DNA from: Garicola koreensis
GTDB lineage: Bacteria > Actinomycetota > Actinomycetes > Actinomycetales > Micrococcaceae
Direction of reading: 5' to 3'
Length of the DNA: 64,000 nucleotides
Assembly: GCF_014195445.1 (NCBI RefSeq)
Contig: NZ_JACIBT010000001.1
Span: 434,001-498,000, forward strand
A program made the position numbers and the translations under genes. The notes beneath the pieces are model-generated. The model made no database searches. It had not been told where the DNA came from and worked only from the letters and a program-made list of their open reading frames with translations. Positions 1-64,000 of this stretch are shown here, in pieces; position 1 is the first letter of the stretch, and each line of letters begins with the position of its first letter.

Positions 1-91
1 CGATTCCCGTCATCCCCTCCATCGTCTCATCACCGCCCGTCACGCCGCTGGCCTGGCGGGCTTTTCACCGCCGAGAAACTAGGCTGAAGGA

Positions 92-1237
92 ATGAGCGCC
101 CCCCGCATACGGCTGCAGATCCAACCCACGGTTTCGCACTACCGCGAGCCGCTGGTGCGTCGGCTGCAGCAGACGTCGTCCTTCGCCCTGAAGCTGGTGG
201 GACGCTTCAAGAACGCTGAGTCCACCGAGGCTGAGCGCATCCGTTCCGCCTCGGAGGAGACACTGCGGGCAGTTCAGCCCCTGGAGACGCTCTCCGCCGG
301 TGGGCTGTGGTGGGAGAAGGGCCAGGTGGCCGCCGTCTGGCGCGGTGGCTTCGACGCTTTTGTGCTGGAGGGCCGGATTCACACGGTCTCCACCTGGGTG
401 GCGGCGGCCGCCGGCCGGATCCGTGGTCGTCGGGTGCTGCTGTGGGGCCACGGGTGGAAGCGCCCTGAGGATGGACTGAAGCGGCGTCTGCGACTGCCCT
501 TCTACCACCTGGTGGACGGGGTGATGGTCTACGGCGAAAAGGCCAAGGAGTTGGGCGTCTCCTACGGCGTCGCGGAGTCGAAGATTCAGGTGGTCTATAA
601 CAGCCTCTACTCAGAAGAGCAGCTGCCCGAGCAGCCGCTGCAGGCCCAGGATCTTGAGGGCCGGGATCCTGACGACCAGGCTACTGATGAGCGGCCCACG
701 CTGGTCTACTCCTCGCGGCTGACCACCCGCCACCGGCTCGACACCCTCGCCGAGGCCCTGCGCGACTGGCCCCAGCAGCACATGCGCCCCCGGGTGATGA
801 TCGTCGGCGACGGTGCCGAGCGTGCCCGGTTGGAACGCGTCTTCGCCGATTCGGGTGTTGATGCGCAGTTTTTGGGCGCCGTCTATGACCTGGCCGTGCT
901 GAAGGAGCTCTATGCCGGAGCCGATCTGGCACTGTCGATCGGCGGAGCCGGGCTCAACGTCATCCAGGCGCTGGGATTCGGCGTGCCGGTGGTGGCCGAG
1001 GCGGGTCACCGTGACTCCAGCCCCGAGGTGGAGGCGGTCATCGAGGGCCAGACCGGTCGCTACTACCAGGTCGGAAGCGCTGCGAGCCTGCGGGCTGTGC
1101 TGCTGGAGACGCTGGATGCCCCGCAGCAGATCGAACACATGGGCCAGGCAGGTCTTGACCTGGTGCGTCGGCGCTATACCGCCGAGCGCCACGCCGCAGC
1201 CATCGAAGCGGCCCTGCACCACTTCCTCGCTGACTGA
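92..1237 (+). CDS. GT-B glycosyltransferase, family 4-like
   Basis: This 381-residue protein resembles GT-B glycosyltransferases, which move a sugar from an activated donor to an acceptor such as a cell-wall glycan. The C-terminal half carries the recognisable donor-binding region: an I-V-G-D-G-A-E stretch near residue 238, then GLNVIQALGFGVPVVAE near residues 287-303. The N-terminal half (IQPTVSHYREPLVRRL) matches the acceptor domain of this class. No signal peptide or membrane segment is visible. A TAGGCT hexamer at 80-85 sits 6 nt before the ATG, which points to a leaderless transcript. Donor and acceptor cannot be told from the sequence. The gene converges on the thioesterase gene across a long inverted repeat. 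Confidence 0.8.
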   Translation: MSAPRIRLQIQPTVSHYREPLVRRLQQTSSFALKLVGRFKNAESTEAERIRSASEETLRAVQPLETLSAGGLWWEKGQVAAVWRGGFDAFVLEGRIHTVSTWVAAAAGRIRGRRVLLWGHGWKRPEDGLKRRLRLPFYHLVDGVMVYGEKAKELGVSYGVAESKIQVVYNSLYSEEQLPEQPLQAQDLEGRDPDDQATDERPTLVYSSRLTTRHRLDTLAEALRDWPQQHMRPRVMIVGDGAERARLERVFADSGVDAQFLGAVYDLAVLKELYAGADLALSIGGAGLNVIQALGFGVPVVAEAGHRDSSPEVEAVIEGQTGRYYQVGSAASLRAVLLETLDAPQQIEHMGQAGLDLVRRRYTAERHAAAIEAALHHFLAD

Positions 1238-1238
1238 C

Positions 1239-1312
1239 GCGTTGAGTGTGTCGGAACTTCGCGAATAGCCAGCGTCTCCGCCGTATTCTGCAGGTTCCGA
1301 CACACTCAACGC
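1239..1312. terminator. nested inverted repeat between convergent genes
   Basis: The arms at 1239-1257 and 1294-1312 are perfect 19-bp complements (left arm begins GCGTTGAGTG). Inside them GAATA (1263-1267) pairs with TATTC (1284-1288), giving a stem within a stem. It lies directly after the glycosyltransferase stop codon and before the end of the convergent thioesterase gene, so a bidirectional terminator is the simplest reading. There is no U-tract. Confidence 0.6.
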
Positions 1313-1351
1313 CGGCAAGGGAGGGGCCGACGTCGGCAGGGGCGGAAACGG

Positions 1352-1984
1352 TCAGTCCCGCGGGGCCAGAATCATGTTCGTCATGCGGGCGGTGGAGAGC
1401 CGGCGCCCCTCGTCGTCGTGCATCACGATCTCGTGGACTGCCAGCTGCCTGCCCAGGTTGAGCGGCGTGCAGGTCGCCCAGACCAACCCCTGGGTGGCCG
1501 ATCGGTGGTGGGTGGCGCCCAGCTCCGTGCCCACCACCATGCGTTCCACCCCCAGGTTCACCCGGGTGTGAAGGATCGCGGCGAAGGAGCCCAGAGTCTC
1601 GGCCAGCACCATATGCGCGCCGCCGTGGAAGAGACCCACGTTCTGCTCATTGCCGCCCACCGGCATCGTGGCGACCAGCTTCTCCGGACTCATCCGCTGG
1701 AACCTGAGGCCCAGTCGCACCCCCATGGGCGGCACACCATGAGGCCCCATCCAGTCCCAGTACTCTTCGGGCACTCCCATGGCGGCCATGCGTGCCTGGC
1801 GCTGGTGCTCATCGGGAAGCGGGCTGGGCACCCCCACCGGGCCCAGGGGAGGGGAGGGCTCATCGGCTCGGGCAGCACCTTCAGTCCGGTCGGCGTCGTC
1901 GGTCCGGCCAGTGTGATCGGATGGGCCGGTGTCATCGGGTCGGGCAGTGTCATCGGTGGCGGCGAGGGCGGCGTCGTTGCTCAT
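1352..1984 (-). CDS. hotdog-fold PaaI-type thioesterase
   Basis: A 210-residue hotdog-fold protein of the PaaI/DUF4442-like thioesterase group, which hydrolyses acyl-CoA or related thioesters in the cytoplasm. The hotdog helix with its G-G and acidic catalytic region is visible (NVGLFHGGAHMVLAETLGS), followed by the TQGLVWATCTPLNLG strand and a final HEIVMHDDEGR strand pair. The first roughly 55 residues are a low-complexity Asp/Thr/Arg/Gly tail that is not part of the fold. An ATG at 1984 is preferred over one at 2002, because TAAGCT (minus strand, 1992-1997) sits 7 nt upstream, matching the leaderless pattern of this genome. It is divergent from polA. The substrate is unknown. Confidence 0.75.
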   Translation of the reverse strand: MSNDAALAATDDTARPDDTGPSDHTGRTDDADRTEGAARADEPSPPLGPVGVPSPLPDEHQRQARMAAMGVPEEYWDWMGPHGVPPMGVRLGLRFQRMSPEKLVATMPVGGNEQNVGLFHGGAHMVLAETLGSFAAILHTRVNLGVERMVVGTELGATHHRSATQGLVWATCTPLNLGRQLAVHEIVMHDDEGRRLSTARMTNMILAPRD

Positions 1985-2034
1985 GCGCAACAGCTTATCC
2001 ATGGTCGCCCGGCTGAAGGCGATAAGGTGTGTGG

Positions 2035-4842
2035 GTGACTACTGAGGGCAATAAGCTGCTGGTGATCGACGGCCACTCCATGGCGTTCCGCGCGTTCTAC
2101 GCGCTGCCGACGGAGAGCTTCCAAACCACCTCCGGCCAGTACACCAACGCGGTGCACGGCTTCACGAACATGCTGCTCAAGCTCATCCGCGAAGAGCAGC
2201 CCACCCATGTTGCGCTGGCCTTCGACCTGGACACCCCCACCTTCCGGCATCAGGCGTATGACGAGTACAAGGGCGGCCGGGACAAAACGCCGCCGGAGTT
2301 CTCCGGACAGATCGACCTGATCAAAGAAGTCGCCGCCGCCATGAACATCCCCGCGGTGACAATGGAGGGCTACGAGGCTGATGACATCGTGGCCACCTAT
2401 GTCACCCGCGCCGCTGCGGCGGGGTGGCAGACGCTGATCGTCTCCGGTGACCGCGATGCCCTGCAGCTGGTCAGCGAGAACACCCACCTGGACTACCCCA
2501 CCACCGGCATCACCAAGACCGTCCGCCTCGACCCGGCCGGCGTGGAGGAGAAATACCTGGTCCCGCCGGAGAAGTACCGGGACCTGGCGGCACTGGTGGG
2601 CGAATCCGCCGACAATCTGCCCGGAGTCTCGAAGGTCGGGCCCAAGACGGCGGCGAAATGGATCGCGCAGTACGGATCCGCCCACGGAATCATCGAGCAC
2701 GCCGATCAGATCAAGGGCAAGGTCGGAGAGAACCTGCGGGCCGCGCTTGAGAACGTGCAGCGCAATCTGGAGCTCAACTGGTTGGTCACAGACCTCGACC
2801 TGCCTACCGACATCGACGAGTGCGTGCTCACCGCGCCGGATCGCGAGGCCGTGGAGCCGCTGTTCGACGCGCTGCAGTTCAACCAGATCCGCGACCGACT
2901 CTTCGACACGTTCTCCGCACGCTTCCCCGACGCCGACCTGGCAGCCGAGCCCACCGAGACCCTTCCGCAGGTGCGCCTGGTCGCGGAGTCCCGGCAGCTC
3001 ACCGAGTTCTTCGCTGCCCACCAGGACGCGCCCATCAGCGTGACCCTGTGCCTGGACCGCGCCTACGAATCGCTGTCCACCAAAGCCAAGCGCGACGACG
3101 CCGGCCGAGTGGCCGAAGCGCTCGCCGTCGTCCTGACCCCACCGGGCAGTGACGACGAGCAGACGGTCACCGCGCTGGCTGTCGCTCTGGCCGATGCCGA
3201 TGCGCAGGTGGAGGCCGCATTGGCGCAGTGGTTGGCCGATCCGGACGCGGCCAAGCTGGTCCACGACTATAAGGACGGCGGCAAGCGTCTCACCTGGCGG
3301 GGCCTGAGCCTGCGCGGAGCGGCGGAGGACACCCTGATCTCCGGCTACCTGGTGCAGCCGGACCGCCGGAACTTCGCCTTCGCCGACCTGGCGACCCAGT
3401 ACTTGGGCCATTCCACCAATCCCGGCGACTACATCGGCGGTGAGAAGTTCCGCGAGGGCAACGACGCCGACGGCGGCCAGCTGGACCTGTTCAACGGCCA
3501 CGATGTGACCCCCGGTGTCACCGAGGAGGACCTGGCCCGCGCCGCGCTGCAGGGCACGCTGCTGCACACTCTCTCCACCACGCTTCACGCCGAGCTGATC
3601 GACCGCAAGGCTGAGCACCTGCTGCACCAGCTGGAGATCCCGCTGGCCGAGATTCTGCTGCAGATGGAGCTGACCGGCATTGCAGTCAGCCGAGAGCGCC
3701 TGGAGGCGCTGGACGCCGAGTTCGAACGCTCCATCACCGAATCCGCGGAGGCCGCCTACGCCGCCGCCGGCCGTGAGGTGAACCTGGGCTCACCCAAGCA
3801 GCTGCAGGCGGTGCTCTTCGATGAGCTGCAGCTACCGACCCAGGGCGTGAAGAAGAACAAGACCGGATACTCCACCGACGTGGAGACGCTGCAGGAGCTG
3901 CTGACCAAAACACAGCACGAGTTCCTGGTGCACCTGATGAACCACCGCGACGCCAGCAAGCTGCGCCAAACCGTCACCGGGCTGATCGAGGCGATCGGCG
4001 ACGACGGCCGCATCCACACCACCTACGCGCAGACGGTGGCCGCCACTGGGCGGCTGAGCTCGCTGCACCCGAATCTGCAGAACATTCCGGTGCGCACCGC
4101 CGCCGGTCGCAAGATCCGCGACGCCTTCGTCGTCGACCGGGGCTTCCAGACGCTGCTGACTGCGGACTATTCACAGATCGAGATGCGCATCATGGCTCAC
4201 CTCTCCGGGGACCAGGAGCTGATCAGCGCATTCCTCGAAGGCGAGGACCTGCACAGCTTCGTGGGGTCTCGGGTGTTCGGAGTCGGCACCGATGAGGTCA
4301 CGGCCGAGCAGCGCTCCAAGGTGAAAGCCATGAGCTACGGGCTGGTCTACGGGCTCTCCAGCTTCGGGCTCTCCAAGCAGCTGGGCATCGGCGTCGACGA
4401 GGCCCGTGAACTGATGAACGAGTACTTCGAACGCTTCGGCGCCGTACGCGACTACCTGCGCGACATCGTCGCCCAGGCCAAGCAGGACGGCTACACCTCC
4501 ACCATCTACGGTCGTCGGCGCTACCTGCCCGACCTGGTCAGCGACAACCGCCAGCTGCGTCAGATGGCTGAGCGGGCCGCCCTCAACGCGCCGATCCAAG
4601 GCTCGGCGGCCGACATCATCAAACGCGCGATGATCGACGTCGACGCGGGCCTGCGGGAAGCCGGACTGCGCTCGCGGATGCTGCTGCAGGTCCACGATGA
4701 GCTGGTGCTGGAAGTCGCCCCGGGGGAGCAGCAGCAGGTCGAGGCCATGCTGGTGGAGAAGATGGGTGCGGCCGCAGATCTCACCGTCCCGCTGGATGTG
4801 CACGTGGGCGTCGGCGAATCCTGGCACGACGCCGCCCACTGA
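2035..4842 (+). CDS. polA: DNA polymerase I
   Basis: DNA polymerase I, about 935 residues, fills gaps in excision repair and removes Okazaki primers. Residues 1-290 are the 5'-3' nuclease (VIDGHSMAFRAFYALP; EGYEADDIVAT; SGDRDALQL). Residues 310-500 are the 3'-5' exonuclease fold, but the D-x-E of active proofreading is replaced by TLCLDRAYES, so proofreading is probably absent, as in other actinobacterial PolA. The polymerase has motif A (TADYSQIEMRIMAHLSGD), motif B (RSKVKAMSYGLVYGLSSFG) and motif C (LLQVHDELVLEV). A GTG at 2035 is preferred over one at 2029: TAAGGT (2023-2028) lies 6 nt before it. The uvrABC genes lie further along the window. Confidence 0.97.
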   Translation: MTTEGNKLLVIDGHSMAFRAFYALPTESFQTTSGQYTNAVHGFTNMLLKLIREEQPTHVALAFDLDTPTFRHQAYDEYKGGRDKTPPEFSGQIDLIKEVAAAMNIPAVTMEGYEADDIVATYVTRAAAAGWQTLIVSGDRDALQLVSENTHLDYPTTGITKTVRLDPAGVEEKYLVPPEKYRDLAALVGESADNLPGVSKVGPKTAAKWIAQYGSAHGIIEHADQIKGKVGENLRAALENVQRNLELNWLVTDLDLPTDIDECVLTAPDREAVEPLFDALQFNQIRDRLFDTFSARFPDADLAAEPTETLPQVRLVAESRQLTEFFAAHQDAPISVTLCLDRAYESLSTKAKRDDAGRVAEALAVVLTPPGSDDEQTVTALAVALADADAQVEAALAQWLADPDAAKLVHDYKDGGKRLTWRGLSLRGAAEDTLISGYLVQPDRRNFAFADLATQYLGHSTNPGDYIGGEKFREGNDADGGQLDLFNGHDVTPGVTEEDLARAALQGTLLHTLSTTLHAELIDRKAEHLLHQLEIPLAEILLQMELTGIAVSRERLEALDAEFERSITESAEAAYAAAGREVNLGSPKQLQAVLFDELQLPTQGVKKNKTGYSTDVETLQELLTKTQHEFLVHLMNHRDASKLRQTVTGLIEAIGDDGRIHTTYAQTVAATGRLSSLHPNLQNIPVRTAAGRKIRDAFVVDRGFQTLLTADYSQIEMRIMAHLSGDQELISAFLEGEDLHSFVGSRVFGVGTDEVTAEQRSKVKAMSYGLVYGLSSFGLSKQLGIGVDEARELMNEYFERFGAVRDYLRDIVAQAKQDGYTSTIYGRRRYLPDLVSDNRQLRQMAERAALNAPIQGSAADIIKRAMIDVDAGLREAGLRSRMLLQVHDELVLEVAPGEQQQVEAMLVEKMGAAADLTVPLDVHVGVGESWHDAAH

Positions 4843-4903
4843 GTTCGCGGGCGCCGGCCCCCGCTGGGGTTCTGCCCCGGGCTCCGTTGGATCACCCTCC
4901 GCC

Positions 4904-4969
4904 GAATCGTCGAGCTTCTGCCTGATCGTGGAGCTGGAGCCCCACGATCGGGCAGAAGCGCTGCGATTG
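4904..4969. terminator. inverted repeat after polA
   Basis: Arms 4915-4931 and 4942-4958 pair over 17 bp with one G-T wobble around a 10-nt loop. Imperfect pairing (AATCG with CGATT) extends the structure to about 4904-4969. There is no clear U-tract. It lies between polA and the next gene on the same strand, and is probably a polA terminator or a structural repeat. Confidence 0.55.
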
Positions 4970-5020
4970 CAGGAGACGGGACTGTGGGCCATGACCTCGC
5001 CGACGGTTTAGGCTGAACGG

Positions 5021-6400
5021 GTGAGTTCTGACTACGCGCCCCAGATGCCCGACGTCGCCCCTCTGGCCGAGGGGCTGGCCAGCCGCAGCTTCTCCCCAGG
5101 GATGGAGGCCGAGCGGGCTGATGCCGCCACGGCGGCCTTCACCCGCACCGTGGAGTTCAACTTCTACGAAAAGTGGCTGACTGAGCAGCAGACGGCCCGC
5201 GAGGCACAGCTGTTCATGCAGGATCAGCAGCGCATGTACGGCGTCTACCTCGCCCCCGGCTTCGCCGCCCTGGAACCGTGGGGTGAGGCGTTGGAGCAGG
5301 TCGGCTTCAGCTACGAGCATCCGGTGGGCACCTTCGTCGACTACGACAAGACGCTCAACGCCGGCGGGGCCGAGCCGCTGCCGGCCCGGCTGATCACCGG
5401 AGTCACCGTGACCCCCAGCTTCCGACGGCGCGGGATCCTGAAGCACATGATGACTGATTCGCTGCACCGGGCGGTGGCCGAGGGCCTTGCTGTCACGGTG
5501 CTCACAGCCAGCGAGGGCAGCATCTACGGTCGCTTCGGGTTCGGCGTCGCCACCCGTGACGCCAAAGTTCAGGTGGATCTGGGGCAGAGTGCCGCAGACC
5601 GGCTGCAGCTGCGCGCCGGCGCCGAAGGTCAGGTGCTGATGGTTGACCCCACCAAACTTGAGTCCACGATCAAAGAGGTGTTCGCAGACTTTCACACCTC
5701 AACCCGCGGCTCCCTGGGACGCCAGGCCTGGTACTGGAAGTCCCGCTCCGCACAGTGGGACCCGCAGGAGCGCGGCGGCTGGAACCGCAACCTGCGAGCG
5801 GCCGTGCACGTGCTGGAGGACGGCACCATCGGCGGCTATGTCACCTACTCCCATCGGGGGTGGGAGACCGAACCCAGCACGATCGCCGTGGGCGACCTCA
5901 TCGTTCGCAGCGAGATCAGCCGCCGGGAGCTGTGGCGCTATTTGGGCGGACTGGACACTGTCGAGCGGGCCACGCTGCGCGCACCGGTGCAGGACCCGAC
6001 CCCGCACGCGCTGACCAATGCTCGCGCCTGGAGCATTACCGGTGTGGAGGACATGCTCTGGGTGCGCATTCTCAACCCGGTCGCGGCACTGGAGGCCCGG
6101 GCGTGGAGCTCCGACGGCGAGTTCAGCCTGAGCCTCACCGATCCGCTGGGCATCGCCGCAGGCACCTTCACGGTCTCCGTATCGGGAGGCATCGCCCAAG
6201 TCACCAGCACACAGAGCGCGACGACGCCGCAGCACTTCACCCTCGATGTGGAAACCCTGGGATCGCTCTACCTCGGCGACGTCTCGGTGCTGACTATGCG
6301 CGACGCAGGCCGGATCACCGCCGGCGACCACGCCGACTGGGGCGCCTTCGCCGCCACCTTCGACCTGGCCACAGCCCCCTTCTGCGCCACTCACTTCTGA
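5021..6400 (+). CDS. Eis-like GNAT N-acetyltransferase
   Basis: A 459-residue protein of the Eis family: tandem GNAT folds plus an SCP2-like C-terminal domain, hexameric in characterised members. These enzymes acetylate amines, including aminoglycosides and protein lysines, from acetyl-CoA. Visible here are the acetyl-CoA loop (VTVTPSFRRRGIL, near residue 128), the Tyr of the IYGRFGFG motif that serves as general acid in the family, and a chain ending in Phe. In mycobacterial Eis the C-terminal Phe carboxylate is the general base. The GTG start has TAGGCT at 5009-5014, 6 nt upstream, with no Shine-Dalgarno, so a leaderless mRNA is likely. The natural substrate is unknown. Confidence 0.85.
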   Translation: MSSDYAPQMPDVAPLAEGLASRSFSPGMEAERADAATAAFTRTVEFNFYEKWLTEQQTAREAQLFMQDQQRMYGVYLAPGFAALEPWGEALEQVGFSYEHPVGTFVDYDKTLNAGGAEPLPARLITGVTVTPSFRRRGILKHMMTDSLHRAVAEGLAVTVLTASEGSIYGRFGFGVATRDAKVQVDLGQSAADRLQLRAGAEGQVLMVDPTKLESTIKEVFADFHTSTRGSLGRQAWYWKSRSAQWDPQERGGWNRNLRAAVHVLEDGTIGGYVTYSHRGWETEPSTIAVGDLIVRSEISRRELWRYLGGLDTVERATLRAPVQDPTPHALTNARAWSITGVEDMLWVRILNPVAALEARAWSSDGEFSLSLTDPLGIAAGTFTVSVSGGIAQVTSTQSATTPQHFTLDVETLGSLYLGDVSVLTMRDAGRITAGDHADWGAFAATFDLATAPFCATHF

Positions 6401-6446
6401 GGGGGGGTGCAGCACCGGCTGAGCGGGCTGAGCCACGTGTGCGCAG

Positions 6447-6474
6447 TTGAATCACGTTGGCCCGGCAGTATAGA
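6447..6474 (+). promoter_or_regulatory. sigma-70-type promoter of rpsA
   Basis: TTGAAT (6447-6452), a 16-bp spacer and TATAGA (6469-6474) form a good vegetative promoter. Transcription would begin near 6481, giving a leader of about 190 nt before rpsA. No known S1 autoregulatory fold was recognised in the leader. The only gene-start signal seen is GGAG, about 10 nt before the ATG. Confidence 0.65.
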
Positions 6475-6669
6475 CTGAAACGGCGCGTTCTGCGCACAGA
6501 GCGGGTTCCAGTGCCTACGGGTGCTGAACCTGACGTCTGCTACAGATCCCGCTCGAATGTACGCGAACACCTCGTGTGCGCTCAAGCGCTGTACGTTTGT
6601 CCATCGCTCAGTGCTCAACCAATCGTGCACTGACCCAACGAAAACTATCCATATCGGAGCCCCTACTAC

Positions 6670-8187
6670 ATGACCACCACCGCAACAGCACCCGGTGCCC
6701 CTCAGGTTGCCGTCAACGACATCGGAACCGCAGAAGAGTTCATGGCAGCCGTCGATGAGACGATGAAGTACTTCGAAGACGGCGACATGGTTGAAGGCAG
6801 CATCGTCAAGGTCGACCGTGACGAGGTCCTCCTGGACATCGGGTACAAGACCGAAGGCGTCATCCCGTCCCGCGAACTGTCCATCAAGCACGATGTGGAC
6901 CCGGACGAAGTCGTCGCCGTCGGCGATCAAGTCGAGGCCCTGGTCCTCCAGAAGGAGGACAAGGAAGGCCGGCTGATTCTGTCCAAGAAGCGCGCCCAGT
7001 ACGAGCGCGCCTGGGGCGACATCGAGCGCGTCAAGGACGAAGAGGGTGTGGTCACCGGCACCGTCATCGAGGTCGTCAAGGGCGGCCTCATCCTGGACAT
7101 CGGCCTGCGCGGGTTCCTGCCCGCCTCCCTGGTGGAGATGCGTCGGGTCCGCGACCTGGCGCCCTACATCGGCCAGGAGCTCGAAGCTAAGATCATCGAA
7201 CTGGATAAGAACCGCAACAACGTGGTCCTCTCCCGCCGCGCATGGTTGGAGCAGACTCAGTCCGAGGTCCGCTCCAGCTTCCTCAACAAGCTCGAGCGCG
7301 GTCAGGTGCGCACCGGTGTGGTCTCCTCCATCGTCAACTTCGGTGCCTTCGTGGACCTCGGCGGCGTCGACGGTCTGGTCCACGTCTCCGAGCTGTCCTG
7401 GAAGCACATCGACCACCCGAACGAGGTCGTCGACGTCGGCCAGGAGGTCACCGTCGAGGTGCTTGAGGTGGACATGGACCGTGAGCGCGTCTCGCTGTCC
7501 CTGAAGGCCACTCAGGAAGACCCGTGGCAGACCTTCGCCCGCACCCACGCGCTGGGCCAGATCGTGCCCGGCAAGGTCACCAAGCTGGTGCCCTTCGGCG
7601 CATTCGTGCGCGTCGAGGACGGCATCGAGGGGCTGGTGCACATCTCCGAGCTGGCAGTGCGCCACGTGGACCTGGCCGAACAGGTCGTCTCCGTCAACGA
7701 CGGCGTCTTCGTCAAGGTCATCGACATCGACCTGGAGCGCCGCCGGATCAGCCTGTCGCTGAAGCAGGCCAATGAGGGTGTCGACCCCGACGCTGAGGAC
7801 TTCGACCCCGCGCTCTACGGCATGGACGCCGAGTACGACGACGAGGGCAACTACAAGTACCCCGAGGGCTTCGACCCGGAGACCAACGAGTGGATGGAAG
7901 GCTACGAGGACCAGCGCGCTGCCTGGGAGGCCCAGTACGCCGCCGCTCAGGAGCGCTGGGAGGCGCACAAGGAGCAGGTCCGCAAGGCTGTGGAAGCTGA
8001 TGCTGAGGCCGCTGCCGAGGCGTCCGTCTCCGGCGGCTCATCCTCCAGCAGCAGCCCCGCCCGCAAGCCGGCTGAGGCTGCCCCCTCCAACTACTCCTCC
8101 ACTCCGGCTGCGGAGGAGGACGGCGGAACGCTGGCCTCCGACGAGGCGCTGGCCGCTCTGCGGGAGAAGCTCACCGGAGGCAAGTAG
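6670..8187 (+). CDS. rpsA: 30S ribosomal protein bS1
   Basis: Ribosomal protein S1, 505 residues, binds mRNA on the 30S subunit. Four S1 (OB-fold) repeats are visible, beginning near GDMVEGSIVKVDRDEVLLDIG (about residue 38), GVVTGTVIEVVKGGLILDIG (about 125), GQVRTGVVSSIVNFGAFVDL (about 210) and GQIVPGKVTKLVPFGAFVRV (about 296). Four repeats is the usual actinobacterial form; E. coli has six. The roughly 120-residue tail is acidic, then Ser/Ala-rich and disordered-looking. It has its own promoter, a long leader and a hairpin terminator, so it is probably monocistronic. Confidence 0.97.
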   Translation: MTTTATAPGAPQVAVNDIGTAEEFMAAVDETMKYFEDGDMVEGSIVKVDRDEVLLDIGYKTEGVIPSRELSIKHDVDPDEVVAVGDQVEALVLQKEDKEGRLILSKKRAQYERAWGDIERVKDEEGVVTGTVIEVVKGGLILDIGLRGFLPASLVEMRRVRDLAPYIGQELEAKIIELDKNRNNVVLSRRAWLEQTQSEVRSSFLNKLERGQVRTGVVSSIVNFGAFVDLGGVDGLVHVSELSWKHIDHPNEVVDVGQEVTVEVLEVDMDRERVSLSLKATQEDPWQTFARTHALGQIVPGKVTKLVPFGAFVRVEDGIEGLVHISELAVRHVDLAEQVVSVNDGVFVKVIDIDLERRRISLSLKQANEGVDPDAEDFDPALYGMDAEYDDEGNYKYPEGFDPETNEWMEGYEDQRAAWEAQYAAAQERWEAHKEQVRKAVEADAEAAAEASVSGGSSSSSSPARKPAEAAPSNYSSTPAAEEDGGTLASDEALAALREKLTGGK

Positions 8188-8246
8188 ATTCCGACTCCGA
8201 CCGCGGGGAATTGCCCCGCCTCGTGTGATGAATAACTGAAAAAATC

Positions 8247-8290
8247 CAGCAGAAACCGCCTGATCCTACGTTGATCGGCGGTTTCTGTTG
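8247..8290 (+). terminator. hairpin terminator after rpsA
   Basis: CAGAAACCGCC (8250-8260) pairs perfectly with GGCGGTTTCTG (8277-8287). GATC/GATC pairing continues inside, and weaker pairs extend the stem outward. An A-tract precedes it. The trailing U-run is poor, as is common in high-GC actinobacteria. Confidence 0.7.
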
Positions 8291-8370
8291 CATTTGGGGT
8301 GTGATCATGCTTACGGTAAAGCACCGTTGAGGGTCGGAATCCGGCCCGTGCCGACACCGAGAGGAATCTC

Positions 8371-10161
8371 ATGCTCCATAAGGTCCACGACCTGTTCCGG
8401 CTGCGCACGAGTCCGGTCGTATTCTTCGTCTCAGCGGCCATCATCGCCGTTTTCGTCATCGTCACACTGGTCATCCCGACCCAAATGGGCAACTTCTGGG
8501 GAGCGGGTTCGGGCTGGCTCTACGACAATATGGGCTGGTTCTACACCTCCGGGGTGACCATCTTTCTGCTCTTCCTGATCTGGATGGCGGTGGGACGCTT
8601 CGGCCGAATGAAGCTCGGAGATGACGAGGAGAAGCCCGAGCACAGTGACATCACCTGGTTCGGCATGCTCTTCGCCGCCGGCATCGGCACCATTCTGATG
8701 TTCTGGGCCGTGGCGGAACCGGCCAACCACTTTGCGAATCCACCGCGCGGCGCCCAGGAAGGGATCGAGGGCGGCACCACGGAGGCGGCCAGTGAAGCCA
8801 TGGGCTTCACGCTCTTCCACTTCGGGCTGCACACCTGGACCATCTTTGCCCTGCCGGGTCTGGCTTTCGCCTACTTCATCTACAAGCGCAAGCTTCCCCC
8901 GCGGGTGTCCTCCCTCTTCCAGCCGCTGATCGGCGACCGCATCCACGGCCCCATCGGCAAAGCGATCGACGTGTTCGCGATCGTGGGCACGATCTTCGGT
9001 GTGGCAGTGTCCATCGGCCTGGGGACCATGCAGATCCACGCCGGTTTGGCGCAGCTGCTCGGCGTGCCCGACAGTGCCTGGTCCTTCATCATCATCATCG
9101 CTGTGGTCACGTTGATTGCGACCATCTCCTCGGTGCTCGGGGTGGAGAAGGGCATTAAGCGGCTGTCGAACTTCAACATTTGGACGGCCATGGCACTGCT
9201 GCTCTTCATCCTGGTCACCGGTCCCACGGTGTACCTGCTGCGCGGCATGTTCGAGTGGGCCGGCGTCTACTTGACCATGCTGCCGGAGCTGGGGTTCTGG
9301 AACGACACCTTGGAATCCACCGGCTGGCAGGAAGGCTGGACCATCTTCTACTGGGCGTGGACCATTGCCTGGGCACCCTTCGTCGGCATCTTCATCGCCC
9401 GGATCTCCCGCGGGCGCACAGTGCGTCAGTTCGTCACCGGGGTCCTGGGTCTTCCCACGCTGTTTACGATCGTGTGGTTCGGCGTCTGGGGCACCGGCGT
9501 CTTCGACATCGAACTCAACGGCGACGGCGGCCTGGTGGACACGGTGATCGACGACGGCGTGGAGACCGCACTGTTCGCCTTCCTCGCGGAATTCCCGCTG
9601 GCGACTCTGACCTCCTCCATTGCGGTCATGCTGGTCGGCATCTTCTTCGTCACCTCCATGGACTCCTGTTCGCTGGTCCTCGATGACATGTGCAACGGGT
9701 TTGAAGGATTCGCCCCGCTGCATCAGCGTGCGTTCTGGTCGGTGTCCATCGGCCTGATCGCGGCACTGCTGCTGACCGCCACGGGCGAGGGCGGACTGAC
9801 GGCCCTGCAGAACGTGGCCCTGGTCTTCGGCCTGCCGTTCTTCATCCTCGGGTACTTCATCATGTTCAACCTGTCCCGAGCGATGCGCGAGGACGCCGGA
9901 GAACTCGGCAGCCTGCGCACGCGCCGCTGGCTGCAGACCCTGCCGCCGGAGGAGTACGAGCGGCGAATGTATGAGAACGACGACACGCTGGCCACGGCAG
10001 TGGTGGCGCCTGACTACGCCGAGGGCTCCCAACCGGAGAACGCCCCGGAGGTGGAGCACGTCGAACAGCCGGAAGTGGTCACTGAGTACCGCATCCGCAC
10101 CGGTGAGATTCCCGTGGTGGATCAGGCCAACCCCCACCGGGACGACCCACCGCGCACCTGA
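8371..10161 (+). CDS. BCCT-family osmolyte transporter
   Basis: A 596-residue betaine/choline/carnitine transporter: a membrane carrier that takes up compatible solutes with Na+ or H+. About 12 hydrophobic segments are visible. The diagnostic Trp-rich signature is present (FYWAWTIAWAPFVGIFIARI, near residue 326), as is the glycine-rich TM3 stretch (IFGVAVSIGLGTMQIHAG). The last roughly 90 residues are hydrophilic and acidic, like the cytoplasmic tails that regulate osmosensing BCCT carriers. The ATG has a strong GAGAGGAA ribosome site. A possible promoter is TTGCAT (8288-8293) with TACGGT (8312-8317). The substrate (glycine betaine, ectoine or choline) cannot be read from the sequence. Confidence 0.9.
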   Translation: MLHKVHDLFRLRTSPVVFFVSAAIIAVFVIVTLVIPTQMGNFWGAGSGWLYDNMGWFYTSGVTIFLLFLIWMAVGRFGRMKLGDDEEKPEHSDITWFGMLFAAGIGTILMFWAVAEPANHFANPPRGAQEGIEGGTTEAASEAMGFTLFHFGLHTWTIFALPGLAFAYFIYKRKLPPRVSSLFQPLIGDRIHGPIGKAIDVFAIVGTIFGVAVSIGLGTMQIHAGLAQLLGVPDSAWSFIIIIAVVTLIATISSVLGVEKGIKRLSNFNIWTAMALLLFILVTGPTVYLLRGMFEWAGVYLTMLPELGFWNDTLESTGWQEGWTIFYWAWTIAWAPFVGIFIARISRGRTVRQFVTGVLGLPTLFTIVWFGVWGTGVFDIELNGDGGLVDTVIDDGVETALFAFLAEFPLATLTSSIAVMLVGIFFVTSMDSCSLVLDDMCNGFEGFAPLHQRAFWSVSIGLIAALLLTATGEGGLTALQNVALVFGLPFFILGYFIMFNLSRAMREDAGELGSLRTRRWLQTLPPEEYERRMYENDDTLATAVVAPDYAEGSQPENAPEVEHVEQPEVVTEYRIRTGEIPVVDQANPHRDDPPRT

Positions 10162-10179
10162 CTGAGGCCACGCTGCGCG

Positions 10180-10249
10180 GATGCCCGCGCCGAAACCGTC
10201 AGCAGGAGTGGGAAACCCGCTCCCGATTGTCAGTTTCGGCGCGGGCATC
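10180..10249. terminator. nested inverted repeat after BCCT gene
   Basis: A perfect 17-bp outer stem (10180-10196 with 10233-10249) encloses a second hairpin, GGAGTGGG (10205-10212), loop AAA, CCCGCTCC (10216-10223). It ends 8 bp before the -10 hexamer of coaE. A terminator for the BCCT gene is likely. Confidence 0.6.
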
Positions 10250-10269
10250 TTCGGACATAGGATCGAAGA

Positions 10270-10887
10270 ATGAGCCGAATTCTCAGTGTCGGGCTGACCG
10301 GCGGCATCGCTTCAGGGAAATCCGCAGTCTCGCAGCGGTTGGCTGAGCACGGCGCGATCGTGATCGACGCCGACGAGCTGTCCCGTGAGGTCGTGGCACC
10401 GGGCACCGAAGGACTGGCCGAGATCCACACCGAGTTCGGCCAGGACGTCATCACCGAGGAGGGTGCCCTGGACCGCCCGGCCCTGGGGGAGCAGGTGTTC
10501 AACGACGACGACGCCCGGGCGGCGCTCAACTCCATCATCCACCCCCGGGTGCGGGCAGCGGCGACGCAGCTGCGTGAAGCCGCCGGTGAGGGACGCATCG
10601 TGGTCGAAGACATTCCGCTGCTGGTCGAGACTGGTCAGCAGGAGAGGTTCGACGTCGTCGTCGTGGTTCAGGCGCCCCACGAGCAGCGGGTGCGCCGCAT
10701 GGCAGAGAACCGCGGCATGAGCCGGGCCGATGCCGAATCCCGCATCAGCGCCCAGGCCAGCGACGAACAGCGGTCCGCGGCAGCCGACGTCGTGCTGGAC
10801 AACTCCGGCACCCTGGAGGAACTGCACGAGCAGGTGGACCGGCTGTGGAGCACACTGTCGAACAGAGCTTCGAAGGCGAGCGCGTAG
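10270..10887 (+). CDS. coaE: dephospho-CoA kinase
   Basis: Dephospho-CoA kinase, 205 residues, performs the last step of coenzyme A synthesis: ATP-dependent phosphorylation of the ribose 3'-OH of dephospho-CoA. The P-loop GLTGGIASGKSAVS is at residues 8-21, the DADELSREVV motif follows, and the C-terminal part has the LID region with MAENRGMSRADAESRI. TAGGAT (10258-10263) lies exactly 6 nt before the ATG, so the mRNA is probably leaderless. The end of the gene contains a LexA-like site that may serve uvrB. Confidence 0.96.
   Translation: MSRILSVGLTGGIASGKSAVSQRLAEHGAIVIDADELSREVVAPGTEGLAEIHTEFGQDVITEEGALDRPALGEQVFNDDDARAALNSIIHPRVRAAATQLREAAGEGRIVVEDIPLLVETGQQERFDVVVVVQAPHEQRVRRMAENRGMSRADAESRISAQASDEQRSAAADVVLDNSGTLEELHEQVDRLWSTLSNRASKASA
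10858..10873. promoter_or_regulatory. near-consensus LexA (SOS) box before uvrB
   Basis: TCGAACAGAGCTTCGA differs at one base from the actinobacterial SOS consensus TCGAAC-N4-GTTCGA. It lies inside the 3' end of coaE, 76 bp before uvrB. A TAGACT -10-like hexamer is at 10885-10890, so binding here could control a uvrB promoter. Confidence 0.55.
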
Positions 10888-10948
10888 ACTGGCAGGTCAG
10901 TGAGCCGGGGACCCGACCCACACCAAGCAGACGGGAAGTGAGCCAACG

Positions 10949-13084
10949 ATGAGTCTTGCGCCGAAGATTTCGCGGACGGTCGCACCCTTCAGGGTCGAGA
11001 GCCCGTTCAGCCCCTCCGGCGACCAGCCCCAAGCGATCGAGGAGCTCGCCGAACGGATCGAGGGCGGAGAGAAGGACGTGGTGCTCATGGGCGCCACCGG
11101 CACCGGCAAATCCGCGACGGCGACCTGGCTGATCGAACGGGTTCAGCGTCCCACACTGGTGATGGTCCAGAACAAGACGCTGGCCGCGCAGCTGGCCAAC
11201 GAGTTCCGCGAACTGCTGCCCAACAACGCCGTGGAGTACTTCGTCTCCTACTACGACTACTACCAGCCGGAGGCCTACGTCCCGCAGACGGACACCTTCA
11301 TTGAGAAGGACTCCTCGGTCAACGACGAGGTGGAACGGCTGCGGCACTCGGCCACCAACGCACTGCTGACCCGCCGCGACGTGGTGGTGGTGGCCACGGT
11401 CTCCTGCATCTACGGTCTGGGCACCCCGGAGGAGTACATCGCCCAGATGGTGCCGGTCAAGCGCGGAGAGACGATTGACCGCGATGAGCTGCTGCGCCGC
11501 TTCGTGGCCATGCAGTACGTGCGCAACGACACCGACTTTCACCGCGGCACCTTCCGGGTGCGCGGGGACACCGTGGAGATCATCCCCATGTATGAGGAGC
11601 TCGCGGTGCGCATCGAGCTCTTCGGCGACGAGATCGAATCGATCCAAACGCTGCACCCGCTCACCGGCACCGTGGTGCGTGAGGAGGATGAGATGTACAT
11701 CTTCCCCGCCAGCCACTATGTGGCTGGCGACGACCGTATGGCCAAGGCGATCACCACCATTGAGGACGAGCTGCGCGAGCGGCTGCAGGAGCTGGAGTCC
11801 CAGGACAAGCTGTTGGAAGCTCAGCGGCTGCGCATGCGCACCACCTACGACCTGGAAATGATGCAGCAGATGGGTTTCTGCAACGGCATCGAGAACTACT
11901 CCCGGCACATCGACGGCCGCGAAGCCGGCTCCGCCCCACACTGCCTGCTGGACTACTTCCCAGACGATTTTCTGCTGATCGTGGACGAATCGCACGTGTC
12001 CATCCCGCAGATCGGCGGTATGTATGAAGGCGATATGTCGCGCAAACGCACGCTGGTGGACCACGGGTTCCGGCTGCCCTCGGCCATGGACAACCGGCCG
12101 CTGAAGTGGGATGAGTTCCTGGACCGCATCGGCCAGACCGTCTACATGTCCGCCACTCCCGGCAGCTACGAGCTCGGGCAGGCCGACGGCGCGGTGGAGC
12201 AGATCATCCGCCCCACCGGGCTGGTGGACCCTGAAGTGGTGGTCAAACCCACTAAGGGCCAGATCGATGACCTGTTGGAGGAGATCCGCGCCCGCAGTGA
12301 GCGCGGGGAGCGGGTGCTGGTGACCACGCTGACCAAACGCATGGCGGAGGACCTCACCGAGTACCTGTTGGAGCACCGGGTCAAGGTGGAGTACCTGCAC
12401 TCCGATGTGGATACGCTGCGGCGCATCGAGATTCTGCGCGAACTGCGCCAGGGAACCTTCGACGTGGTGGTCGGCATCAACCTGCTGCGTGAGGGCCTGG
12501 ATCTGCCCGAGGTCTCCCTGGTGGCGATCCTCGACGCCGATAAGGAAGGTTTCCTGCGCTCGACCACCTCACTGATCCAGACCATCGGCCGTGCCGCGCG
12601 CAACCTGTACGGGCAGGTGCACATGTATGCCGATAAGGTCACCGATTCCATGCGGCGGGCCATCGATGAGACGAACCGGCGCCGGGAGAAGCAGATCGCC
12701 TACAACGAGGCGCACGGCATCGACCCGACCCCGCTGGTGAAGCGCATCGCCGACATCACCGACCAGCTGGCCCGCGAGGACGCTGACACCGCCGACCTGC
12801 TGCAGGGGATGGGCGGTCTTGCTACCGGGTTCCAATACGGCAAGGGCCACCGCGGTCTCACCGCGCTGCAGAAGGACGACGACGCCGAGGCCACGGACCC
12901 GGACGCCGGCCAGGAGAGCCTGGCGGCGCAGACCCCTGCGGCCAGCACTGAGGATCTGATCGCCCAGCTCACCGAACAGATGCACCGGGCCGCAGAGGAG
13001 CTGAACTTCGAGTTGGCCGCCCGGCTGCGTGACGAGCTCGGCGACCTCAAACGCGAGCTGCGGGCAATCCAGGCGGCGCAGTAG
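10949..13084 (+). CDS. uvrB: excinuclease ABC subunit B
   Basis: UvrB, 711 residues, is the damage-verification helicase of nucleotide excision repair. It is loaded by UvrA and then binds UvrC. Walker A ([16 protein letters not shown]) is near residue 48. The beta-hairpin that probes DNA is visible ([21 protein letters not shown]), with the DESH box ([12 protein letters not shown]) and the helicase motif VI region (QTIGRAARN). The C-terminal UVR coiled coil ([19 protein letters not shown]) contacts UvrC. A GGAAGTGAG ribosome site precedes the ATG. Confidence 0.98.
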
Positions 13085-13185
13085 GCGACAGTTGTCAGAC
13101 GTGCACGGACGCTCGACCGCGCACCGCAGATGAGGACGTGCCGCAGCCATAGGACACTGGTGACTTCAGACCACGGCCTGATCGA

Positions 13186-14499
13186 TCAGAACTCAGTGCG
13201 GGAGAGCAGCTCGCGCAGGATGGCGGGGCCGTCGTCGCTGATGCCGTCGTGGTGGAACTGATCGGTCTCATAGACGCTGAGTCCGCGCACTCGCTCAGCA
13301 GTTTCCAGGGCCAGCTCACGGGGGACGAAGACGTCGTCGGTATAGACCGCAGCGGCCGCGGGCACCGTGTTGCGCGCTAGCTGGTCCAGGTCATAGAGCG
13401 GGGCCCAGTCATCGATGGCGGCCACTTCATTGGCCGTTTCGAAGAGCGGCTCCAGCACTGGGTCCAGCTGCACGTGCTCACGGAGGATCATCTCGCCGAG
13501 CAGCAGCGGCGATGCCGCCTCGGGAGAGAACTCGGCGAACTCGTCGCGGACCCGCTGGGCAGCCCAATCAGTGCTTCCGCGGCCGCCAGCGAGCTCGGCA
13601 GGCTGACCATAGATGGACTCATGCATCACCGCATACAGCGGGTTGGAAGCGAAGGAGATGTGCTGGCCCACCGCGGCGAGGAACGTGTCCGACAGTTGGG
13701 TCCTCTCCGGACCCATGAAGGCCTCCTCCAACAGGTAGTGCAGCGTATCGGCCTTCGCATTTCCGCCCAGCAGCAGACCCAGCAGCTGCAGGCGGGCCAC
13801 GGTCAGCGCAGAGCCGTCCAGCAGCCGCACGTCGTTCTCCCGCAGGTGGGCGACGACCGCGTCGAGCGTGTCCCGGTCCTCGGGAAACCGAGTGAAGTGC
13901 TCCGCATTGCGGGCGGCGACCTTCTGATACGTGTGCTGATAGACGCGGTCCGCGTGCCCGGTCAGCTGCGTCAGACCACCGGTGATCAGCGCACGGTTCA
14001 TCCCCTGGGGGCGGAAGGACAGGTAGGTCAAGGTGCAGAACCCACCGAAGCTCTGCCCGAATACGGTCCAGGACGCGATGCCCAACTGGGCGCGCAGCGC
14101 CTCGGCATCCTCGACGATGGAATCGGCCCGGAAGCGGCGCAGGTGGGCGGCCTGATGAGCAGCCGAGCCGCGCGATGTCAGGGACTGCCGATTGAGCGGG
14201 GTGGAGAGGCCGGTGCCGCGCTGGTCCAGCATGATGATCCGAAAGTCTTTGCCCAGCTCGGCCATCCAGCCGGAAAGCTTCGGCGGACGGTTGCCCTTCC
14301 CACCCGGGCCGCCCTGCAGAAACAGCAGGTACGGCAGCTGCTGCACGTGGGGCTCGCCCTCAGCAAGCGCCTCAGCGGCGACGAACTCCCGGGCGTAAAC
14401 AGTGATCTGTTCACCCTCGGGCTCTGCCCAGTTCAGCGGAACGCTGACGCGGTGATCGGTGATGCGGGTGCCGTCGATCAGCTGACGTGAGGCAGTCAT
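13186..14499 (-). CDS. alpha/beta hydrolase, S33 prolyl aminopeptidase-like
   Basis: A 437-residue alpha/beta hydrolase of peptidase family S33 (prolyl aminopeptidase-like), which would release N-terminal residues, typically proline, from peptides. The oxyanion loop is LFLQGGPGGKGNRP (about residue 78), the nucleophile elbow is FGQSFGGFC (about 150), and the late His lies in YETDQFHHDGI. The protein is longer than typical proline iminopeptidases (about 310 residues) because of a large helical cap. It overlaps the helicase gene upstream by 4 nt and is the third gene of an MBL-helicase-hydrolase operon. No signal peptide is seen, so it is cytoplasmic. The substrate is not certain. Confidence 0.8.
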   Translation of the reverse strand: MTASRQLIDGTRITDHRVSVPLNWAEPEGEQITVYAREFVAAEALAEGEPHVQQLPYLLFLQGGPGGKGNRPPKLSGWMAELGKDFRIIMLDQRGTGLSTPLNRQSLTSRGSAAHQAAHLRRFRADSIVEDAEALRAQLGIASWTVFGQSFGGFCTLTYLSFRPQGMNRALITGGLTQLTGHADRVYQHTYQKVAARNAEHFTRFPEDRDTLDAVVAHLRENDVRLLDGSALTVARLQLLGLLLGGNAKADTLHYLLEEAFMGPERTQLSDTFLAAVGQHISFASNPLYAVMHESIYGQPAELAGGRGSTDWAAQRVRDEFAEFSPEAASPLLLGEMILREHVQLDPVLEPLFETANEVAAIDDWAPLYDLDQLARNTVPAAAAVYTDDVFVPRELALETAERVRGLSVYETDQFHHDGISDDGPAILRELLSRTEF

Positions 14500-17138
14500 A
14501 GAGCCTTCAGCTCTCCTACGTGGTCGACAGCGATCACAGCAGCCTCGGCCTCGTCGGAGGCGGCAAGGTCGACCCAGGCACTGATCACCCAGTCGTGGTT
14601 TCCCTGGTCGTCGTCGAGCACCTGGACTGCGTGCCAGAAGTCCGGCCGGTCGGTCGGGTTCTTGTCCAACCGGAAGTGTTCGGCGCTGCGTGCCTTCGCG
14701 TCGGTGTAGACGTCGTCGTACTCGTCAAAGAACGTATCCAGGGCCTGGGCCCAGCGGTCCGGCGAAGCGAACTCCGAGGTGGGGGAGTGCTCCCGCTCCA
14801 ACGCCGCCAGCGCCTCCTCCCGCTCATTGGCGAAGAGCTCAGCGCGGCGGAACATGGCATTGCGGATCAGCACCCCAAACGCGCGCTCATTGCCGCTGAT
14901 GCCGGTGGGCGGAGCCTGCGGTGCGGCCTCGTTCTGCTCGCGCTGCAGTTCGGCGAGCTTCTGCGGGTCATCAGCGGCCGCCAGGCGTTCCCACTCCTCC
15001 AGCAGCGAGGAGTCGGTCTGCCGGATGACCTCGCCGAGCCACTCAATCAGGTCCTCCAGCTCCTCGCTGACCTGTGTGGCGGGCACGGTCCGGCTCAGTG
15101 TGCGGTACGCGTCGGAGAGGTAGCGCAGCAGCACCCCTTCACTGCGGGCCAGGCCGTAGAAGTTTACCGCGTCGACGAAGGTGAAGGCGCGTTCGATCAT
15201 GTCGCGCACCACCGATTTGGGCGCCAGCTCGTGGTCTCCGGCCCAGGGGGCCGCGGCCCGGTAGACCTCAAACTGCTGCTGAAGCAGTTCGGCCAACGGC
15301 TGCGGGTGGGTCATCTCGTCGAGGATCCGCATCCGCTCGGTGTAGTCGACCCCCTCGGCCTTCAACTCAGCGATCCGCTCGCCCTTGAGCTTCCTCACCT
15401 GCGCCCCGGTGACCTGGTGCGGGGTCTCCAGGATCGATTCGATGACGCTGATCACATCCAGCGCGTAGGTTTCGGACTCCGGGTCCAGCAGGTCCAGGGC
15501 GGCCACCGCGAAGGGCGCCAGCGGCTGGTTCAGGGCGAAGTCGTCCTGCAGCTCGACCTGCAGATCCACGGTGCGGCCATCGGCGTCGGGCTCATCCAGC
15601 CGCTCCAGCACACCGGCGGCCAGCAGCTCACGCAGAATCTGCAGCGCCCGGCGCTGCAGCTGGGCCTGGCGGGCCGGGGTCTCATCGGAGCTGGTGATCA
15701 GCCGCCGCGCCGCCAGAATCGTGTTGTCCGGGCGGTTGAGCAGGTGCAGCACCATGGCGTAGGTGACCTGCATCCGCGACACCATTGGCTCGGGGGAGGC
15801 GTCGATGATCCGCTCAAAGGTCTTCTCGCTCCAGGAGACGAACCCTTCGGGCGGCTTCTTCTTGGGCTTGGTCTTCATCGCCTGGGCCAGTTTGGCCTCG
15901 TCACCGGCGTGCTTGGCGGCTAGCTTGCGGGCCGCGGACTCGTTCTCAATGACATGCTCGGGCGCCTGGACCACCACAGTGCCCTCGGTGTCGAAGCCGG
16001 CGCGTCCGGCGCGTCCGGCGATTTGGTGAAACTCGCGCGCATTGAGCTGGCGCACCCGGATCCCGTCATACTTGGACAGTCCGGTCAGCAGCACTGTGCG
16101 GATGGGCACGTTGATGCCCACCCCGAGCGTGTCGGTTCCGGAGATGACTTTCAGCAGCCCCTGCTGGGACAGCTGCTCCACCAGCCTGCGATATTTGGGC
16201 AGCATGCCCGCGTGGTGGACTCCGACGCCGGACTTCAGCAGCCGCGAGAGCGTCTGACCGTACCCCTTGGCGAAGCGGAAGGTCTTCAGCTGCTCACCCA
16301 GCAGCTCACGCTCCGCCTTGGAGAGCAGCTTCAGGCTCATCAGCCCCGCCGCACTCTCTGCCGCGGCCCGCTGGGAGAAGTGGACCACATACACCGGTGC
16401 CTGCTGGGTCTCGGCCAGCTCTTCCAACGTGTCCACCAGGGTCGTGGTGGAATACTGGTAGCTCAACGGCACCGGACGAGACGCCGACGAGACGACGACG
16501 ACGTCGCGGCCGGTTCGCTCGGCGATCTGGCGCTGGAACGAGCTGGTGTCGCCCAGGGTGGCTGACATCAGCAGGAACTGCGCCTGCGGAAGCTCGATCA
16601 GCGGCACCTGCCAGGCCCAGCCGCGGTGCGGGTCGGCGTAGAAGTGGAACTCATCCATGATCACCGGGCCCACATCAGCGTCTGCGCCCTCACGCAGCGC
16701 CTCATTAGCCAGGATCTCCGCGGTGCAGCAGATGATGGGCGCCTCAGCGTTGACCGACGAGTCCCCGGTCACCATGCCCACATTCGCTGCGCCGAAGACC
16801 TCGACCAGGGAGAAGAACTTTTCGGAGACCAGCGCTTTGATGGGGGCGGTGTAGACGCTGCGCTCACCGCGGGTCAGGGCGAAGAAGTGAGCGGCCAGCG
16901 CCACCATGGACTTCCCCGAACCGGTGGGGGTGGACATGATCACGTGATGCCCGTCGGCCAGCTCGGCAACCGCGTCCTCCTGCGCCGGGTAGAGCTGCAG
17001 ACCGCGGGCGTTGACCCAGGCGTTGAACGCCTCGAAGAGCTCTTCCGGGGCCAGCGGCCGCCACGCGGCCGTCTCGGGGACCTCAAGTATGGGGGCAGCG
17101 ACTGCCGTGCTGGGGCTCACCAGCCGCGCTCGCGCCAC
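14496..17138 (-). CDS. Ski2-like DEAD/DEAH helicase with DUF3516
   Basis: An 880-residue superfamily 2 helicase with the DUF3516 C-terminal region found in actinobacteria. Motif I is STPTGSGKSMVALAA (about residue 68), motif II is MDEFHFYAD, motif III is LMSATLGD, and motif VI is HQIAGRAGRAGFDTEG. The Ski2-like layout suggests RNA or DNA unwinding, but the substrate is unknown. It overlaps the MBL hydrolase gene by 22 nt at its start and the S33 hydrolase by 4 nt at its end, so the three are translated as an operon. A second Ski2-like helicase (helY) is at 52141-55086. The two are paralogous in architecture, not duplicates. Confidence 0.88.
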   Translation of the reverse strand: MARARLVSPSTAVAAPILEVPETAAWRPLAPEELFEAFNAWVNARGLQLYPAQEDAVAELADGHHVIMSTPTGSGKSMVALAAHFFALTRGERSVYTAPIKALVSEKFFSLVEVFGAANVGMVTGDSSVNAEAPIICCTAEILANEALREGADADVGPVIMDEFHFYADPHRGWAWQVPLIELPQAQFLLMSATLGDTSSFQRQIAERTGRDVVVVSSASRPVPLSYQYSTTTLVDTLEELAETQQAPVYVVHFSQRAAAESAAGLMSLKLLSKAERELLGEQLKTFRFAKGYGQTLSRLLKSGVGVHHAGMLPKYRRLVEQLSQQGLLKVISGTDTLGVGINVPIRTVLLTGLSKYDGIRVRQLNAREFHQIAGRAGRAGFDTEGTVVVQAPEHVIENESAARKLAAKHAGDEAKLAQAMKTKPKKKPPEGFVSWSEKTFERIIDASPEPMVSRMQVTYAMVLHLLNRPDNTILAARRLITSSDETPARQAQLQRRALQILRELLAAGVLERLDEPDADGRTVDLQVELQDDFALNQPLAPFAVAALDLLDPESETYALDVISVIESILETPHQVTGAQVRKLKGERIAELKAEGVDYTERMRILDEMTHPQPLAELLQQQFEVYRAAAPWAGDHELAPKSVVRDMIERAFTFVDAVNFYGLARSEGVLLRYLSDAYRTLSRTVPATQVSEELEDLIEWLGEVIRQTDSSLLEEWERLAAADDPQKLAELQREQNEAAPQAPPTGISGNERAFGVLIRNAMFRRAELFANEREEALAALEREHSPTSEFASPDRWAQALDTFFDEYDDVYTDAKARSAEHFRLDKNPTDRPDFWHAVQVLDDDQGNHDWVISAWVDLAASDEAEAAVIAVDHVGELKAL

Positions 17139-17800
17139 TGGCTCAGCTGCGGCCGTTCCTCACCCAGAGTGGTCGGCGCCCCGTGACCGGGGTGGATGAT
17201 GGTGTCGTCGTCGTACTCGTCGAAGATCCGGGTCTCCACATCGTCAATCAGTGAGGAGAAGTCCTCGCTGCTCCAGGTTTTGCCCACTCCGCCGGGGAAG
17301 AGCGCGTCCCCGGTGAAGATGTGGGCTGGGCCGTCCTCCACCGGGTAGACGAAGGCGACTGAGCCGGGGGTGTGACCACGCAGGTGGATCACATCCAGAG
17401 AGATCCCGTCGTACTGGAGGGTCTCACCGTGCTGCAGCCGTCGGTGGATGCTCACCCCCTGGGCCGATTCGATCGCTGCGGCGTCCTCGGCGCCGGCGGC
17501 CAGCTCCACCCCCTGCGTGTCCACCCCCCGCGTGCTCGCCAGCTGCGGCAGGGCGCGAATATGGTCCCAATGCTGATGGGTGGTGAGCACGGCGCGCAGA
17601 CCGGGGGAGCAGGGGGTGTCTTCGGTGGCGGCGGTCAGCATCGCCTCCACGGTGTCAGGCTGATCGGCGGCGTCGATGAGCACCTGGACCCCCGACTTCT
17701 TGGCGGTGAGCAGGTAGACGTTGTTGCTCATCTCGCTCACTGCGATGCGCCGTACGGTGACTGCGGGCAGGTCGTAGATCAAGGATGTTTCCGGGGCCAT
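17117..17800 (-). CDS. MBL-fold hydrolase, glyoxalase II-like
   Basis: A metallo-beta-lactamase-fold hydrolase of about 227 residues, similar to glyoxalase II-type thioesterases. Metal ligands are visible: TTHQHWDH (HxHxDH motif), [16 protein letters not shown] (bridging Asp) and IHPGHG. An ATG at 17800 is preferred over one 12 codons upstream, because minus-strand TACACT (plus 17808-17813) lies 7 nt before it. It is first in the operon with the DUF3516 helicase and is divergent from uvrA. The physiological substrate is unknown. Confidence 0.85.
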
Positions 17801-17874
17801 GGGTTCCAGTGTATGCCGAGGCGCGGACTCACTCATAGGCCACGAAGCGGTGAATGTGCCCCTCGATCGTGACC

Positions 17875-17911
17875 TCGAACACTTGTTCGAGTCAGGGTTC
17901 GGTCGTAGAAT
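17875..17911 (+). promoter_or_regulatory. uvrA promoter with perfect LexA box
   Basis: TCGAACACTTGTTCGA (17875-17890) matches the actinobacterial SOS consensus exactly. It overlaps a -35 element TTGTTC (17883-17888), which is 17 bp from a -10 TAGAAT (17906-17911). LexA bound here would block sigma factor access, so uvrA should be DNA-damage inducible. Confidence 0.85.
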
Positions 17912-17918
17912 GAGGCGC

Positions 17919-20918
17919 GTGCCTGAGACGTCTGCCCCCGTGATCGAATCTGTCGACGACTACTACCGCGCCGGGTCCGCGGAGGAGCCCGGTAAGAACG
18001 GTGCCGCCGCCGTCGGCCTGGCAGAGGCGGACCGCATCGTGGTCCAGGGCGCCCGCGAGCACAACCTGAAGAACGTCGGCGTCGAGCTGCCGCGCAATGC
18101 GTTCATCGTGTTCACCGGCCTCTCGGGGTCCGGGAAGTCCTCGCTGGCCTTCGACACCATCTTCGCCGAGGGCCAACGCCGGTACGTGGAGTCGCTCTCC
18201 GCCTACGCCCGCCAATTCTTGGGCCGGGTGGACAAGCCGGACATCGACTTCATCGAAGGACTCTCCCCAGCGGTCTCCATCGACCAGAAGTCCACCAGCC
18301 GCAACCCGCGCTCCACCGTGGGCACCGTCACGGAGATCCACGACTACCTGCGCCTGCTCTGGGCGCGCATCGGTGTGCCGCACTGCCCGCAGTGCGGTGA
18401 GGTGATCGACCGGCAGACCCCTCAGCAGATCGTCGACCAGGTCCTCGCCTTCCCGGAGAAGACCCGGTTCCAGGTGCTGGCCCCGGTGGTCCGTGACCGC
18501 AAGGGGGAGTTCAAGGACCTCTTCCGGGAGCTGGCCGGCTCAGGGTTCTCCCGCGCGCTGGTCGACGGCGAACTCATTCAGCTCAACGACCCGCCCACTC
18601 TGGAGAAGCAGTACAAGCACTCCATCGAAGTGGTCATCGACCGCCTGGTCATCCGCGAGGGCATCCAGCAGCGGCTCACCGACTCCGTGGAGACGGCGCT
18701 GAAGCAGGCCGATGGTCGGGTGCTCATCGACCTGGTCGACTTCGACGAGGCGGGCGAGCCCGCGAATCCCGACCGTGTGCCGGAGGGGCTGACCGGCCCC
18801 AAGTACCGCAGCTTCTCCGAGAACCTCGCCTGCCCCAATGAGCACCCGCTGCCCATTGACGAGATCGAACCGCGCACCTTCAGCTTCAACTCGCCCTTCG
18901 GCGCCTGCGAGGTCTGCTCCGGGATCGGATCGCGGCTGGAGGTCGATCCGGACCTGGTGGTCCCCGATGACACGCTCTCCCTCAACGAGGGCGCCATTGC
19001 TCCCTGGGCCATGGGGGTGGAGACGAAGAAATACTGGCTGCGGCTGATGAGCGGGCTCACCGAGGAGCTCGACTTCTCAATGACCACCCCGTGGAAGGAC
19101 CTGCCCGCCAAAGCCAAGAAGGCGCTTCTGCACGGGCGCAACTTCAAGGTCAAAGTCTCCTACCGCAACCGGTGGGGCCGCGAGCGCCGCTACACCAGCG
19201 GGTTCGAAGGTGTGCTCTCCCACATTGAGCACAAGCACTCAGAGGTCGAGTCGGACAACGCCCGCGACCGCTACGCACAGTACATGCGCCAGATCCCCTG
19301 CCCGGGGTGCGACGGTCAGCGGCTGAACCCGGCGGTGCTGTCCGTGCTGGTCAACGGCCGCTCCATCGCCGATGTGGCCCGGCTGTCCCTGGAGGACTGC
19401 GCAGCGTTCTTCGCCGCACTGCAGCTGAGCGGCCGTGATGCCAAGATCGCTGATCAGGTGCTGAAGGAGATCGACGCCCGGCTGCAGTTTTTGCTCGACG
19501 TCGGCCTGACCTACCTCACCCTGGAGCGGGCCGCGGGCACGCTCTCCGGCGGAGAGGCCCAGCGCATCCGGCTGGCCACCCAGATCGGCTCCGGACTGGT
19601 GGGGGTGCTCTACGTGCTCGACGAGCCCTCCATCGGACTGCACCAGCGAGACAACGCCCGGCTCATCAAGACCCTGACCCGGCTGCGGGATCTGGGCAAC
19701 ACGCTCATCGTCGTTGAGCACGATGAGGAGACCATCGCCAAGGCTGACTGGATCGTAGACATCGGGCCCGGGGCGGGGGAGCGCGGCGGACACATCGTCC
19801 ACTCCGGCTCCGTCGCGGGTCTGTACGAGAACCAGAACTCCATCACCGGCGACTACCTGGCCAACCGCAGAGTCATCGCCGTGCCGCAGCAGCGCCGCGC
19901 CGTCGACGCTGATCGCATGCTGCGCATCGTGGAGGCCGAGGAGAACAACTTAGACAACGTCAGCGTCGACGTCCCGCTGGGGGTGTTCCTCACCGTCACC
20001 GGGGTCTCGGGTTCGGGAAAGTCCACGCTGATCAACGAAATCATGGCCAAGGCCCTGGCGAATAAGCTCAACAACGCCCGCCAGGTGCCCGGCCGCCACC
20101 GCCGGATCGACGGCGTCGAAGATCACCTGGACAAAATCATCCAAGTCGACCAGAGCCCCATCGGCCGCACCCCACGGTCCAACCCGGCCACCTACACCGG
20201 GGTGTTCGACCACATTCGTAAGCTCTTCGCCTCCACCAACGAATCCAAGGCGCGCGGCTACCAGCCCGGACGGTTCAGCTTCAACATCAAGGGCGGACGC
20301 TGCGAAGCATGCACCGGCGACGGCACCCTGAAGATCGAAATGAACTTCCTGCCCGATGTCTACGTGCCCTGCGAGGTCTGCCAAGGGGATCGCTACAACC
20401 GCGAGACCCTGGAGATCCGCTACAAGGGCAAGAACATCGCCGAAGTGCTCAACATGCCCATCGAGCAGGCGGCAGACTTCTTCGCCGCCTTCGCACCCAT
20501 CGCCCGGCACCTGAACACCCTGGTCGAGGTCGGGCTGGGCTACGTGCGGCTCGGTCAGGCCGCCACCACGCTCTCCGGCGGTGAGGCGCAGCGGGTGAAG
20601 CTCGCCTCCGAGCTGCAGAAGCGCTCCAACGGCCGCTCCATCTACGTCTTGGACGAGCCGACCACCGGGCTGCACTTCGAAGACATCCGCAAGCTCCTGG
20701 CCGTGCTGCAGGGTCTGGTGGACAAGGGCAACACCGTGGTCACCATCGAACACAACCTGGATGTCATCAAGTCCTCCGACTGGCTGCTGGATCTGGGGCC
20801 CGAGGGCGGATCCGGCGGGGGACTGGTCGTCGCCCAGGGCACTCCCGAGCAGGTGGCCGCCGAGCACCAGAGCACCGGTTCGCACACCGGCCGGTTCCTG
20901 GCGCCGGCGCTCAGCTGA
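17919..20918 (+). CDS. uvrA: excinuclease ABC subunit A
   Basis: UvrA, about 999 residues, is the dimeric ABC-type ATPase that first recognises DNA lesions in nucleotide excision repair. Two nucleotide-binding domains are visible: [19 protein letters not shown] and [15 protein letters not shown], each with a TLSGGEAQR signature. Zinc sites appear as [17 protein letters not shown] and CEACTGDG...[10 protein letters not shown]. The GTG at 17919 is preferred over the further-upstream in-frame ATG. It lies 7 nt after the -10 element, and the protein then keeps only a 40-residue non-conserved N-terminal extension. It is divergent from the MBL operon. Confidence 0.97.
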
Positions 20919-20949
20919 GGAATGTGCCGGAATTGTTAGACTCCACCAA

Positions 20950-21720
20950 GTGAGCACTGCACCGGGGACACCTGAGACCACCGCCGTCCTGGAAGGACGC
21001 ACCAAAGGCCAAGAGCGCATCCGCAGCGCCGGCGGATCACTGACGCGTCTGCTCTGCCGACCGGTGGTCACCGGACTCGAGAACGTGCCCGACGACGGCG
21101 GCTTCATCGTCGCCAGCAATCACTTAAGCTTCCTGGACTCCGTGCTGATCCAAGGGATCTTCCCCCGACCAGTGAGCTTCATCGCCAAAGCCGAGTACTT
21201 CACCCAACCCGGTCTGCGTGGCCGGGGCAAGAAGTTCTTCTTCGAATCCTTCGGCTCAGTGCCGGTGGACCGCACCAAACAGTCCGGTGCCGTGGAGGCG
21301 CTGTTCGACCTCACCACCATGATCAGAGCCGGCTACGGCATCGGCATCTACCCGGAGGGCACCCGCAGCCGTGACGGCAGGCTGTACCGGGGAAAGAACG
21401 GAGTCGGCTGGTTGGCCCTGGCCACCGGCGCCCCCGTCGTCCCCGTCGGGCTCATCGGCACCCAGCGGCTGCAGCCGCCGGGCCGGACCATGATCCGGCC
21501 GGCCAAGTTTCAGATGCACATCGGTGAGCCGCTGCAGTTCGAACACCTGGGGGAGAAGCACCCGCTGCCGGTGCGCCGGCAGGCCACCGGCCAGATCATG
21601 GACGCCATCGCCGAACTCTCCGGCCAGCAGCGGGTGCACGCCTACAACGCACCCCCCAGCGATCCAAGTCCGAGCGACCCAAGCACCCCACGCGACCCAA
21701 GCAGTGGAGCCGATGGCTGA
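20950..21720 (+). CDS. plsC: 1-acylglycerol-3-phosphate acyltransferase
   Basis: An acyltransferase of about 256 residues in the PlsC/AGPAT family, which acylates lysophosphatidic acid to phosphatidic acid at the inner membrane. The catalytic HX4D motif is SNHLSFLDSVLI (about residue 57) and the acceptor-phosphate motif is YPEGTRSRDG (about 137). The last 20 residues are Ser/Asp/Pro-rich (SDPSPSDPSTPRDPSS), encoded by a short degenerate tandem repeat. The GTG at 20950 is 7 nt after TAGACT (20937-20942), suggesting a leaderless mRNA. It overlaps uvrC by 8 nt, so the two are co-transcribed. Confidence 0.9.
   Translation: MSTAPGTPETTAVLEGRTKGQERIRSAGGSLTRLLCRPVVTGLENVPDDGGFIVASNHLSFLDSVLIQGIFPRPVSFIAKAEYFTQPGLRGRGKKFFFESFGSVPVDRTKQSGAVEALFDLTTMIRAGYGIGIYPEGTRSRDGRLYRGKNGVGWLALATGAPVVPVGLIGTQRLQPPGRTMIRPAKFQMHIGEPLQFEHLGEKHPLPVRRQATGQIMDAIAELSGQQRVHAYNAPPSDPSPSDPSTPRDPSSGADG
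21650..21711 (+). repeat. degenerate GACCCAAGC repeat at the plsC/uvrC junction
   Basis: Several copies of a GA(T/C)CCAAGC-like unit lie head to tail and encode the Ser/Asp/Pro tail of PlsC, just upstream of the uvrC start. This is a low-complexity tail with no other function apparent. Confidence 0.5.
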
Positions 21721-23632
21721 ACCGGCGTCGTACCGCCCCCAACCCGGCGAGATCCCCACCCATCCCGGGGTGTATCGGTTCCTGGACCCCCACGGTCGGG
21801 TCGTCTACGTGGGCAAGGCCAAGAGCCTGCGGTCCCGGCTGAACTCCTACTTCACCTCGGTGAAGCAGCTGCCGCCCAAAACCTTCGCCATGGTCCACGC
21901 CGCAGCCTCGGTGGAATGGACGGTGGTGGGTTCGGAGCTGGAGGCCATCCAGCTGGAGTACACCTGGATCAAGCAGCACACCCCGCGGTTCAACATCATG
22001 TACCGCGACGACAAGTCCTACCCGTACCTCGCGGTGACCATGAATGAGAAGGTCCCGCGGGTCCAAGTGATGCGCGGAGACAAGAAGCCCGGCGTCCGAT
22101 ACTTCGGTCCCTTCCACCCGGCCAAGGCCATCCGCGAAACCGTGGACACGATGCTGCGGGTCTTCCCCGTGCGCTCCTGCTCGGCCGGGGTCTATAAGCG
22201 TGCCGCCGCCTCCGGCAGGCCCTGTCTGCTGGGCTACATCGACAAATGCGCCGCCCCCTGCGTGGGGAACATCTCCGTGGAGGACCATCGCGAGCTCGCC
22301 GAGGAGTTCGTCGACGTCATGGCGGGCCGGCCCGGACCCCATATGCGCCGCATCGAAGGCCAGATGAAGCAGGCCGTCACCGAGCTGCGCTACGAGGACG
22401 CCGCCCGCCACCGCGACGAGCTGGAGGCGCTGCGCCGGGTGTTCGAACGCAACGCCGTGGTCCTGCCCGAAGCTACCGAAGCCGACATCTTCGCCTTCGC
22501 CCAGGACGAGCTGGAGGCCAGCGCCCAGGTCTTCCACGTGCGGCAGGGCCGGATCCGCGGTCAGCGCGGCTGGATCTCAGAGAAGGTCGAAGAGATCGAC
22601 GACGCCCGCCTCGCTGAGCAGCTGGTGCTGCAGATCTACGGCGATATGCCCGACGCCGAACGGATCCCCCGCGAAGTCCTGGTCCCTGCGCTGCCGGAGA
22701 ACCACGCCGAACTGACCGAATGGCTCTCAGAACGCCGCGGAGCACGGGTGAGCCTGCGGGTGCCGCGCCGCGGGGACAAGGCGGCGCTGCTGGGCACCGT
22801 GGCGGAGAACGCCGAACAGGCGCTGAAGCTGCACAAGGCACGGCGCTCCAGCGACATCACCACCCGTTCGGCCGCGCTGCGCGAGCTGCAGGGTGCCCTG
22901 GATCTCGCCGAGCCGCTGATGCGCATCGAATGCTTCGACGTCTCCCACACCTCCGGGACCAATGTGGTGGCCTCCATGGTGGTGCTTGAGGACGGTCTGC
23001 CCAAGAAGCGCGACTACCGCCGGTTCTCCATACGCGGTGACGTCGCCGTCGATGACACTGCTGCGATGCACGATGTGATCACCCGGCGCTTCAGCAGGTA
23101 CTTGAAGGAGATCGCCGAGCAGGGCCCGCTGGAGTCTGGTGAGATCTCCGAGGCTACCGGGCGCGATGAGCAGAAGTTCGCCTACCCGCCCAGCCTGGTC
23201 GTCGTCGACGGGGGTCAGCCCCAGGTCAACGCCGCCCGCTGGGCACTGGACGAACTGGGCCTGCAGGAGATGGCTGTGGTCGGCCTCGCCAAGCGGTTGG
23301 AAGAGGTCTGGCTGCCTCAGGACGATTTTCCGCTGGTGCTGCCGCGCACCTCCGAGGCACTCTTCATGCTGCAGCGGATTCGCGATGAGGCCCACCGGTT
23401 CGCCATCCAGCACCACCGTTCGGCACGGTCGAAGCAGATGACCGCCTCCGCCCTGGACGAGGTGGCAGGTCTGGGACCCAAGCGCCGGGCAGCGGTGGTG
23501 GCCCACTTCGGCTCGGTGGCGAACCTCACCAAAGCCACTGCGGAACAGGTCGCAGAGGTCCCCGGCATCGGGGCGCAGACCGCCCAGAGCATCCTGGAGC
23601 ACCTGCGGGGCAGCGGCCCGGAATCCGGCTGA
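21713..23632 (+). CDS. uvrC: excinuclease ABC subunit C
   Basis: UvrC, about 639 residues, makes the 3' and 5' incisions in nucleotide excision repair. The GIY-YIG nuclease is at the N terminus (HPGVYRFLDPHGRVVYVGKA). The UVR coiled coil that binds UvrB is near residue 215 (MKQAVTELRYEDAARHRD). The RNase H-like nuclease is in the C-terminal half (FDVSHTSGTNVVASMVV; VVDGGQPQVNAA), followed by tandem helix-hairpin-helix motifs (VAGLGPKRRAAVVAHFG; EVPGIGAQTAQSI). The ATG at 21713 has GTGGAG upstream. In-frame sequence before it is only a shadow of plsC. Confidence 0.97.
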   Translation: MAEPASYRPQPGEIPTHPGVYRFLDPHGRVVYVGKAKSLRSRLNSYFTSVKQLPPKTFAMVHAAASVEWTVVGSELEAIQLEYTWIKQHTPRFNIMYRDDKSYPYLAVTMNEKVPRVQVMRGDKKPGVRYFGPFHPAKAIRETVDTMLRVFPVRSCSAGVYKRAAASGRPCLLGYIDKCAAPCVGNISVEDHRELAEEFVDVMAGRPGPHMRRIEGQMKQAVTELRYEDAARHRDELEALRRVFERNAVVLPEATEADIFAFAQDELEASAQVFHVRQGRIRGQRGWISEKVEEIDDARLAEQLVLQIYGDMPDAERIPREVLVPALPENHAELTEWLSERRGARVSLRVPRRGDKAALLGTVAENAEQALKLHKARRSSDITTRSAALRELQGALDLAEPLMRIECFDVSHTSGTNVVASMVVLEDGLPKKRDYRRFSIRGDVAVDDTAAMHDVITRRFSRYLKEIAEQGPLESGEISEATGRDEQKFAYPPSLVVVDGGQPQVNAARWALDELGLQEMAVVGLAKRLEEVWLPQDDFPLVLPRTSEALFMLQRIRDEAHRFAIQHHRSARSKQMTASALDEVAGLGPKRRAAVVAHFGSVANLTKATAEQVAEVPGIGAQTAQSILEHLRGSGPESG

Positions 23633-23664
23633 CGGCGACCGCTCCACGGGGTAGAGTCGTGACC

Positions 23665-24642
23665 ATGAGCCACCAGTCCGCACACGGGGAGCACGACGCC
23701 GCCGCAGGCGCCGCACCGGCTGCGGCGAACCCCGCACAGCAGCCCGCGCAGCAGCCCAGTCTGGAATCGGTCAAGCCCCCGGAGAAGGAGCTGCTGATCA
23801 TCACCGGCATGTCCGGGGCCGGGCGCACCACCGCCTCCCACGCGCTGGAAGACATGGGCTGGTACGTGGTGGAGGGACTGCCGCCGGAGCTCATCGCCAC
23901 CATGATGGACCTGGTGGCGCGCAACCCCGGCTCCGTGGAGAAGATGGCCGTGGTCCTCGACGCGCGAAGCCGCGGACTCTACTCTTCGATGCAGGAGAGC
24001 CTCGCCCAGATCGCCGCAGCCGGCATCACCTACCGGGTGCTGTTCCTGGAGGCCTCCGACGAGCTGCTGGTGCGCCGGTTCGAACAGGGCCGGCGGCCCC
24101 ACCCGCTGCAGGGCTCCGGGCGCATACTGGACGGGCTGCGGGCCGAACGTGAGATGCTGGCCGCGGTCAAGGAGCAGGCCGACATCGTGCTGGACACCAC
24201 GGACTTGAACGTGCACACCCTGGCAAACTCCGTCAACGAGCTCTTCAACGACGACGGCCCCATCACTCTGCGACTGAACGTGATGAGCTTCGGCTTCAAG
24301 TACGGGGTGCCGGCCGATGCCAACTACTTGGCCGATGTGCGCTTCATCCCCAATCCGCACTGGGTGCCGGAACTTCGCGCGCTGACCGGCCAGGACGAGC
24401 AGGTCCGTGACTACGTCCTCGTGAACAAGGGCGCCGGTGAGTTCGTGGACCGCTATGTGGAGGCCCTGATGCCGGTGCTGGAGGGCTACCGTCAGGAGAA
24501 CAAGCACTACGCCACACTGGCGGTCGGCTGCACCGGCGGCAAGCATCGCTCCGTGGCGATCGGCGACGAACTGGCACGTCGTCTGGCGCAGCTGCCCAAC
24601 GTCACCGTGAACACCGTGCACCGCGACCTGGGCCGGGAGTAG
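23665..24642 (+). CDS. rapZ: RapZ-family nucleotide-binding protein
   Basis: RapZ/YvcJ family P-loop protein, about 325 residues. In E. coli RapZ controls glmS through small RNAs. In Gram-positives the family binds nucleotides and the exact role is open. The P-loop is IITGMSGAGRTTASHALED (about residue 45) and the conserved C-terminal block includes CTGGKHRSVAIGDELA. The first 40 residues are an Ala/Gln/Pro-rich extension. The ATG at 23665 is 7 nt after TAGAGT (23652-23657), fitting a leaderless transcript. It heads the conserved rapZ-yvcK-whiA block. Confidence 0.92.
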   Translation: MSHQSAHGEHDAAAGAAPAAANPAQQPAQQPSLESVKPPEKELLIITGMSGAGRTTASHALEDMGWYVVEGLPPELIATMMDLVARNPGSVEKMAVVLDARSRGLYSSMQESLAQIAAAGITYRVLFLEASDELLVRRFEQGRRPHPLQGSGRILDGLRAEREMLAAVKEQADIVLDTTDLNVHTLANSVNELFNDDGPITLRLNVMSFGFKYGVPADANYLADVRFIPNPHWVPELRALTGQDEQVRDYVLVNKGAGEFVDRYVEALMPVLEGYRQENKHYATLAVGCTGGKHRSVAIGDELARRLAQLPNVTVNTVHRDLGRE

Positions 24643-24653
24643 GGCCGACTGCC

Positions 24654-25682
24654 ATGAGTCAGCCCATCCCCGGGTCGCCGCCGCTGACCACCACCCAGAA
24701 CCTCCGGAACCTGCCCGGGGGTCCCTCGTTCCGCGTCTCCGCCCTCGGCGGGGGCCATGGGCTCAAAGCCACCCTCGCAGCGCTGCGCATCATCGCCGCC
24801 GAGCACCTGACGGCCGTGTGCACCGTAGCCGACGACGGCGGCTCCTCCGGCCGGCTGCGCCAGGACATGGACATCATCCCCCCAGGGGATCTGCGCATGG
24901 CGCTGACCGCGCTCTGCGACGACACCGACTGGGGCAGGACCTGGGCCGATGTGATGCAGCACCGGTTCACCTCCAAGGCCGGAGTGACCGGCAGCCTCGA
25001 TGGCCACGCCATGGGCAACCTGCTCATCGTCGCCCTGTGGGAGCTGCTGGGCGATCCCGTGGACGGGCTGCGCTGGGCCGGGGCGCTGCTCGGAGCCCGC
25101 GGACAGGTGCTGCCGATGTCTCGGACCCCGCTGACCATGTCCGGACTGGTCCAGCCTGAGCAGGCCGAGAAGCAGCAGGGGCGCATCTCATCGCAGGCGG
25201 AGCTGGCCCACGCCGGCAAGCTCGGACGGCTCACCGACGTCCAGATTCACCCGGCCGAAGCTGAAGCGTGCGCTGAGGCGGTCACCGCCATCGAGCTCAG
25301 CGACTGGATCGTGTTCGGCCCCGGCTCCTGGTACACCTCCGTGCTGCCGCACCTGCTGCTGGAGGATCTGCGCAGCGCCCTCAACGAGACCGAAGCCAAG
25401 CGCTGTGTGGTGATGAACCTCAATGCTGACACCGGCGAGACCCGCGGCATGAGCCCGGCGGAGCACCTGGATGTCATCGCCCACTACGCCCCGGGCCTGC
25501 GCATCGACGCCGTCGTTGCGGATCTGGGCAGCGTCAGCGAGGCGGAGCAGGAAGAGTTCGCCGCAGCGGCAGAGCGGCTGGGAGCGGAGATCACCTACGC
25601 CCGGGTCCGCAGCAAGGACCGGCCCGACGTCCACGACCCGCTGCGCCTGGCCATCGCATTCAACGAGGTGTTCCATGGGTGA
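24654..25682 (+). CDS. yvcK: gluconeogenesis factor YvcK family protein
   Basis: YvcK/CofD-like protein, 342 residues. Family members bind UDP-GlcNAc-type nucleotide sugars and are needed for normal cell shape and growth on gluconeogenic carbon. They are phosphorylated by PknB-like kinases in some species. The glycine-rich ALGGGHGLKATLAALR is near residue 32. ADDGGSSGRLR and the PPGDLRMAL region follow, and GPGSWYTSVLPHLL lies near residue 222. It begins 11 nt after rapZ, so it is in the same operon. Confidence 0.92.
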   Translation: MSQPIPGSPPLTTTQNLRNLPGGPSFRVSALGGGHGLKATLAALRIIAAEHLTAVCTVADDGGSSGRLRQDMDIIPPGDLRMALTALCDDTDWGRTWADVMQHRFTSKAGVTGSLDGHAMGNLLIVALWELLGDPVDGLRWAGALLGARGQVLPMSRTPLTMSGLVQPEQAEKQQGRISSQAELAHAGKLGRLTDVQIHPAEAEACAEAVTAIELSDWIVFGPGSWYTSVLPHLLLEDLRSALNETEAKRCVVMNLNADTGETRGMSPAEHLDVIAHYAPGLRIDAVVADLGSVSEAEQEEFAAAAERLGAEITYARVRSKDRPDVHDPLRLAIAFNEVFHG

Positions 25683-25803
25683 GCGCCGTTCACCGGAGCT
25701 GATGAGGCAGTTTGCCTGACTCAGACGAAACTTCAGTACGATGGCCCTCGCTGAGAAGGCCACCGACCACCACGACGACGACACCTGCAAGGACCCGATA
25801 GCT

Positions 25804-26784
25804 ATGGCGCTGACCGAGTCGGTCAAGGACGAACTCTCCAGAGTCGAGGTTTCCACCACCTCCGAGCGCAAGGCCGAGGTCTCGGCGATGCTGCGCTTCG
25901 CCAGCGGCCTGCACGTGGTCTCCCGACGAATCGTCATCGAGGCCGAACTCGACCACGCGGTCACTGCACGCCGGCTGCGCGCCCACCTGGGGGAGATCTA
26001 TGGGCACAGCTGCGAGATCATCGTCGTCTCCGGAAACGGGCTGAAGCGCGGGGCCCGCTACGTGGTGCGGGTCGTGCGGGAGGCCGATGCGCTGGCACGC
26101 CAGACCGGTCTGGTCGACGCGCGCGGCCGGCCCGTTCGGGGCCTGCCCGCCGTCATCGTCAACGGTTCGGCCGCAGATGCCGTCGCCGTGTGGCGCGGAG
26201 CCTTCCTCTCCCACGGGTCCCTGACGGAACCCGGCCGGTCCTGCTCCCTGGAAGTCACCTGCCCCGGCCCGGAAGCCGCCCTGGCGCTGGTCGGCGCTGC
26301 CCGCCGGCTGGGAATCACTGCCAAGGCCCGCGAAGTGCGCAGCGCAGATCGTGTGGTGATCCGCGACGCCGACTCCATCGCCCAGCTGCTCACCCACATG
26401 GGAGCCCGCAGGACCCTGGGGGTATGGCAGCAGCGGCGTCAGCGGCGCGAGCACCGTGCATCAGCCAACCGGCTGGCCAACTTCGACGACGCCAACCTGC
26501 GCCGCTCCGCACAGGCCGCTGTGGCCGCCGGGGCCCGGGTGGAGCGGGCCCTGGAGATCCTCGGCGAAGACGTGCCCGAACACCTGGAGTACGCGGGCCG
26601 GCTGCGCCTGCAGCATAAGCACGCCTCCCTCGATGAGCTCGGCCGCCTCGCTGATCCGCCCATGACTAAGGACGCCATCGCAGGACGGATCCGCAGGCTG
26701 CTGGCAATGGCCGATAAGCGCGCCGGGGATCAGGGCGTCGCCGGCACCGAGAAGAACGTCACCGAGGAGATGCTGGACAGCTGA
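25804..26784 (+). CDS. whiA: WhiA DNA-binding regulator
   Basis: WhiA, about 326 residues, combines a degenerate LAGLIDADG homing-endonuclease fold with a C-terminal helix-turn-helix. In Streptomyces it acts with WhiB in sporulation septation, and it is broadly conserved in Gram-positives. The N terminus [16 protein letters not shown] matches family starts. The helix-turn-helix is near [21 protein letters not shown]. The ATG at 25804 has AAGGA about 10 nt upstream. An ATG 21 codons earlier overlaps a promoter-like TACGAT (25737-25742), so it is disfavoured. The usual length of the family also supports the later start. Confidence 0.93.
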
Positions 26785-26909
26785 GGGTTCCACCAGTGGT
26801 GAAATCGGCACGTCACAGTGCTTCACCCCCTTTCAGGTCTGCGCGCAGGTGCATAGGATTGAAGCCAGCGAGGCGCTGACCTCGACAAAACCGTCATTAG
26901 GAGGAACGC

Positions 26910-27533
26910 ATGGCTGAATACACCCTTCCTGAGCTTGACTACGACTATGGCGCCCTGGAGCCGCACATCTCCGGACGCATCATGGAACTGCACCACTCCA
27001 AGCACCACAACACCTATGTGGGCGGGGCGAACACCGCCCTGGAGAAGCTGGCCGAGGCCCGGGAGAAGGAGGACTACTCCACCACTCCGAAGCTGCTGAA
27101 GGATCTGCAGTTCAACCTGGGTGGCCACACCAACCACTCCATTTTCTGGAAGAACATGACCCCCAACGGCCAGGGCCGCCCCGAGGGTGAGCTGGCAGCT
27201 GCCATCGACGAGTACTTCGGCGGTTTCGAGAAGTTCCGCGACCAGTTCACCCAGGCTGCGCTGACCATTCAGGGCTCCGGCTGGGCCATCCTGGCCTACG
27301 AGCCCATCGGCGGAAACCTGGTGATCGAGCAGTTCTACGATCAGCAGAACGGTGTGCCGGTGGCCACTACTCCGCTGCTCATGCTGGACATGTGGGAGCA
27401 CGCCTTCTACCTGGACTACCAGAACGTGAAGCCCGACTACGTGAAGGCGTTCTGGAACGTCGTCAACTGGGACGACGTCGCCTCGCGACTGGCCGCCGCC
27501 CGTGCAGGCGCCGCGAAGCTGGTCACCCCCTGA
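26910..27533 (+). CDS. sodA: superoxide dismutase, Mn/Fe type
   Basis: Mn/Fe superoxide dismutase, 207 residues, converts superoxide to hydrogen peroxide and oxygen. The metal ligands are visible: the first His of [10 protein letters not shown] (His28), the His of [10 protein letters not shown], and the Asp and His of [13 protein letters not shown]. The residues GSGW and the Gln-bearing NGQG region fit a tetrameric Mn-type enzyme, although metal choice cannot be fixed from sequence. It has a perfect AGGAGG ribosome site and a -10-like TAGGAT at 26854-26859. Confidence 0.97.
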
Positions 27534-27741
27534 TACACCAGTATGGTGCACCTCACAGGATTTAGTGCGACTGTGAGACAATAGTCAGAGACAATTGAAC
27601 ACGTTCTGCAGATCACCTGAGGACAACGACGTTATTGGGGGTCGGCGGGCTGAAGCCTATTCAGTCTGCCGGTCCCCAACGCGTGTCTGAGGGCAGTTAT
27701 CCCCTCAACTGCAGCCGGAGACGGAAGGAAGCCCCCACACT
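27534..27741. other. sodA-gap intergenic region
   Basis: No gene is seen in these 208 bases. A small hairpin (CACCA-GTA-TGGTG) follows sodA, and AT-richer sequence around 27560-27600 probably holds the gap promoter, but no clear -35/-10 pair was found. The leader to gap would exceed 120 nt. Confidence 0.4.
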
Positions 27742-28749
27742 ATGGCGACGAAGATCGCAATCAACGGTTTCGGACGGATCGGACGCAACGTCCTGCGCGT
27801 CCTGGAGGACCAGGGTCAGGACCTTGAGCTCGTGGCCGTCAACGACCTCACAGATCCGCAATCGCTGGTGAATCTGACCAAGTACGACTCGGTGCTGGGC
27901 CGTTTTCCCCAAGAGGTGACACTGCAGGATGATCATCTGGTCGCCGGGGACCGCCGCATCAGGCTGCTCTCCGACCGGGACCCGGCCAACCTGCCCTGGG
28001 GTGAGCTGGGCGTCGATATCGTCATCGAGGCGACCGGAATCTTCACCACCAAGGCCTCGGCCTCCAAACACTTGGACGCCGGAGCGAAGAAGGTCCTCAT
28101 CTCGGCTCCGTCCAAGGACTCCGACGCCACCCTGATTTTGGGCATCAACGAAGACACCTACGACGCCCAGCGGCACACGGTGGTCTCCAACGCCTCCTGC
28201 ACCACCAACTGCCTGGCGCCGCTGGTGAAGGTGCTCAACGACGAGTTCGGCATCGTTGAGGGCCTGATGACCACCATCCACTCCTACACCGGAGACCAGC
28301 GTCTGCACGACGCCCCACACTCGGATGCTCGCCGCGCCCGTGCTGCGGGGGTGAACATGGTCCCGACCTCCACCGGGGCTGCGGCAGCCATCGGCGAGGT
28401 CATCCCCGAGGTGGACGGCAAACTCGACGGCTTCGCAGTTCGGGTCCCCACCATCACCGGCTCAGGAACCGACCTGACGGTGACCATCGACAAGAACGGG
28501 GTCACCTCCGAGGACGTCAACGCCGCCTTCAAAAAGGCGTCCGAAGGCTCCTTGGCCGGTGCTCTGGCCTACAACGAGGACCCGATCGTCTCCACCGACA
28601 TCATCGGTGACCCCCACGCCTCGATCTTCGACGCTCCGCTGACCAAAGTCATCGGCAACACGGTCAAGGTCTTCTCCTGGTACGACAACGAATACGGCTA
28701 CACCTCCCGCCTGGTCGAAATGGCACACTACATCGGACAGCGGCTCTGA
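27742..28749 (+). CDS. gap: glyceraldehyde-3-phosphate dehydrogenase, type I
   Basis: NAD-dependent glyceraldehyde-3-phosphate dehydrogenase, 335 residues, makes 1,3-bisphosphoglycerate in glycolysis. The Rossmann start is KIAINGFGRIGRNVLR and the catalytic Cys lies in SNASCTTNCLAPLVK. The conserved WYDNEYGYTSR is near the end. A GGAAGGAAG ribosome site precedes the ATG. It is the first gene of the gap-pgk-tpiA-secG row, but a 280-nt gap before pgk suggests a separate promoter for pgk. Confidence 0.98.
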   Translation: MATKIAINGFGRIGRNVLRVLEDQGQDLELVAVNDLTDPQSLVNLTKYDSVLGRFPQEVTLQDDHLVAGDRRIRLLSDRDPANLPWGELGVDIVIEATGIFTTKASASKHLDAGAKKVLISAPSKDSDATLILGINEDTYDAQRHTVVSNASCTTNCLAPLVKVLNDEFGIVEGLMTTIHSYTGDQRLHDAPHSDARRARAAGVNMVPTSTGAAAAIGEVIPEVDGKLDGFAVRVPTITGSGTDLTVTIDKNGVTSEDVNAAFKKASEGSLAGALAYNEDPIVSTDIIGDPHASIFDAPLTKVIGNTVKVFSWYDNEYGYTSRLVEMAHYIGQRL

Positions 28750-29030
28750 CAGCGGGCCCGGCAGCGGCACGCTGCGCATCCCTGAGCCTGTCGTGAACCT
28801 GTAGTGGGCGTTACGTGCCGGAAAACACCAGCGTGGTCGGATTATTGCGGCGCATATCGCCCACTTGCGACGGCAGCGGCCCGCGCCGGGCCCGATACCA
28901 CGCTGGGAGGTCCCAGTTCCCCAAACAGCGGGGGACCGGGGCGCCGACGCATCCAGAGATTGGTAATCTGAGCACTGAGAGCCGGGCCCCGGCTTGAGCG
29001 CCGCACGATGAGAAGGGAAGCTTGCAGACG

Positions 29031-30257
29031 ATGACCGCAGCCACACTCAGCACCCTGATGGCCGAAGGTCTGACCGGCCGCATCGTGCTGGTCCGCTCAG
29101 ACCTGAACGTGCCGCTCGCCGAGGGCCGGGTCACCGATGATGGCAGAATCCGTGCCTCCCTGCCGGTGCTGGAGAAGCTGGCCGGAGCAGGAGCCCGAGT
29201 CATCGTCACCGCCCACCTGGGTCGGCCGAAGGGGGCACCCGATCCGCAGTACTCGCTGGCCCCGGTGGCAGAGCGCATGGAGGAGCTGGCCCACGTGCCG
29301 GTGAAGCGTGCCGAAGACCTGGTCGGCCCCGGCGCCCGCACCGCGGCGGCCGAGCTGGACGACGGCGAGATCCTGCTACTGGAGAACGTCAGATTCGACC
29401 CCCGAGAAACGTCCAAGGAATCTGCCGAACGTGCGCAGCTGGCCCAGGAACTGGCTGCGCTGACCGGTGAGCGCGGCGCCTACGTCAACGACGCCTTCGG
29501 TGCGGTGCACCGCAAACACGCCTCCGTCTTCGACATCGCGGACATACTGCCCGCCTACCAGGGAGACCTGGTCGCCGCGGAGCTGGAGGTGCTGAACAGG
29601 CTCACGGCGAACCCGAACCGGCCCTACACTGTGGTGCTCGGCGGCTCCAAGGTCTCCGACAAGCTGGCCGTGATCGAGAACCTGATCCCCAGGGCCGACA
29701 CGCTGCTCATCGGCGGGGGCATGGTCTTCACCTTCGCCAAAGCACTGGGCCACGGCATCGGCGCCTCCCTGGTGGAGGACGACAAACTGGACACCGTCAA
29801 AGACTTCATCGACCGGGCCGCACAGCAGGACTGCAGACTGGTGCTGCCCACCGACATCGTCATGGCCGCCTCCTTCGCGCCCGATGCAGAGCACGAGGTG
29901 CTCCCGCTGGAGGCGCTGGAGAGCGGCCGCCACGGCGCCGACGCCCTGGGGCTGGACATCGGACCCGAATCCGCAGAGGCGTTCGCCACCGAGATCAGCT
30001 CATCCAACACCGTCTTCTGGAACGGCCCCATGGGAGTCTTTGAGATGGAAGCCTTCGCCGGAGGCACCATGGCCGTAGCCGAGGCGCTATCCGAGACCGA
30101 CGGGCTCTCGGTGGTCGGCGGCGGCGACTCGGCAGCCGCAGTGCGTGCCCTGGGCTTCGCCGACTCCGCCTTCGGCCATATCTCCACCGGCGGCGGCGCC
30201 AGCCTGGAATACCTGGAGGGTAAGCGGCTGCCCGGCATCGAGGCCCTCGGCGCCTGA
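29031..30257 (+). CDS. pgk: phosphoglycerate kinase
   Basis: Phosphoglycerate kinase, about 408 residues, transfers phosphate from 1,3-bisphosphoglycerate to ADP. The signature VLVRSDLNVPL is near the start. KVSDKLAVIENL and LIGGGMVFTF lie centrally, with the nucleotide-binding GGGDSAAAVRALGF near the end. The ATG at 29031 is preferred over a TTG at 29022, since GAAGGGAAG (29012-29020) is too close to the TTG. The 280 nt upstream hold no gene. TAATCT near 28970 may be a -10 element. Confidence 0.97.
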   Translation: MTAATLSTLMAEGLTGRIVLVRSDLNVPLAEGRVTDDGRIRASLPVLEKLAGAGARVIVTAHLGRPKGAPDPQYSLAPVAERMEELAHVPVKRAEDLVGPGARTAAAELDDGEILLLENVRFDPRETSKESAERAQLAQELAALTGERGAYVNDAFGAVHRKHASVFDIADILPAYQGDLVAAELEVLNRLTANPNRPYTVVLGGSKVSDKLAVIENLIPRADTLLIGGGMVFTFAKALGHGIGASLVEDDKLDTVKDFIDRAAQQDCRLVLPTDIVMAASFAPDAEHEVLPLEALESGRHGADALGLDIGPESAEAFATEISSSNTVFWNGPMGVFEMEAFAGGTMAVAEALSETDGLSVVGGGDSAAAVRALGFADSAFGHISTGGGASLEYLEGKRLPGIEALGA

Positions 30258-30314
30258 ACCGCAGCTGCCACCCACGGCCGCGCCCACCCCCCCCCGACGA
30301 AAGGGAGTTATACG

Positions 30315-31127
30315 ATGACTGCACAGAAGGACGGCACGTTCACCCGCCGCCCGCTCATCGCCGGCAACTGGAAGATGAACATGGATCATATGCAGGCGAT
30401 CGCCCTGGTCCAAAAGCTGGCGTGGACCCTGGACGACGCCGACCACGACTACCGGCGGGTACAGGTCTCGGTCTTCCCGCCCTTCACCGACCTGCGCGGG
30501 GTGCAGACTCTGGTGAGGGGTGACAAACTCGACCTGGACTACGGCGCCCAGGACCTCTCCGCCCACGACTCGGGGGCCCACACCGGTGACGTCTCCGGAG
30601 CGTTTCTGCAGAAGCTGGGGTGCGCGCAGGTCCTCATCGGCCACTCCGAACGCCGTGAGAACCACAGCGAGGACGACGAGACTGTGCGCTCGAAGATCCA
30701 CGCCGCACTGCGCCACGAACTGGCCCCGGTGCTGTGCATCGGAGAGGGGCTGGAAGTCCGTGAAGCCGGCGAACATGTGCAGCACACGCTGGCCCAGCTT
30801 CAGGCAGCGCTGCAGGGCATCACCGCCGAAGAGCTGGGGGAGCTGGTCGTCGCCTATGAGCCCGTGTGGGCCATCGGAACCGGCAAAGTGGCCGGGCCCG
30901 AGGACGCCCAGCAGATGAGCGCGGCCATCCGCGCCAAACTCGCCGAGCTCTACAGCGGCGGATTCGCTGACACGATCCGGGTCATCTACGGCGGCTCTGT
31001 GAAGTCCGGCAACGTCGCCCACATCCTCCAAGGCTCCGATGTGGACGGGGCGCTGGTCGGTGGAGCCTCCCTGGACGCGGAGGAGTTCGCCAAGATCGCC
31101 CGGTTCGAAAAACACATCACCGACTAA
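30315..31127 (+). CDS. tpiA: triosephosphate isomerase
   Basis: Triosephosphate isomerase, 270 residues, interconverts dihydroxyacetone phosphate and glyceraldehyde 3-phosphate. The N-terminal Lys is in [10 protein letters not shown], the catalytic His in IGHSERRE, and the catalytic Glu in [14 protein letters not shown]. The phosphate-binding [11 protein letters not shown] is near residue 219. AAAGGGAGT precedes the ATG. It is 57 nt after pgk, probably in the same operon. Confidence 0.98.
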
Positions 31128-31180
31128 AAGCTGTATCCTGTTAGGCGCGTGAAGTCGCCCTCATACTTTGAAAGGTCTCA

Positions 31181-31432
31181 GTGTCTCTCCTGACGATTGG
31201 ACTCCAAGTCCTGCTGCTGCTGATCAGCGTGCTGCTGATCCTCCTCATCCTGCTGCATAAGGGACGCGGCGGCGGCATGTCGGATATGTTCGGCGGCGGG
31301 GTGACCAGCTCGCTGGGCTCATCCGGGGTCGCCGAACGCAACCTCACCCGACTCACCGTGGTCCTGGGCATCGTCTGGGGGCTGATCATCGTCAGCCTGG
31401 CGCTGCTCATCCAAGTCAACTCAGGCTGGTAG
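31181..31432 (+). CDS. secG: SecG translocase subunit
   Basis: SecG, 83 residues, is a small subunit of the SecYEG protein export channel. Two hydrophobic helices flank a glycine-rich cytoplasmic loop (HKGRGGGMSDMFGGGVTSSLGSSGVAERNLTR), the standard family layout. Its place after tpiA is conserved in actinobacteria. The start is a GTG with AAAGG upstream. It ends 32 nt from the convergent zwf gene. Confidence 0.92.
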   Translation: MSLLTIGLQVLLLLISVLLILLILLHKGRGGGMSDMFGGGVTSSLGSSGVAERNLTRLTVVLGIVWGLIIVSLALLIQVNSGW

Positions 31433-31464
31433 ACCAGCCGCTTCACAGGCTTCGACGACCTCCG

Positions 31465-33042
31465 CTAACGCAGCCTCCACTGGCGCCCGTCGCGGCGTAG
31501 CAGGTCGTTCGAGGACTCGGGGCCCCAGGAGCCTGGGGCATAGGGCATCGGCTGCTGCGTCTGTGACTCCCAGTGCTTGAGGAACGGGTCAAGAATCTGC
31601 CAGGAGAGCTCCACCTCACGGTGGCGGGGGAACAGGGGAGGGTCTCCCAGCAGCACATCGAGGATCAGGCGCTCATAGGCCTCGGGGGACTGCTCCGTGA
31701 AAGTGCTTCCGTAGCTGAAGTCCATGTCGACGTCGCGAATGTCCATCTGGGTTCCGGGCACTTTGGAGGCCAGGCGCAGCGTGGCACCCTCGTTCGGCTG
31801 GATCCGGATGATCAGCGCATTCTGCCCGAACTGATCCTCGTCGGCACTGGTGAACAGCAGGTTCGGGGCCCGGCGGAACATCACCGCAATCTCCGTGACC
31901 CGGGTGGCCAGCCGCTTGCCGCTGCGCAGGTAGAAGGGGACTCCGGCCCAGCGCCGGGTGCGCACACCCAGTTTGAACGCCGCAAACGTTTCGGTGATCG
32001 ACTCCGGGTCGAAGCCCTCCTCATTGAGGAAGCCTGCGATGCTCTGCCCGTTCTGCTCACCGGAGCTGTACTGACCTCGGGCGCTGGCCGCATCGAGGTC
32101 CTCGGGGACCTGCACGGCCTCCAGCACCTTCTCCTTCTCCCGCCGCAGGTGATCGGCGTCGAAGTTGATGGGCTCCTCCATGGCGGTCAGCGCCAGCAGC
32201 TGCAGCAGATGGTTCTGGATGACGTCTCGAGCGGCGCCGACGCCGTCGTAGTAGCTGGCACGGCCTTCGATGCCGATCTCCTCAGCCATGGTGATCTGGA
32301 CATGATCAACATGCTGGTTGTTCCACAGCGGTTCGAAGAGCCGATTGGCGAAGCGCAGCGCTAAGAGGTTCTGGACCGTCTCTTTGCCCAGATAGTGGTC
32401 GATACGGAACACCTCGTTGGAGGCGAACACCGACTCCACCACCTGGTTGAGCTCGTGTGCGCTGGCCTCGTCGTGGCCGAAGGGCTTCTCAATGATGACC
32501 CGGGACCAGGAATCCACTGCCGACTGGGAGCGGCGTGCCAGCCCATGGGCAGAGAGCTTCTCGCAGACCGTCTCGAAGGAATTGGGCGGGATCGAGAGGT
32601 AGAAGGCATGGTTTCCTCCCGTTCCGCGGGAGTCCTCCAGCTCCACCAGGGTCTGGCCCAAGCGGGCGAAGGCATCGTCGTCGTCGAATCCCTGGGCCGG
32701 GACGAACCGCAGCCCGGCGGCGAGCCGCTGCCAAGTCTCCGCGTTGAAGGGTGTGCGGGCGCCGGCTCGGACGTAGCTCTCCACCTCAGCGGCGAAATCA
32801 GCGTCGCTCCAGTCGCGGCGGCCGAACCCGACGACGCAGAAGCTATCCGGCAGCAGCCTGCGGTTGGCCAGATCGTAGAGGGCCGGCAGCAGCTTCTTGC
32901 GCGCCAGGTCACCGGTGACGCCGAACATCACCAGGGCGCAGGGCCCCGCCGGCCGTGAGGAGGCGCTGCCCTGCTGTGCGGCGGAGCTGGGCCGCAGTGC
33001 CTGCGCCAGGGGATCACCGTGGGGTGAGGACGTGGACCGCAT
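31465..33042 (-). CDS. zwf: glucose-6-phosphate dehydrogenase
   Basis: Glucose-6-phosphate dehydrogenase, 525 residues, makes 6-phosphogluconolactone and NADPH, the entry to the oxidative pentose phosphate pathway. The cofactor motif is VMFGVTGDLARKKL (about residue 38) and the substrate motif is RIDHYLGKETVQN (about 212). It overlaps pgi by 1 nt (TGATG) and is the last gene of the tkt-tal-pgi-zwf operon. In many relatives opcA and the 6-phosphogluconolactonase gene follow zwf. Here secG converges directly, so both are missing from this locus. Confidence 0.97.
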   Translation of the reverse strand: MRSTSSPHGDPLAQALRPSSAAQQGSASSRPAGPCALVMFGVTGDLARKKLLPALYDLANRRLLPDSFCVVGFGRRDWSDADFAAEVESYVRAGARTPFNAETWQRLAAGLRFVPAQGFDDDDAFARLGQTLVELEDSRGTGGNHAFYLSIPPNSFETVCEKLSAHGLARRSQSAVDSWSRVIIEKPFGHDEASAHELNQVVESVFASNEVFRIDHYLGKETVQNLLALRFANRLFEPLWNNQHVDHVQITMAEEIGIEGRASYYDGVGAARDVIQNHLLQLLALTAMEEPINFDADHLRREKEKVLEAVQVPEDLDAASARGQYSSGEQNGQSIAGFLNEEGFDPESITETFAAFKLGVRTRRWAGVPFYLRSGKRLATRVTEIAVMFRRAPNLLFTSADEDQFGQNALIIRIQPNEGATLRLASKVPGTQMDIRDVDMDFSYGSTFTEQSPEAYERLILDVLLGDPPLFPRHREVELSWQILDPFLKHWESQTQQPMPYAPGSWGPESSNDLLRRDGRQWRLR

Positions 33043-34691
33043 CAGCCCAGTTCGCCTACGACCTCGAGAAGTTGGGAGATGCCGGCACCTCGGTCGCTCA
33101 GGTGCAGCTGGAGCACCGGTCGGCCGTGATCGGCGAGCACCTGGGCATCACCGTCAGCCTGGGCGGAGATCAGACTGCCCAGGGTGAAGGGCCGGTCCGG
33201 GACCTGCAGGTCATGGTCAGCGGCGGCAGTGATCTGCAGAAAGACGCCGACGGCGGGCCCACCCTTGTGAAACTGCCCCGTGGAGTGCAGGAACCGGGGG
33301 CCCCAGCCGAAAGTGGTCGGCCGGCCGGACTGCGCGGCCAACTGAGGTCTGAGGTCGCCGAGCTGGGACTCTGCGATCCGGTCCAGATACGCCATCACCG
33401 CCACATAGCCGTTGTCCGGCACCCGAGCCAGCAGCGCCTGCACGGATTCGGCCACAGTTGCCTGCCCGGAGGTCAGCAGCACCTGATCACCACGGGTGCG
33501 GATCTCCACGGCGCCGTCTCGGATCGGTTCCCCGGCGGCAGGGGCGGGGGAGTCAAGCAGCCCACGCGCAGCGGCCTTGGCCGACTCCACATCCGGCTGA
33601 TCGAAGGGGTTGACGCCCAGCACGGCTCCGGCGACTGCCGTGGCGGTCTCCCACAGCATGAACTGGGCGCCCAGGCTTCCGCCGGTGCGCACCACATGGG
33701 GGGTCACGACCGTCTCCTCCGGATCGGCATCGACGGAGGCACCGTCCTCAGCCTCGACGTCTACGATCTCCACCACCAGGACATCACCGGCCTCGCGGGT
33801 CAGCTCCGGTTCACCGTCGGCGACGATCACCGGCAGCACCCCGGTGCCGTCCTTGCCGGTGGACTCGGCGATCAGCTGCTCGATCCAGGCGCCCAGCCCC
33901 ACCAGCGTCGAGCCGGCGTCGACGATCACCAGCTTGTCGCGCAGCGGGGAGGTGGCCGAGATGGCCGCCCCCAGCTGCAGGCCGGGGTTGGCCGCGTCGT
34001 CGGCGAAGAGAACCTCAGCGGCATCCTCAGCGTCTTCCAGCAGCGTCTCCACGTCGGCTCCGGCCAGCCCAGAGGGGACGAGGCCGAAGGCAGTGAGCGC
34101 CGAGTACCGGCCGCCCACCGTAGGGTCCGCGGTGAACAGTGCCCGCACACCGTCCTGCTCAGACTGCTGGGCCAACGGTGAGCCCGGATCAGTCACCACC
34201 ACTGTGCGTGACTGGGGGTCGATGCCGGCGTCGGCGAAGGCTCGCTGTACGATCCGTCGCTGCGAGTCGGTCTCCACTGTGGAGCCGGATTTGGATGAGA
34301 CCACCAACACGGTGCGGTCCAGATCCGTCAGCGTCGCTGCGACCTGCTGCGGGTCGGTGGAGTCCAGCACCACCAGGTCGACGTCGTCGCTGGCGCAGAT
34401 CACCTCCGGCGCCAAGGATGAGCCGCCCATACCGGCCAGCAGCACGCGGGTGACGCCCTCTGCGGCCAGATTCTCCCGCAGCTGACCGATTTGGCTCAGC
34501 AGTGCTTGCGCGGACTCGAAGGGGGAGACCCATCCGAGTCGTTCAGCCGCCTCACTCTCCGCAGCCGGGCCCCACAGCGTGTGGTCCTTGGCCGCCAGCC
34601 GGGAGGCAAACTCGTGATCGAGCAGGCCGGGGACCTGCGCCTCGGCACCGGCGCGGGCGGCGCCCAACAGTGACAGCGACAGCGAACTCAT
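33042..34691 (-). CDS. pgi: glucose-6-phosphate isomerase
   Basis: Glucose-6-phosphate isomerase, 549 residues, interconverts glucose 6-phosphate and fructose 6-phosphate. SIS-fold phosphate-binding stretches are visible: LLAGMGGSSLAPEVI (about residue 84) and VVSSKSGSTVETDSQ (about 129). GGRYSALTAFGL follows, with GVNPFDQPDVESAK later. It is the shorter, divergent actinobacterial type that accompanies tal and zwf, not the E. coli-like form. AAAGGAAG precedes the ATG. Confidence 0.9.
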   Translation of the reverse strand: MSSLSLSLLGAARAGAEAQVPGLLDHEFASRLAAKDHTLWGPAAESEAAERLGWVSPFESAQALLSQIGQLRENLAAEGVTRVLLAGMGGSSLAPEVICASDDVDLVVLDSTDPQQVAATLTDLDRTVLVVSSKSGSTVETDSQRRIVQRAFADAGIDPQSRTVVVTDPGSPLAQQSEQDGVRALFTADPTVGGRYSALTAFGLVPSGLAGADVETLLEDAEDAAEVLFADDAANPGLQLGAAISATSPLRDKLVIVDAGSTLVGLGAWIEQLIAESTGKDGTGVLPVIVADGEPELTREAGDVLVVEIVDVEAEDGASVDADPEETVVTPHVVRTGGSLGAQFMLWETATAVAGAVLGVNPFDQPDVESAKAAARGLLDSPAPAAGEPIRDGAVEIRTRGDQVLLTSGQATVAESVQALLARVPDNGYVAVMAYLDRIAESQLGDLRPQLAAQSGRPTTFGWGPRFLHSTGQFHKGGPAVGVFLQITAAADHDLQVPDRPFTLGSLISAQADGDAQVLADHGRPVLQLHLSDRGAGISQLLEVVGELG

Positions 34692-34750
34692 AGTCAGACT
34701 TCCTTTTCAGTCAGGTAATACGACGGCGGCGACTGCGCAGTCCTGAAGAC

Positions 34751-35884
34751 TCAGGAGTTGCGCTTCAGCCCCTCATCGATGGTGCTCAGCAGCCCCTGCC
34801 AGGACTTGTCGAACTTCTCCAGGCCCTCGCGCTCCAGTGTCTCGACGACGTCGCGGTAGTCGATGCCGGCGGCGGAGACACCGTCGAGCACCCGGTTGGA
34901 GTCCACGTAGGTGTCCGTCATCGTGTCGCCTTCGACCTCGCCCTGCTCGGCCAGCGAATTGAGCGTCTTCTCCGGCATCGTGTTGACCACACCGGCGGCG
35001 GCCAGCTCAGTGACGTAGAGGGTGTCGGAGAGGTTCGGGTCCTTGGTGCCGGTGGAGGCCAGCAGCAGCCGCTGCGGCTGACCGCCGCGCTCGGCCAGCA
35101 GGAGCCACCGTTCGGAGCTGAAGGACTCCGTGGCGATCTGGTGGGCCAGGCGTGCGTTGGCGATGGCCGCCCGGGACTTCAGCTTCTCCGTGCTGGGCCT
35201 GCCCTCTTCAGCGGCAAGCTCGAGGCGATGGTCCACCTCAGTGTCCACCCGCGAGACGAAGAAGCTGGCCACCGAGTGAATCTTGGAGATGTCCAGGCCG
35301 TCCGCGTGGGCCTTCTCCAGACCCAGCATGAACGCGTTGATCACAGCCCGGTAGCGCTCCAGGGAGAACACCAGGGTCACGTTGACGCTGATGCCCTCGG
35401 CCAGCACCGCGGCGATGGCCTCGATTCCCTCAACGGTGGCAGGAATCTTGATCATCACGTTCTCGCGGTCCACCGCTTTGTAGAGTCGCTTGGCCTCTTC
35501 GATGGTTGCCTCAGCATCGCGGGCGAGCCGAGGGTCGACCTCGATGGAGACCCTGCCGTCGACGCCGTTGGTGGCCGAGTAGACCCCGGCGAACAGGTCG
35601 CAGGCATCGCGCACGTCCGAGGTGGTGATCTCGAAGACGGCCTGCTCGGCGTCGGCGCCCCGGGAGGCCAGCTGGCTGAGCGCCTGCTCATAAGCATCGC
35701 CGGAGTTCACGGCCGCTTCGAAGATCGTGGGGTTGGTGGTGACCCCGACCACATGGTGGCTGTCGATCAGCTTGGCCAGGGACCCGGAGTTCAGCCGCTC
35801 CCGTGACATGTCGTCCAACCAGATGGAGACGCCGAGGTCGGAGAGTTCTTTGGTGTGCCGGTTTCCGGTGTCTTCTGCGGTCAT
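34751..35884 (-). CDS. tal: transaldolase
   Basis: Transaldolase, 377 residues, moves a dihydroxyacetone unit between sugar phosphates in the non-oxidative pentose phosphate pathway. [15 protein letters not shown] and [13 protein letters not shown] mark the N terminus, and the Schiff-base Lys lies in [11 protein letters not shown] (about residue 143). The length fits the actinobacterial TalB/Tal type 2 class. AAGGAGAATC precedes the ATG. It lies 25 nt downstream of tkt in one operon. Confidence 0.96.
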
Positions 35885-35909
35885 GATTCTCCTTGGGACG
35901 AGGTCGTGA

Positions 35910-38108
35910 TCAGGCGGCTGCGCGCACAGAGTCTTTGGCCGCGGCCGCGACGGCGTCGGCAGTGATGCCGAACTGTTCGTAGAGGTCCTTGTAGTCCGCG
36001 GAGCCGCCGAAGTGGTCCAAGCCTACGATGCGGCCGGCATCGCCGACATAGGGGTACCAGGTCATCGGGTGGGCGGCCTCAACGGCCACGCGCGCTCTGA
36101 CGGCCGGAGGCAGCACGGATTCGCGGTAGGTCGCCTCCTGCTCGTCGAACCACTCCAGGCAGGGGGCTGAGACGACGCGGGCAGCCACCCCCTCGGCGGC
36201 CAAGGCCGTGCGCGCCTGGACCGCCAAGTCGACCTCCGATCCGGTGCCGATGAGGATCACATCGGGGCCCACCACGACGCCGTCCCGGACAGCTTCGGCG
36301 AGCACATAGGCGCCCTTGGCTACACCCTCCACCGAGCCGAACTCCTCGGCGGTGGCCCCTGCCGCACCGCGGGCGAAGGTCGGCACCCCCTGACGCGTCA
36401 GTGCGATGCCGGCCGGACGGTCAGCGCGGCTGATCACCTCGCGCCAGGCGACGGCCACCTCATTGGCGTCAGCGGGCCGGACCACGTCCAGCCCAGGGAT
36501 CGCGCGCAGGCTGGCCAGCTGCTCCACCGGCTGGTGGGTGGGGCCGTCTTCGCCCAGCCCGATGGAATCGTGGGTCCACACGAAGATGGACCCGATTCCC
36601 ATCAGCGCCGCGAGCCGAACGGCCGGGCGCTGGTAGTCGGAGAAGATCAGAAAGGTGCCGGCGTAGGTGCGCAGCGGTGTGGAGAGCTGGATCCCGTTGG
36701 TGATCGCTGCGGCGGCGTGCTCGCGCACCCCGAAGTGCAGATTGCGCCCGTAGGGGTGTCCGGCGAACTTCTCCGTGGAGTGACCTTCCGGCACAAAGCT
36801 GGGGTCGGCGGCGATGAGCGTGTTGTTCGAGCCGGCAAGATCGGCCGAGCCTCCCCAGAGCTCCGGCAGCACTGGTGCCAGGGCATTGATGACCTTGCCG
36901 GAGGCGGCGCGGGTGGCCAGGGCGTCTCCGGCGGGAAACTCCGGCAGGCTCTTCTCCCAGTCCTGCGGCAGCTCCGCGGCGGTGAGCCGATCAAGCAGCG
37001 CCGCCCCCTCGGCGTTGCGGCTGCGCCACTCGTGGTAGGACTTCTCCCACTCTGCCCGGGCCTCGGTGCCGCGGGCGGTGATCTGCCGGGCGTGGGCGAG
37101 CACCTCCTCATCGACGTGGAAGTGCTGCTGCGGGTCGAATCCGAGGAACTCCTTGAGGCCGGTGAGTTCCTCATCGCCGAGCTTGGCGCCGTGGATGGCG
37201 CCGGTGTTCTGCTTCTTGGGGGAGGGCCAGCCGATCACCGTGCGAAGCGCGATCAGGGATGGTTTGGAGGTCTCCTGCTGCGCGGCGCTCAGTGCTCGCT
37301 GCAGCTCGGCGATGTCTTCGGCGTAGTCACCGGTCTTCAGCCAGTTCACCCGCTGGACGTGCCAGCCGTAGGCTTCGTAGCGGGCCATCACGTCTTCGGT
37401 GAACGCGATGTTGGTGTCATCCTCAATCGAGATCTCGTTGTCGTCCCAGATCACGTTGAGGCTGCCCAGCTGCTGGTGACCGGCCAGGGACGAGGCCTCA
37501 GAGGTGACGCCCTCCTGCAGATCGCCGTCTGAGGCGATGACCCATACTCTGTGGTCGAAGGGTGAGGTGCCCGGTGCGGCGTCGGGATCCAGCAGTCCGC
37601 GCATCCGCCGCTGCCCATAGGCGAAGCCGACCCCTGATGCCAGCCCCTGGCCCAGCGGCCCGGTGGTGATCTCGACTCCGTCAGTGTGCCCGAATTCGGG
37701 GTGCCCGGGGGTCTTCGACCCCCAGGTGCGCAGCTGCTGGATGTCCTCCAGCTCCAGGCCGTAGCCGGAGAAGAACAGCTGCAGGTACAGCGTCAGACTG
37801 CTGTGGCCCGGCGAGAGGATGAACCGGTCGCGACCGATCCAGCGCGGATCTGCGGGGTCATGGCGCATAACCTGCTGGAAGAGGATGTAGGCGGCCGGAG
37901 CCAAGGACATCGCCGTTCCAGGATGGCCGGATCCGACCTTCTCCACAGCGTCGGCGGCCAGCACCCGCAGGGTATCCACGGCACGACGGTCCAGATCGGT
38001 GAGGTCAGGCAAGGCGTTGACGGCGGTTTCGGTCACTTCAGTGTCCTCCAAAGGGCGGTTCGTTTCCATCAGGGGTAAGTGGAGGCACATCGTTGTGCCG
38101 GTTCTCAC
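35910..38108 (-). CDS. tkt: transketolase
   Basis: Transketolase, up to 732 residues, transfers two-carbon units using thiamine diphosphate. [20 protein letters not shown] carries the conserved His. The diphosphate-binding [20 protein letters not shown] region appears as [19 protein letters not shown]. The pyrimidine-domain Glu lies near [13 protein letters not shown], and the catalytic His near [19 protein letters not shown]. The start is uncertain: a GTG at 38108 lies only 3 nt after a -10-like TAGGCT, and ATG codons at 38090 and 38069 are alternatives. It heads the tkt-tal-pgi-zwf operon. Confidence 0.95.
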
Positions 38109-38126
38109 TCCAGCCTACCGGCGGAG

Positions 38127-39080
38127 TCAGTATTCGTCTGCGTCCTTCCGGCTCAGACCCAGGGCGTAGCCCACCAGCTCAAGGTTCCGGTGCCTGATGA
38201 CCAGGTCGGCATGCTCGGCCAGAGCTGGTTTTGCGCAGAAGGCCACCCCCACACCTGCTGAGGTCACCATATCCAGATCGTTGGCGCCGTCGCCGACTGC
38301 GACCACATTCTGAGCATCTGCGGCATACTCAGCGGCCCACTGCTGCATCCGTCGGCGCTTGACCGTCCGGTCGACCACTTCGCCCTCGACGCGTCCGGTC
38401 AGCTGATCGTCGGCGAGCTGCAGGTGGTTGGCGGCGAAGTCGGTCAGGCCCAGCTGCTGGGCCAGCGGCGCAAGAATCTGGGTGAACCCCCCGGAGACGG
38501 CGAAGACCGGGTGCCCGTCCCGGCTGAAGGCTGCGATCAGTTCCGCAGCACCGGCGGTGGCAGAGACACGGGCGAAGGTCTCGGTGAGCACCGAGGACGG
38601 CAGCCCGGCAAGAGTCTGCACTCGCGCGTGCAGAGATTCCGCGAAGTCCAACTCCCCGCGCATGGCCCTCTCAGTGACTGCGGCGACCTCTGCGGCGCGT
38701 CCGGCATGATCGGCGAGGAGGTCAATGACTTCCTGATCGATCAGCGTGGAGTCGACGTCCATGATCAGCATCCTGGTGCCGCTGCTGTCCAGCTGTCTCG
38801 GAAGCACCGTGGTGGTGGTCCGTTCCACACCGCCCAGCTGCTCCGCAGCGTCCTCCAACAGTGAATGGATGAGCTGGGTGCCGTAGTCGTCGTCGGAGTC
38901 GGCCAGCGAGAGCCACCAGCGCACCGCGCGGACCGGGCCGGTCGCTGAGCTGAAGCTCGCCGCTTCCGCATGGTGGACGACGCCGCGGCGGTCGAACTCT
39001 GCGGTCAGTGAGCGGATGAGAGCACCGTCGAGCTGATCGGCGGCGATCATGGCAACGGCCCCGGCAGAAGCATCAGTCAT
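38127..39080 (-). CDS. serB: phosphoserine phosphatase SerB
   Basis: Phosphoserine phosphatase, 317 residues, performs the last step of serine synthesis. The HAD nucleophile motif is MDVDSTLIDQEVIDLL (about residue 107), motif II is FAVSGGFTQIL, and motif III/IV is VAVGDGANDLDMVTSAG. The first 95 residues form an ACT-like regulatory region, as in other long SerB proteins. It lies just upstream of tkt on the same strand (18 nt), so it could be co-transcribed. A minus-strand TAAGGT lies 9 nt before the ATG. Divergent from the ABC ATPase gene. Confidence 0.94.
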   Translation of the reverse strand: MTDASAGAVAMIAADQLDGALIRSLTAEFDRRGVVHHAEAASFSSATGPVRAVRWWLSLADSDDDYGTQLIHSLLEDAAEQLGGVERTTTTVLPRQLDSSGTRMLIMDVDSTLIDQEVIDLLADHAGRAAEVAAVTERAMRGELDFAESLHARVQTLAGLPSSVLTETFARVSATAGAAELIAAFSRDGHPVFAVSGGFTQILAPLAQQLGLTDFAANHLQLADDQLTGRVEGEVVDRTVKRRRMQQWAAEYAADAQNVVAVGDGANDLDMVTSAGVGVAFCAKPALAEHADLVIRHRNLELVGYALGLSRKDADEY

Positions 39081-39132
39081 AGCGGATTCACCTTATCCTG
39101 TCCGGACGTGCTCATTAGATAGTGTTGTGCTC

Positions 39133-39918
39133 ATGAGTCCAGTCCTGAACCTCGACGGCGTGAGCGTGCGCCGTGGCCGCAAGCTGCTGCTCAACGATGT
39201 GAGCTTCCACGTCAATGAGGATGAGCGGTGGGTGATCCTGGGGCCCAATGGGGCCGGAAAGACGACGCTGCTGCAGATCGCTGCGGCACGAATGTTTCCC
39301 AGCTCCGGCTCCGTGCAGATCTTGGACGAAACTCTGGGCCAGGTCGACGTCTTTGATCTGCGCCCACTGATCGGGCTGTGCTCCAACGCTGTGGCCAACG
39401 CCCTGCCCGCCCGGGAGACCGCGCTCAACGCCGTTGTCACTGCCGCCTACGGGGTGACGGGCCGTTGGCGGGAGGAGTACGAACGCTTCGATGAACGGCG
39501 CGCATTCAACCTGCTCAACGCCTGGGGCGTGGGGACCGTCTTTGACCGGCCCTTCGGAACGCTGAGTGAGGGCGAGCGCAAGCGGGTGCAGATCGCCCGG
39601 GCTCTGATGACCGACCCGGAGCTGCTGCTGCTGGATGAGCCGGGCGCCGGCCTGGACCTAGCCGGCCGCGAGGCGCTGGTGGCCCGCACCGCCGAGCTGG
39701 TCAGCGACGAGACCGCCCCGGCCACGGTCCTGGTGACCCACCACCTGGAAGAGATCCCGCCGGGGTTCACCCATGTGCTGCTGCTGCGTGATGGGGAGGC
39801 CGTCGCGGCCGGGCCGATGGAGCAGACCCTGACGTCGCAGAATCTGAGCGCCACGTTCGATGTGCCGTTGGAGCTGGCAGAGCGAGGCGGCCGCTACTCC
39901 GCATTCATGGCGCAGTAG
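39133..39918 (+). CDS. ABC transporter ATP-binding protein
   Basis: A single ABC ATPase of about 261 residues. Walker A is LGPNGAGKTTLLQIAA (about residue 36), the signature is LSEGERKRVQIARAL, and Walker B is LLLLDEPGAGLDLAG. No membrane partner gene is adjacent, so it may be a stand-alone ATPase of the YlmA/ModF-like type. The ATG at 39133 has TAGTGT (39120-39125) 7 nt upstream. A start further upstream would overlap serB and its promoter. The next gene begins 4 nt after its stop. Confidence 0.9.
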   Translation: MSPVLNLDGVSVRRGRKLLLNDVSFHVNEDERWVILGPNGAGKTTLLQIAAARMFPSSGSVQILDETLGQVDVFDLRPLIGLCSNAVANALPARETALNAVVTAAYGVTGRWREEYERFDERRAFNLLNAWGVGTVFDRPFGTLSEGERKRVQIARALMTDPELLLLDEPGAGLDLAGREALVARTAELVSDETAPATVLVTHHLEEIPPGFTHVLLLRDGEAVAAGPMEQTLTSQNLSATFDVPLELAERGGRYSAFMAQ

Positions 39919-39921
39919 CGC

Positions 39922-40809
39922 ATGGAAGCTCTGCTCGACTTCGAGCTGCACGGGCTCGGCGTCGGATTTCTGCTGCTGATCCTGCTGGCAGGAATCTGGG
40001 CCGGTGCCATCAACACAGTGGTGGGTTCCGGCACGCTGGTGACGTTCCCGGTGCTGGTGGCCATGGGGGTCCCTCCGGTGTCAGCGACCATCTCCAACGC
40101 TATGGGGCTGATCGCAGGCGGCTTTACCGGCGCCTGGGGGTATCGGCGTGAGATCGTGAAGGTGAAGCCGGTGCTGGCCAAGCTGGTGCCGGCGTCATTT
40201 CTTGGGGGAGTGGTCGGCGCCACGCTGCTGGTCACGCTGCCGGAGGAGATCTTCGGTCGTGTCGCTCCCGCGCTGATCGTGCTGTCCCTGGCGATGGTCC
40301 TGGCACAGCCGAAGCTCTCTGCCTGGGTGAAGGGCCGCGCGGCAGAGCAGGCCGCTGATCCGCAGACACCCTCGCCGGGGGATGCTCCGGAGGCGGCAGC
40401 GGCCAAGGCCGCCCGGTCCGTGAAGTGGCCGCTGATTCTGCTGGTCTTCCTCGCCGGAGTCTACGGCGGCTACTTCGTGGCAGCCCAAGGCATCCTCCTC
40501 ATGGGGGTGCTGGGGATCTTTCTCGCATCGACCATTCAGCAGGCCAACGGGGTGAAGAACCTGCTGGTGGCAGTGGTGAACCTGGTGGCGGGAATCAACT
40601 ACCTCATCGTGGACTACCTGCTCCGGGAACCGGACGAGAGGATGATCCTCTGGGGTGTGGTGGCGATTATTGCGGTGGGTTCCACCTTTGGTGGGCTCAT
40701 CGGCGCCTGGGTCGGACGCCGGCTCAGCCCGGTGGTGCTGCGCAGCGTGATCATTACCCTGGGGCTGGTGGCGCTGACAGTGATGATTCGAGATCTGATC
40801 GTGGGATAG
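39922..40809 (+). CDS. TSUP (TauE/SafE) family membrane exporter
   Basis: A 295-residue integral membrane protein of the TSUP family, members of which move sulfite, sulfoacetate or related anions. About eight hydrophobic segments occur in two halves. The family's glycine-rich start is GIWAGAINTVVGSGTLVTFPVL, and the second half repeats it as GVYGGYFVAAQGILLM. A hydrophilic Ala/Pro-rich loop (residues about 135-165) separates the halves. It follows the ABC ATPase gene by 4 nt and is probably co-transcribed. The substrate is not predictable. Confidence 0.88.
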   Translation: MEALLDFELHGLGVGFLLLILLAGIWAGAINTVVGSGTLVTFPVLVAMGVPPVSATISNAMGLIAGGFTGAWGYRREIVKVKPVLAKLVPASFLGGVVGATLLVTLPEEIFGRVAPALIVLSLAMVLAQPKLSAWVKGRAAEQAADPQTPSPGDAPEAAAAKAARSVKWPLILLVFLAGVYGGYFVAAQGILLMGVLGIFLASTIQQANGVKNLLVAVVNLVAGINYLIVDYLLREPDERMILWGVVAIIAVGSTFGGLIGAWVGRRLSPVVLRSVIITLGLVALTVMIRDLIVG

Positions 40810-40882
40810 CGTTGGAGACTCACCGGCCGGTGCGGTAGGGTAGTTCATTGGCCACCAGGCTCGGGCCTGTGTTTCCGCGCCC

Positions 40883-40888
40883 TATAAT
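40883..40888 (+). promoter_or_regulatory. -10 element of rpmE2
   Basis: A perfect TATAAT lies 52 bp before rpmE2. No good -35 hexamer is seen at the usual spacing. No palindromic zinc-repressor (Zur) box was recognised. Confidence 0.5.
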
Positions 40889-40939
40889 CCCTGAGGCTTC
40901 TGGCAAAATCCAGCGGCGTACGAAAAGGACACCACACAT

Positions 40940-41197
40940 ATGAAGACTGACATTCACCCGAAGTATCAGCCGGTGATCTTCAACGATCTGTCCTCCGGCG
41001 AGAAGATCCTCACCCGCTCCACGGTGAGCTCCGAGAAGACCATGGAATGGGAAGACGGCAACACCTACCCGGTGATCGACGTCGAAGTTTCAGCTGCTTC
41101 GCACCCCTTCTACACCGGCAAGCAGCGCATCTTGGACTCCGCAGGACGCGTGGAGCGCTTCAACCAGCGCTTCAAGGGCTTCGGCGGCAAGAAGTAG
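40940..41197 (+). CDS. rpmE2: 50S ribosomal protein bL31, type B
   Basis: Type B ribosomal protein L31, 85 residues. It starts [20 protein letters not shown] and lacks the CxxC zinc motif of type A L31, so it is the zinc-independent paralogue that often replaces the zinc form under zinc limitation. [22 protein letters not shown] is conserved at the end. AAAAGGA lies upstream of the ATG, and a perfect hairpin terminator follows. Confidence 0.96.
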
Positions 41198-41207
41198 CAG
41201 CACTTTT

Positions 41208-41236
41208 CCGGCGACCCTCTCCGATTGGGTCGCCGG
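41208..41236 (+). terminator. hairpin terminator after rpmE2
   Basis: CCGGCGACCC (41208-41217) pairs perfectly with GGGTCGCCGG (41227-41236) across a 9-nt loop, 10 bases after the rpmE2 stop codon. Confidence 0.8.
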
Positions 41237-41299
41237 ACTGTTGCCGTGCTAAGCTCTCCTGGCTTCACCTGGAGAATTCAGTGTGGCAGCAGGCCCCCT

Positions 41300-41385
41300 G
41301 CGCGGGTGGCGGAATAGGTAGACGCGCTAGCTTGAGGTGCTAGTCCTCGTATAAGAGGGTGGGGGTTCAAGTCCCCCTCCGCGCA
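41300..41385 (+). tRNA. tRNA-Leu(GAG)
   Basis: A class II tRNA with a long variable arm. The acceptor GCGCGGG (41300-41306) pairs with TCCGCGC (41378-41384), and the discriminator A is at 41385. The anticodon stem CTAGC/GCTAG encloses loop TTGAGGT with anticodon GAG (41334-41336), which reads CUC and CUU leucine codons. The T-arm is GGGGG-TTCAAGT-CCCCC. The genome encodes CC but not the final A of the CCA end. A -10-like TAAGCT lies at 41250-41255. Confidence 0.96.
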
Positions 41386-41395
41386 CCGGTCACAG

Positions 41396-41416
41396 TCAGA
41401 CGGAACCTTCGTCTGA
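41396..41416 (+). terminator. short hairpin after tRNA-Leu
   Basis: TCAGACG (41396-41402) pairs perfectly with CGTCTGA (41410-41416) around a 7-nt loop, just downstream of the tRNA. It may be a terminator or processing hairpin. Confidence 0.5.
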
Positions 41417-41433
41417 TTAGGCCGACCACGTTG

Positions 41434-41485
41434 CAAGACCCCCTGTCTGAAGCAGAACAGCTCAGGCGGGGGTCTTGTTGTCTCT
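41434..41485 (+). terminator. rho-independent terminator after tRNA-Leu
   Basis: CAAGACCCCC (41434-41443) pairs perfectly with GGGGGTCTTG (41468-41477), followed by the T-rich TTGTCTCT. This is the best terminator of the window. It ends the tRNA unit before the convergent stress cassette. Confidence 0.8.
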
Positions 41486-41540
41486 GCATCGTGTCCCGAA
41501 AGGAACAGGTCAGCACCACTGTCAGCGGTCCGCTGCGATC

Positions 41541-41813
41541 TCAGTGGTTGCGCAGCTTGTCGATGAGCTGATCCTTGTTCATATCCGAGTATCCGCTGAG
41601 GTTCAGCTCTTTGGCGCGATCTTTGAGTTCATCAACCGTCCACTTTTCGTAGCTGGGGGAGGTGCCTCCCTTCTCGCCCTGGGTATCGCGGCCCTCGTTG
41701 CTGGCTGCGTTGGCGATGCGGGCGGACTTCTCCTTGGAGTACCCCTGCTCTTCGCGCAGCGTCTCGTACAGTTCTTCATCTTTGACCGGTGACCGGTTCT
41801 TCTGCTCAGCCAT
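41541..41813 (-). CDS. DUF7218/Rho N-terminal-like small protein
   Basis: A 90-residue hydrophilic protein. Residues 1-55 (KDEELYETLREEQGYSKEKSARIANAAS) match a small actinobacterial domain of unknown function (DUF7218). Residues about 57-90 (WTVDELKDRAKELNLSGYSDMNKDQLIDKLR) look like the SAP-like Rho N-terminal helix-extended-loop-helix, which often binds nucleic acid. It lies 6 nt after the SDR gene with GGAGGATGATCC before its ATG, so it is the last gene of a stress-type cassette. Function unknown. Confidence 0.75.
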   Translation of the reverse strand: MAEQKNRSPVKDEELYETLREEQGYSKEKSARIANAASNEGRDTQGEKGGTSPSYEKWTVDELKDRAKELNLSGYSDMNKDQLIDKLRNH

Positions 41814-41819
41814 GGTGGA

Positions 41820-42719
41820 TCATCCTCCTGTGAATGGTTTTCCTCCGGTGACTGGAATGACGGCTCCGGCTGTGTAGCTGGCCTCCTCCGAGGCCAGGTA
41901 GACGTAGGCCCCGGCCAATTCGGCCGGCTGACCCGCACGGCCCAGGGGTGTGTCCTGCCCAAAGTGCTGCACCTTGCCCTGAGGAAAGTTAGTGCCGGGG
42001 ATCAGCGGAGTCCAGACGGGTCCTGGGGCGACTCCGTTGACGCGGATTCCCCTCTCACCCAGCTCCATACCGAGAACTTCGATGAAGGAGACCTGCGCGG
42101 CCTTCGTCATCGCATAGTCGAACAGCGGGGGAGCGGGGCCTGCCGCCTGGATGGAAGTGGTGGTGATGATGGAACAGCCCGGCCCCAGATGCGGAACCGC
42201 CGCCTGGGCCACAGCAATGTGGGAGACCAGATTGGTGTCGATGACTTTTCTGATCTCAGACATGGGGGTGTCTTCGAAGCGGGATCGCGCCCGCTGGACG
42301 GCGGCATTGAGTACGACGACGTCGAGCCCGCCCAGGTCAGAGACAGCGGCGTTGACCACCTCTTCGGCGGCACCGTCGGCAGTGAGGTCCTGAGGATAGG
42401 CCACCGCCTGCTGTCCGCTCTCGCGGATGAGGCCCAAGGTGGTCTGCGCGTCCTGGTGTTCCTGGGGCAGATGCACAATAGCCACGTCTGCACCCTCACG
42501 GGCGTAGGCAACTGCCACTGCGCGACCGATACCAGAGTCACCGCCGGTGATCAGGGCCTTCTTGCCCTGCAGCCGAGCTGCACCCACATAGCTGTCCTCC
42601 CCATGGTCCGGGGTGGGGTCAGTCTGCGAAGTATGACCAGGCTGACCGACATCTGCGTGCGCGGGCATATCGTCGTCGTAATGTTTGCTGTGTGGATCCT
42701 GCTGTGCCTTCTGCGTCAT
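41820..42719 (-). CDS. SDR-family oxidoreductase
   Basis: A 299-residue short-chain dehydrogenase/reductase of the YghA/YhdF group often annotated as a general-stress protein. The cofactor motif is ITGGDSGIGRAVAVAYA (about residue 57), and the catalytic Ser/Tyr/Lys appear in TTTSIQAAG and FDYAMTKAA. The first 45 residues form a polar tail typical of this group. AAGGAG precedes the ATG. It is in an operon between a zinc alcohol dehydrogenase and the DUF7218 gene. The substrate is unknown. Confidence 0.9.
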   Translation of the reverse strand: MTQKAQQDPHSKHYDDDMPAHADVGQPGHTSQTDPTPDHGEDSYVGAARLQGKKALITGGDSGIGRAVAVAYAREGADVAIVHLPQEHQDAQTTLGLIRESGQQAVAYPQDLTADGAAEEVVNAAVSDLGGLDVVVLNAAVQRARSRFEDTPMSEIRKVIDTNLVSHIAVAQAAVPHLGPGCSIITTTSIQAAGPAPPLFDYAMTKAAQVSFIEVLGMELGERGIRVNGVAPGPVWTPLIPGTNFPQGKVQHFGQDTPLGRAGQPAELAGAYVYLASEEASYTAGAVIPVTGGKPFTGG

Positions 42720-42760
42720 GACACTCCTTCGGGTAGGGGTCGGCAGTCAGGACGAACGAT

Positions 42761-43942
42761 TCACGGGTTGAGGACGACTTTGATGCAGCCGTCCTCCTTC
42801 TTCTGGAACATGCTGTACGCCTCTGGAGCCTTCTCAAGCGGCATCCGGTGGGTGACGAAATCGTCGATGCCCAGCGGATCTGAGTGGTCCTCCACCAGGG
42901 GGATGATCCCATCCACCCAGTTCCTCACGTTGGCCTGGCCCATAGTGACCTGAATCTGCTTATCGAACAGGGTCAGCATCGGCAGCGGAGAGGCTTGGCC
43001 CCCGTAGACCCCGGACAGGCTGATGGTGCCGCCGCGGCGCACCAGGTCGATGGAGGTGTAGAGCGCGGCGAGCCGGTCCACGCCAGCTTTGGCCATGACC
43101 GGCTGCCCCACCTTATCGGGAAGGAACTGGACGGAGCGCTGGGCGAACTTCGCCAGAGCCGACTGGGCATCGCCGTGAGCCTCCATGCCGACGGCGTCGA
43201 TCACCGCATCAGGGCCTCGACCTGAGGTGGCCTCCCGGATCGCGGAGACTGACTCGTCACCGCTGTCAAAGACGTGCACACCGTGGCGTGCTGCCATTTC
43301 GCGACGCTCAGCGACAGGGTCCATGGCATAGACCGTCATGCCAAGATGCTTGGCAATGCGAGCGGCGAACTGACCAATGGGACCCAGCCCGACGACGGCC
43401 ACCGAATCGCCTGCCTCACAGTGGGTGTAGGCGACCGCCTGCCAAGCGGTGGGCAGCACATCGGAGAGGAAGAGGTAGCGGTGATCCTCCAGCTCCTCGC
43501 CGACCTTGATGGGTCCGTAGTCGGCGTGGGGGACCCGCAGGTACTCTGCTTGGCCGCCGGGAACCGCGCCGTAGAGCTGAGAGTAGCCGAAGAGTTGGGA
43601 GCCGGATCTCTGTTCGGTGACCTGTGTGGTCTCGCACTGGGTCTGCAGCCCCTTGCGGCAGTAGAAGCAGTCGCCGCAGGCGATCTGGAAGGGGACCACG
43701 ACCCGGTCGCCGGTGGAGAGATGAGATTCCGAGCCCGCTTCGACCACCCGGCCCATCGACTCATGACCGATGATGTCGCCGGCTGTCATGAACGGTCCCA
43801 GAACCTCATAGAGATGCAGATCAGAGCCACAGATCGCAGCAGAGGAGACCTCGATGATCGCGTCATTGGACTGCTGCAGCACCGGGTCGGGGACCGTCTC
43901 CACGGAAACGTTGCGCGGACCTTGCCATGTGACTGCTTTCAT
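42761..43942 (-). CDS. zinc-dependent alcohol dehydrogenase family protein
   Basis: A 393-residue medium-chain, zinc-dependent dehydrogenase of the group similar to glutathione-independent formaldehyde and threonine dehydrogenases. The catalytic zinc ligands lie in AICGSDLHLYE and GHESMGRVVEAGS. The structural zinc Cys cluster is ACGDCFYCRKGLQTQCE, and the Rossmann motif is VVGLGPIGQFAARIA. A strong AGGAGG site precedes the ATG. It is first in the three-gene stress cassette. The true substrate is unknown. Confidence 0.9.
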   Translation of the reverse strand: MKAVTWQGPRNVSVETVPDPVLQQSNDAIIEVSSAAICGSDLHLYEVLGPFMTAGDIIGHESMGRVVEAGSESHLSTGDRVVVPFQIACGDCFYCRKGLQTQCETTQVTEQRSGSQLFGYSQLYGAVPGGQAEYLRVPHADYGPIKVGEELEDHRYLFLSDVLPTAWQAVAYTHCEAGDSVAVVGLGPIGQFAARIAKHLGMTVYAMDPVAERREMAARHGVHVFDSGDESVSAIREATSGRGPDAVIDAVGMEAHGDAQSALAKFAQRSVQFLPDKVGQPVMAKAGVDRLAALYTSIDLVRRGGTISLSGVYGGQASPLPMLTLFDKQIQVTMGQANVRNWVDGIIPLVEDHSDPLGIDDFVTHRMPLEKAPEAYSMFQKKEDGCIKVVLNP

Positions 43943-44088
43943 TGCGGCGCCCTCCTAAGAGAGTCGGTTAGCGCTGGCCCGATGGGCTGTTCGTCGAGCG
44001 TGGACTGTTCACCGGGCGCTGACAGGGCCCACCGCACCGATACTGACCTGAGTATTTGCTGGTCATCACCCGGTGCCCAGGTTGAAGC

Positions 44089-44505
44089 TCAGCGGCGCCG
44101 GAACAGCAGCCTGGTCACCAGGCGCCGGCCCAGCATGAACACCGCCAGGGTGAGGGTGGCCACCATGACGAATGACAGCTGGACGCCACCGTCGGTGAAC
44201 AGCTGCCGCATCACCATGCCCGAGGCCACGGTGACGATCACCACGACGACGCCGCTGGGCCAGATGCTGCTGGGGTGCCGCCAGGACACGGTGATCAACC
44301 AGCCCAGCGCTAAGCCCATCAGAAACGGCCATGCCGTCGACCACACCTCGGCAGCACTGAGCCCGGAGGCGTGGGATCTGTTGCCCACGACTGCGAACAG
44401 CACGACCAGCACGGCATCGGCACCGAACCCGATCGCCGAACGTGCCGGGCGCACCGACGTGTGCGTGGTGAGGGCTGCGTCGTCGTGGGGGGATGGTTCG
44501 GCCAT
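44089..44505 (-). CDS. DUF3054 membrane protein
   Basis: A 138-residue protein with four hydrophobic segments (near residues 28-42, 55-72, 82-96 and 108-125) and a basic C terminus. It matches DUF3054, a small actinobacterial membrane family of unknown function (GFGADAVLVVLFAVVGNRSHASGL is the typical start). The ATG at 44505 keeps only a short hydrophilic lead. It is separated from the cassette downstream by about 146 nt without a gene. Confidence 0.75.
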   Translation of the reverse strand: MAEPSPHDDAALTTHTSVRPARSAIGFGADAVLVVLFAVVGNRSHASGLSAAEVWSTAWPFLMGLALGWLITVSWRHPSSIWPSGVVVVIVTVASGMVMRQLFTDGGVQLSFVMVATLTLAVFMLGRRLVTRLLFRRR

Positions 44506-44558
44506 GAATCCATTGCAACACAGCCCAGCCGATTCTCACTCTGGGGGAGGGGGAGGGG

Positions 44559-45218
44559 TCAGTGCGAGTCTGTCGGGGCGGCACGATGATCGACCTCCGC
44601 GACGCACACATCGATGCGTGAGATGGCCGCATCGAACGTTTCGACCCTTGTCCAGAGTCTGGGATGCTGCCGGTGAATCTGGTCCAGGGTGGCGCCGGAG
44701 GACCGAAGCGTGGCCAGATCGAAGCTGACGTTAGTGCGCGCACCGGTCACGGCTGCTCTGAGTGCGCCGAAGGCGACGACGACGTCGGCGATCAGCGCTG
44801 GGTTTCCGTGCGTTGACAACCAGCTCAGGTCATCAATTGCTTCTGTGGCGCGCTCGCCGACGGCAGAGGAGGTCGCCGCCGCATCAAGTGAGGCCCCGCG
44901 TATGGCATCGTCACGCTGGGGTCCGCGCTGCAGTTTGAACGCCGCGCCGAAAGCGTGCGAGGCTTCAGCGTCTTCGTCAGCCAGCTGCAGGGCAGTGCGC
45001 CGCAGCTCGTGCGCTCTGGCACGAACCTCGTGGAGCGTATCCCGCTGGTGCGGCTGCGCGTGGCTGTAGCCGGCAACCATGGAGGTCAGTGATGCTGCCA
45101 TGGCAAGCATCACCCCGGCTCCGGCGCCGCCGCCGGGGGAGCCGACGGACTCGCTCAAAGCGCGCGTCCACTGCTCAAGCGTCGAATTCTGCGTGGTGAC
45201 CTCATCTGAATCGGGCAT
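44559..45218 (-). CDS. cyclodeaminase/cyclohydrolase family protein
   Basis: A protein of about 219 residues resembling the formiminotransferase-cyclodeaminase C-terminal domain (FTCD_C), an all-helical fold that handles formimino- or methenyl-tetrahydrofolate. The family start is LSESVGSPGGGAGAGVMLAMAASLTSMVAGYS. Helices rich in Ala and Asp/Glu follow. No formiminotransferase domain and no histidine-degradation genes are nearby, so the role may be methenyl-THF conversion. The ATG at 45218 is preferred; CACACT lies 6 nt before it and earlier codons are not conserved-looking. Confidence 0.75.
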   Translation of the reverse strand: MPDSDEVTTQNSTLEQWTRALSESVGSPGGGAGAGVMLAMAASLTSMVAGYSHAQPHQRDTLHEVRARAHELRRTALQLADEDAEASHAFGAAFKLQRGPQRDDAIRGASLDAAATSSAVGERATEAIDDLSWLSTHGNPALIADVVVAFGALRAAVTGARTNVSFDLATLRSSGATLDQIHRQHPRLWTRVETFDAAISRIDVCVAEVDHRAAPTDSH

Positions 45219-45353
45219 GCCTCCAGTGTGTCCCACGCTGTGCATGTGGGAAACGTCTCGGCTCCCGGGAGTCCGGCAGAGCTCTACGGCGCAGTTGGGG
45301 AGAGGCGGATGATCGTCGCCGTTCTGTAATCCTGCCCGCCGTCTCGCTTTAAG

Positions 45354-45383
45354 TTGACATAATGTAGATTATCGGACTAATAA
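45354..45383 (+). promoter_or_regulatory. near-consensus promoter pointing antisense into the PIN toxin gene
   Basis: A perfect TTGACA (45354-45359) is 18 bp from TAATAA (45378-45383), in an AT-rich patch that is unusual here. It reads on the plus strand, opposite to the PIN gene that ends at 45402. No plus-strand gene follows, so any transcript would be antisense to the toxin gene. GATTAT/ATAATC also forms a small inverted repeat here. Confidence 0.4.
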
Positions 45384-45401
45384 TCACGACGGCGGCAGTC
45401 G

Positions 45402-45866
45402 TTACCGGCTGAAGTGTTTGACCTTGAGCTGCCGTTGGCGCTTGCGGAGCCATCGGGACAGGTGGTTGGCAACCTGCGATGCTGCGCGGAGCTGATCGGC
45501 AAGCTGCTGATCCATCGTGACGAGGGTGTCGTTGGCGCCGAGTGCTGCGGCGGTGATCCAGCAGGCGTTGTGAGACACCTTCCGACTTACGACCGAGCTC
45601 ACGATCCCGAAGAGGTGCGCCTGCTTGACAGTGTCTGAGAACGACGCCTGACGCAGCTCATCTCGACCGAAGTTCAGCGTGTCGGCGCGCCGGGACCTGG
45701 CTGCCTCATCAGGTGCTTCGAGGACGCCGCGTTCCAGCTCGGCAAGGGTGACTATATGGACGTTGGGGATGTCCTCGCCGGCGTTCTCGAGCAGCCACTC
45801 GATCAGGTTCGCATCTTGCAGCTCGACCCAACCGATGATCGCCGAGGTGTTTAGGATCAGCCCCAC
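45402..45866 (-). CDS. PIN-domain (VapC-like) toxin with altered active site
   Basis: A 154-residue PIN-domain protein, partner of the adjacent Phd-type antitoxin. Active VapC toxins cleave RNA with a cluster of acidic residues. Here the N-terminal motif reads LILNTSAII, where Asp is normal, and the C-terminal motif reads HNACWITAAAL, where N-D-x-W-I is usual. The middle Glu (TLAELERGV) and last Asp (LVTMDQQ) remain. With two acidic positions lost the nuclease may be inactive. The GTG start overlaps the antitoxin stop by 10 nt, typical of a toxin-antitoxin operon. Confidence 0.8.
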   Translation of the reverse strand: MGLILNTSAIIGWVELQDANLIEWLLENAGEDIPNVHIVTLAELERGVLEAPDEAARSRRADTLNFGRDELRQASFSDTVKQAHLFGIVSSVVSRKVSHNACWITAAALGANDTLVTMDQQLADQLRAASQVANHLSRWLRKRQRQLKVKHFSR

Positions 45867-46129
45867 AGAGCCTCGTCCTTCGCAGCCTGGACGGCGGTGT
45901 CGGCTCGCTTGGCGTCCATGAGTTCATCGAAGGCACCGGTGTCGCCGGTCGAGACCTCCTTGGCCTTCTTGACCAGCGCTTCGACAGGACGGCGGCGGTC
46001 GACGGCGCGAATCTCCGCGACGCGGTCTCCTCGGTTCATCAGATACACGACCTCGCCGGCACGCACTGCGTCCAGGACCCTTGTGGTGTGATTCCTCAGG
46101 TCCCTGATGCCGAATTCGCGCACTGCCAT
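45857..46129 (-). CDS. Phd/YefM-type antitoxin
   Basis: An antitoxin of about 90 residues from the Phd/YefM (prevent-host-death) family. The DNA-binding N terminus MAVREFGIRDLRNHTTRVLDAV is characteristic, followed by a basic strand (YLMNRGDRVAEIRAV) and a flexible C terminus that would wrap the toxin. The ATG at 46129 matches family starts. A version 10 codons longer adds nothing conserved. A 13-bp inverted repeat immediately upstream is a likely operator. It is followed by the PIN toxin. Confidence 0.85.
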   Translation of the reverse strand: MAVREFGIRDLRNHTTRVLDAVRAGEVVYLMNRGDRVAEIRAVDRRRPVEALVKKAKEVSTGDTGAFDELMDAKRADTAVQAAKDEALWG

Positions 46130-46133
46130 GCGA

Positions 46134-46172
46134 CCAGGTGTGGCACCTTTTGACGGCAAGTGCTACACCTGG
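46134..46172. promoter_or_regulatory. inverted-repeat operator of the Phd/PIN module
   Basis: CCAGGTGTGGCAC (46134-46146) and GTGCTACACCTGG (46160-46172) are 13-bp inverted repeats with one mismatch, 4 bp upstream of the antitoxin ATG. Such repeats are bound by Phd-type antitoxins to repress their own operons. Confidence 0.65.
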
Positions 46173-46312
46173 TCATGAGTCGAACGCCGATCCCCCAACT
46201 CTCGCCTCATCAACTCCCCTGCCGGCGACCACGTCGGCCCCGCCAGTGCTGGCAGAAACGTGTCAAACTCATCGACTTGCTTGGTCTGACGATCCGCCTG
46301 CGGGCTGCGGGT

Positions 46313-46342
46313 GTTCAACATTTGTTAAACCTGCGGTACGAT
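46313..46342 (+). promoter_or_regulatory. promoter and operator of the RHH/MazF module
   Basis: The palindrome GTTCAACA-TT-TGTTAAAC (46313-46330, one mismatch) covers a -35-like TTCAAC (46314-46319). TACGAT (46337-46342), 17 bp on, is the -10. The antitoxin ATG follows 7 nt later. A ribbon-helix-helix antitoxin bound here would shut its own promoter. Confidence 0.6.
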
Positions 46343-46349
46343 GGGTGCT

Positions 46350-46550
46350 ATGCCTGCATCGATCGGTTTCCGCCCGACGCCGGACGACGAGCGCATCCTG
46401 CGCGAGGCCGGCCAACCCGGCGAGAGCACCTCGGAGACGCTGCGCCGAGCGCTAAGGCTGCTGGATCATGAACGCTGGTTGGCCCAGTTCCGCGCAGACG
46501 CTGAGGCGCTGAAGAGCGAGGACCTCAACACGGAGCCTGAGGCCTGGTGA
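46350..46550 (+). CDS. ribbon-helix-helix antitoxin (MazE-like partner)
   Basis: A 66-residue antitoxin with a short ribbon-helix-helix N terminus (IGFRPTPDDERILREAGQPGESTSETLRRALRLLD) and an acidic tail that would bind the toxin. The ATG at 46350 is 7 nt after the -10 element, suggesting a leaderless mRNA. Its stop codon overlaps the toxin start (GTGA). Divergent from the Phd/PIN module. Confidence 0.8.
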   Translation: MPASIGFRPTPDDERILREAGQPGESTSETLRRALRLLDHERWLAQFRADAEALKSEDLNTEPEAW

Positions 46551-46888
46551 TCCGGGGGGCCGTCTATCGGATCGACCTGGGTCGCTCGCGAAGCCACGAG
46601 CAGGGTGGCAAGCGATTGGGGTTGGTCCTCTCCCCGTCGGATTCACCCTTGTCTGTTGTCACCGTGGTTCCTACGTCCACTTCGGCCGGACCATCGGTGC
46701 ATCGTCCCGAGCTTGAAGTCGCTGGTCGGCTGACGCGCTTACTGGTCGACCAGATTCGTTCGATCGACGTGGACTCCGTCGTCGGTGACCCCGTCGACTA
46801 CCTCGCCCGGGACCAACTTGGAGAGGTCGAGCTCGCGCTGGCCCACTACCTCGAGGTCCAGGACCTAAGCCCACCTCGCTCGTCATAG
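46547..46888 (+). CDS. MazF/PemK-family toxin
   Basis: A 113-residue MazF/PemK-type toxin, a sequence-specific mRNA endonuclease. The family start is visible (RGAVYRIDLGRSRSHEQGGKR), with the catalytic Arg in this region. LVLSPSD and VVPTSTSAG strands follow, and the conserved DQIRSIDVD with the catalytic Ser/Thr region lies in the middle. The GTG start overlaps the antitoxin stop by 4 nt, so the two are translationally coupled. Confidence 0.88.
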   Translation: MIRGAVYRIDLGRSRSHEQGGKRLGLVLSPSDSPLSVVTVVPTSTSAGPSVHRPELEVAGRLTRLLVDQIRSIDVDSVVGDPVDYLARDQLGEVELALAHYLEVQDLSPPRSS

Positions 46889-46910
46889 ATGGTGTCCGCT
46901 GGCCGGTGAG

Positions 46911-46969
46911 CCACTGAGTCACTCGACGTCGCTGGTCTCGAGGGCCATGAGAAGGGGTGCTCCCGGCTC
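46911..46969. repeat. direct repeat copy A flanking the BrnTA-like module
   Basis: A 59-bp copy beginning CCACTGAGTCACTCGACGTC and ending GGTGCTCCCGGCTC. It matches 47768-47828 with about five substitutions and a 2-bp indel. It lies between the MazF toxin and the third toxin-antitoxin module. No coding function was recognised in it. Confidence 0.8.
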
Positions 46970-47082
46970 CTCAGCTCCTGTCCCTGCCAGTAAAGCCACG
47001 AGATCGACTCGAAACAGCACAGAGTTGTCCCGACTTGTCCGAACGGTATCGTTCGATTTGATCAGCCCGGCGAGCGCTGCCC

Positions 47083-47391
47083 TCAAGCGTTCTGTTGAAA
47101 AACTTCCTGTTCCAACCGCGTAAGGCGTGCCGCAACACTGCTGCTGTCTTGTTCCTCTTCCCGCAGCCTCTCAAGTGCCCAGAGCCTGACCAGCGTCGAG
47201 ACCGGCAGGTTGGCCTCCTGGGCTGCGCGCTGAAGCTCGCTGTTCTCTTCTGGCGACAACCGCACCGAGATTACGGTGGGCTTCGCGCGGCTGCGACGAC
47301 TCACCTGCACATGATCGGGCAACTGCTCGGGCATTTCATAGTTCTCTGCCGCCGCGCCTTCCTTGGCGAGGAGGTTGTCGATTCTACTCAT
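47083..47391 (-). CDS. BrnA-like RHH antitoxin
   Basis: An antitoxin-like protein of about 102 residues. The N terminus (MSRIDNLLAKEGAAAENYEMPEQLPDHVQVSRR) contacts toxin in related pairs. A ribbon-helix-helix follows (PTVISVRLSPEENSELQRAAQEANLPVSTLVRLWALERL). The ATG at 47391 has AGGAAGTGG upstream. An in-frame start 16 codons earlier lacks one. It follows the BrnT-like gene by 40 nt, the toxin-first order of BrnT/BrnA systems. Most of the pairing call rests on gene order and length. Confidence 0.7.
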   Translation of the reverse strand: MSRIDNLLAKEGAAAENYEMPEQLPDHVQVSRRSRAKPTVISVRLSPEENSELQRAAQEANLPVSTLVRLWALERLREEEQDSSSVAARLTRLEQEVFQQNA

Positions 47392-47431
47392 GGTTCCACT
47401 TCCTCGTAGTTGCGCTGGTCGCGCTGGTTTG

Positions 47432-47695
47432 CTATCCATGCGTTTCTCCCCCCCACTGCCCGTCTGGCTGCTCGCGTGGGTCTGCGGCCGCGTCTACAAG
47501 AATCACCGTCAGGACCGTGCCCACGCTGGGTGAGTAGCCAATGACTCGGACCGCATAGCCCGAACGGCTGGCTGGATCGGGCACAAGCCAGACCGCGTAA
47601 TCATCGTCGACCGCCTCATCAGCCCAACTCGGCTCTATAGCGTGACGTAGCCGGATGTAGGCAGCACGCTTATGCCAATCCACCCGGATGCTCAC
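47432..47695 (-). CDS. BrnT-like toxin, small basic/acidic protein
   Basis: An 87-residue protein with an N-terminal DWHKRAAYIRLRHAIEPSWADEAVDDD stretch and the strands YAVRVIGYSPSVGTVLTVILVD. This resembles the compact RelE-like fold of BrnT ribonuclease toxins and is a frequent companion of RHH antitoxins in actinobacteria. Catalytic residues cannot be assigned. The GTG at 47695 lies 6 nt after minus-strand TAGTAT. The upstream region holds 10-bp-spaced repeats. The toxin label is moderate; it could be an uncharacterised RNase-like protein. Confidence 0.6.
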   Translation of the reverse strand: MSIRVDWHKRAAYIRLRHAIEPSWADEAVDDDYAVWLVPDPASRSGYAVRVIGYSPSVGTVLTVILVDAAADPREQPDGQWGGETHG

Positions 47696-47697
47696 AC

Positions 47698-47714
47698 CTA
47701 CATACTACTACATA
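47698..47714. promoter_or_regulatory. phased CTACATA repeats over the BrnT-like promoter
   Basis: CTACATA occurs at 47698-47704 and 47708-47714, one helical turn apart, and overlaps the minus-strand -10 hexamer (plus 47702-47707). Short phased repeats over a promoter suit a ribbon-helix-helix repressor, here the BrnA-like antitoxin. Confidence 0.45.
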
Positions 47715-47767
47715 ACACTACGAGATGTCACGGTTCAGGATATCGACCCGCACGCCCTGCCGCGCTG

Positions 47768-47828
47768 CCACTGAGCCACTCGACGTCGCTGGTCTCGACG
47801 GCCATGACAGCGGGGGTGCTCCCGGCTC
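47768..47828. repeat. direct repeat copy B flanking the BrnTA-like module
   Basis: A 61-bp copy of the repeat at 46911-46969 in the same orientation. The pair brackets the third toxin-antitoxin module (47083-47695), so the module may have inserted, or duplicated this segment on arrival. Confidence 0.8.
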
Positions 47829-47955
47829 AGTACGGCGTCAGCCGGAGATCATCTCGACGGGGTTTCTGCGAGTCGATTAAGCTGAGAGTTCAGATGTTGA
47901 TGCAGATCACCATGCTGTAGGCCCGTCACAGACCGAGCAGATCAAGGAGGCTCTC

Positions 47956-48441
47956 ATGATCGAATGGTTCGGCGAGAACCTCTGGGCTGCTTGGCTGTCG
48001 TTGACGTTCGTGCTTTTGGTCCTGGAAGTCTTCACCCTGGACATGCTTTTCCTGATGCTCTCCGCCGGCGCATTGGCGGCGATGACCGTCTCCTTGGCCG
48101 GCGGCGACGGATGGATCCAGGTAGTCGTGGCAGCGATCACCGCGCTGCTGATGCTCGGTGCGGTGCGGCCGGTGGCTCTGAAGCATCTGAAGAAGGGTTC
48201 GCCGGACCAACTGACCAATATTGACCGGATGCAGGGCATGGAGGCCCATGCCCTCGAGTCGGTGACCGACACTGAAGGGCTGGCAGAAGTTGACGGAGGT
48301 ACGTGGACGGCCCGCGTGGTCGGCGGGCACACCATCGAAGCAGGCACCTCGGCGGTGGTCGAGTCCGTCGACGGAGCCACTGTCTATCTCAAGCCGACCT
48401 CACGCATCGATTGGCCTGACCCGCACTCCCCCCAGGCCTGA
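47956..48441 (+). CDS. NfeD-family membrane protein
   Basis: A 161-residue NfeD-like protein. Three hydrophobic segments lie within residues 8-75, and the C-terminal half is the small OB-fold domain (GMEAHALESVTDTEGLAEVDGGTWTARVVGG). NfeD proteins work with the SPFH/stomatin protein encoded next door, probably in membrane-domain organisation. A perfect AAGGAGG ribosome site precedes the ATG. Confidence 0.9.
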   Translation: MIEWFGENLWAAWLSLTFVLLVLEVFTLDMLFLMLSAGALAAMTVSLAGGDGWIQVVVAAITALLMLGAVRPVALKHLKKGSPDQLTNIDRMQGMEAHALESVTDTEGLAEVDGGTWTARVVGGHTIEAGTSAVVESVDGATVYLKPTSRIDWPDPHSPQA

Positions 48442-48483
48442 GAACACAATGATCACACCCCACATGAATGGAAGCTGCAGACA

Positions 48484-49743
48484 ATGCCTGATTTCGTCCT
48501 AATCGTCGTACTTCTGGCGCTGGTCGCCTTCGTGGTCGTGATCTTGGCGCAGAGCGTACGGATCATCCCCCAGGCGCGCGCCGGAATTGTGGAACGCCTG
48601 GGCAAGTACCAGCGAACCCAGGGCCCCGGACTGACCTTGCTGGTGCCCTTCATCGACCGGCTGCTGCCGCTGCTGGATATGCGCGAGCAGGTCGTTTCTT
48701 TCCCGCCCCAGCCGGTCATCACCGAGGACAACCTGGTGGTCTCCATTGACACTGTGGTCTACTTCCAGATCACTGACCCCAAAGCTGCCAGCTATGAGAT
48801 CCAGAACTACATCGTGGCTGTGGAGCAGCTGACTACCACCACCCTGCGTAACGTGGTGGGTGGAATGAACCTTGAAGAGGCGCTGACCTCCCGTGATCAG
48901 ATCAACTCGATGCTGCGCGGAGAACTGGACAAGGTCACCGGCCGCTGGGGCATTCGGGTGGCCCGGGTGGAGCTGAAGGCCATTGATCCCCCGCACAGCA
49001 TTCAGGACTCCATGGAGCAGCAGATGCGTGCCGAACGCAGTCGCCGCGCCGCGATTCTCACCGCGGAGGGGACCAAGCAGTCTGCGATTCTCAATGCCGA
49101 AGGTGAGCGCCAGTCAGCGATCCTGCAGGCTGAGGGTGAGGCGCAGTCCCGCATTCTCTCCGCCAACGCCGAGGCTCAAGCCATCGAGACCGTCTTCAGT
49201 GCGGTTCACGCCTCAGAGCCCAGCCCTGAGCTGCTCTCCTACCAGTACCTGCAGACTCTCCCAGAGATGGCCAAGAGCGAGTCCAACACCATGTTCGTCA
49301 TCCCCGGAGAGTTCGGCGAGGCACTGAAGAGCCTCTCAGGAGCCTTCAGCGGCGAAACGGCCGGCAGTGAGAACATGTCCTACGAGGACCGGGAGAAATC
49401 CCTGGAGGCCCGCGCCAGAAGACTGCGAGAGCGCCGCTCCCAGGAGGTCGAGGGTGCCGGCCGAAAGGGACGTCCAGGAATCTCCAGCGCCATCGCCGAC
49501 CTGGCCGAATCTGCGCGCTCGACGTCAGTGACCGACGACGACACGCGCTACCTGAGCACCAAGGAACTGGAGAAGGAGGCCCGCCGCGCGGAGAAGGGCA
49601 ACCCGGAGGCTCTGCGCCAGGAAGAAGAGGCCGAAGAGGCCGCCCAAACCCGCAGCGACGACGCTGAGGCCGCTCCCCCGCAGGCTGAGGGGCCCCCGGA
49701 CGAGCCGGAGCCGGAGCAGCCGCAGGACCCTGAGAAGCAATAG
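48484..49743 (+). CDS. SPFH/band 7 (stomatin-like) membrane protein
   Basis: A 419-residue stomatin/prohibitin-like protein with one N-terminal membrane helix (residues 4-25). The SPFH domain follows (IIPQARAGIVERLGKYQRTQGPGLTLL), and then a long helical stretch of Ala/Glu repeats (AEGTKQSAILNAEGERQSAILQAEGEAQS) that mediates oligomerisation. The last roughly 130 residues are charged and acidic. It follows the nfeD gene by 42 nt. The pair probably forms a membrane scaffold. No substrate is known. Confidence 0.93.
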   Translation: MPDFVLIVVLLALVAFVVVILAQSVRIIPQARAGIVERLGKYQRTQGPGLTLLVPFIDRLLPLLDMREQVVSFPPQPVITEDNLVVSIDTVVYFQITDPKAASYEIQNYIVAVEQLTTTTLRNVVGGMNLEEALTSRDQINSMLRGELDKVTGRWGIRVARVELKAIDPPHSIQDSMEQQMRAERSRRAAILTAEGTKQSAILNAEGERQSAILQAEGEAQSRILSANAEAQAIETVFSAVHASEPSPELLSYQYLQTLPEMAKSESNTMFVIPGEFGEALKSLSGAFSGETAGSENMSYEDREKSLEARARRLRERRSQEVEGAGRKGRPGISSAIADLAESARSTSVTDDDTRYLSTKELEKEARRAEKGNPEALRQEEEAEEAAQTRSDDAEAAPPQAEGPPDEPEPEQPQDPEKQ

Positions 49744-49772
49744 CATCCCTGCACCCACCGGGGCCGGTCCGT

Positions 49773-49798
49773 GGAATAAACTGTGGGGCGGCCCCGTT
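49773..49798 (+). promoter_or_regulatory. SigR-type promoter of rbpA
   Basis: GGAAT (49773-49777), an 18-bp spacer and GTT (49796-49798) match the consensus of the disulfide-stress sigma factor SigR (GGAAT-N18/19-GTT). In Streptomyces rbpA is a known SigR target, so this site agrees with family regulation. Confidence 0.75.
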
Positions 49799-49847
49799 AT
49801 GGTGTCCGAATCAAACTGTGTGTAGAACTGCTTTTGGAGGAAGAACG

Positions 49848-50189
49848 ATGAGCGATCGCAGCCTGCGCGGCATGCGTCTTGGCGCCCAGTCCATGGAGAC
49901 TGAGCAGGGCGTAGAGCCGGCCCCCCGGCAGAACATCGAATATGTCTGCGACGACGGAGAGCGGATCTCGGTCACCTTCTCCTCCGAGGCTGAGATCCCC
50001 GGCACCTGGACCACCCCCTCCGGCAAAGTCGGTGTGCTGGCAGAGGGCGACGCACCAGAGGCACCAGCGGAGAAGCCGGTGCGGACCCACTGGGACATGC
50101 TCTTGGAGCGCCGGTCCCAGGAGGACCTTGAAGACATCCTCAAAGATCGGCTGAAGATTCTGCGCGAGCGCCGCGGCGAAAAGGTCTAG
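49848..50189 (+). CDS. rbpA: RNA polymerase-binding protein RbpA
   Basis: RbpA, about 113 residues, binds RNA polymerase with the primary sigma factor and stabilises the open complex. The N terminus MSDRSLRGMRLGAQSME and the core IEYVCDDGERISVTFSSEAEIPGTW are diagnostic. The end (WDMLLERRSQEDLEDILKDRLKILRERRG) is the basic-linker and sigma-interaction region. The zinc ligands of the Streptomyces form are mostly missing (WTTPSG where W-x-C-x-x-C-G is found), so this is a zinc-free variant. GGAGG precedes the ATG. Confidence 0.94.
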   Translation: MSDRSLRGMRLGAQSMETEQGVEPAPRQNIEYVCDDGERISVTFSSEAEIPGTWTTPSGKVGVLAEGDAPEAPAEKPVRTHWDMLLERRSQEDLEDILKDRLKILRERRGEKV

Positions 50190-50221
50190 AGACCTTCTCA
50201 CCACCCTGTATTCCAGGGCGG

Positions 50222-50962
50222 TCATTGGCTGAAGGATCGCACCTTTCGGGCCAGCGTCTCGGCCCGCGCGCTGAGACCCCATTTGGTCACATTGCCTATG
50301 GCCTCCAGGACGATGCCCGAACTCATCTTTGACTCCCCCAGTGTGCGCTCAACAAACGTGATCGGCACTTCCCGGATCGTCTTTCCCTGACGCGCTACGC
50401 GGAAAGTCATATCCACCTGAAAGCCGTAGCCGACAGACTCGATGGCATCCAGGTCCACCTCCTCCAGCGTGGAGCGCCGGAACACCCGGAAGCCTGCAGT
50501 GATGTCGCGAACCTTCAGCCCCAGCATCGCGCGTGAGTAGTAGCTTCCACAGCGGGAGATGAGTTCCCGGTGCAGCGGCCAATTCACCACAGATCCGCCC
50601 GGGACCCAGCGGGACCCGATCACCAGATCAGCCTGGTCCAGGGCGGCCAGCAGCGCCGGCAGCTGCTCGGGCTGATGAGAGCCGTCGGCGTCCAGCTCCA
50701 CCAGCGCCTGGTAGTCACGGGCCAAACCCCAGTGAAAACCAGCGATGTAGGCGCCACCCAGGCCGTTCTTCTGCGTGCGGTGAAGCACGTGGATCTGCTC
50801 GTCGTGGTCGCGCATCTCCTCGGCAAGGTCGCCGGTGCCGTCAGGACTGTTGTCGTCGACGATCAGCACATCAGACTCAGGCACTGCGGCCCGGAGCCGA
50901 TCGATAGTGGTCGGCAGCGCATCGATCTCGTTAAAGGTGGGGATGATGGTCAGGGTCTTCAT
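50222..50962 (-). CDS. ppm1: polyprenol monophosphomannose synthase
   Basis: A GT2-family glycosyltransferase of about 246 residues that makes polyprenyl-phosphate-mannose from GDP-mannose, a donor for lipoglycans and protein O-mannosylation. The nucleotide-binding start is IIPTFNEIDALPTTIDRL, followed by DDNSPDGTG, ELDADGSHQPEQL and GFRVFRRSTLEEVDLD. No C-terminal acyltransferase domain or membrane anchor is present. The ATG at 50962 lies 7 nt after minus-strand TAGGTT. The gene follows the amidohydrolase with about 10 nt between them. Confidence 0.9.
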   Translation of the reverse strand: MKTLTIIPTFNEIDALPTTIDRLRAAVPESDVLIVDDNSPDGTGDLAEEMRDHDEQIHVLHRTQKNGLGGAYIAGFHWGLARDYQALVELDADGSHQPEQLPALLAALDQADLVIGSRWVPGGSVVNWPLHRELISRCGSYYSRAMLGLKVRDITAGFRVFRRSTLEEVDLDAIESVGYGFQVDMTFRVARQGKTIREVPITFVERTLGESKMSSGIVLEAIGNVTKWGLSARAETLARKVRSFSQ

Positions 50963-50972
50963 GGATCCCAAC

Positions 50973-52169
50973 CTACAGGGTCTCACCGGCGACGACCGTG
51001 CCGACTAACCGTGGCAGCTCCACTCCGTCCAGGAAGGGCAGCAGTGGGGTGCGCGCACGAGTGTCGGTGCTCCAGGCCGCGGCCGTGGAGTTGGGAGTCT
51101 GAACCGCCAGCTGGTCCACCTCCCAGACCGTGTAGGTCGCGGCAGAACCGGGATTCAGCTGAGCCGACTCCGGGGCGGCTCCGACCAGGGAACGATAGGC
51201 CCCACGAGTCTGCGCGTTGAAGCCGGCGCGCACTGAGACGGGGTCGTCGTCGAAGTGCACGTGCTCGGAGACCAGCTGCCAGGGATTCTGGCCCTCCGGC
51301 GGCGCGGCGGCCGTGGGGACTCCAGCTCGCAGGGCGGTGGCCAAATGGCCGGGGCGATTAAGCAGCACATGCACGCCCGTGTTCAGCAGCGTCTCCCAGT
51401 GCTCGGAGGCAGCGGAGTCAAAGCCCACCAGCACAGTGGGCGTCACCGGTGAGGGCGTCTGCTTCAGCTCACGCAGGTGCTGATGAGAGGTCACCACCGC
51501 ATCAACCACTTCGGCGGCCTCGGCTTCGGTGCACTCCAGGAACAGCTGACGGCCGGCTTCGGTGCACCAGGAACGCACACCCAGAAGGTTCGGCATCACT
51601 TCTGCGAAGCGCAGCTGCACTGCGATCGGGTTCTCAGCCACGGGGTCCAACTCCCCCAGCAGGTCCAGCATCGTGTTCACCGGAGCAATCGAGGGAGCCC
51701 CACCATCGGCGCGGACCCCGGTCAGCTCGACCACGGGGTACACCGCCACAGGATGCTCCCCCGCCGTGGTGAGTGCACTGCGCAGGGATTCTGCCAGGGA
51801 ATCCCGCGTATCGCCGGTGAGCTTCTGGGCCTCCACCGGGACGCGCAGCCGCAGCGTCGAGCAGCCGAAGCTGGTGGCTGCCCCGTCAAGGATCTCGGTC
51901 AGCGTGCCGGCCTCGAGCTGTTCGAGCGTCACCGCTGCCGAGCCGACGAAGGCCGGGGTCACCAACCCACGATCCAGGTCCTGGTGAAGCATGCGTTCAT
52001 CGGCCAAGCGCTGCGCCGTCTCATCGGAACCCAGCCACGCCACCTGGCCATTTTCGACGAGCATGGCTTCGGCGTAGGGCTCATCCGTGGAATGTACGGT
52101 CCCGTTGTGCAGCATCACAGGAGTCCTGCCCGTACTCGTCTCAGTGGTCGTCGGGTTCGTCACGGTCAA
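50973..52169 (-). CDS. degenerate amidohydrolase-like protein
   Basis: A 398-residue protein with the start of amidohydrolases (VMLHNGTVHSTDEPYAEAMLVENGQVAWLGS) and the usual C-terminal beta region (PLLPFLDGVELPRLVGTVVAGETL). The first metal motif, where H-x-H is expected, reads TPAFVGSAAV, and no clear replacement ligands were found. A different chemistry or a lost enzyme activity is therefore likely. TTG at 52169 has GGAGG 6 nt upstream. It overlaps helY by 29 nt, so it is translated with the helicase. The function is unknown. Confidence 0.75.
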   Translation of the reverse strand: MTVTNPTTTETSTGRTPVMLHNGTVHSTDEPYAEAMLVENGQVAWLGSDETAQRLADERMLHQDLDRGLVTPAFVGSAAVTLEQLEAGTLTEILDGAATSFGCSTLRLRVPVEAQKLTGDTRDSLAESLRSALTTAGEHPVAVYPVVELTGVRADGGAPSIAPVNTMLDLLGELDPVAENPIAVQLRFAEVMPNLLGVRSWCTEAGRQLFLECTEAEAAEVVDAVVTSHQHLRELKQTPSPVTPTVLVGFDSAASEHWETLLNTGVHVLLNRPGHLATALRAGVPTAAAPPEGQNPWQLVSEHVHFDDDPVSVRAGFNAQTRGAYRSLVGAAPESAQLNPGSAATYTVWEVDQLAVQTPNSTAAAWSTDTRARTPLLPFLDGVELPRLVGTVVAGETL

Positions 52170-55086
52170 TATCTTCCTCCAAGTCTTCTTCCAAATCTTC
52201 GTAGGCGACCGAGGAGTAGGCCACTACTCCCCTGGCGATGAGGTCAACGGCCTCCTGGCACCTGGAGGCAAACTTCGCCGTCGCGGTGGGCACGGCGGAG
52301 AGCTGGTCCAGTACGTCGATGCACTGCTTCGCCCACCGCACGAAGTCCCCGGCCGCCAGGGGTGAATCCTCCAGCGCAACGCGCAGGCTGGCCCCGGAGG
52401 CCCAGGAGTACATCGGAATCGCCAAGCCCATCTCTGGGACATCGGTGGGCTGCAGATGATGCCGCTTCTCCAAAGCTTCAAGTTCAGCATGAACTTCAAG
52501 GCCGGTGCGTACAGCGTGGGACAGCCCCTTGGTGGGCATCTGCGGAGTCGCGCCCTCGTCCTCGCGCTTGGCCTGGTAGACCAAAAGCGTGGAGAAGGCA
52601 GCGATCTCCTCGGCGCTCAGCTGAGCCAGCGCTCCGCGATCCATGAGCATCTCGGTGAAGAGGTCGCGCTCTCCGTAGATGCGTCGCAGCCGCTGCCCGC
52701 GCTCGGTGACCAAAAACTCCTCTGCGTGGAACTCCTCCTCGATCGGCTCGATGCTGGGCAGCAGCTCGTCATCGGCGGGCTGCAGATGTCCCAGTTCGAA
52801 CAGCACTCCGCACACCCGGTCGAAGGTCTTGGCGATGGATCCGGTGCGCCGGTCGATCTTGGCCTGCAGCTGGTCAGTCTCTCGTTTGAGCTTCCACCAG
52901 CGTTCAGCCCATCGGGCATGGTCTTCGCGGTCGCTGCAGGAGTGGCACGGGTGACGCTGCAGCGCCGACTGAAGCTGCTGAACAGTCTCGGCGTCGTCGG
53001 TGAGGGCGTCCTCGACGAACCCGAAACCCGGCTGCGGCGCGTTGCGGCGTGCTGGTGTCCGCTCCTTCAGCGCACTGCGCATGGTGGAGGCGAGGTCACG
53101 GCGGATCTTCGGCACCTTCACCTGTGGTTTGCGGGGCAGGCGCACACTGGAGATCACCTCTGGTGGCTGCGGGAAGTCTTCGATGGTCACGTTGCGCAGC
53201 TTGGCGTCCTCGGTGATCACCCCCGGGCGGGGGTCGTGCTCAGGTGCTGAATGGACCACCAGGCTGGCCCCCAGTCGGCGTTTGCCGGGGACATCAATGA
53301 CGTCGCCGGGTTCCAGAGCGCTGAGCACACGAATGATCTCGCGGCGCTGCTGCCGGTTGCGGGACTTGGCCTGATCCTTCTGCCGCTCATTGAGTTCGCG
53401 CCGCAGCCGCGCGTACTCGCCGAAATCACCCAGATGGCACTGCATGGCTTCTTCATAGCCGTTCAGGGAGGATTCACGCTTGGCGACGTCGCGGGCCAAA
53501 CCGACCACGGCACGATCAGCCTGGAACTGCGCGAACGAGGACTCCAGAATGGTGCGTGCGCGGCGCCGGCCGAACCGTGCCGTCAGATTGACCGCCATGT
53601 TGTAGCTGGGGGTGAAGGACGAATTCAGCGGATAGGTGCGCTTCGATGCCAATCCGGCCACCTGACGCGGGTCCATGCCCGGCTGCCAGATGGCGACGGC
53701 ATGGCCCTCCACGTCGATGCCGCGACGACCCGCCCGACCGGTCAGCTGGGTGTACTCCCCCGGGGTGATGTCCTGGTGGGACTCGCCGTTGAACTTGTCC
53801 AGCTTCTCCAACACCACCGTGCGTGCGGGCATGTTGATGCCCAGGGCGAGGGTCTCAGTGGCGAACACCACTTTGAGCAGACCCTCAGCGTAGAGGTTCT
53901 CGACCAGCTCTTTGAACGGAGGCAGCATACCGGCGTGATGGGCGGCAATACCGTTGATCAGAGCCTCACGGAAGCTGTCGAACCCCAGGACCGCCAGGTC
54001 CTCGGCGGGCAGCTCCCAGCCCATCTTCTCCACCCGGGAGTTGATCTCCACGGCCTCAGCCTTGTTGGTCAGTTGGATCCCGTGGTGCAGGCACTGCTCG
54101 ACAGCGGCTTCGCACCCGGCGCGGGAGAAGATGAAGGCGATGCACGGCAGCAGCCCCTCCCGATCCAGGGTGCGGATCATCTTGGGCCGACTCAGCCGAG
54201 GCCTGCCGACCGGAGAGCCGGAGAGTGTGGAGACCCCCTGCTTGGAGGGGTGAGCTGAGCGGCCCAGGTCACGGCGACTGTCGCGGCGGCCTCTGCCCCG
54301 CCCCCGGTGCCCGCCGGAGCGACGTGAGGACGGGGCCTGTGAATAGTGGGCCAGCTGCTGCAGCTCGGGGTTGACCAGCTGTTTGACCTGGTTGTCTTTG
54401 CCTGCCGACTCGACGAAGAGGTCAAGCAGCTCGTAGTCGACCATCATGTGCTGCGACAGCGGCACCGGACGGTGCTCTGAGACGACCACAGCAGTCTCGC
54501 CGCGGACGGTGTCCAGCCAGGCGCCGAACTCCTCGGCATTGGAGACGGTGGCCGACAGTGCCGTCAGCTGCACCGACTCCGGCAGGTGAATGATGACTTC
54601 TTCCCACACCGCCCCACGGAACCGGTCGGCCAAATAGTGGACCTCATCCATCACCACATGTCCCAAGTCCCCCAACGTGCTGGAGTCCTGATAGAGCATG
54701 TTGCGCAGGACCTCAGTGGTCATGACCACCACGTCTGCCTCGGAGTTGATGGAAATGTCACCGGTGAGCAGGCCGACCCGGTCTGAGCCGTACTCTGTGC
54801 GTAGGTCGCGGAACTTTTGATTGCTCAGCGCCTTGATGGGAGTGGTGTAGAAGGCCTTCTTGCCTTGGGCCAGGGCCAGGTGGACCGCGAACTCCCCGAC
54901 GATGGTCTTGCCGGCTCCAGTGGGGGCAGCCACCAGCACGGCCTGACCGGATTCCAGATGTCGGCAGGCCTGAAGCTGGAACTCGTCTAAGTCGAAAGTC
55001 TGCTCGGCGCGGAAGGCACCAAGCTGCGTCTTCGCCTCGGCTGCTCGTTGTCGCCACTGGGCATAGCGCTCGGCCGGTGAAGTCAT
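52141..55086 (-). CDS. helY: Ski2-like helicase HelY
   Basis: A helicase of about 981 residues in the Ski2/Mtr4-like HelY group of actinobacteria, probably acting on RNA. Motif I is AAPTGAGKTIVGEFA (about residue 54), motif II is VVMDEVHYLADRFRG, motif III is LTALSATVSN, and motif VI is YTQLTGRAGRRGIDVEG. A basic Arg/Gly/Ser insert (SSRRSGGHRGRGRGRRDSRR) lies near residue 255. A C-terminal DSHCT-like helical region follows. The ATG at 55086 lies 7 nt after minus-strand TAGGGT. It is upstream of the amidohydrolase gene. Confidence 0.92.
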   Translation of the reverse strand: MTSPAERYAQWRQRAAEAKTQLGAFRAEQTFDLDEFQLQACRHLESGQAVLVAAPTGAGKTIVGEFAVHLALAQGKKAFYTTPIKALSNQKFRDLRTEYGSDRVGLLTGDISINSEADVVVMTTEVLRNMLYQDSSTLGDLGHVVMDEVHYLADRFRGAVWEEVIIHLPESVQLTALSATVSNAEEFGAWLDTVRGETAVVVSEHRPVPLSQHMMVDYELLDLFVESAGKDNQVKQLVNPELQQLAHYSQAPSSRRSGGHRGRGRGRRDSRRDLGRSAHPSKQGVSTLSGSPVGRPRLSRPKMIRTLDREGLLPCIAFIFSRAGCEAAVEQCLHHGIQLTNKAEAVEINSRVEKMGWELPAEDLAVLGFDSFREALINGIAAHHAGMLPPFKELVENLYAEGLLKVVFATETLALGINMPARTVVLEKLDKFNGESHQDITPGEYTQLTGRAGRRGIDVEGHAVAIWQPGMDPRQVAGLASKRTYPLNSSFTPSYNMAVNLTARFGRRRARTILESSFAQFQADRAVVGLARDVAKRESSLNGYEEAMQCHLGDFGEYARLRRELNERQKDQAKSRNRQQRREIIRVLSALEPGDVIDVPGKRRLGASLVVHSAPEHDPRPGVITEDAKLRNVTIEDFPQPPEVISSVRLPRKPQVKVPKIRRDLASTMRSALKERTPARRNAPQPGFGFVEDALTDDAETVQQLQSALQRHPCHSCSDREDHARWAERWWKLKRETDQLQAKIDRRTGSIAKTFDRVCGVLFELGHLQPADDELLPSIEPIEEEFHAEEFLVTERGQRLRRIYGERDLFTEMLMDRGALAQLSAEEIAAFSTLLVYQAKREDEGATPQMPTKGLSHAVRTGLEVHAELEALEKRHHLQPTDVPEMGLAIPMYSWASGASLRVALEDSPLAAGDFVRWAKQCIDVLDQLSAVPTATAKFASRCQEAVDLIARGVVAYSSVAYEDLEEDLEEDIDRDEPDDH

Positions 55087-55167
55087 GCCCTCCACCCTAC
55101 CGAGCTGGGCTGAAATTGGCGTCCAGCTGCTGCAGGCCGCAGCTGAGGCCCGAGGGCGGGATCCGGT

Positions 55168-55803
55168 TCACCGGTCGGTGAGCCAGGCGACGACGACGTC
55201 ACCAATCATGGAGCGCAGATGGTCACGGTGAGCATCCGCGCCGAGGTCGCGGTCAAAGAGGTACCCGAAGGTGTACTTATTGGCGACCTGGAATACGCAG
55301 TAGGAGCTGATGAGCAGATGCACGTCGACGGCGTCGACGTCGCTGCGGAAATGGCCCTCAGCCCGCCCCCGGGAAAGGATCATGTCCAGCACTCCAACCG
55401 CGGGTTTGCTCAGATCTCGAAGCGCTTCGATCTGACGGATGTAGCGACCGCGGTGGATGTTCTCAATCGCTACCAGCCGGATGAACTCGTCATTGGCCAG
55501 GTGGTGGTCGTAGGTGAGCTCGGCCAACTGGCGCAGTGAGTCGGCCGGAGCCAGCTCATCGACGTGCAGGGTCTGCTCCTTGTCACGGATACCACGGTAG
55601 ACGTTCTCCAGGACGGCAAGGTAAAGCTGCTCCTTGCCTCCGAAGTAGTAGTAGATCATCCGCTTGGTCGTGCGGGTGCGGCGAGCGATCTCATCGATCC
55701 GCGCACCAGAGTATCCGGCATCGGCGAAGACCCCGGTGGCAACCTCCAGCAGTTCAGCCCGAGTGCGAACAGCGTCGCGCTGGCGGATGCGTCGCTCTGT
55801 CAA
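55168..55803 (-). CDS. TetR-family regulator of the shikimate-type cluster
   Basis: A TetR-family repressor of about 211 residues. The helix-turn-helix is GYSGARIDEIARRTRTTKRMIYYYFGGKEQLYLAVLENVY (residues about 29-70). The ligand domain follows, with a TetR_C-like AEGHFRSDVDAVDVHLLISSYC region. The start is a TTG at 55803 with GGAGG 6 nt upstream; no ATG or GTG start gives the family's length. It is the last gene of the cluster, 67 nt after the PTE-family gene. It is the best candidate to bind the operator repeat shared by the two cluster promoters. Confidence 0.88.
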   Translation of the reverse strand: MTERRIRQRDAVRTRAELLEVATGVFADAGYSGARIDEIARRTRTTKRMIYYYFGGKEQLYLAVLENVYRGIRDKEQTLHVDELAPADSLRQLAELTYDHHLANDEFIRLVAIENIHRGRYIRQIEALRDLSKPAVGVLDMILSRGRAEGHFRSDVDAVDVHLLISSYCVFQVANKYTFGYLFDRDLGADAHRDHLRSMIGDVVVAWLTDR

Positions 55804-55870
55804 TGTGAACCTCCGTTTGTCGCCTCGAAGGCTACCAGAACCTCGACCCTGGCTCCCCCAGTCAGCGAGC

Positions 55871-56842
55871 TCACTCTCCCACCAGCACGCGGCGCGGGTT
55901 GTCCACGAGCAGCTGGCGCTCCAGGCGGCTGTCGATTCCGGCGGCGCGCAGCTGCGGCAGGATCGTGGTGTGCAGATGGTCCATTCGCCACTGCGGAGCA
56001 TGCCTGGCTCTCCACGTGGGTGGTGTCATGCGGCTGAACACCGCCGCATCCTGGGAGAGCACGATGTGGTCCTGGTATCCCAGCTCCAGCAGGGTCTGCA
56101 GCGTCCTGAGCCGATCGGCGTCCCGACCCATATGGGTCATGCCGAACCGGTCAAACCCAATGAACGAGCCAGCCTCAGCCAGTTCGCGCAGGTAGCCAAT
56201 ATCGGTCGAGTCGCCGCTGTGGCCTATGACAACCCTGCCCAGAGGCACCCCGAACTGGCCGAGGAGCTGCTGCTGCTCCAGACCGCTGCGGGTCGTAGGG
56301 TCAGAGTGTGTTGTGATCGGCACACCGGTCTGACGCTGAGCCGCGGCCGCGGCGCGGAAGACGCGGGCGACGTCCTCGGTGATCCCCCGGTCATCGGAGG
56401 CGACCTTGATCATGCCCGCCCGGACTGATGTGCCGGCGATCTCAGCTGTGATGTCATTCAGAAACATCTCGGTCAGCGGATCGGGGCCGGTGACCAAACG
56501 GCCCGGCCCGTTGAGCCGGAAGAAGGGGGGCAGGACATCACTGGTGTAGTAGCCGGTGGAGACCACGATCTGCACCGCAGAGTCGTGGACCAGCTGAGCA
56601 ATCCGCCCCACATCGCGGCCGAGCCCGGGGACGGTGAGATCCACGATGGTCTCCACGCCCAGGGCGGAGAGCTGGTCCAGCTGTGCGCGGAGCCTGCTTC
56701 CCACCCGGTCTTCGTCCCACTCCGGGTGCGGAAGGTTCAGGTCCAACTCGGGGTCGCTGACGATCAGGTGTTCGTGGATCAGGGTGGTGCCGAGCTGATC
56801 CGCCGGCACCACCCCGGTCACTGACTCGACGAGCGAGGTCAC
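55871..56842 (-). CDS. phosphotriesterase-family hydrolase
   Basis: A protein of about 323 residues from the phosphotriesterase/lactonase (PTE) family, with a binuclear metal site. The ligands are visible: LIHEHL (HxH), MIKVASDD (the carbamylated Lys), TTHSDP and IGHSGDS (two His), and LSQDAAVF (Asp). Members hydrolyse lactones or phosphotriesters. The GTG at 56842, 4 nt after the dctP stop, is preferred because upstream residues in the frame are not conserved. Its place in a shikimate-type operon suggests a lactone or ester of a cyclic acid as substrate. That is inference. Confidence 0.82.
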   Translation of the reverse strand: MTSLVESVTGVVPADQLGTTLIHEHLIVSDPELDLNLPHPEWDEDRVGSRLRAQLDQLSALGVETIVDLTVPGLGRDVGRIAQLVHDSAVQIVVSTGYYTSDVLPPFFRLNGPGRLVTGPDPLTEMFLNDITAEIAGTSVRAGMIKVASDDRGITEDVARVFRAAAAAQRQTGVPITTHSDPTTRSGLEQQQLLGQFGVPLGRVVIGHSGDSTDIGYLRELAEAGSFIGFDRFGMTHMGRDADRLRTLQTLLELGYQDHIVLSQDAAVFSRMTPPTWRARHAPQWRMDHLHTTILPQLRAAGIDSRLERQLLVDNPRRVLVGE

Positions 56843-56846
56843 CTGC

Positions 56847-57962
56847 TCACTCTGAGGTGCTGCGGATGTCTTCGAAGACCTGCAGCGAGTCACCCTCCAA
56901 TGTGTCCTGCAGGTGGCTGACGGCCTGCTCCTGGAATGCGTCAACGTCTACATCATCGATGATTTCCCACTCATCGCCGGACTCCCACTCCTGCAGAGTG
57001 GCCTCCTCATCCTCGGCGACACAGTTGGTGACCTCAGTCACAGCCGTCTCCACCGCTGCGTTCAGAGCCTCCTGCTGCTCCTCATTGAGGTCATCCCACA
57101 CCTCCGAGATAATCACCAAATTGGTGTTGAGCTGGTGGGCGCTGAGGTTCAGGTAATCCTGCACCTCAGCCAGGCTCTCCGACTCGATGTTCGTCAGCGG
57201 GTTCTCCTGACCGTCCACTGCCCCCTGCTGCAGTGAGAGGTAGAGCTCCTCATAGGCGACTTCGGTGGCGTCAGCCCCGAGCGCTTCGGCGTTCATCAGG
57301 TACTGCGGAGATCCGGGGAAGCGGATCCGCAGACCCTCCAGGTCCTCAGGGGTGCGGATAGGCTGGTTCGACGTGAAGTGCCGGGCCCCGGCAGACCAGG
57401 TGCCCAGGGCGCGCACGCCGGTCTCCGCCGCGAAGTCCTCAATCATCTGTTCGGCCTCGGGGCTGGCCATGTAGTTGGCCAGATGGTCCGGGCCGTCGAA
57501 TGCGTAGGCCGCGTCCAGCACGCTGACGGGCTCATAGACTGCCCCGAGCGCGGAGGCGCCCTGAATGTCGATATCGATGTCGCCGGAAGCAACCGAAGCA
57601 ATGCGGTCGGCATCGCCGCCCAGCTGGCTGGCGCCGTAGATCTCGATGTCTAGGCCGACGTCGGCGGCAGCGACCTCTTCCTGGATGACGTCGGCACCGC
57701 ACCGTGCTTGGGGCTGGTCGTCGTTGTAGCTGTGGGCCAAGGTCAGCGATGTGGCTCCGTTGGTCTGCTCGCCGCCGCCGTCGCCGCCGCCGTCGCCGCC
57801 GCCGTCGCCGCCGCCGTCGCCGCCGTCGCCGCCGCCGTCGCCGCCGCCGTCGCCGCCGCCGTCGTCTGCGCCGTCGTCGTTGCCGCCGCAGGCGACCAGG
57901 GCCAGGGCCGGCAAGGTGAGCAGCGCCGCCCAGCGAGTGCCGTTTCGGGGTGCGTGTGACAT
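56847..57962 (-). CDS. dctP: TRAP transporter solute-binding lipoprotein
   Basis: A TRAP-type solute receptor of about 371 residues. The N-terminal signal with lipobox LALVAC (Cys about residue 25) marks a surface lipoprotein. A linker of (GGGD)n units follows to about residue 66. The binding domain then starts with SLTLAHSYNDDQP and contains GLRIRFPGSPQYLMNAEALGA, where a conserved Arg usually holds a carboxylate. That fits a shikimate-like acid. The ATG at 57962 has AAAGGA upstream; one 5 codons earlier lacks a site. It lies between the shikimate dehydrogenase and PTE-family genes. Confidence 0.9.
   Translation of the reverse strand: MSHAPRNGTRWAALLTLPALALVACGGNDDGADDGGGDGGGDGGGDGGDGGGDGGGDGGGDGGGEQTNGATSLTLAHSYNDDQPQARCGADVIQEEVAAADVGLDIEIYGASQLGGDADRIASVASGDIDIDIQGASALGAVYEPVSVLDAAYAFDGPDHLANYMASPEAEQMIEDFAAETGVRALGTWSAGARHFTSNQPIRTPEDLEGLRIRFPGSPQYLMNAEALGADATEVAYEELYLSLQQGAVDGQENPLTNIESESLAEVQDYLNLSAHQLNTNLVIISEVWDDLNEEQQEALNAAVETAVTEVTNCVAEDEEATLQEWESGDEWEIIDDVDVDAFQEQAVSHLQDTLEGDSLQVFEDIRSTSE
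57770..57861. repeat. (GGGD)n-coding tandem repeat in dctP
   Basis: About 90 bp of nearly perfect GCCGCCGTC-based units, mostly 12 bp, with one 9-bp unit. The minus strand encodes Gly-Gly-Gly-Asp repeats that join the lipid anchor to the binding domain. Units are multiples of 3 bp, so copy changes keep the frame but alter linker length. Confidence 0.85.
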
Positions 57963-57976
57963 GGTGATTCCTTTCA

Positions 57977-58867
57977 TTAGTGAACAGGCTGTGAGGAGTT
58001 CTCAGCAGCTACAAGGTGCTTCAGGTGAGTAAGCATGGCAGAGCGGTCCGCGATTTTGCCGGTGAAGAGTTCAAAGGCATCGGCTGCCTGGTGCATCGCC
58101 ATACCCAGGCCCGAGATCGTGCGGCATCCCCGGTGCCGGGCAGTCAGCAGCAGCTCGGTCTCCACGGGCCGATAGACGACGTCGCAGACCCACAGCGGGG
58201 GCCGCAGCAGGTTCGCATCCACGGCGGAGCCGGGGTGGTCGGCCATGCCGATCGGGGTGGCGTTGATCAGGCCCTGGGCCAGTGGCAGCAGGCTGGGCAG
58301 CGCGTCGACGGAAGCGGCATCCACAGCTTGGTGATGCAGTGCAGAAATGTTGTTGGCCAGGTCCCGGGCCCGGTGGGGATCGGCGTCGACGATGGTGAGG
58401 TGTTCGGCCCCTCGCATAGCCACAGCATGGGATACGGCGGATCCGGCACCCCCGGCGCCGATCAGCACGATCCGACCCAGTGGTTCGCTTCCCAGCGCGT
58501 CGTCCAGGGCAGCCCGGAAGCCGGAGACGTCGGTGTTATGGCCGATCAGCCGGCCGTTCTGCCAGCGCACAGTATTGACGGCACCCACCATGTGCGCGCT
58601 CGTCGACATCTCGTCCAACAGTGAAAGGGCGGTCTGCTTGACCGGATAGGTCAGGTTCAGTCCGTCGAAGCCGAAGGCGCGTGCGCTGCGGATCAGTTCC
58701 ATCAGTCTTTGCCGCGGATCATTGTCCGGACTGAACTCAATGGTGCGGTACAGGTACCGCAGACCCTGGCGGGCCCCTTCCATCTCATGCATCGGCGGAG
58801 TCAGTGAGGGGCCTACCCCGTGGCCGATGAGTCCGATCAGAACTGAACGGTTCAGCGTGGTGGTCAC
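57977..58867 (-). CDS. catabolic shikimate/quinate dehydrogenase
   Basis: A 296-residue shikimate dehydrogenase. The N terminus GLIGHGVGPSLTPPMHEMEG follows the SLTPxMHE pattern of catabolic quinate/shikimate dehydrogenases rather than the SPxxHN of biosynthetic AroE. Catalytic Lys and Asp lie in LTYPVKQ and GHNTDVSGF. The cofactor loop GAGGAGSAV is followed by TIVDADPHRA, where an Asp suggests NAD use. The GTG start overlaps the dctM stop by 4 nt. It would oxidise shikimate to 3-dehydroshikimate for QuiC. Dual quinate activity is possible. Confidence 0.88.
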   Translation of the reverse strand: MTTTLNRSVLIGLIGHGVGPSLTPPMHEMEGARQGLRYLYRTIEFSPDNDPRQRLMELIRSARAFGFDGLNLTYPVKQTALSLLDEMSTSAHMVGAVNTVRWQNGRLIGHNTDVSGFRAALDDALGSEPLGRIVLIGAGGAGSAVSHAVAMRGAEHLTIVDADPHRARDLANNISALHHQAVDAASVDALPSLLPLAQGLINATPIGMADHPGSAVDANLLRPPLWVCDVVYRPVETELLLTARHRGCRTISGLGMAMHQAADAFELFTGKIADRSAMLTHLKHLVAAENSSQPVH

Positions 58868-60138
58868 AGTCCCAGCACCTCCGGCAGGTAGAGGACCGCA
58901 TCCGGGAAGAGGACGGCTAGGACAGTGACGATCACGATTGGTGCCAGGAAGGGCAAGGCCCCTTTGAAGACCTCGCCGACCTTGGTGTCAGAGACGGCCG
59001 CGGTGACGAAGAGCACCGTGCCCACCGGAGGGGTCAGCAGGCCGATCATCAGCGAAAGAATGAGTACCACGCCCAACGCGATCGGGTCGATGCCGTACTG
59101 CTGCGCGATCGGCAGCAGCACGGGAACCACGAGCACCAGAACTGCGGTCGCGTCGATGACAGTGCCGAGCACCAGCATCAGCAGCATCACCAGAAGCAGG
59201 AAGACGGTGGGGCTTTCGGTGAGCGACAGCAGCTGCTCCGTCAGCATCTGTGGAAGACGTTCCCGGGCGAGGATGTAGCCCAGCAGTGCTGCTGCGGCAA
59301 CGATGATCATGATGGCACCGGTGGTCATGACGGTCTCGCGGATGGCCGAAAGCAGTCCGCGCCATGTCAGTGACCGCCCAATGAGCGCGATCAGCAGCAC
59401 ATAGGCGACTGCGACGCCGGCCGCTTCGGTCGGTGTGAAGAGTCCGCCGAGGATTCCTCCGAGGATGATCACGGGGGTCAGGATCGGCAGCAGGATGCCC
59501 TTGGAGGTGGAGATCAGTGTGGCGAGGTCGAACGTCTCTCGAGAGACGTTGGGCTCGCGCTTGAGCATCAGCCAGACGACGACGCACAGGCCTACGGCCA
59601 CCAGCAGAGCCGGAACGACAGCTGCGGCGAAGAGCGCACCGGTGGAGGTTGCCGCCAGGCCGGCGAAGATGACTGCGGGAATGCTGGGCGGCATCACCGG
59701 CGCGATCAGCGAGGAGGTGGAGGAGATGCCGGTGGCGAACCGGCGACTGTAGCCGTTGCGCACCATCGTAGGGATCTGGACCTTGCCCAGGGCGGCTGAA
59801 TCGGCGACTGCTGATCCGCTCATCCAGGAGAAGCCGACGCTGACCCCGACGGTGACATATCCCAGGCTCCCCCGCACCCGGGCAAGCAGCGCCATGGCGA
59901 AGTTGAAGAGCCGGTCTGCGATCCCGGCGTGATTGGCCAGCGCTCCCAGGAAGATGAACAGCGGAACCGCCAGCAGCGGGAAGCTCTGCGCCGCGGCGGC
60001 GACCTGTCGCAGGCTCATCCCGGAGGACTGTCCGTCGATGAGCATGTACACCAGGGAGGGTCCGAGGAAGGCGAATGCCACAGGCACCCGAAGGAGAAGC
60101 AGAATGGCGATGCTTGCCGCCAGCAGCAGGAGGGTCAC
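58864..60138 (-). CDS. dctM: TRAP transporter large membrane subunit
   Basis: A 424-residue DctM-type subunit, the main transmembrane channel of a TRAP transporter, with about 12 hydrophobic segments. Typical stretches are present: VPLFIFLGALANHAGIADRLF, SGSAVADSAALGKVQIPTM and PPVGTVLFVTAAVS. The GTG start overlaps the dctQ stop by 4 nt, and the stop overlaps the dehydrogenase start, so dctQ-dctM-dehydrogenase are translationally coupled. A 20-bp perfect palindrome lies inside the gene at 59531-59550. Confidence 0.95.
   Translation of the reverse strand: MTLLLLAASIAILLLLRVPVAFAFLGPSLVYMLIDGQSSGMSLRQVAAAAQSFPLLAVPLFIFLGALANHAGIADRLFNFAMALLARVRGSLGYVTVGVSVGFSWMSGSAVADSAALGKVQIPTMVRNGYSRRFATGISSTSSLIAPVMPPSIPAVIFAGLAATSTGALFAAAVVPALLVAVGLCVVVWLMLKREPNVSRETFDLATLISTSKGILLPILTPVIILGGILGGLFTPTEAAGVAVAYVLLIALIGRSLTWRGLLSAIRETVMTTGAIMIIVAAAALLGYILARERLPQMLTEQLLSLTESPTVFLLLVMLLMLVLGTVIDATAVLVLVVPVLLPIAQQYGIDPIALGVVLILSLMIGLLTPPVGTVLFVTAAVSDTKVGEVFKGALPFLAPIVIVTVLAVLFPDAVLYLPEVLGL
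59531..59550. other. perfect 20-bp palindrome inside dctM
   Basis: AACGTCTCTCGAGAGACGTT is its own reverse complement. It encodes NVSRET-like residues of DctM on the minus strand. It is not the parS sequence. It may be chance or a protein site. Confidence 0.4.
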
Positions 60139-60671
60139 TGGGTCTGCACCTCCGAGGGATGTGTGGGGTCTGAGGGCAGCACCGGGCCGTGCAGAGTGAT
60201 GTCTGCGGCGCTGAGCAGCGAACGCAGCACGGTGCTGATCATGCCCACCAGCACGGGGATGTAGACCAGTGCCATGGACATGCCCAGTACTGGGGAGCGC
60301 AGGATTCCCTGGGTCTGGACTAGGGTCAAGGCTTCCACGGCCAGACCGGTTGCAACTGCTGCCACAACGAGCAGAGCAAAGATCTGCACGGTGCGCACCA
60401 GCTGTGGACGCGGAAGAATGTCCACGACCTCCAGGGTGATGTGGCCGCGGTGGGTGATCAGCACCCCGGCCACCGAGAAGGTGAGCCAGAGGAGCGCGAA
60501 CCGTGAGACTTCCCCGGTCCAGGCGATGCTTTCTCCCGGCAGGTGGCGCTGGGCGGCCTGGATGCCGATCAGTACGAAGATGGTGAGCAGCATCAGAGCG
60601 CCCAGACTGATTTCTGCGGCCGTGAGGACTTTGCCGGCTCGCCGCAGCACGGTGCGGAGCGGAGAACTCAT
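60135..60671 (-). CDS. dctQ: TRAP transporter small membrane subunit
   Basis: A 178-residue DctQ-type subunit with four hydrophobic segments. The family motif region is WTGEVSRFALLWLTFSVAGVLITHRGHITLE. It pairs with DctM to form the membrane part of the transporter. AAGGAG lies 5 nt before the ATG. Its own promoter with the cluster operator sits about 60 nt upstream, between it and quiC. It may therefore be expressed both from this promoter and by read-through from quiC. Confidence 0.9.
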   Translation of the reverse strand: MSSPLRTVLRRAGKVLTAAEISLGALMLLTIFVLIGIQAAQRHLPGESIAWTGEVSRFALLWLTFSVAGVLITHRGHITLEVVDILPRPQLVRTVQIFALLVVAAVATGLAVEALTLVQTQGILRSPVLGMSMALVYIPVLVGMISTVLRSLLSAADITLHGPVLPSDPTHPSEVQTQ

Positions 60672-60730
60672 GCGACTCCTTGATTCTCTGGTCAGCAGTG
60701 GGTGAGCTGGGTCACCATGGTGTCGGTATG

Positions 60731-60759
60731 AACGTACCGGGTATTACATTAGACGTCAA
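60731..60759 (-). promoter_or_regulatory. dctQ promoter with operator repeat
   Basis: On the minus strand TTGACG (plus 60754-60759), a 17-bp spacer and TACGTT (plus 60731-60736) form a promoter. AATGTA-N8-TACGTT (plus 60731-60750) is an inverted repeat with one mismatch that overlaps spacer and -10. The same repeat is found at the quiC promoter. Confidence 0.75.
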
Positions 60760-60791
60760 TATTTCGCTGCGAATCTGTGCCGGCGGCTTGC

Positions 60792-62570
60792 TCAGCTGAG
60801 GAGGGAGCGCTGAGCGGCCAGACGCACAGGCGCATTTGGGGCGCCGTATCCGTCATACTGGCCGCGGCGTTCCACCATCTCCAGGAAGAAGTCACCGATG
60901 GTGGGGGTGTAGAAGTGGATGAACTCGCCGGCATCGTCCTGATCGTAGAGCAGGTCGAGATCCTTCAGCCGATGAATGAAGTCTGGGGCCAGCGGGAACC
61001 GAGCGGCCAAGTCGTCGTAGTAGTTGTCCGGCACGGCCAGGAACTGCAGGCCTCGGGAGCGCGCGTCGGCGGCCACCGCGATGATGTCGTCACAGGCCAG
61101 GGCGATGTGCCGCGGCGGTACCGGTGCAGTGGGTGGAGCGAGGTTGAGCGGCAGCCGCACAATGCGGTCGGCGGTATGCATCACCTGGCTCCTGACCAGT
61201 CCCAGCGGCCCGGGGACTTCGGCGGCCGGGGTGGCCTCCAAGCCCAGCACGCTGGTCGCGAAGAGCACAGCTTCTTCGAAGTCCTGCCAAGGATAGGAGA
61301 GATTGACGTGGTCGATGGTGCCGGAGTCACCGTTGGGCGCCAAGCCGCCTTCAAACTCCGAGATCCAGCCGTCCGGGCCGATCTGATCATTCCAGAAGAT
61401 CTCCGTGCCGTCCGGCGAAGAGACCCCCCGTAGATTCTGCTCGCCGGTGGAGGTATTGCGGAAGACCGGTGGGGCTCCCAAGGCTTCGGCCCGCTCAGCG
61501 GCCGGAGCGCTGTCTGCGACCTCCAGGCCCAGCCCGGCGATCTTGGGGGTTTGCAGCTTGGGCTGCTCGTTGAGGATGATCCGCGCCTCGCCGTAGGACC
61601 AGAGGCGGACGGGCTTACGCCGATGTCGGCCGCGGAAGGCAAACCCGAGCTGGTCCATCAGATGATCCACCTCAGCCAAGTCGACTCCGGCGATCTCGAC
61701 GAAATCGATGGCCCGCGGGGGCTGCGCCGCAGGCAGGATGCTCTGGCGGCGGTGATCCAGGGCAGCAGCCTGGTCCGCCAACCACGTGAGCGAACGCTGA
61801 GCGTGGGCCGCCGTGCGGTAGACGTCGGTCTGCCGGAAGGTGTCGTTGAAGACCTCCAGCGACAGCGGACCGCGGTAGCCCGCGCGCAGAACATGGAACA
61901 GGAACTGGGCAAGGTCGAAGGCACCCTCCCCCGGGAACAGTCGGTGGTGCCGACTCCAGGACAGCAGGTCCATATCCAGTTGGGGGGCATCGGCCAGTTG
62001 GAGGAAGAAGATCTTCTCCCCCTCGATCTGTTCGATGCCTGCCGGGTCGTGCCCGCGGGAGAGGATGTGAAAGCTGTCGAGGCAGGTGCCGAGGTTGGGG
62101 CGGTCTGCCGCCTGGACCAGGCGCCAGGCGTGCCTGTAGTCACTGACGTACCGGCCCCAGGCCAGCGCCTCATAGGCGATGCGAACCCCGTACTCAGCCG
62201 CAGCGTCGGCAAGCTCTCCCAGCTGCCGGGCCGCCACCTGGTCGTCATCGATGCTCGCGGTGCCAGCATTGCTGCAGACCAGCATCAGGTCAGCGCCGAG
62301 ACGGTTCATGGTGCGGAATTTCTCCCGAGCGCGCCTGAGGTTCTCCTCGAAGACCTCATCCTCCACGCCCTCTGCGTCACGGAAAGGCTGAAACATGTCG
62401 ATCCTCAGACCCAGTCGCTGACACAGGGCGCGGATCTCTTCGGGGGATTCGTAAGCGACTGTGAGGTCTGCATCCATGATCTCGACGCCGTCGAAACCTG
62501 CTTTCGCGCAGGCGTGCAGTTTCTCTGTGAGGCTGCCCGACAGGCAGACGGATGCGATCGAGGTCACCAT
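60792..62570 (-). CDS. quiC: QuiC-type 3-dehydroshikimate dehydratase/HPPD-like fusion
   Basis: A 592-residue fusion. Residues 1-270 are a xylose isomerase-like TIM barrel, the bacterial 3-dehydroshikimate dehydratase that makes protocatechuate. Metal ligands are visible as Glu134 (AYEALAWG), Asp165 (CLDSFH), Gln191 (FLQLADAP) and Glu239 (SLEVFND). Residues about 290-592 are a 4-hydroxyphenylpyruvate dioxygenase-like VOC domain that keeps two His (IDHVNLSYP, PRHIALAC) and a Glu (FFLEMVER). This matches the QuiC1 architecture known from Pseudomonas. The ATG is 7 nt after the -10 element (leaderless). It is the first gene of the cluster. Confidence 0.93.
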   Translation of the reverse strand: MVTSIASVCLSGSLTEKLHACAKAGFDGVEIMDADLTVAYESPEEIRALCQRLGLRIDMFQPFRDAEGVEDEVFEENLRRAREKFRTMNRLGADLMLVCSNAGTASIDDDQVAARQLGELADAAAEYGVRIAYEALAWGRYVSDYRHAWRLVQAADRPNLGTCLDSFHILSRGHDPAGIEQIEGEKIFFLQLADAPQLDMDLLSWSRHHRLFPGEGAFDLAQFLFHVLRAGYRGPLSLEVFNDTFRQTDVYRTAAHAQRSLTWLADQAAALDHRRQSILPAAQPPRAIDFVEIAGVDLAEVDHLMDQLGFAFRGRHRRKPVRLWSYGEARIILNEQPKLQTPKIAGLGLEVADSAPAAERAEALGAPPVFRNTSTGEQNLRGVSSPDGTEIFWNDQIGPDGWISEFEGGLAPNGDSGTIDHVNLSYPWQDFEEAVLFATSVLGLEATPAAEVPGPLGLVRSQVMHTADRIVRLPLNLAPPTAPVPPRHIALACDDIIAVAADARSRGLQFLAVPDNYYDDLAARFPLAPDFIHRLKDLDLLYDQDDAGEFIHFYTPTIGDFFLEMVERRGQYDGYGAPNAPVRLAAQRSLLS

Positions 62571-62577
62571 GGCCCGG

Positions 62578-62606
62578 AATGTACCAAAGATTACATTAGC
62601 GGTCTA
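62578..62606 (-). promoter_or_regulatory. quiC promoter with operator repeat
   Basis: On the minus strand TAGACC (plus 62601-62606), a 17-bp spacer and TACATT (plus 62578-62583) form a promoter. AATGTA-N8-TACATT (plus 62578-62597) is a perfect inverted repeat over the -10. It shares CTAATGTAAT and GGTAC with the dctQ promoter. Confidence 0.75.
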
Positions 62607-62706
62607 CGCTCGCGCTGTTCGCCCCGAGGGCGGTCCTCCCCCGGGAGGTCTCCCCCGCTGTGGGGAAACCGTCTGGATCCAGGTTTGGTGACTATGCTGT
62701 GTCTCC

Positions 62707-63960
62707 GTGTCCGATCGCCCATCAGCTGCTGCTCCCCTGTTCCCCAAACGGGACGTTGTGGTCGGGGCACTGATACCCGCCTTCATCTTCAGCGTCGGTA
62801 ATGGGGCGATTCTGCCGATCGTCGCCCCCTTCGCTGTGGGACAGGGCGCCACGCTGGCGGCGGCCGGCGTCATCGCCGCCATGCTTCCGCTCGGCCAGAT
62901 CCTCGCCGATCTGCCCGCAGGTGCCCTGGCATCAAAGATCGGCGACCGTGCGGCGATGGTCCTGGCCGGATCTCTGGCTGCGCTGGCATTCCTCGGTGCT
63001 GCTGCGGCGCCGTCGCTGATCATCTTGGGGGCAGCGGTGCTGCTGGTCGGTGCTGCCAATGCCGTCTTCCACCTGGCCCGCCACTCCTACCTCACCGAGA
63101 TCACACCACCGCTGAAGCGAGCACGCGTGCTCTCCACGCTGGGCGGTGTGCACCGGATCGGACAGTTTGCAGGTCCATTCCTAGGTGCCGGGATCACCCA
63201 CTTTTCGGATATGCGCGCAGTGTTCATCCTGGCGGTCATCACTGCTGCGGCGGCCTCGGTCACCGTCTGGCTGGCCCGACCGACGCGGAAGCACCGGTCG
63301 CAGACTGATTCCACTCAGACCGCGGAGGTGGCCGATAAGCCACGTTTCTGGCAGGTGCTCTCTGCCCATCGCAGAATGCTGGCCACCATGGGTGCTGTGG
63401 GCATGCTGGTGGGCGCAGCCCGTGGCGCCCGCCAACAGGTGATCCCGCTGTGGGGCGAATTCGTCGGTGTGGACCCGACGACCATCTCGCTGCTCTTCGG
63501 ACTGGCCGGCGGAATCGACATGCTGCTCTTCTACCCGGCCGGAAAGGTCATGGATACTTTCGGCCGACTCTGGCTGGGCGTGCCGGCCATGGTCCTGCTC
63601 GGGGTGGCCATGGCCACCTTCCCGCTCACCTCCACCACTGCTGGCCTGGCGATCGTGGCCATGCTGCTGGGCTTCGCCAACGGCCTGGGTTCGGGGATCA
63701 TGATGACCATCTCCTCAGACATCTCCCCCAGCCACGGGCGGCCCCAGTTCCTGGGGGCGTGGCGACTGCTGACCGACATTGGGCTCGGGGCCGGGCCGCT
63801 GATCCTCTCTGCCGGAGCGGCCCTGGGATCGTTGGCGGCAGGGATCTGGGCGGCGTCACTTATGGGCCCGCTGGCCGCAGCCGGCATGCAGAAGTGGTTG
63901 CCGCGCTACTCAGCTCACGCGAATCAGACCACTCGCCGTGCCGCCGGACTGATCGACTGA
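62707..63960 (+). CDS. MFS transporter divergent from the quiC cluster
   Basis: A 417-residue major facilitator with 12 hydrophobic segments. The loop 2-3 signature appears as ADLPAGALASKIGDRAAMV, and the central cytoplasmic loop (KHRSQTDSTQTAEVADKPR) is near residue 197. A GTG start follows TATGCT (62693-62698) by 8 nt. It is divergent from quiC over 136 bp and carries no copy of the operator repeat of its own. It could carry an aromatic acid or export a product, but the family is too broad to say. Confidence 0.85.
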   Translation: MSDRPSAAAPLFPKRDVVVGALIPAFIFSVGNGAILPIVAPFAVGQGATLAAAGVIAAMLPLGQILADLPAGALASKIGDRAAMVLAGSLAALAFLGAAAAPSLIILGAAVLLVGAANAVFHLARHSYLTEITPPLKRARVLSTLGGVHRIGQFAGPFLGAGITHFSDMRAVFILAVITAAAASVTVWLARPTRKHRSQTDSTQTAEVADKPRFWQVLSAHRRMLATMGAVGMLVGAARGARQQVIPLWGEFVGVDPTTISLLFGLAGGIDMLLFYPAGKVMDTFGRLWLGVPAMVLLGVAMATFPLTSTTAGLAIVAMLLGFANGLGSGIMMTISSDISPSHGRPQFLGAWRLLTDIGLGAGPLILSAGAALGSLAAGIWAASLMGPLAAAGMQKWLPRYSAHANQTTRRAAGLID

Positions 63961-64000
63961 CCGCCCCATCCCCGCCCGACCCTATGTGGGAGATCCCGCC

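Follow-up and report, generated by a model that had tools for sequence, protein, structure and literature searches.

A probable quinate and/or shikimate catabolic cassette with a TRAP importer and predicted TetR operators in Garicola koreensis

The window analyzed here is a 64-kb stretch of the Garicola koreensis genome. Seven genes lie on its minus strand at 55168-62570 in the order quiC, dctQ, dctM, SDH, dctP, PTE, and tetR. A first-pass annotation had counted the same seven, including the phosphotriesterase-family hydrolase gene (PTE) that it left undiscussed. The boundary it drew at 62606 is 36 bp past the position where the quiC start codon begins, so that it includes predicted operator 1 of the two described below. 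The features are as follows.

62576..62599, no strand, predicted TetR operator 1, a 24-bp palindrome located 5 bp before the quiC start codon (28.5 bits)
60792..62570, minus strand, quiC, two-domain 3-dehydroshikimate dehydratase, TIM barrel and HPPD-like (Pfam, PDB match, active-site residues)
60729..60752, no strand, predicted TetR operator 2, located 57 bp before the dctQ start codon (24.0 bits)
60135..60671, minus strand, dctQ, TRAP small permease (PF04290, E 9.3e-15)
58864..60138, minus strand, dctM, TRAP large permease (PF06808, E 1.3e-104; TIGR00786 above cut-off)
57977..58867, minus strand, SDH, NAD quinate/shikimate dehydrogenase type (NF009201, 3jyo match, motifs)
56847..57977, minus strand, dctP, TRAP solute-binding protein with a lipoprotein-like start (PF03480, E 1.8e-58; TIGR00787 above cut-off)
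55871..56842, minus strand, PTE, phosphotriesterase-family hydrolase of a cassette-specific group (PF02126, on the longer ORF)
55168..55803, minus strand, tetR, proposed cassette regulator (PF00440 and PF17938, on the longer ORF)

For PTE and tetR, the mechanically listed ORFs are longer; the shorter starts given here are those of the codon-usage gene caller. Within the dctQ-tetR block the intergenic gaps are, in order, -4, -4, -1, 4, and 67 bp, and the gap between quiC and dctQ is 120 bp. DctP, DctQ, and DctM are all identified by family models in this one locus, which makes the TRAP system complete, as had been proposed.

The Pfam domains of QuiC are AP_endonuc_2 and Glyoxalase, and Glyoxalase_5 is also matched (the HPPD-like C-terminal domain). 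The best PDB match is 5hmq (E 2.8e-130), aligned over both domains; this is QuiC1 of P. putida, a bacterium of a different phylum, and it has the same two domains. The active-site residues listed for QsuB/QuiC1 (PMC7442255) are Arg64, Leu97, Glu134, Leu136, Asp165, His168, Gln191, Ser206, Arg210, and Glu239. All ten are kept in the window's QuiC at identical numbers. The score against the NCBIfam equivalog NF042435 is 510.5 bits, below its cut-off of 1200, which is a naming threshold and not a defining residue. The two domains and the ten residues support the annotation of this protein as a probable QuiC-type dehydratase/HPPD-like fusion.

SDH scores 358.4 against the broad model NF009201 (cut-off 235) and 251.5 against the NAD quinate/shikimate model NF010631, for which the cut-off is 515. 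Its top named PDB relative is 3jyo (E 5.6e-69), a quinate/shikimate dehydrogenase from C. glutamicum. SDH carries S-x-T, which we take to be a substrate motif, and an Asp (in VDAD), presumably the cofactor residue; the second AroE of the genome is without these motifs. Together with NF009201 and 3jyo, the motifs point to a dehydrogenase of the catabolic type, as the first-pass annotation had called it.

The window genome has pcaHGBDC elsewhere on the same contig as the cassette. Its pcaD-like gene, beside pcaHGBC, has a best score of 211, just under the PcaD naming cut-off of 255.85; given its presence, PTE as a substitute for PcaD was rejected. Three loci have pca genes in linkage with the cassette: pcaHGBDC with pcaI-like and thiolase genes in Cellulomonas (L065), pcaHGBDC in L162, and pcaHG in Agromyces (L041). 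The QuiC residues and the pcaHGBDC set of the genome are thus consistent with protocatechuate as the direction of the pathway.

The predicted operator has the 24-bp palindromic consensus CTAATGTAC-N6-GTACATTAG. With a position matrix built without the window sequence, operators 1 and 2 are the two best sites in the 64 kb, and the third-best has 10.2 bits. In the control relied on here, 300 Markov-simulated 64-kb sequences, the maximum is 16.2 bits; 20 letter shuffles give a mean of 10.1 and one maximum of 22.7 bits, and both window sites score higher. The window and each of the 12 distinct TetR-type relatives have one copy of the palindrome ahead of quiC and another ahead of dctQ. TetR and the operator occur together in 36 of the 80 QuiC loci, TetR alone in none, and a held-out operator test succeeds in 18 of 18 cases. 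No operator is found at the window genome's own pcaHGBDC cluster (best site 6.4 bits). Because a predicted operator precedes both quiC and dctQ, the cassette is not one simple operon; an arrangement of two TetR-operator units fits better than the single operon proposed before.

Twelve distinct relatives belonging to the same order (Demequina, Microbacterium, and Agromyces among them) have this gene set including TetR, and Cellulomonas humilata has the cassette without TetR. Since it recurs in other families, the gene set is not a product of chance. The cassette is probably transferable. A second type of TRAP cassette (Zhihengliuella, Isoptericola, and Promicromonospora) has no PTE. In the DctP and DctM trees, 20 rows (the window and 19 relatives' rows, with two identical pairs among them) form one group, with support of 100/99 in each tree. 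QuiC and SDH adjoin the TRAP genes in all 20 of these rows. This TRAP is absent from 68 of the 80 QuiC loci examined, so that the pathway does not depend on this importer.

DctP is the only one found in the window genome, the sequence of which is about 80% complete, and its Cys30 is invariant in the rows of 13 aligned relatives. Its top solved-structure matches carry names of sialic-acid receptors or of TRAP receptors in general, and looking for the ligand among these nearest structures led nowhere. DctP shares 33% identity with the quinate receptor of S. meliloti (SMb20036), less than the 38% with a TRAP receptor of Corynebacterium deserti. It is placed apart from SMb20036 in a tree that carries long-branch warnings, and is not most closely related to it, as a quinate receptor of the SMb20036 type would be. 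The C. deserti TRAP and another S. meliloti TRAP, encoded next to a mannonate dehydratase, were rejected as counterparts, both having a different gene neighbourhood. Judged by its sequence, DctP is too divergent for a choice between quinate and shikimate.

A close parallel in arrangement is SMb20034-37 of S. meliloti. Its TRAP receptor is reported to bind D-quinate with a Kd of 5.9 nM and to prefer it over shikimate by more than 15,000-fold (PMC3454389). TetR and SDH of this locus, each 46% identical to those of the cassette, are encoded side by side with the TRAP genes. The palindrome lies between tetR and dctQ and is the best site in 16 kb (17.1 bits, with a matrix omitting that site). However, DctP and DctM (33% and 36% identical, respectively) are not the closest TRAP relatives of those in the cassette, and no quiC or PTE match is found within the 16-kb stretch. 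Because this receptor, encoded beside a related SDH and TetR, is published, TRAP uptake of quinate is not new outside actinobacteria. A TRAP route for these acids had been thought little described in an actinobacterium. For actinobacteria no paper on a TRAP quinate/shikimate route was found in the open-licence literature.

Another comparable system is qsuABCD of C. glutamicum, the species of 3jyo. In place of TRAP and TetR, it presumably has the MFS importer QsuA and the LysR-type QsuR, and we take its operon to include the dehydroquinate dehydratase QsuC. Its QsuB is described as a two-domain dehydratase of the QuiC1 class (PMC7442255). The chemistry of the cassette is already known; it is set apart by this transporter, the extra hydrolase, and the shared DNA switch.

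The PTE enzyme family is known mostly for side activities. The cassette PTE has the set H23, H25, K146, H179, H208, and D265, presumably the metal ligands. It belongs by sequence to the same family as 4if2 and 2vc5, which we take to be lactonases, and shares these residues, but differs in the letters after the last metal ligand and in its linkage to quinate/shikimate genes. SRxTPP[ST]WR follows that ligand in 13 of 14 aligned cassette PTEs (L160 departs) and is missing from 15 other aligned homologues. In the PTEs of the window, L065, and L160, Gln replaces the His before the last ligand. Among 396 genomes, the 11 listed proteins of at least 47% identity, the window's included, are all in cassettes. 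PTE is found in all 12 distinct TetR-type relatives and in Cellulomonas. In the stretches examined and at the cut-offs used, it occurs in five of the 80 QuiC loci, each of which has TRAP, whereas the 68 loci lacking TRAP also lack PTE. This linkage and the cassette-specific motif argue for import of a conjugate or lactone (e.g., quinate lactone or an acylquinate), from which PTE would free quinate or shikimate as the first step. However, the second-type TRAP cassettes have no PTE, so this TRAP group does not always require it. Such an import is rather unlikely.

The first-pass annotation favoured shikimate or 3-dehydroshikimate over quinate, as no 3-dehydroquinate dehydratase is in the window. 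The absence is borne out: an AroQ query finds no type II enzyme in the 64 kb, and in the window genome (about 80% complete) neither type I nor type II models find one. Likewise, aroQ was not found in the stretch examined for nine of the 12 distinct TetR-type relatives. In the other three, however, aroQ sits inside the cassette, and one of these genomes (G705) encodes a separate type I enzyme as well. The window-genome contig stops where AroQ comes next in a genome of the same genus (G457). With the syntenic contig ending before this position, true absence of the enzyme from the genome was set aside, and aroQ was probably lost at the contig end. The argument against quinate therefore fails, given the relatives with aroQ, this likely loss, and the quinate TRAP of S. 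meliloti. That quinate is left unused altogether is doubtful: the best named PDB relative of SDH acts on both acids by name, and the analogous S. meliloti receptor prefers quinate, though it is only distantly similar to DctP. That a different cyclitol acid or carbasugar is degraded by QuiC and SDH of shifted specificity would fit the distance of DctP from receptors of solved structure, but it is very improbable with all ten listed QuiC residues kept and pca genes or aroQ linked in some relatives.

The locus is thus quite likely a transferable cassette for catabolism of quinate and/or shikimate, from TRAP import to protocatechuate, in two TetR units. Judging from gene linkage, DctP would capture the acid outside the cell and DctQM would carry it inward. 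By their enzyme families, SDH would oxidize shikimate, yielding 3-dehydroshikimate, and quinate, yielding 3-dehydroquinate. AroQ, which some relatives encode within the cassette and others elsewhere on the chromosome, would convert 3-dehydroquinate to 3-dehydroshikimate. QuiC would dehydrate the latter to protocatechuate, which could enter the pcaHGBDC branch of the beta-ketoadipate pathway. The imported acid would in this way become a central carbon source. TetR may repress both the promoter of quiC and that of the dctQ-dctM-SDH-dctP-PTE-tetR block by binding the 24-bp palindrome until it is released by a pathway compound. Intracellular release of quinate or shikimate from an ester or lactone is the probable role of PTE, although this step is a guess.

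Plants contain both quinate and shikimate in abundance. A tentative extension is that TetR with the 24-bp operator could act across Actinomycetota and Alphaproteobacteria as a general switch for quinate/shikimate. In Micrococcales-type genomes, it would control a transferable cassette that couples the TRAP importer to a new hydrolase of the PTE family, by which these acids would be freed from an ester or lactone. With the cassette, an importer, an unassigned hydrolase, and a regulator together with its likely DNA site become testable as a group. The operator gives a handle for locating this pathway elsewhere, and the cassette PTE raises the question of the natural substrate for its enzyme family.

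Seven genes and two predicted operator sites make up the cassette:
55168-62570, minus strand: quiC, dctQ, dctM, the shikimate dehydrogenase gene (SDH), dctP, a phosphotriesterase-family hydrolase gene (PTE), and tetR
62576-62599: predicted 24-bp TetR operator before quiC, 28.5 bits
60729-60752: predicted TetR operator before dctQ, 24.0 bits

The genes from dctQ to tetR form a tight block with intergenic gaps of -4, -4, -1, 4, and 67 bp. There are 120 bp between quiC and dctQ, and quiC lies outside of this block. QuiC aligns over both domains with QuiC1 of P. putida (5hmq; E 2.8e-130) and has all ten active-site residues of QsuB/QuiC1 listed in PMC7442255. Its score misses the NCBIfam QuiC cut-off (510.5 vs. 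1200). SDH matches the C. glutamicum quinate/shikimate dehydrogenase 3jyo (E 5.6e-69). It carries S-x-T and VDAD, which we take to be the motifs of the quinate/shikimate and NAD type, and the second AroE of the genome carries S-x-S and ARSPER. The genome is about 80% complete and has pcaHGBDC and a 4-hydroxybenzoate 3-monooxygenase-like gene on the same contig as the cassette. An MFS transporter gene (window 62707-63960) points away from quiC; used as a query, it has no match beside other cassettes within the stretches compared. G+C content falls to about 63% at 40000-48000 (64-67% elsewhere), where the scanned genes, among them those for an SDR, an alcohol dehydrogenase, a DUF3054 protein, and an FTCD_C protein, seem unremarkable.

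Among 396 genomes of the order, 27 including this one have a DctP match at E 1e-40 or better, and 21 of the other 26 were inspected, with five left out. QuiC and SDH adjoin DctP in 12 of the 13 closest genomes (the exception is G410), and the first 10 of these have the full seven-gene set. Among the eight more distant genomes, SDH and QuiC are nearby in G450, G601, and G343; G524 has QuiC about 8 kb from DctP without SDH; and four have neither gene within the stretch. In the best 80 of 496 confirmed QuiC loci, some of whose stretches end at contig ends, TRAP genes are found within the stretches compared in 12, PTE in 5, and AroQ (type II 3-dehydroquinate dehydratase) in 21.

With duplicates merged (L043=L156, L044=L157, L054=L166), the TetR-type cassette (type 1) is found in 12 distinct relatives (L031, L040, L041, L043, L044, and L158-L164). 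These include Microbacterium, Agromyces, and two Demequina, and five further ones have the same genus number as the Demequina genomes. Cellulomonas humilata (L065) has the cassette without TetR, and a LacI-type gene lies close by. Type 2 loci (L054, L066, L070, and L165) have TRAP, SDH, and QuiC, with no match to PTE or TetR and no operator. Type 3 loci (L086, L093, L095, L096, and some further genomes) have a more distantly related TRAP system. This third layout (also L169-L171) combines it with SDH and TetR and may serve another cyclitol acid. L086, L093, L095, and L096 also have AroQ, IclR genes nearby, and FAD-binding and GFO/IDH/MocA oxidoreductase genes between dctM and dctP (families scanned in L086). 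An SDH-quiC pair laid out as in Arthrobacter is found in L062, on a contig labelled as an Acidobacteria MAG and perhaps mis-binned.

The operator matrix was built from 26 sites (two of them identical) that precede quiC or tetR in loci other than the window. The motif was picked by eye, which means that loci from the building set do not count as independent evidence. In the 64-kb scan the third-best site after the two listed scores 10.2 bits. The maximum is 16.2 bits in 300 Markov-simulated windows, and one of 20 letter shuffles reaches 22.7 bits. Two sites of at least 17 bits and no more, one ahead of quiC and one ahead of dctQ, occur in the scanned stretch of the window and of each of the 12 distinct TetR-type relatives. 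No site reaches this score in the scanned stretches of the type 2 and Cellulomonas loci. With 18 bits as the minimum for an operator, the best 80 of 496 QuiC loci divide into 36 with TetR and operator, 42 with neither, two with the operator alone (L107 and L117, without TetR above cut-off in the stretch compared), and none with TetR alone. When the matrix is rebuilt without the S. meliloti site, all 18 TetR loci outside the building set have a site of at least 18 bits. The S. meliloti site then scores 17.1 bits, the top of its 16 kb, yet below the 18-bit mark. The best score in the window genome's pca cluster is 6.4 bits, so no operator is predicted there.

PTE matches PDB 4if2 (E 7.7e-79) and has all six metal-ligand residues of the phosphotriesterase family. 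Homologues at E 1e-50 or better exist in 35 of the 396 genomes. Among the matches listed, 11 proteins including the window's have at least 47% identity and all lie in cassettes; the remaining ones have at most 45%. Downstream of the last metal ligand in protein order, 13 of 14 aligned cassette PTEs have SRxTPP[ST]WR (L160 departs with STATPPSWR), and none of 15 other aligned homologues has it. Our guess is that PTE cleaves a lactone or ester; among open-licence papers, none combines lactonase, phosphotriesterase, and quinate.

In both the DctP and DctM trees, 20 rows (types 1, 2, and L065) group together with support of 100/99. The 14-row type 1 group has support of 80/76 (DctP) and 100/99 (DctM). 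The window's position within it has 94/88 in the DctP tree and is not repeated in the DctM tree. Because the window is placed with type 1 cassettes (Microbacterium, Agromyces, Demequina, and others) apart from its Micrococcaceae family mate Zhihengliuella, and G457, one other genome of the same genus, has no DctP match at E 1e-40, horizontal acquisition of the cassette is suggested.

The first-pass annotation preferred shikimate or 3-dehydroshikimate over quinate, as the window lacks a 3-dehydroquinate dehydratase. This argument does not hold. AroQ sits between quiC and dctQ in 3 of the 12 distinct TetR-type relatives (L031, L040, and L163). The genome of L163 (G705) encodes a type I enzyme at another locus, which makes its cassette AroQ an extra copy. 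In that of L031 (G316), the cassette AroQ (G316:C5:431929-432339) is the sole dehydroquinate dehydratase found with models of both types (I and II), and may therefore be used for both breakdown and aromatic biosynthesis. In G457, aroQ comes after a putative acs gene, so named from its sequence. The matching contig of the window genome (C25, 9863 bp) ends within this gene, with the match stopping at 9863, so the absence of aroQ is weak evidence.

S. meliloti 1021 resembles the window in having TetR (46% identical), TRAP genes, and SDH (46% identical) adjoining one another. We equate this locus by position and gene order with SMb20034-37 of PMC3454389. That paper reports that the TRAP receptor binds D-quinate with a Kd of 5.9 nM; its value for shikimate is about 100 uM and may be due to contamination. 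Both acids are kept as candidate substrates, since the S. meliloti DctP is just 33% identical to the window's, below the Corynebacterium deserti TRAP receptor (38%).

In the open-licence literature on TRAP with shikimate or quinate, PMC3454389 is the one quinate TRAP paper found, judged mainly by titles and beginnings of abstracts, and nothing found concerns actinobacteria. For Rhizobium leguminosarum, PMC3333776 describes a TRAP system for protocatechuate and an MFS importer for shikimate. Among the open-licence matches listed for TetR regulators linked to quinate or shikimate, no title fits. We did not find a description of the importer or of the predicted TetR operator in actinobacteria, and the cassette also has a hydrolase without an assigned role. 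The cassette as a whole is a conserved, probably transferable gene set for known chemistry.
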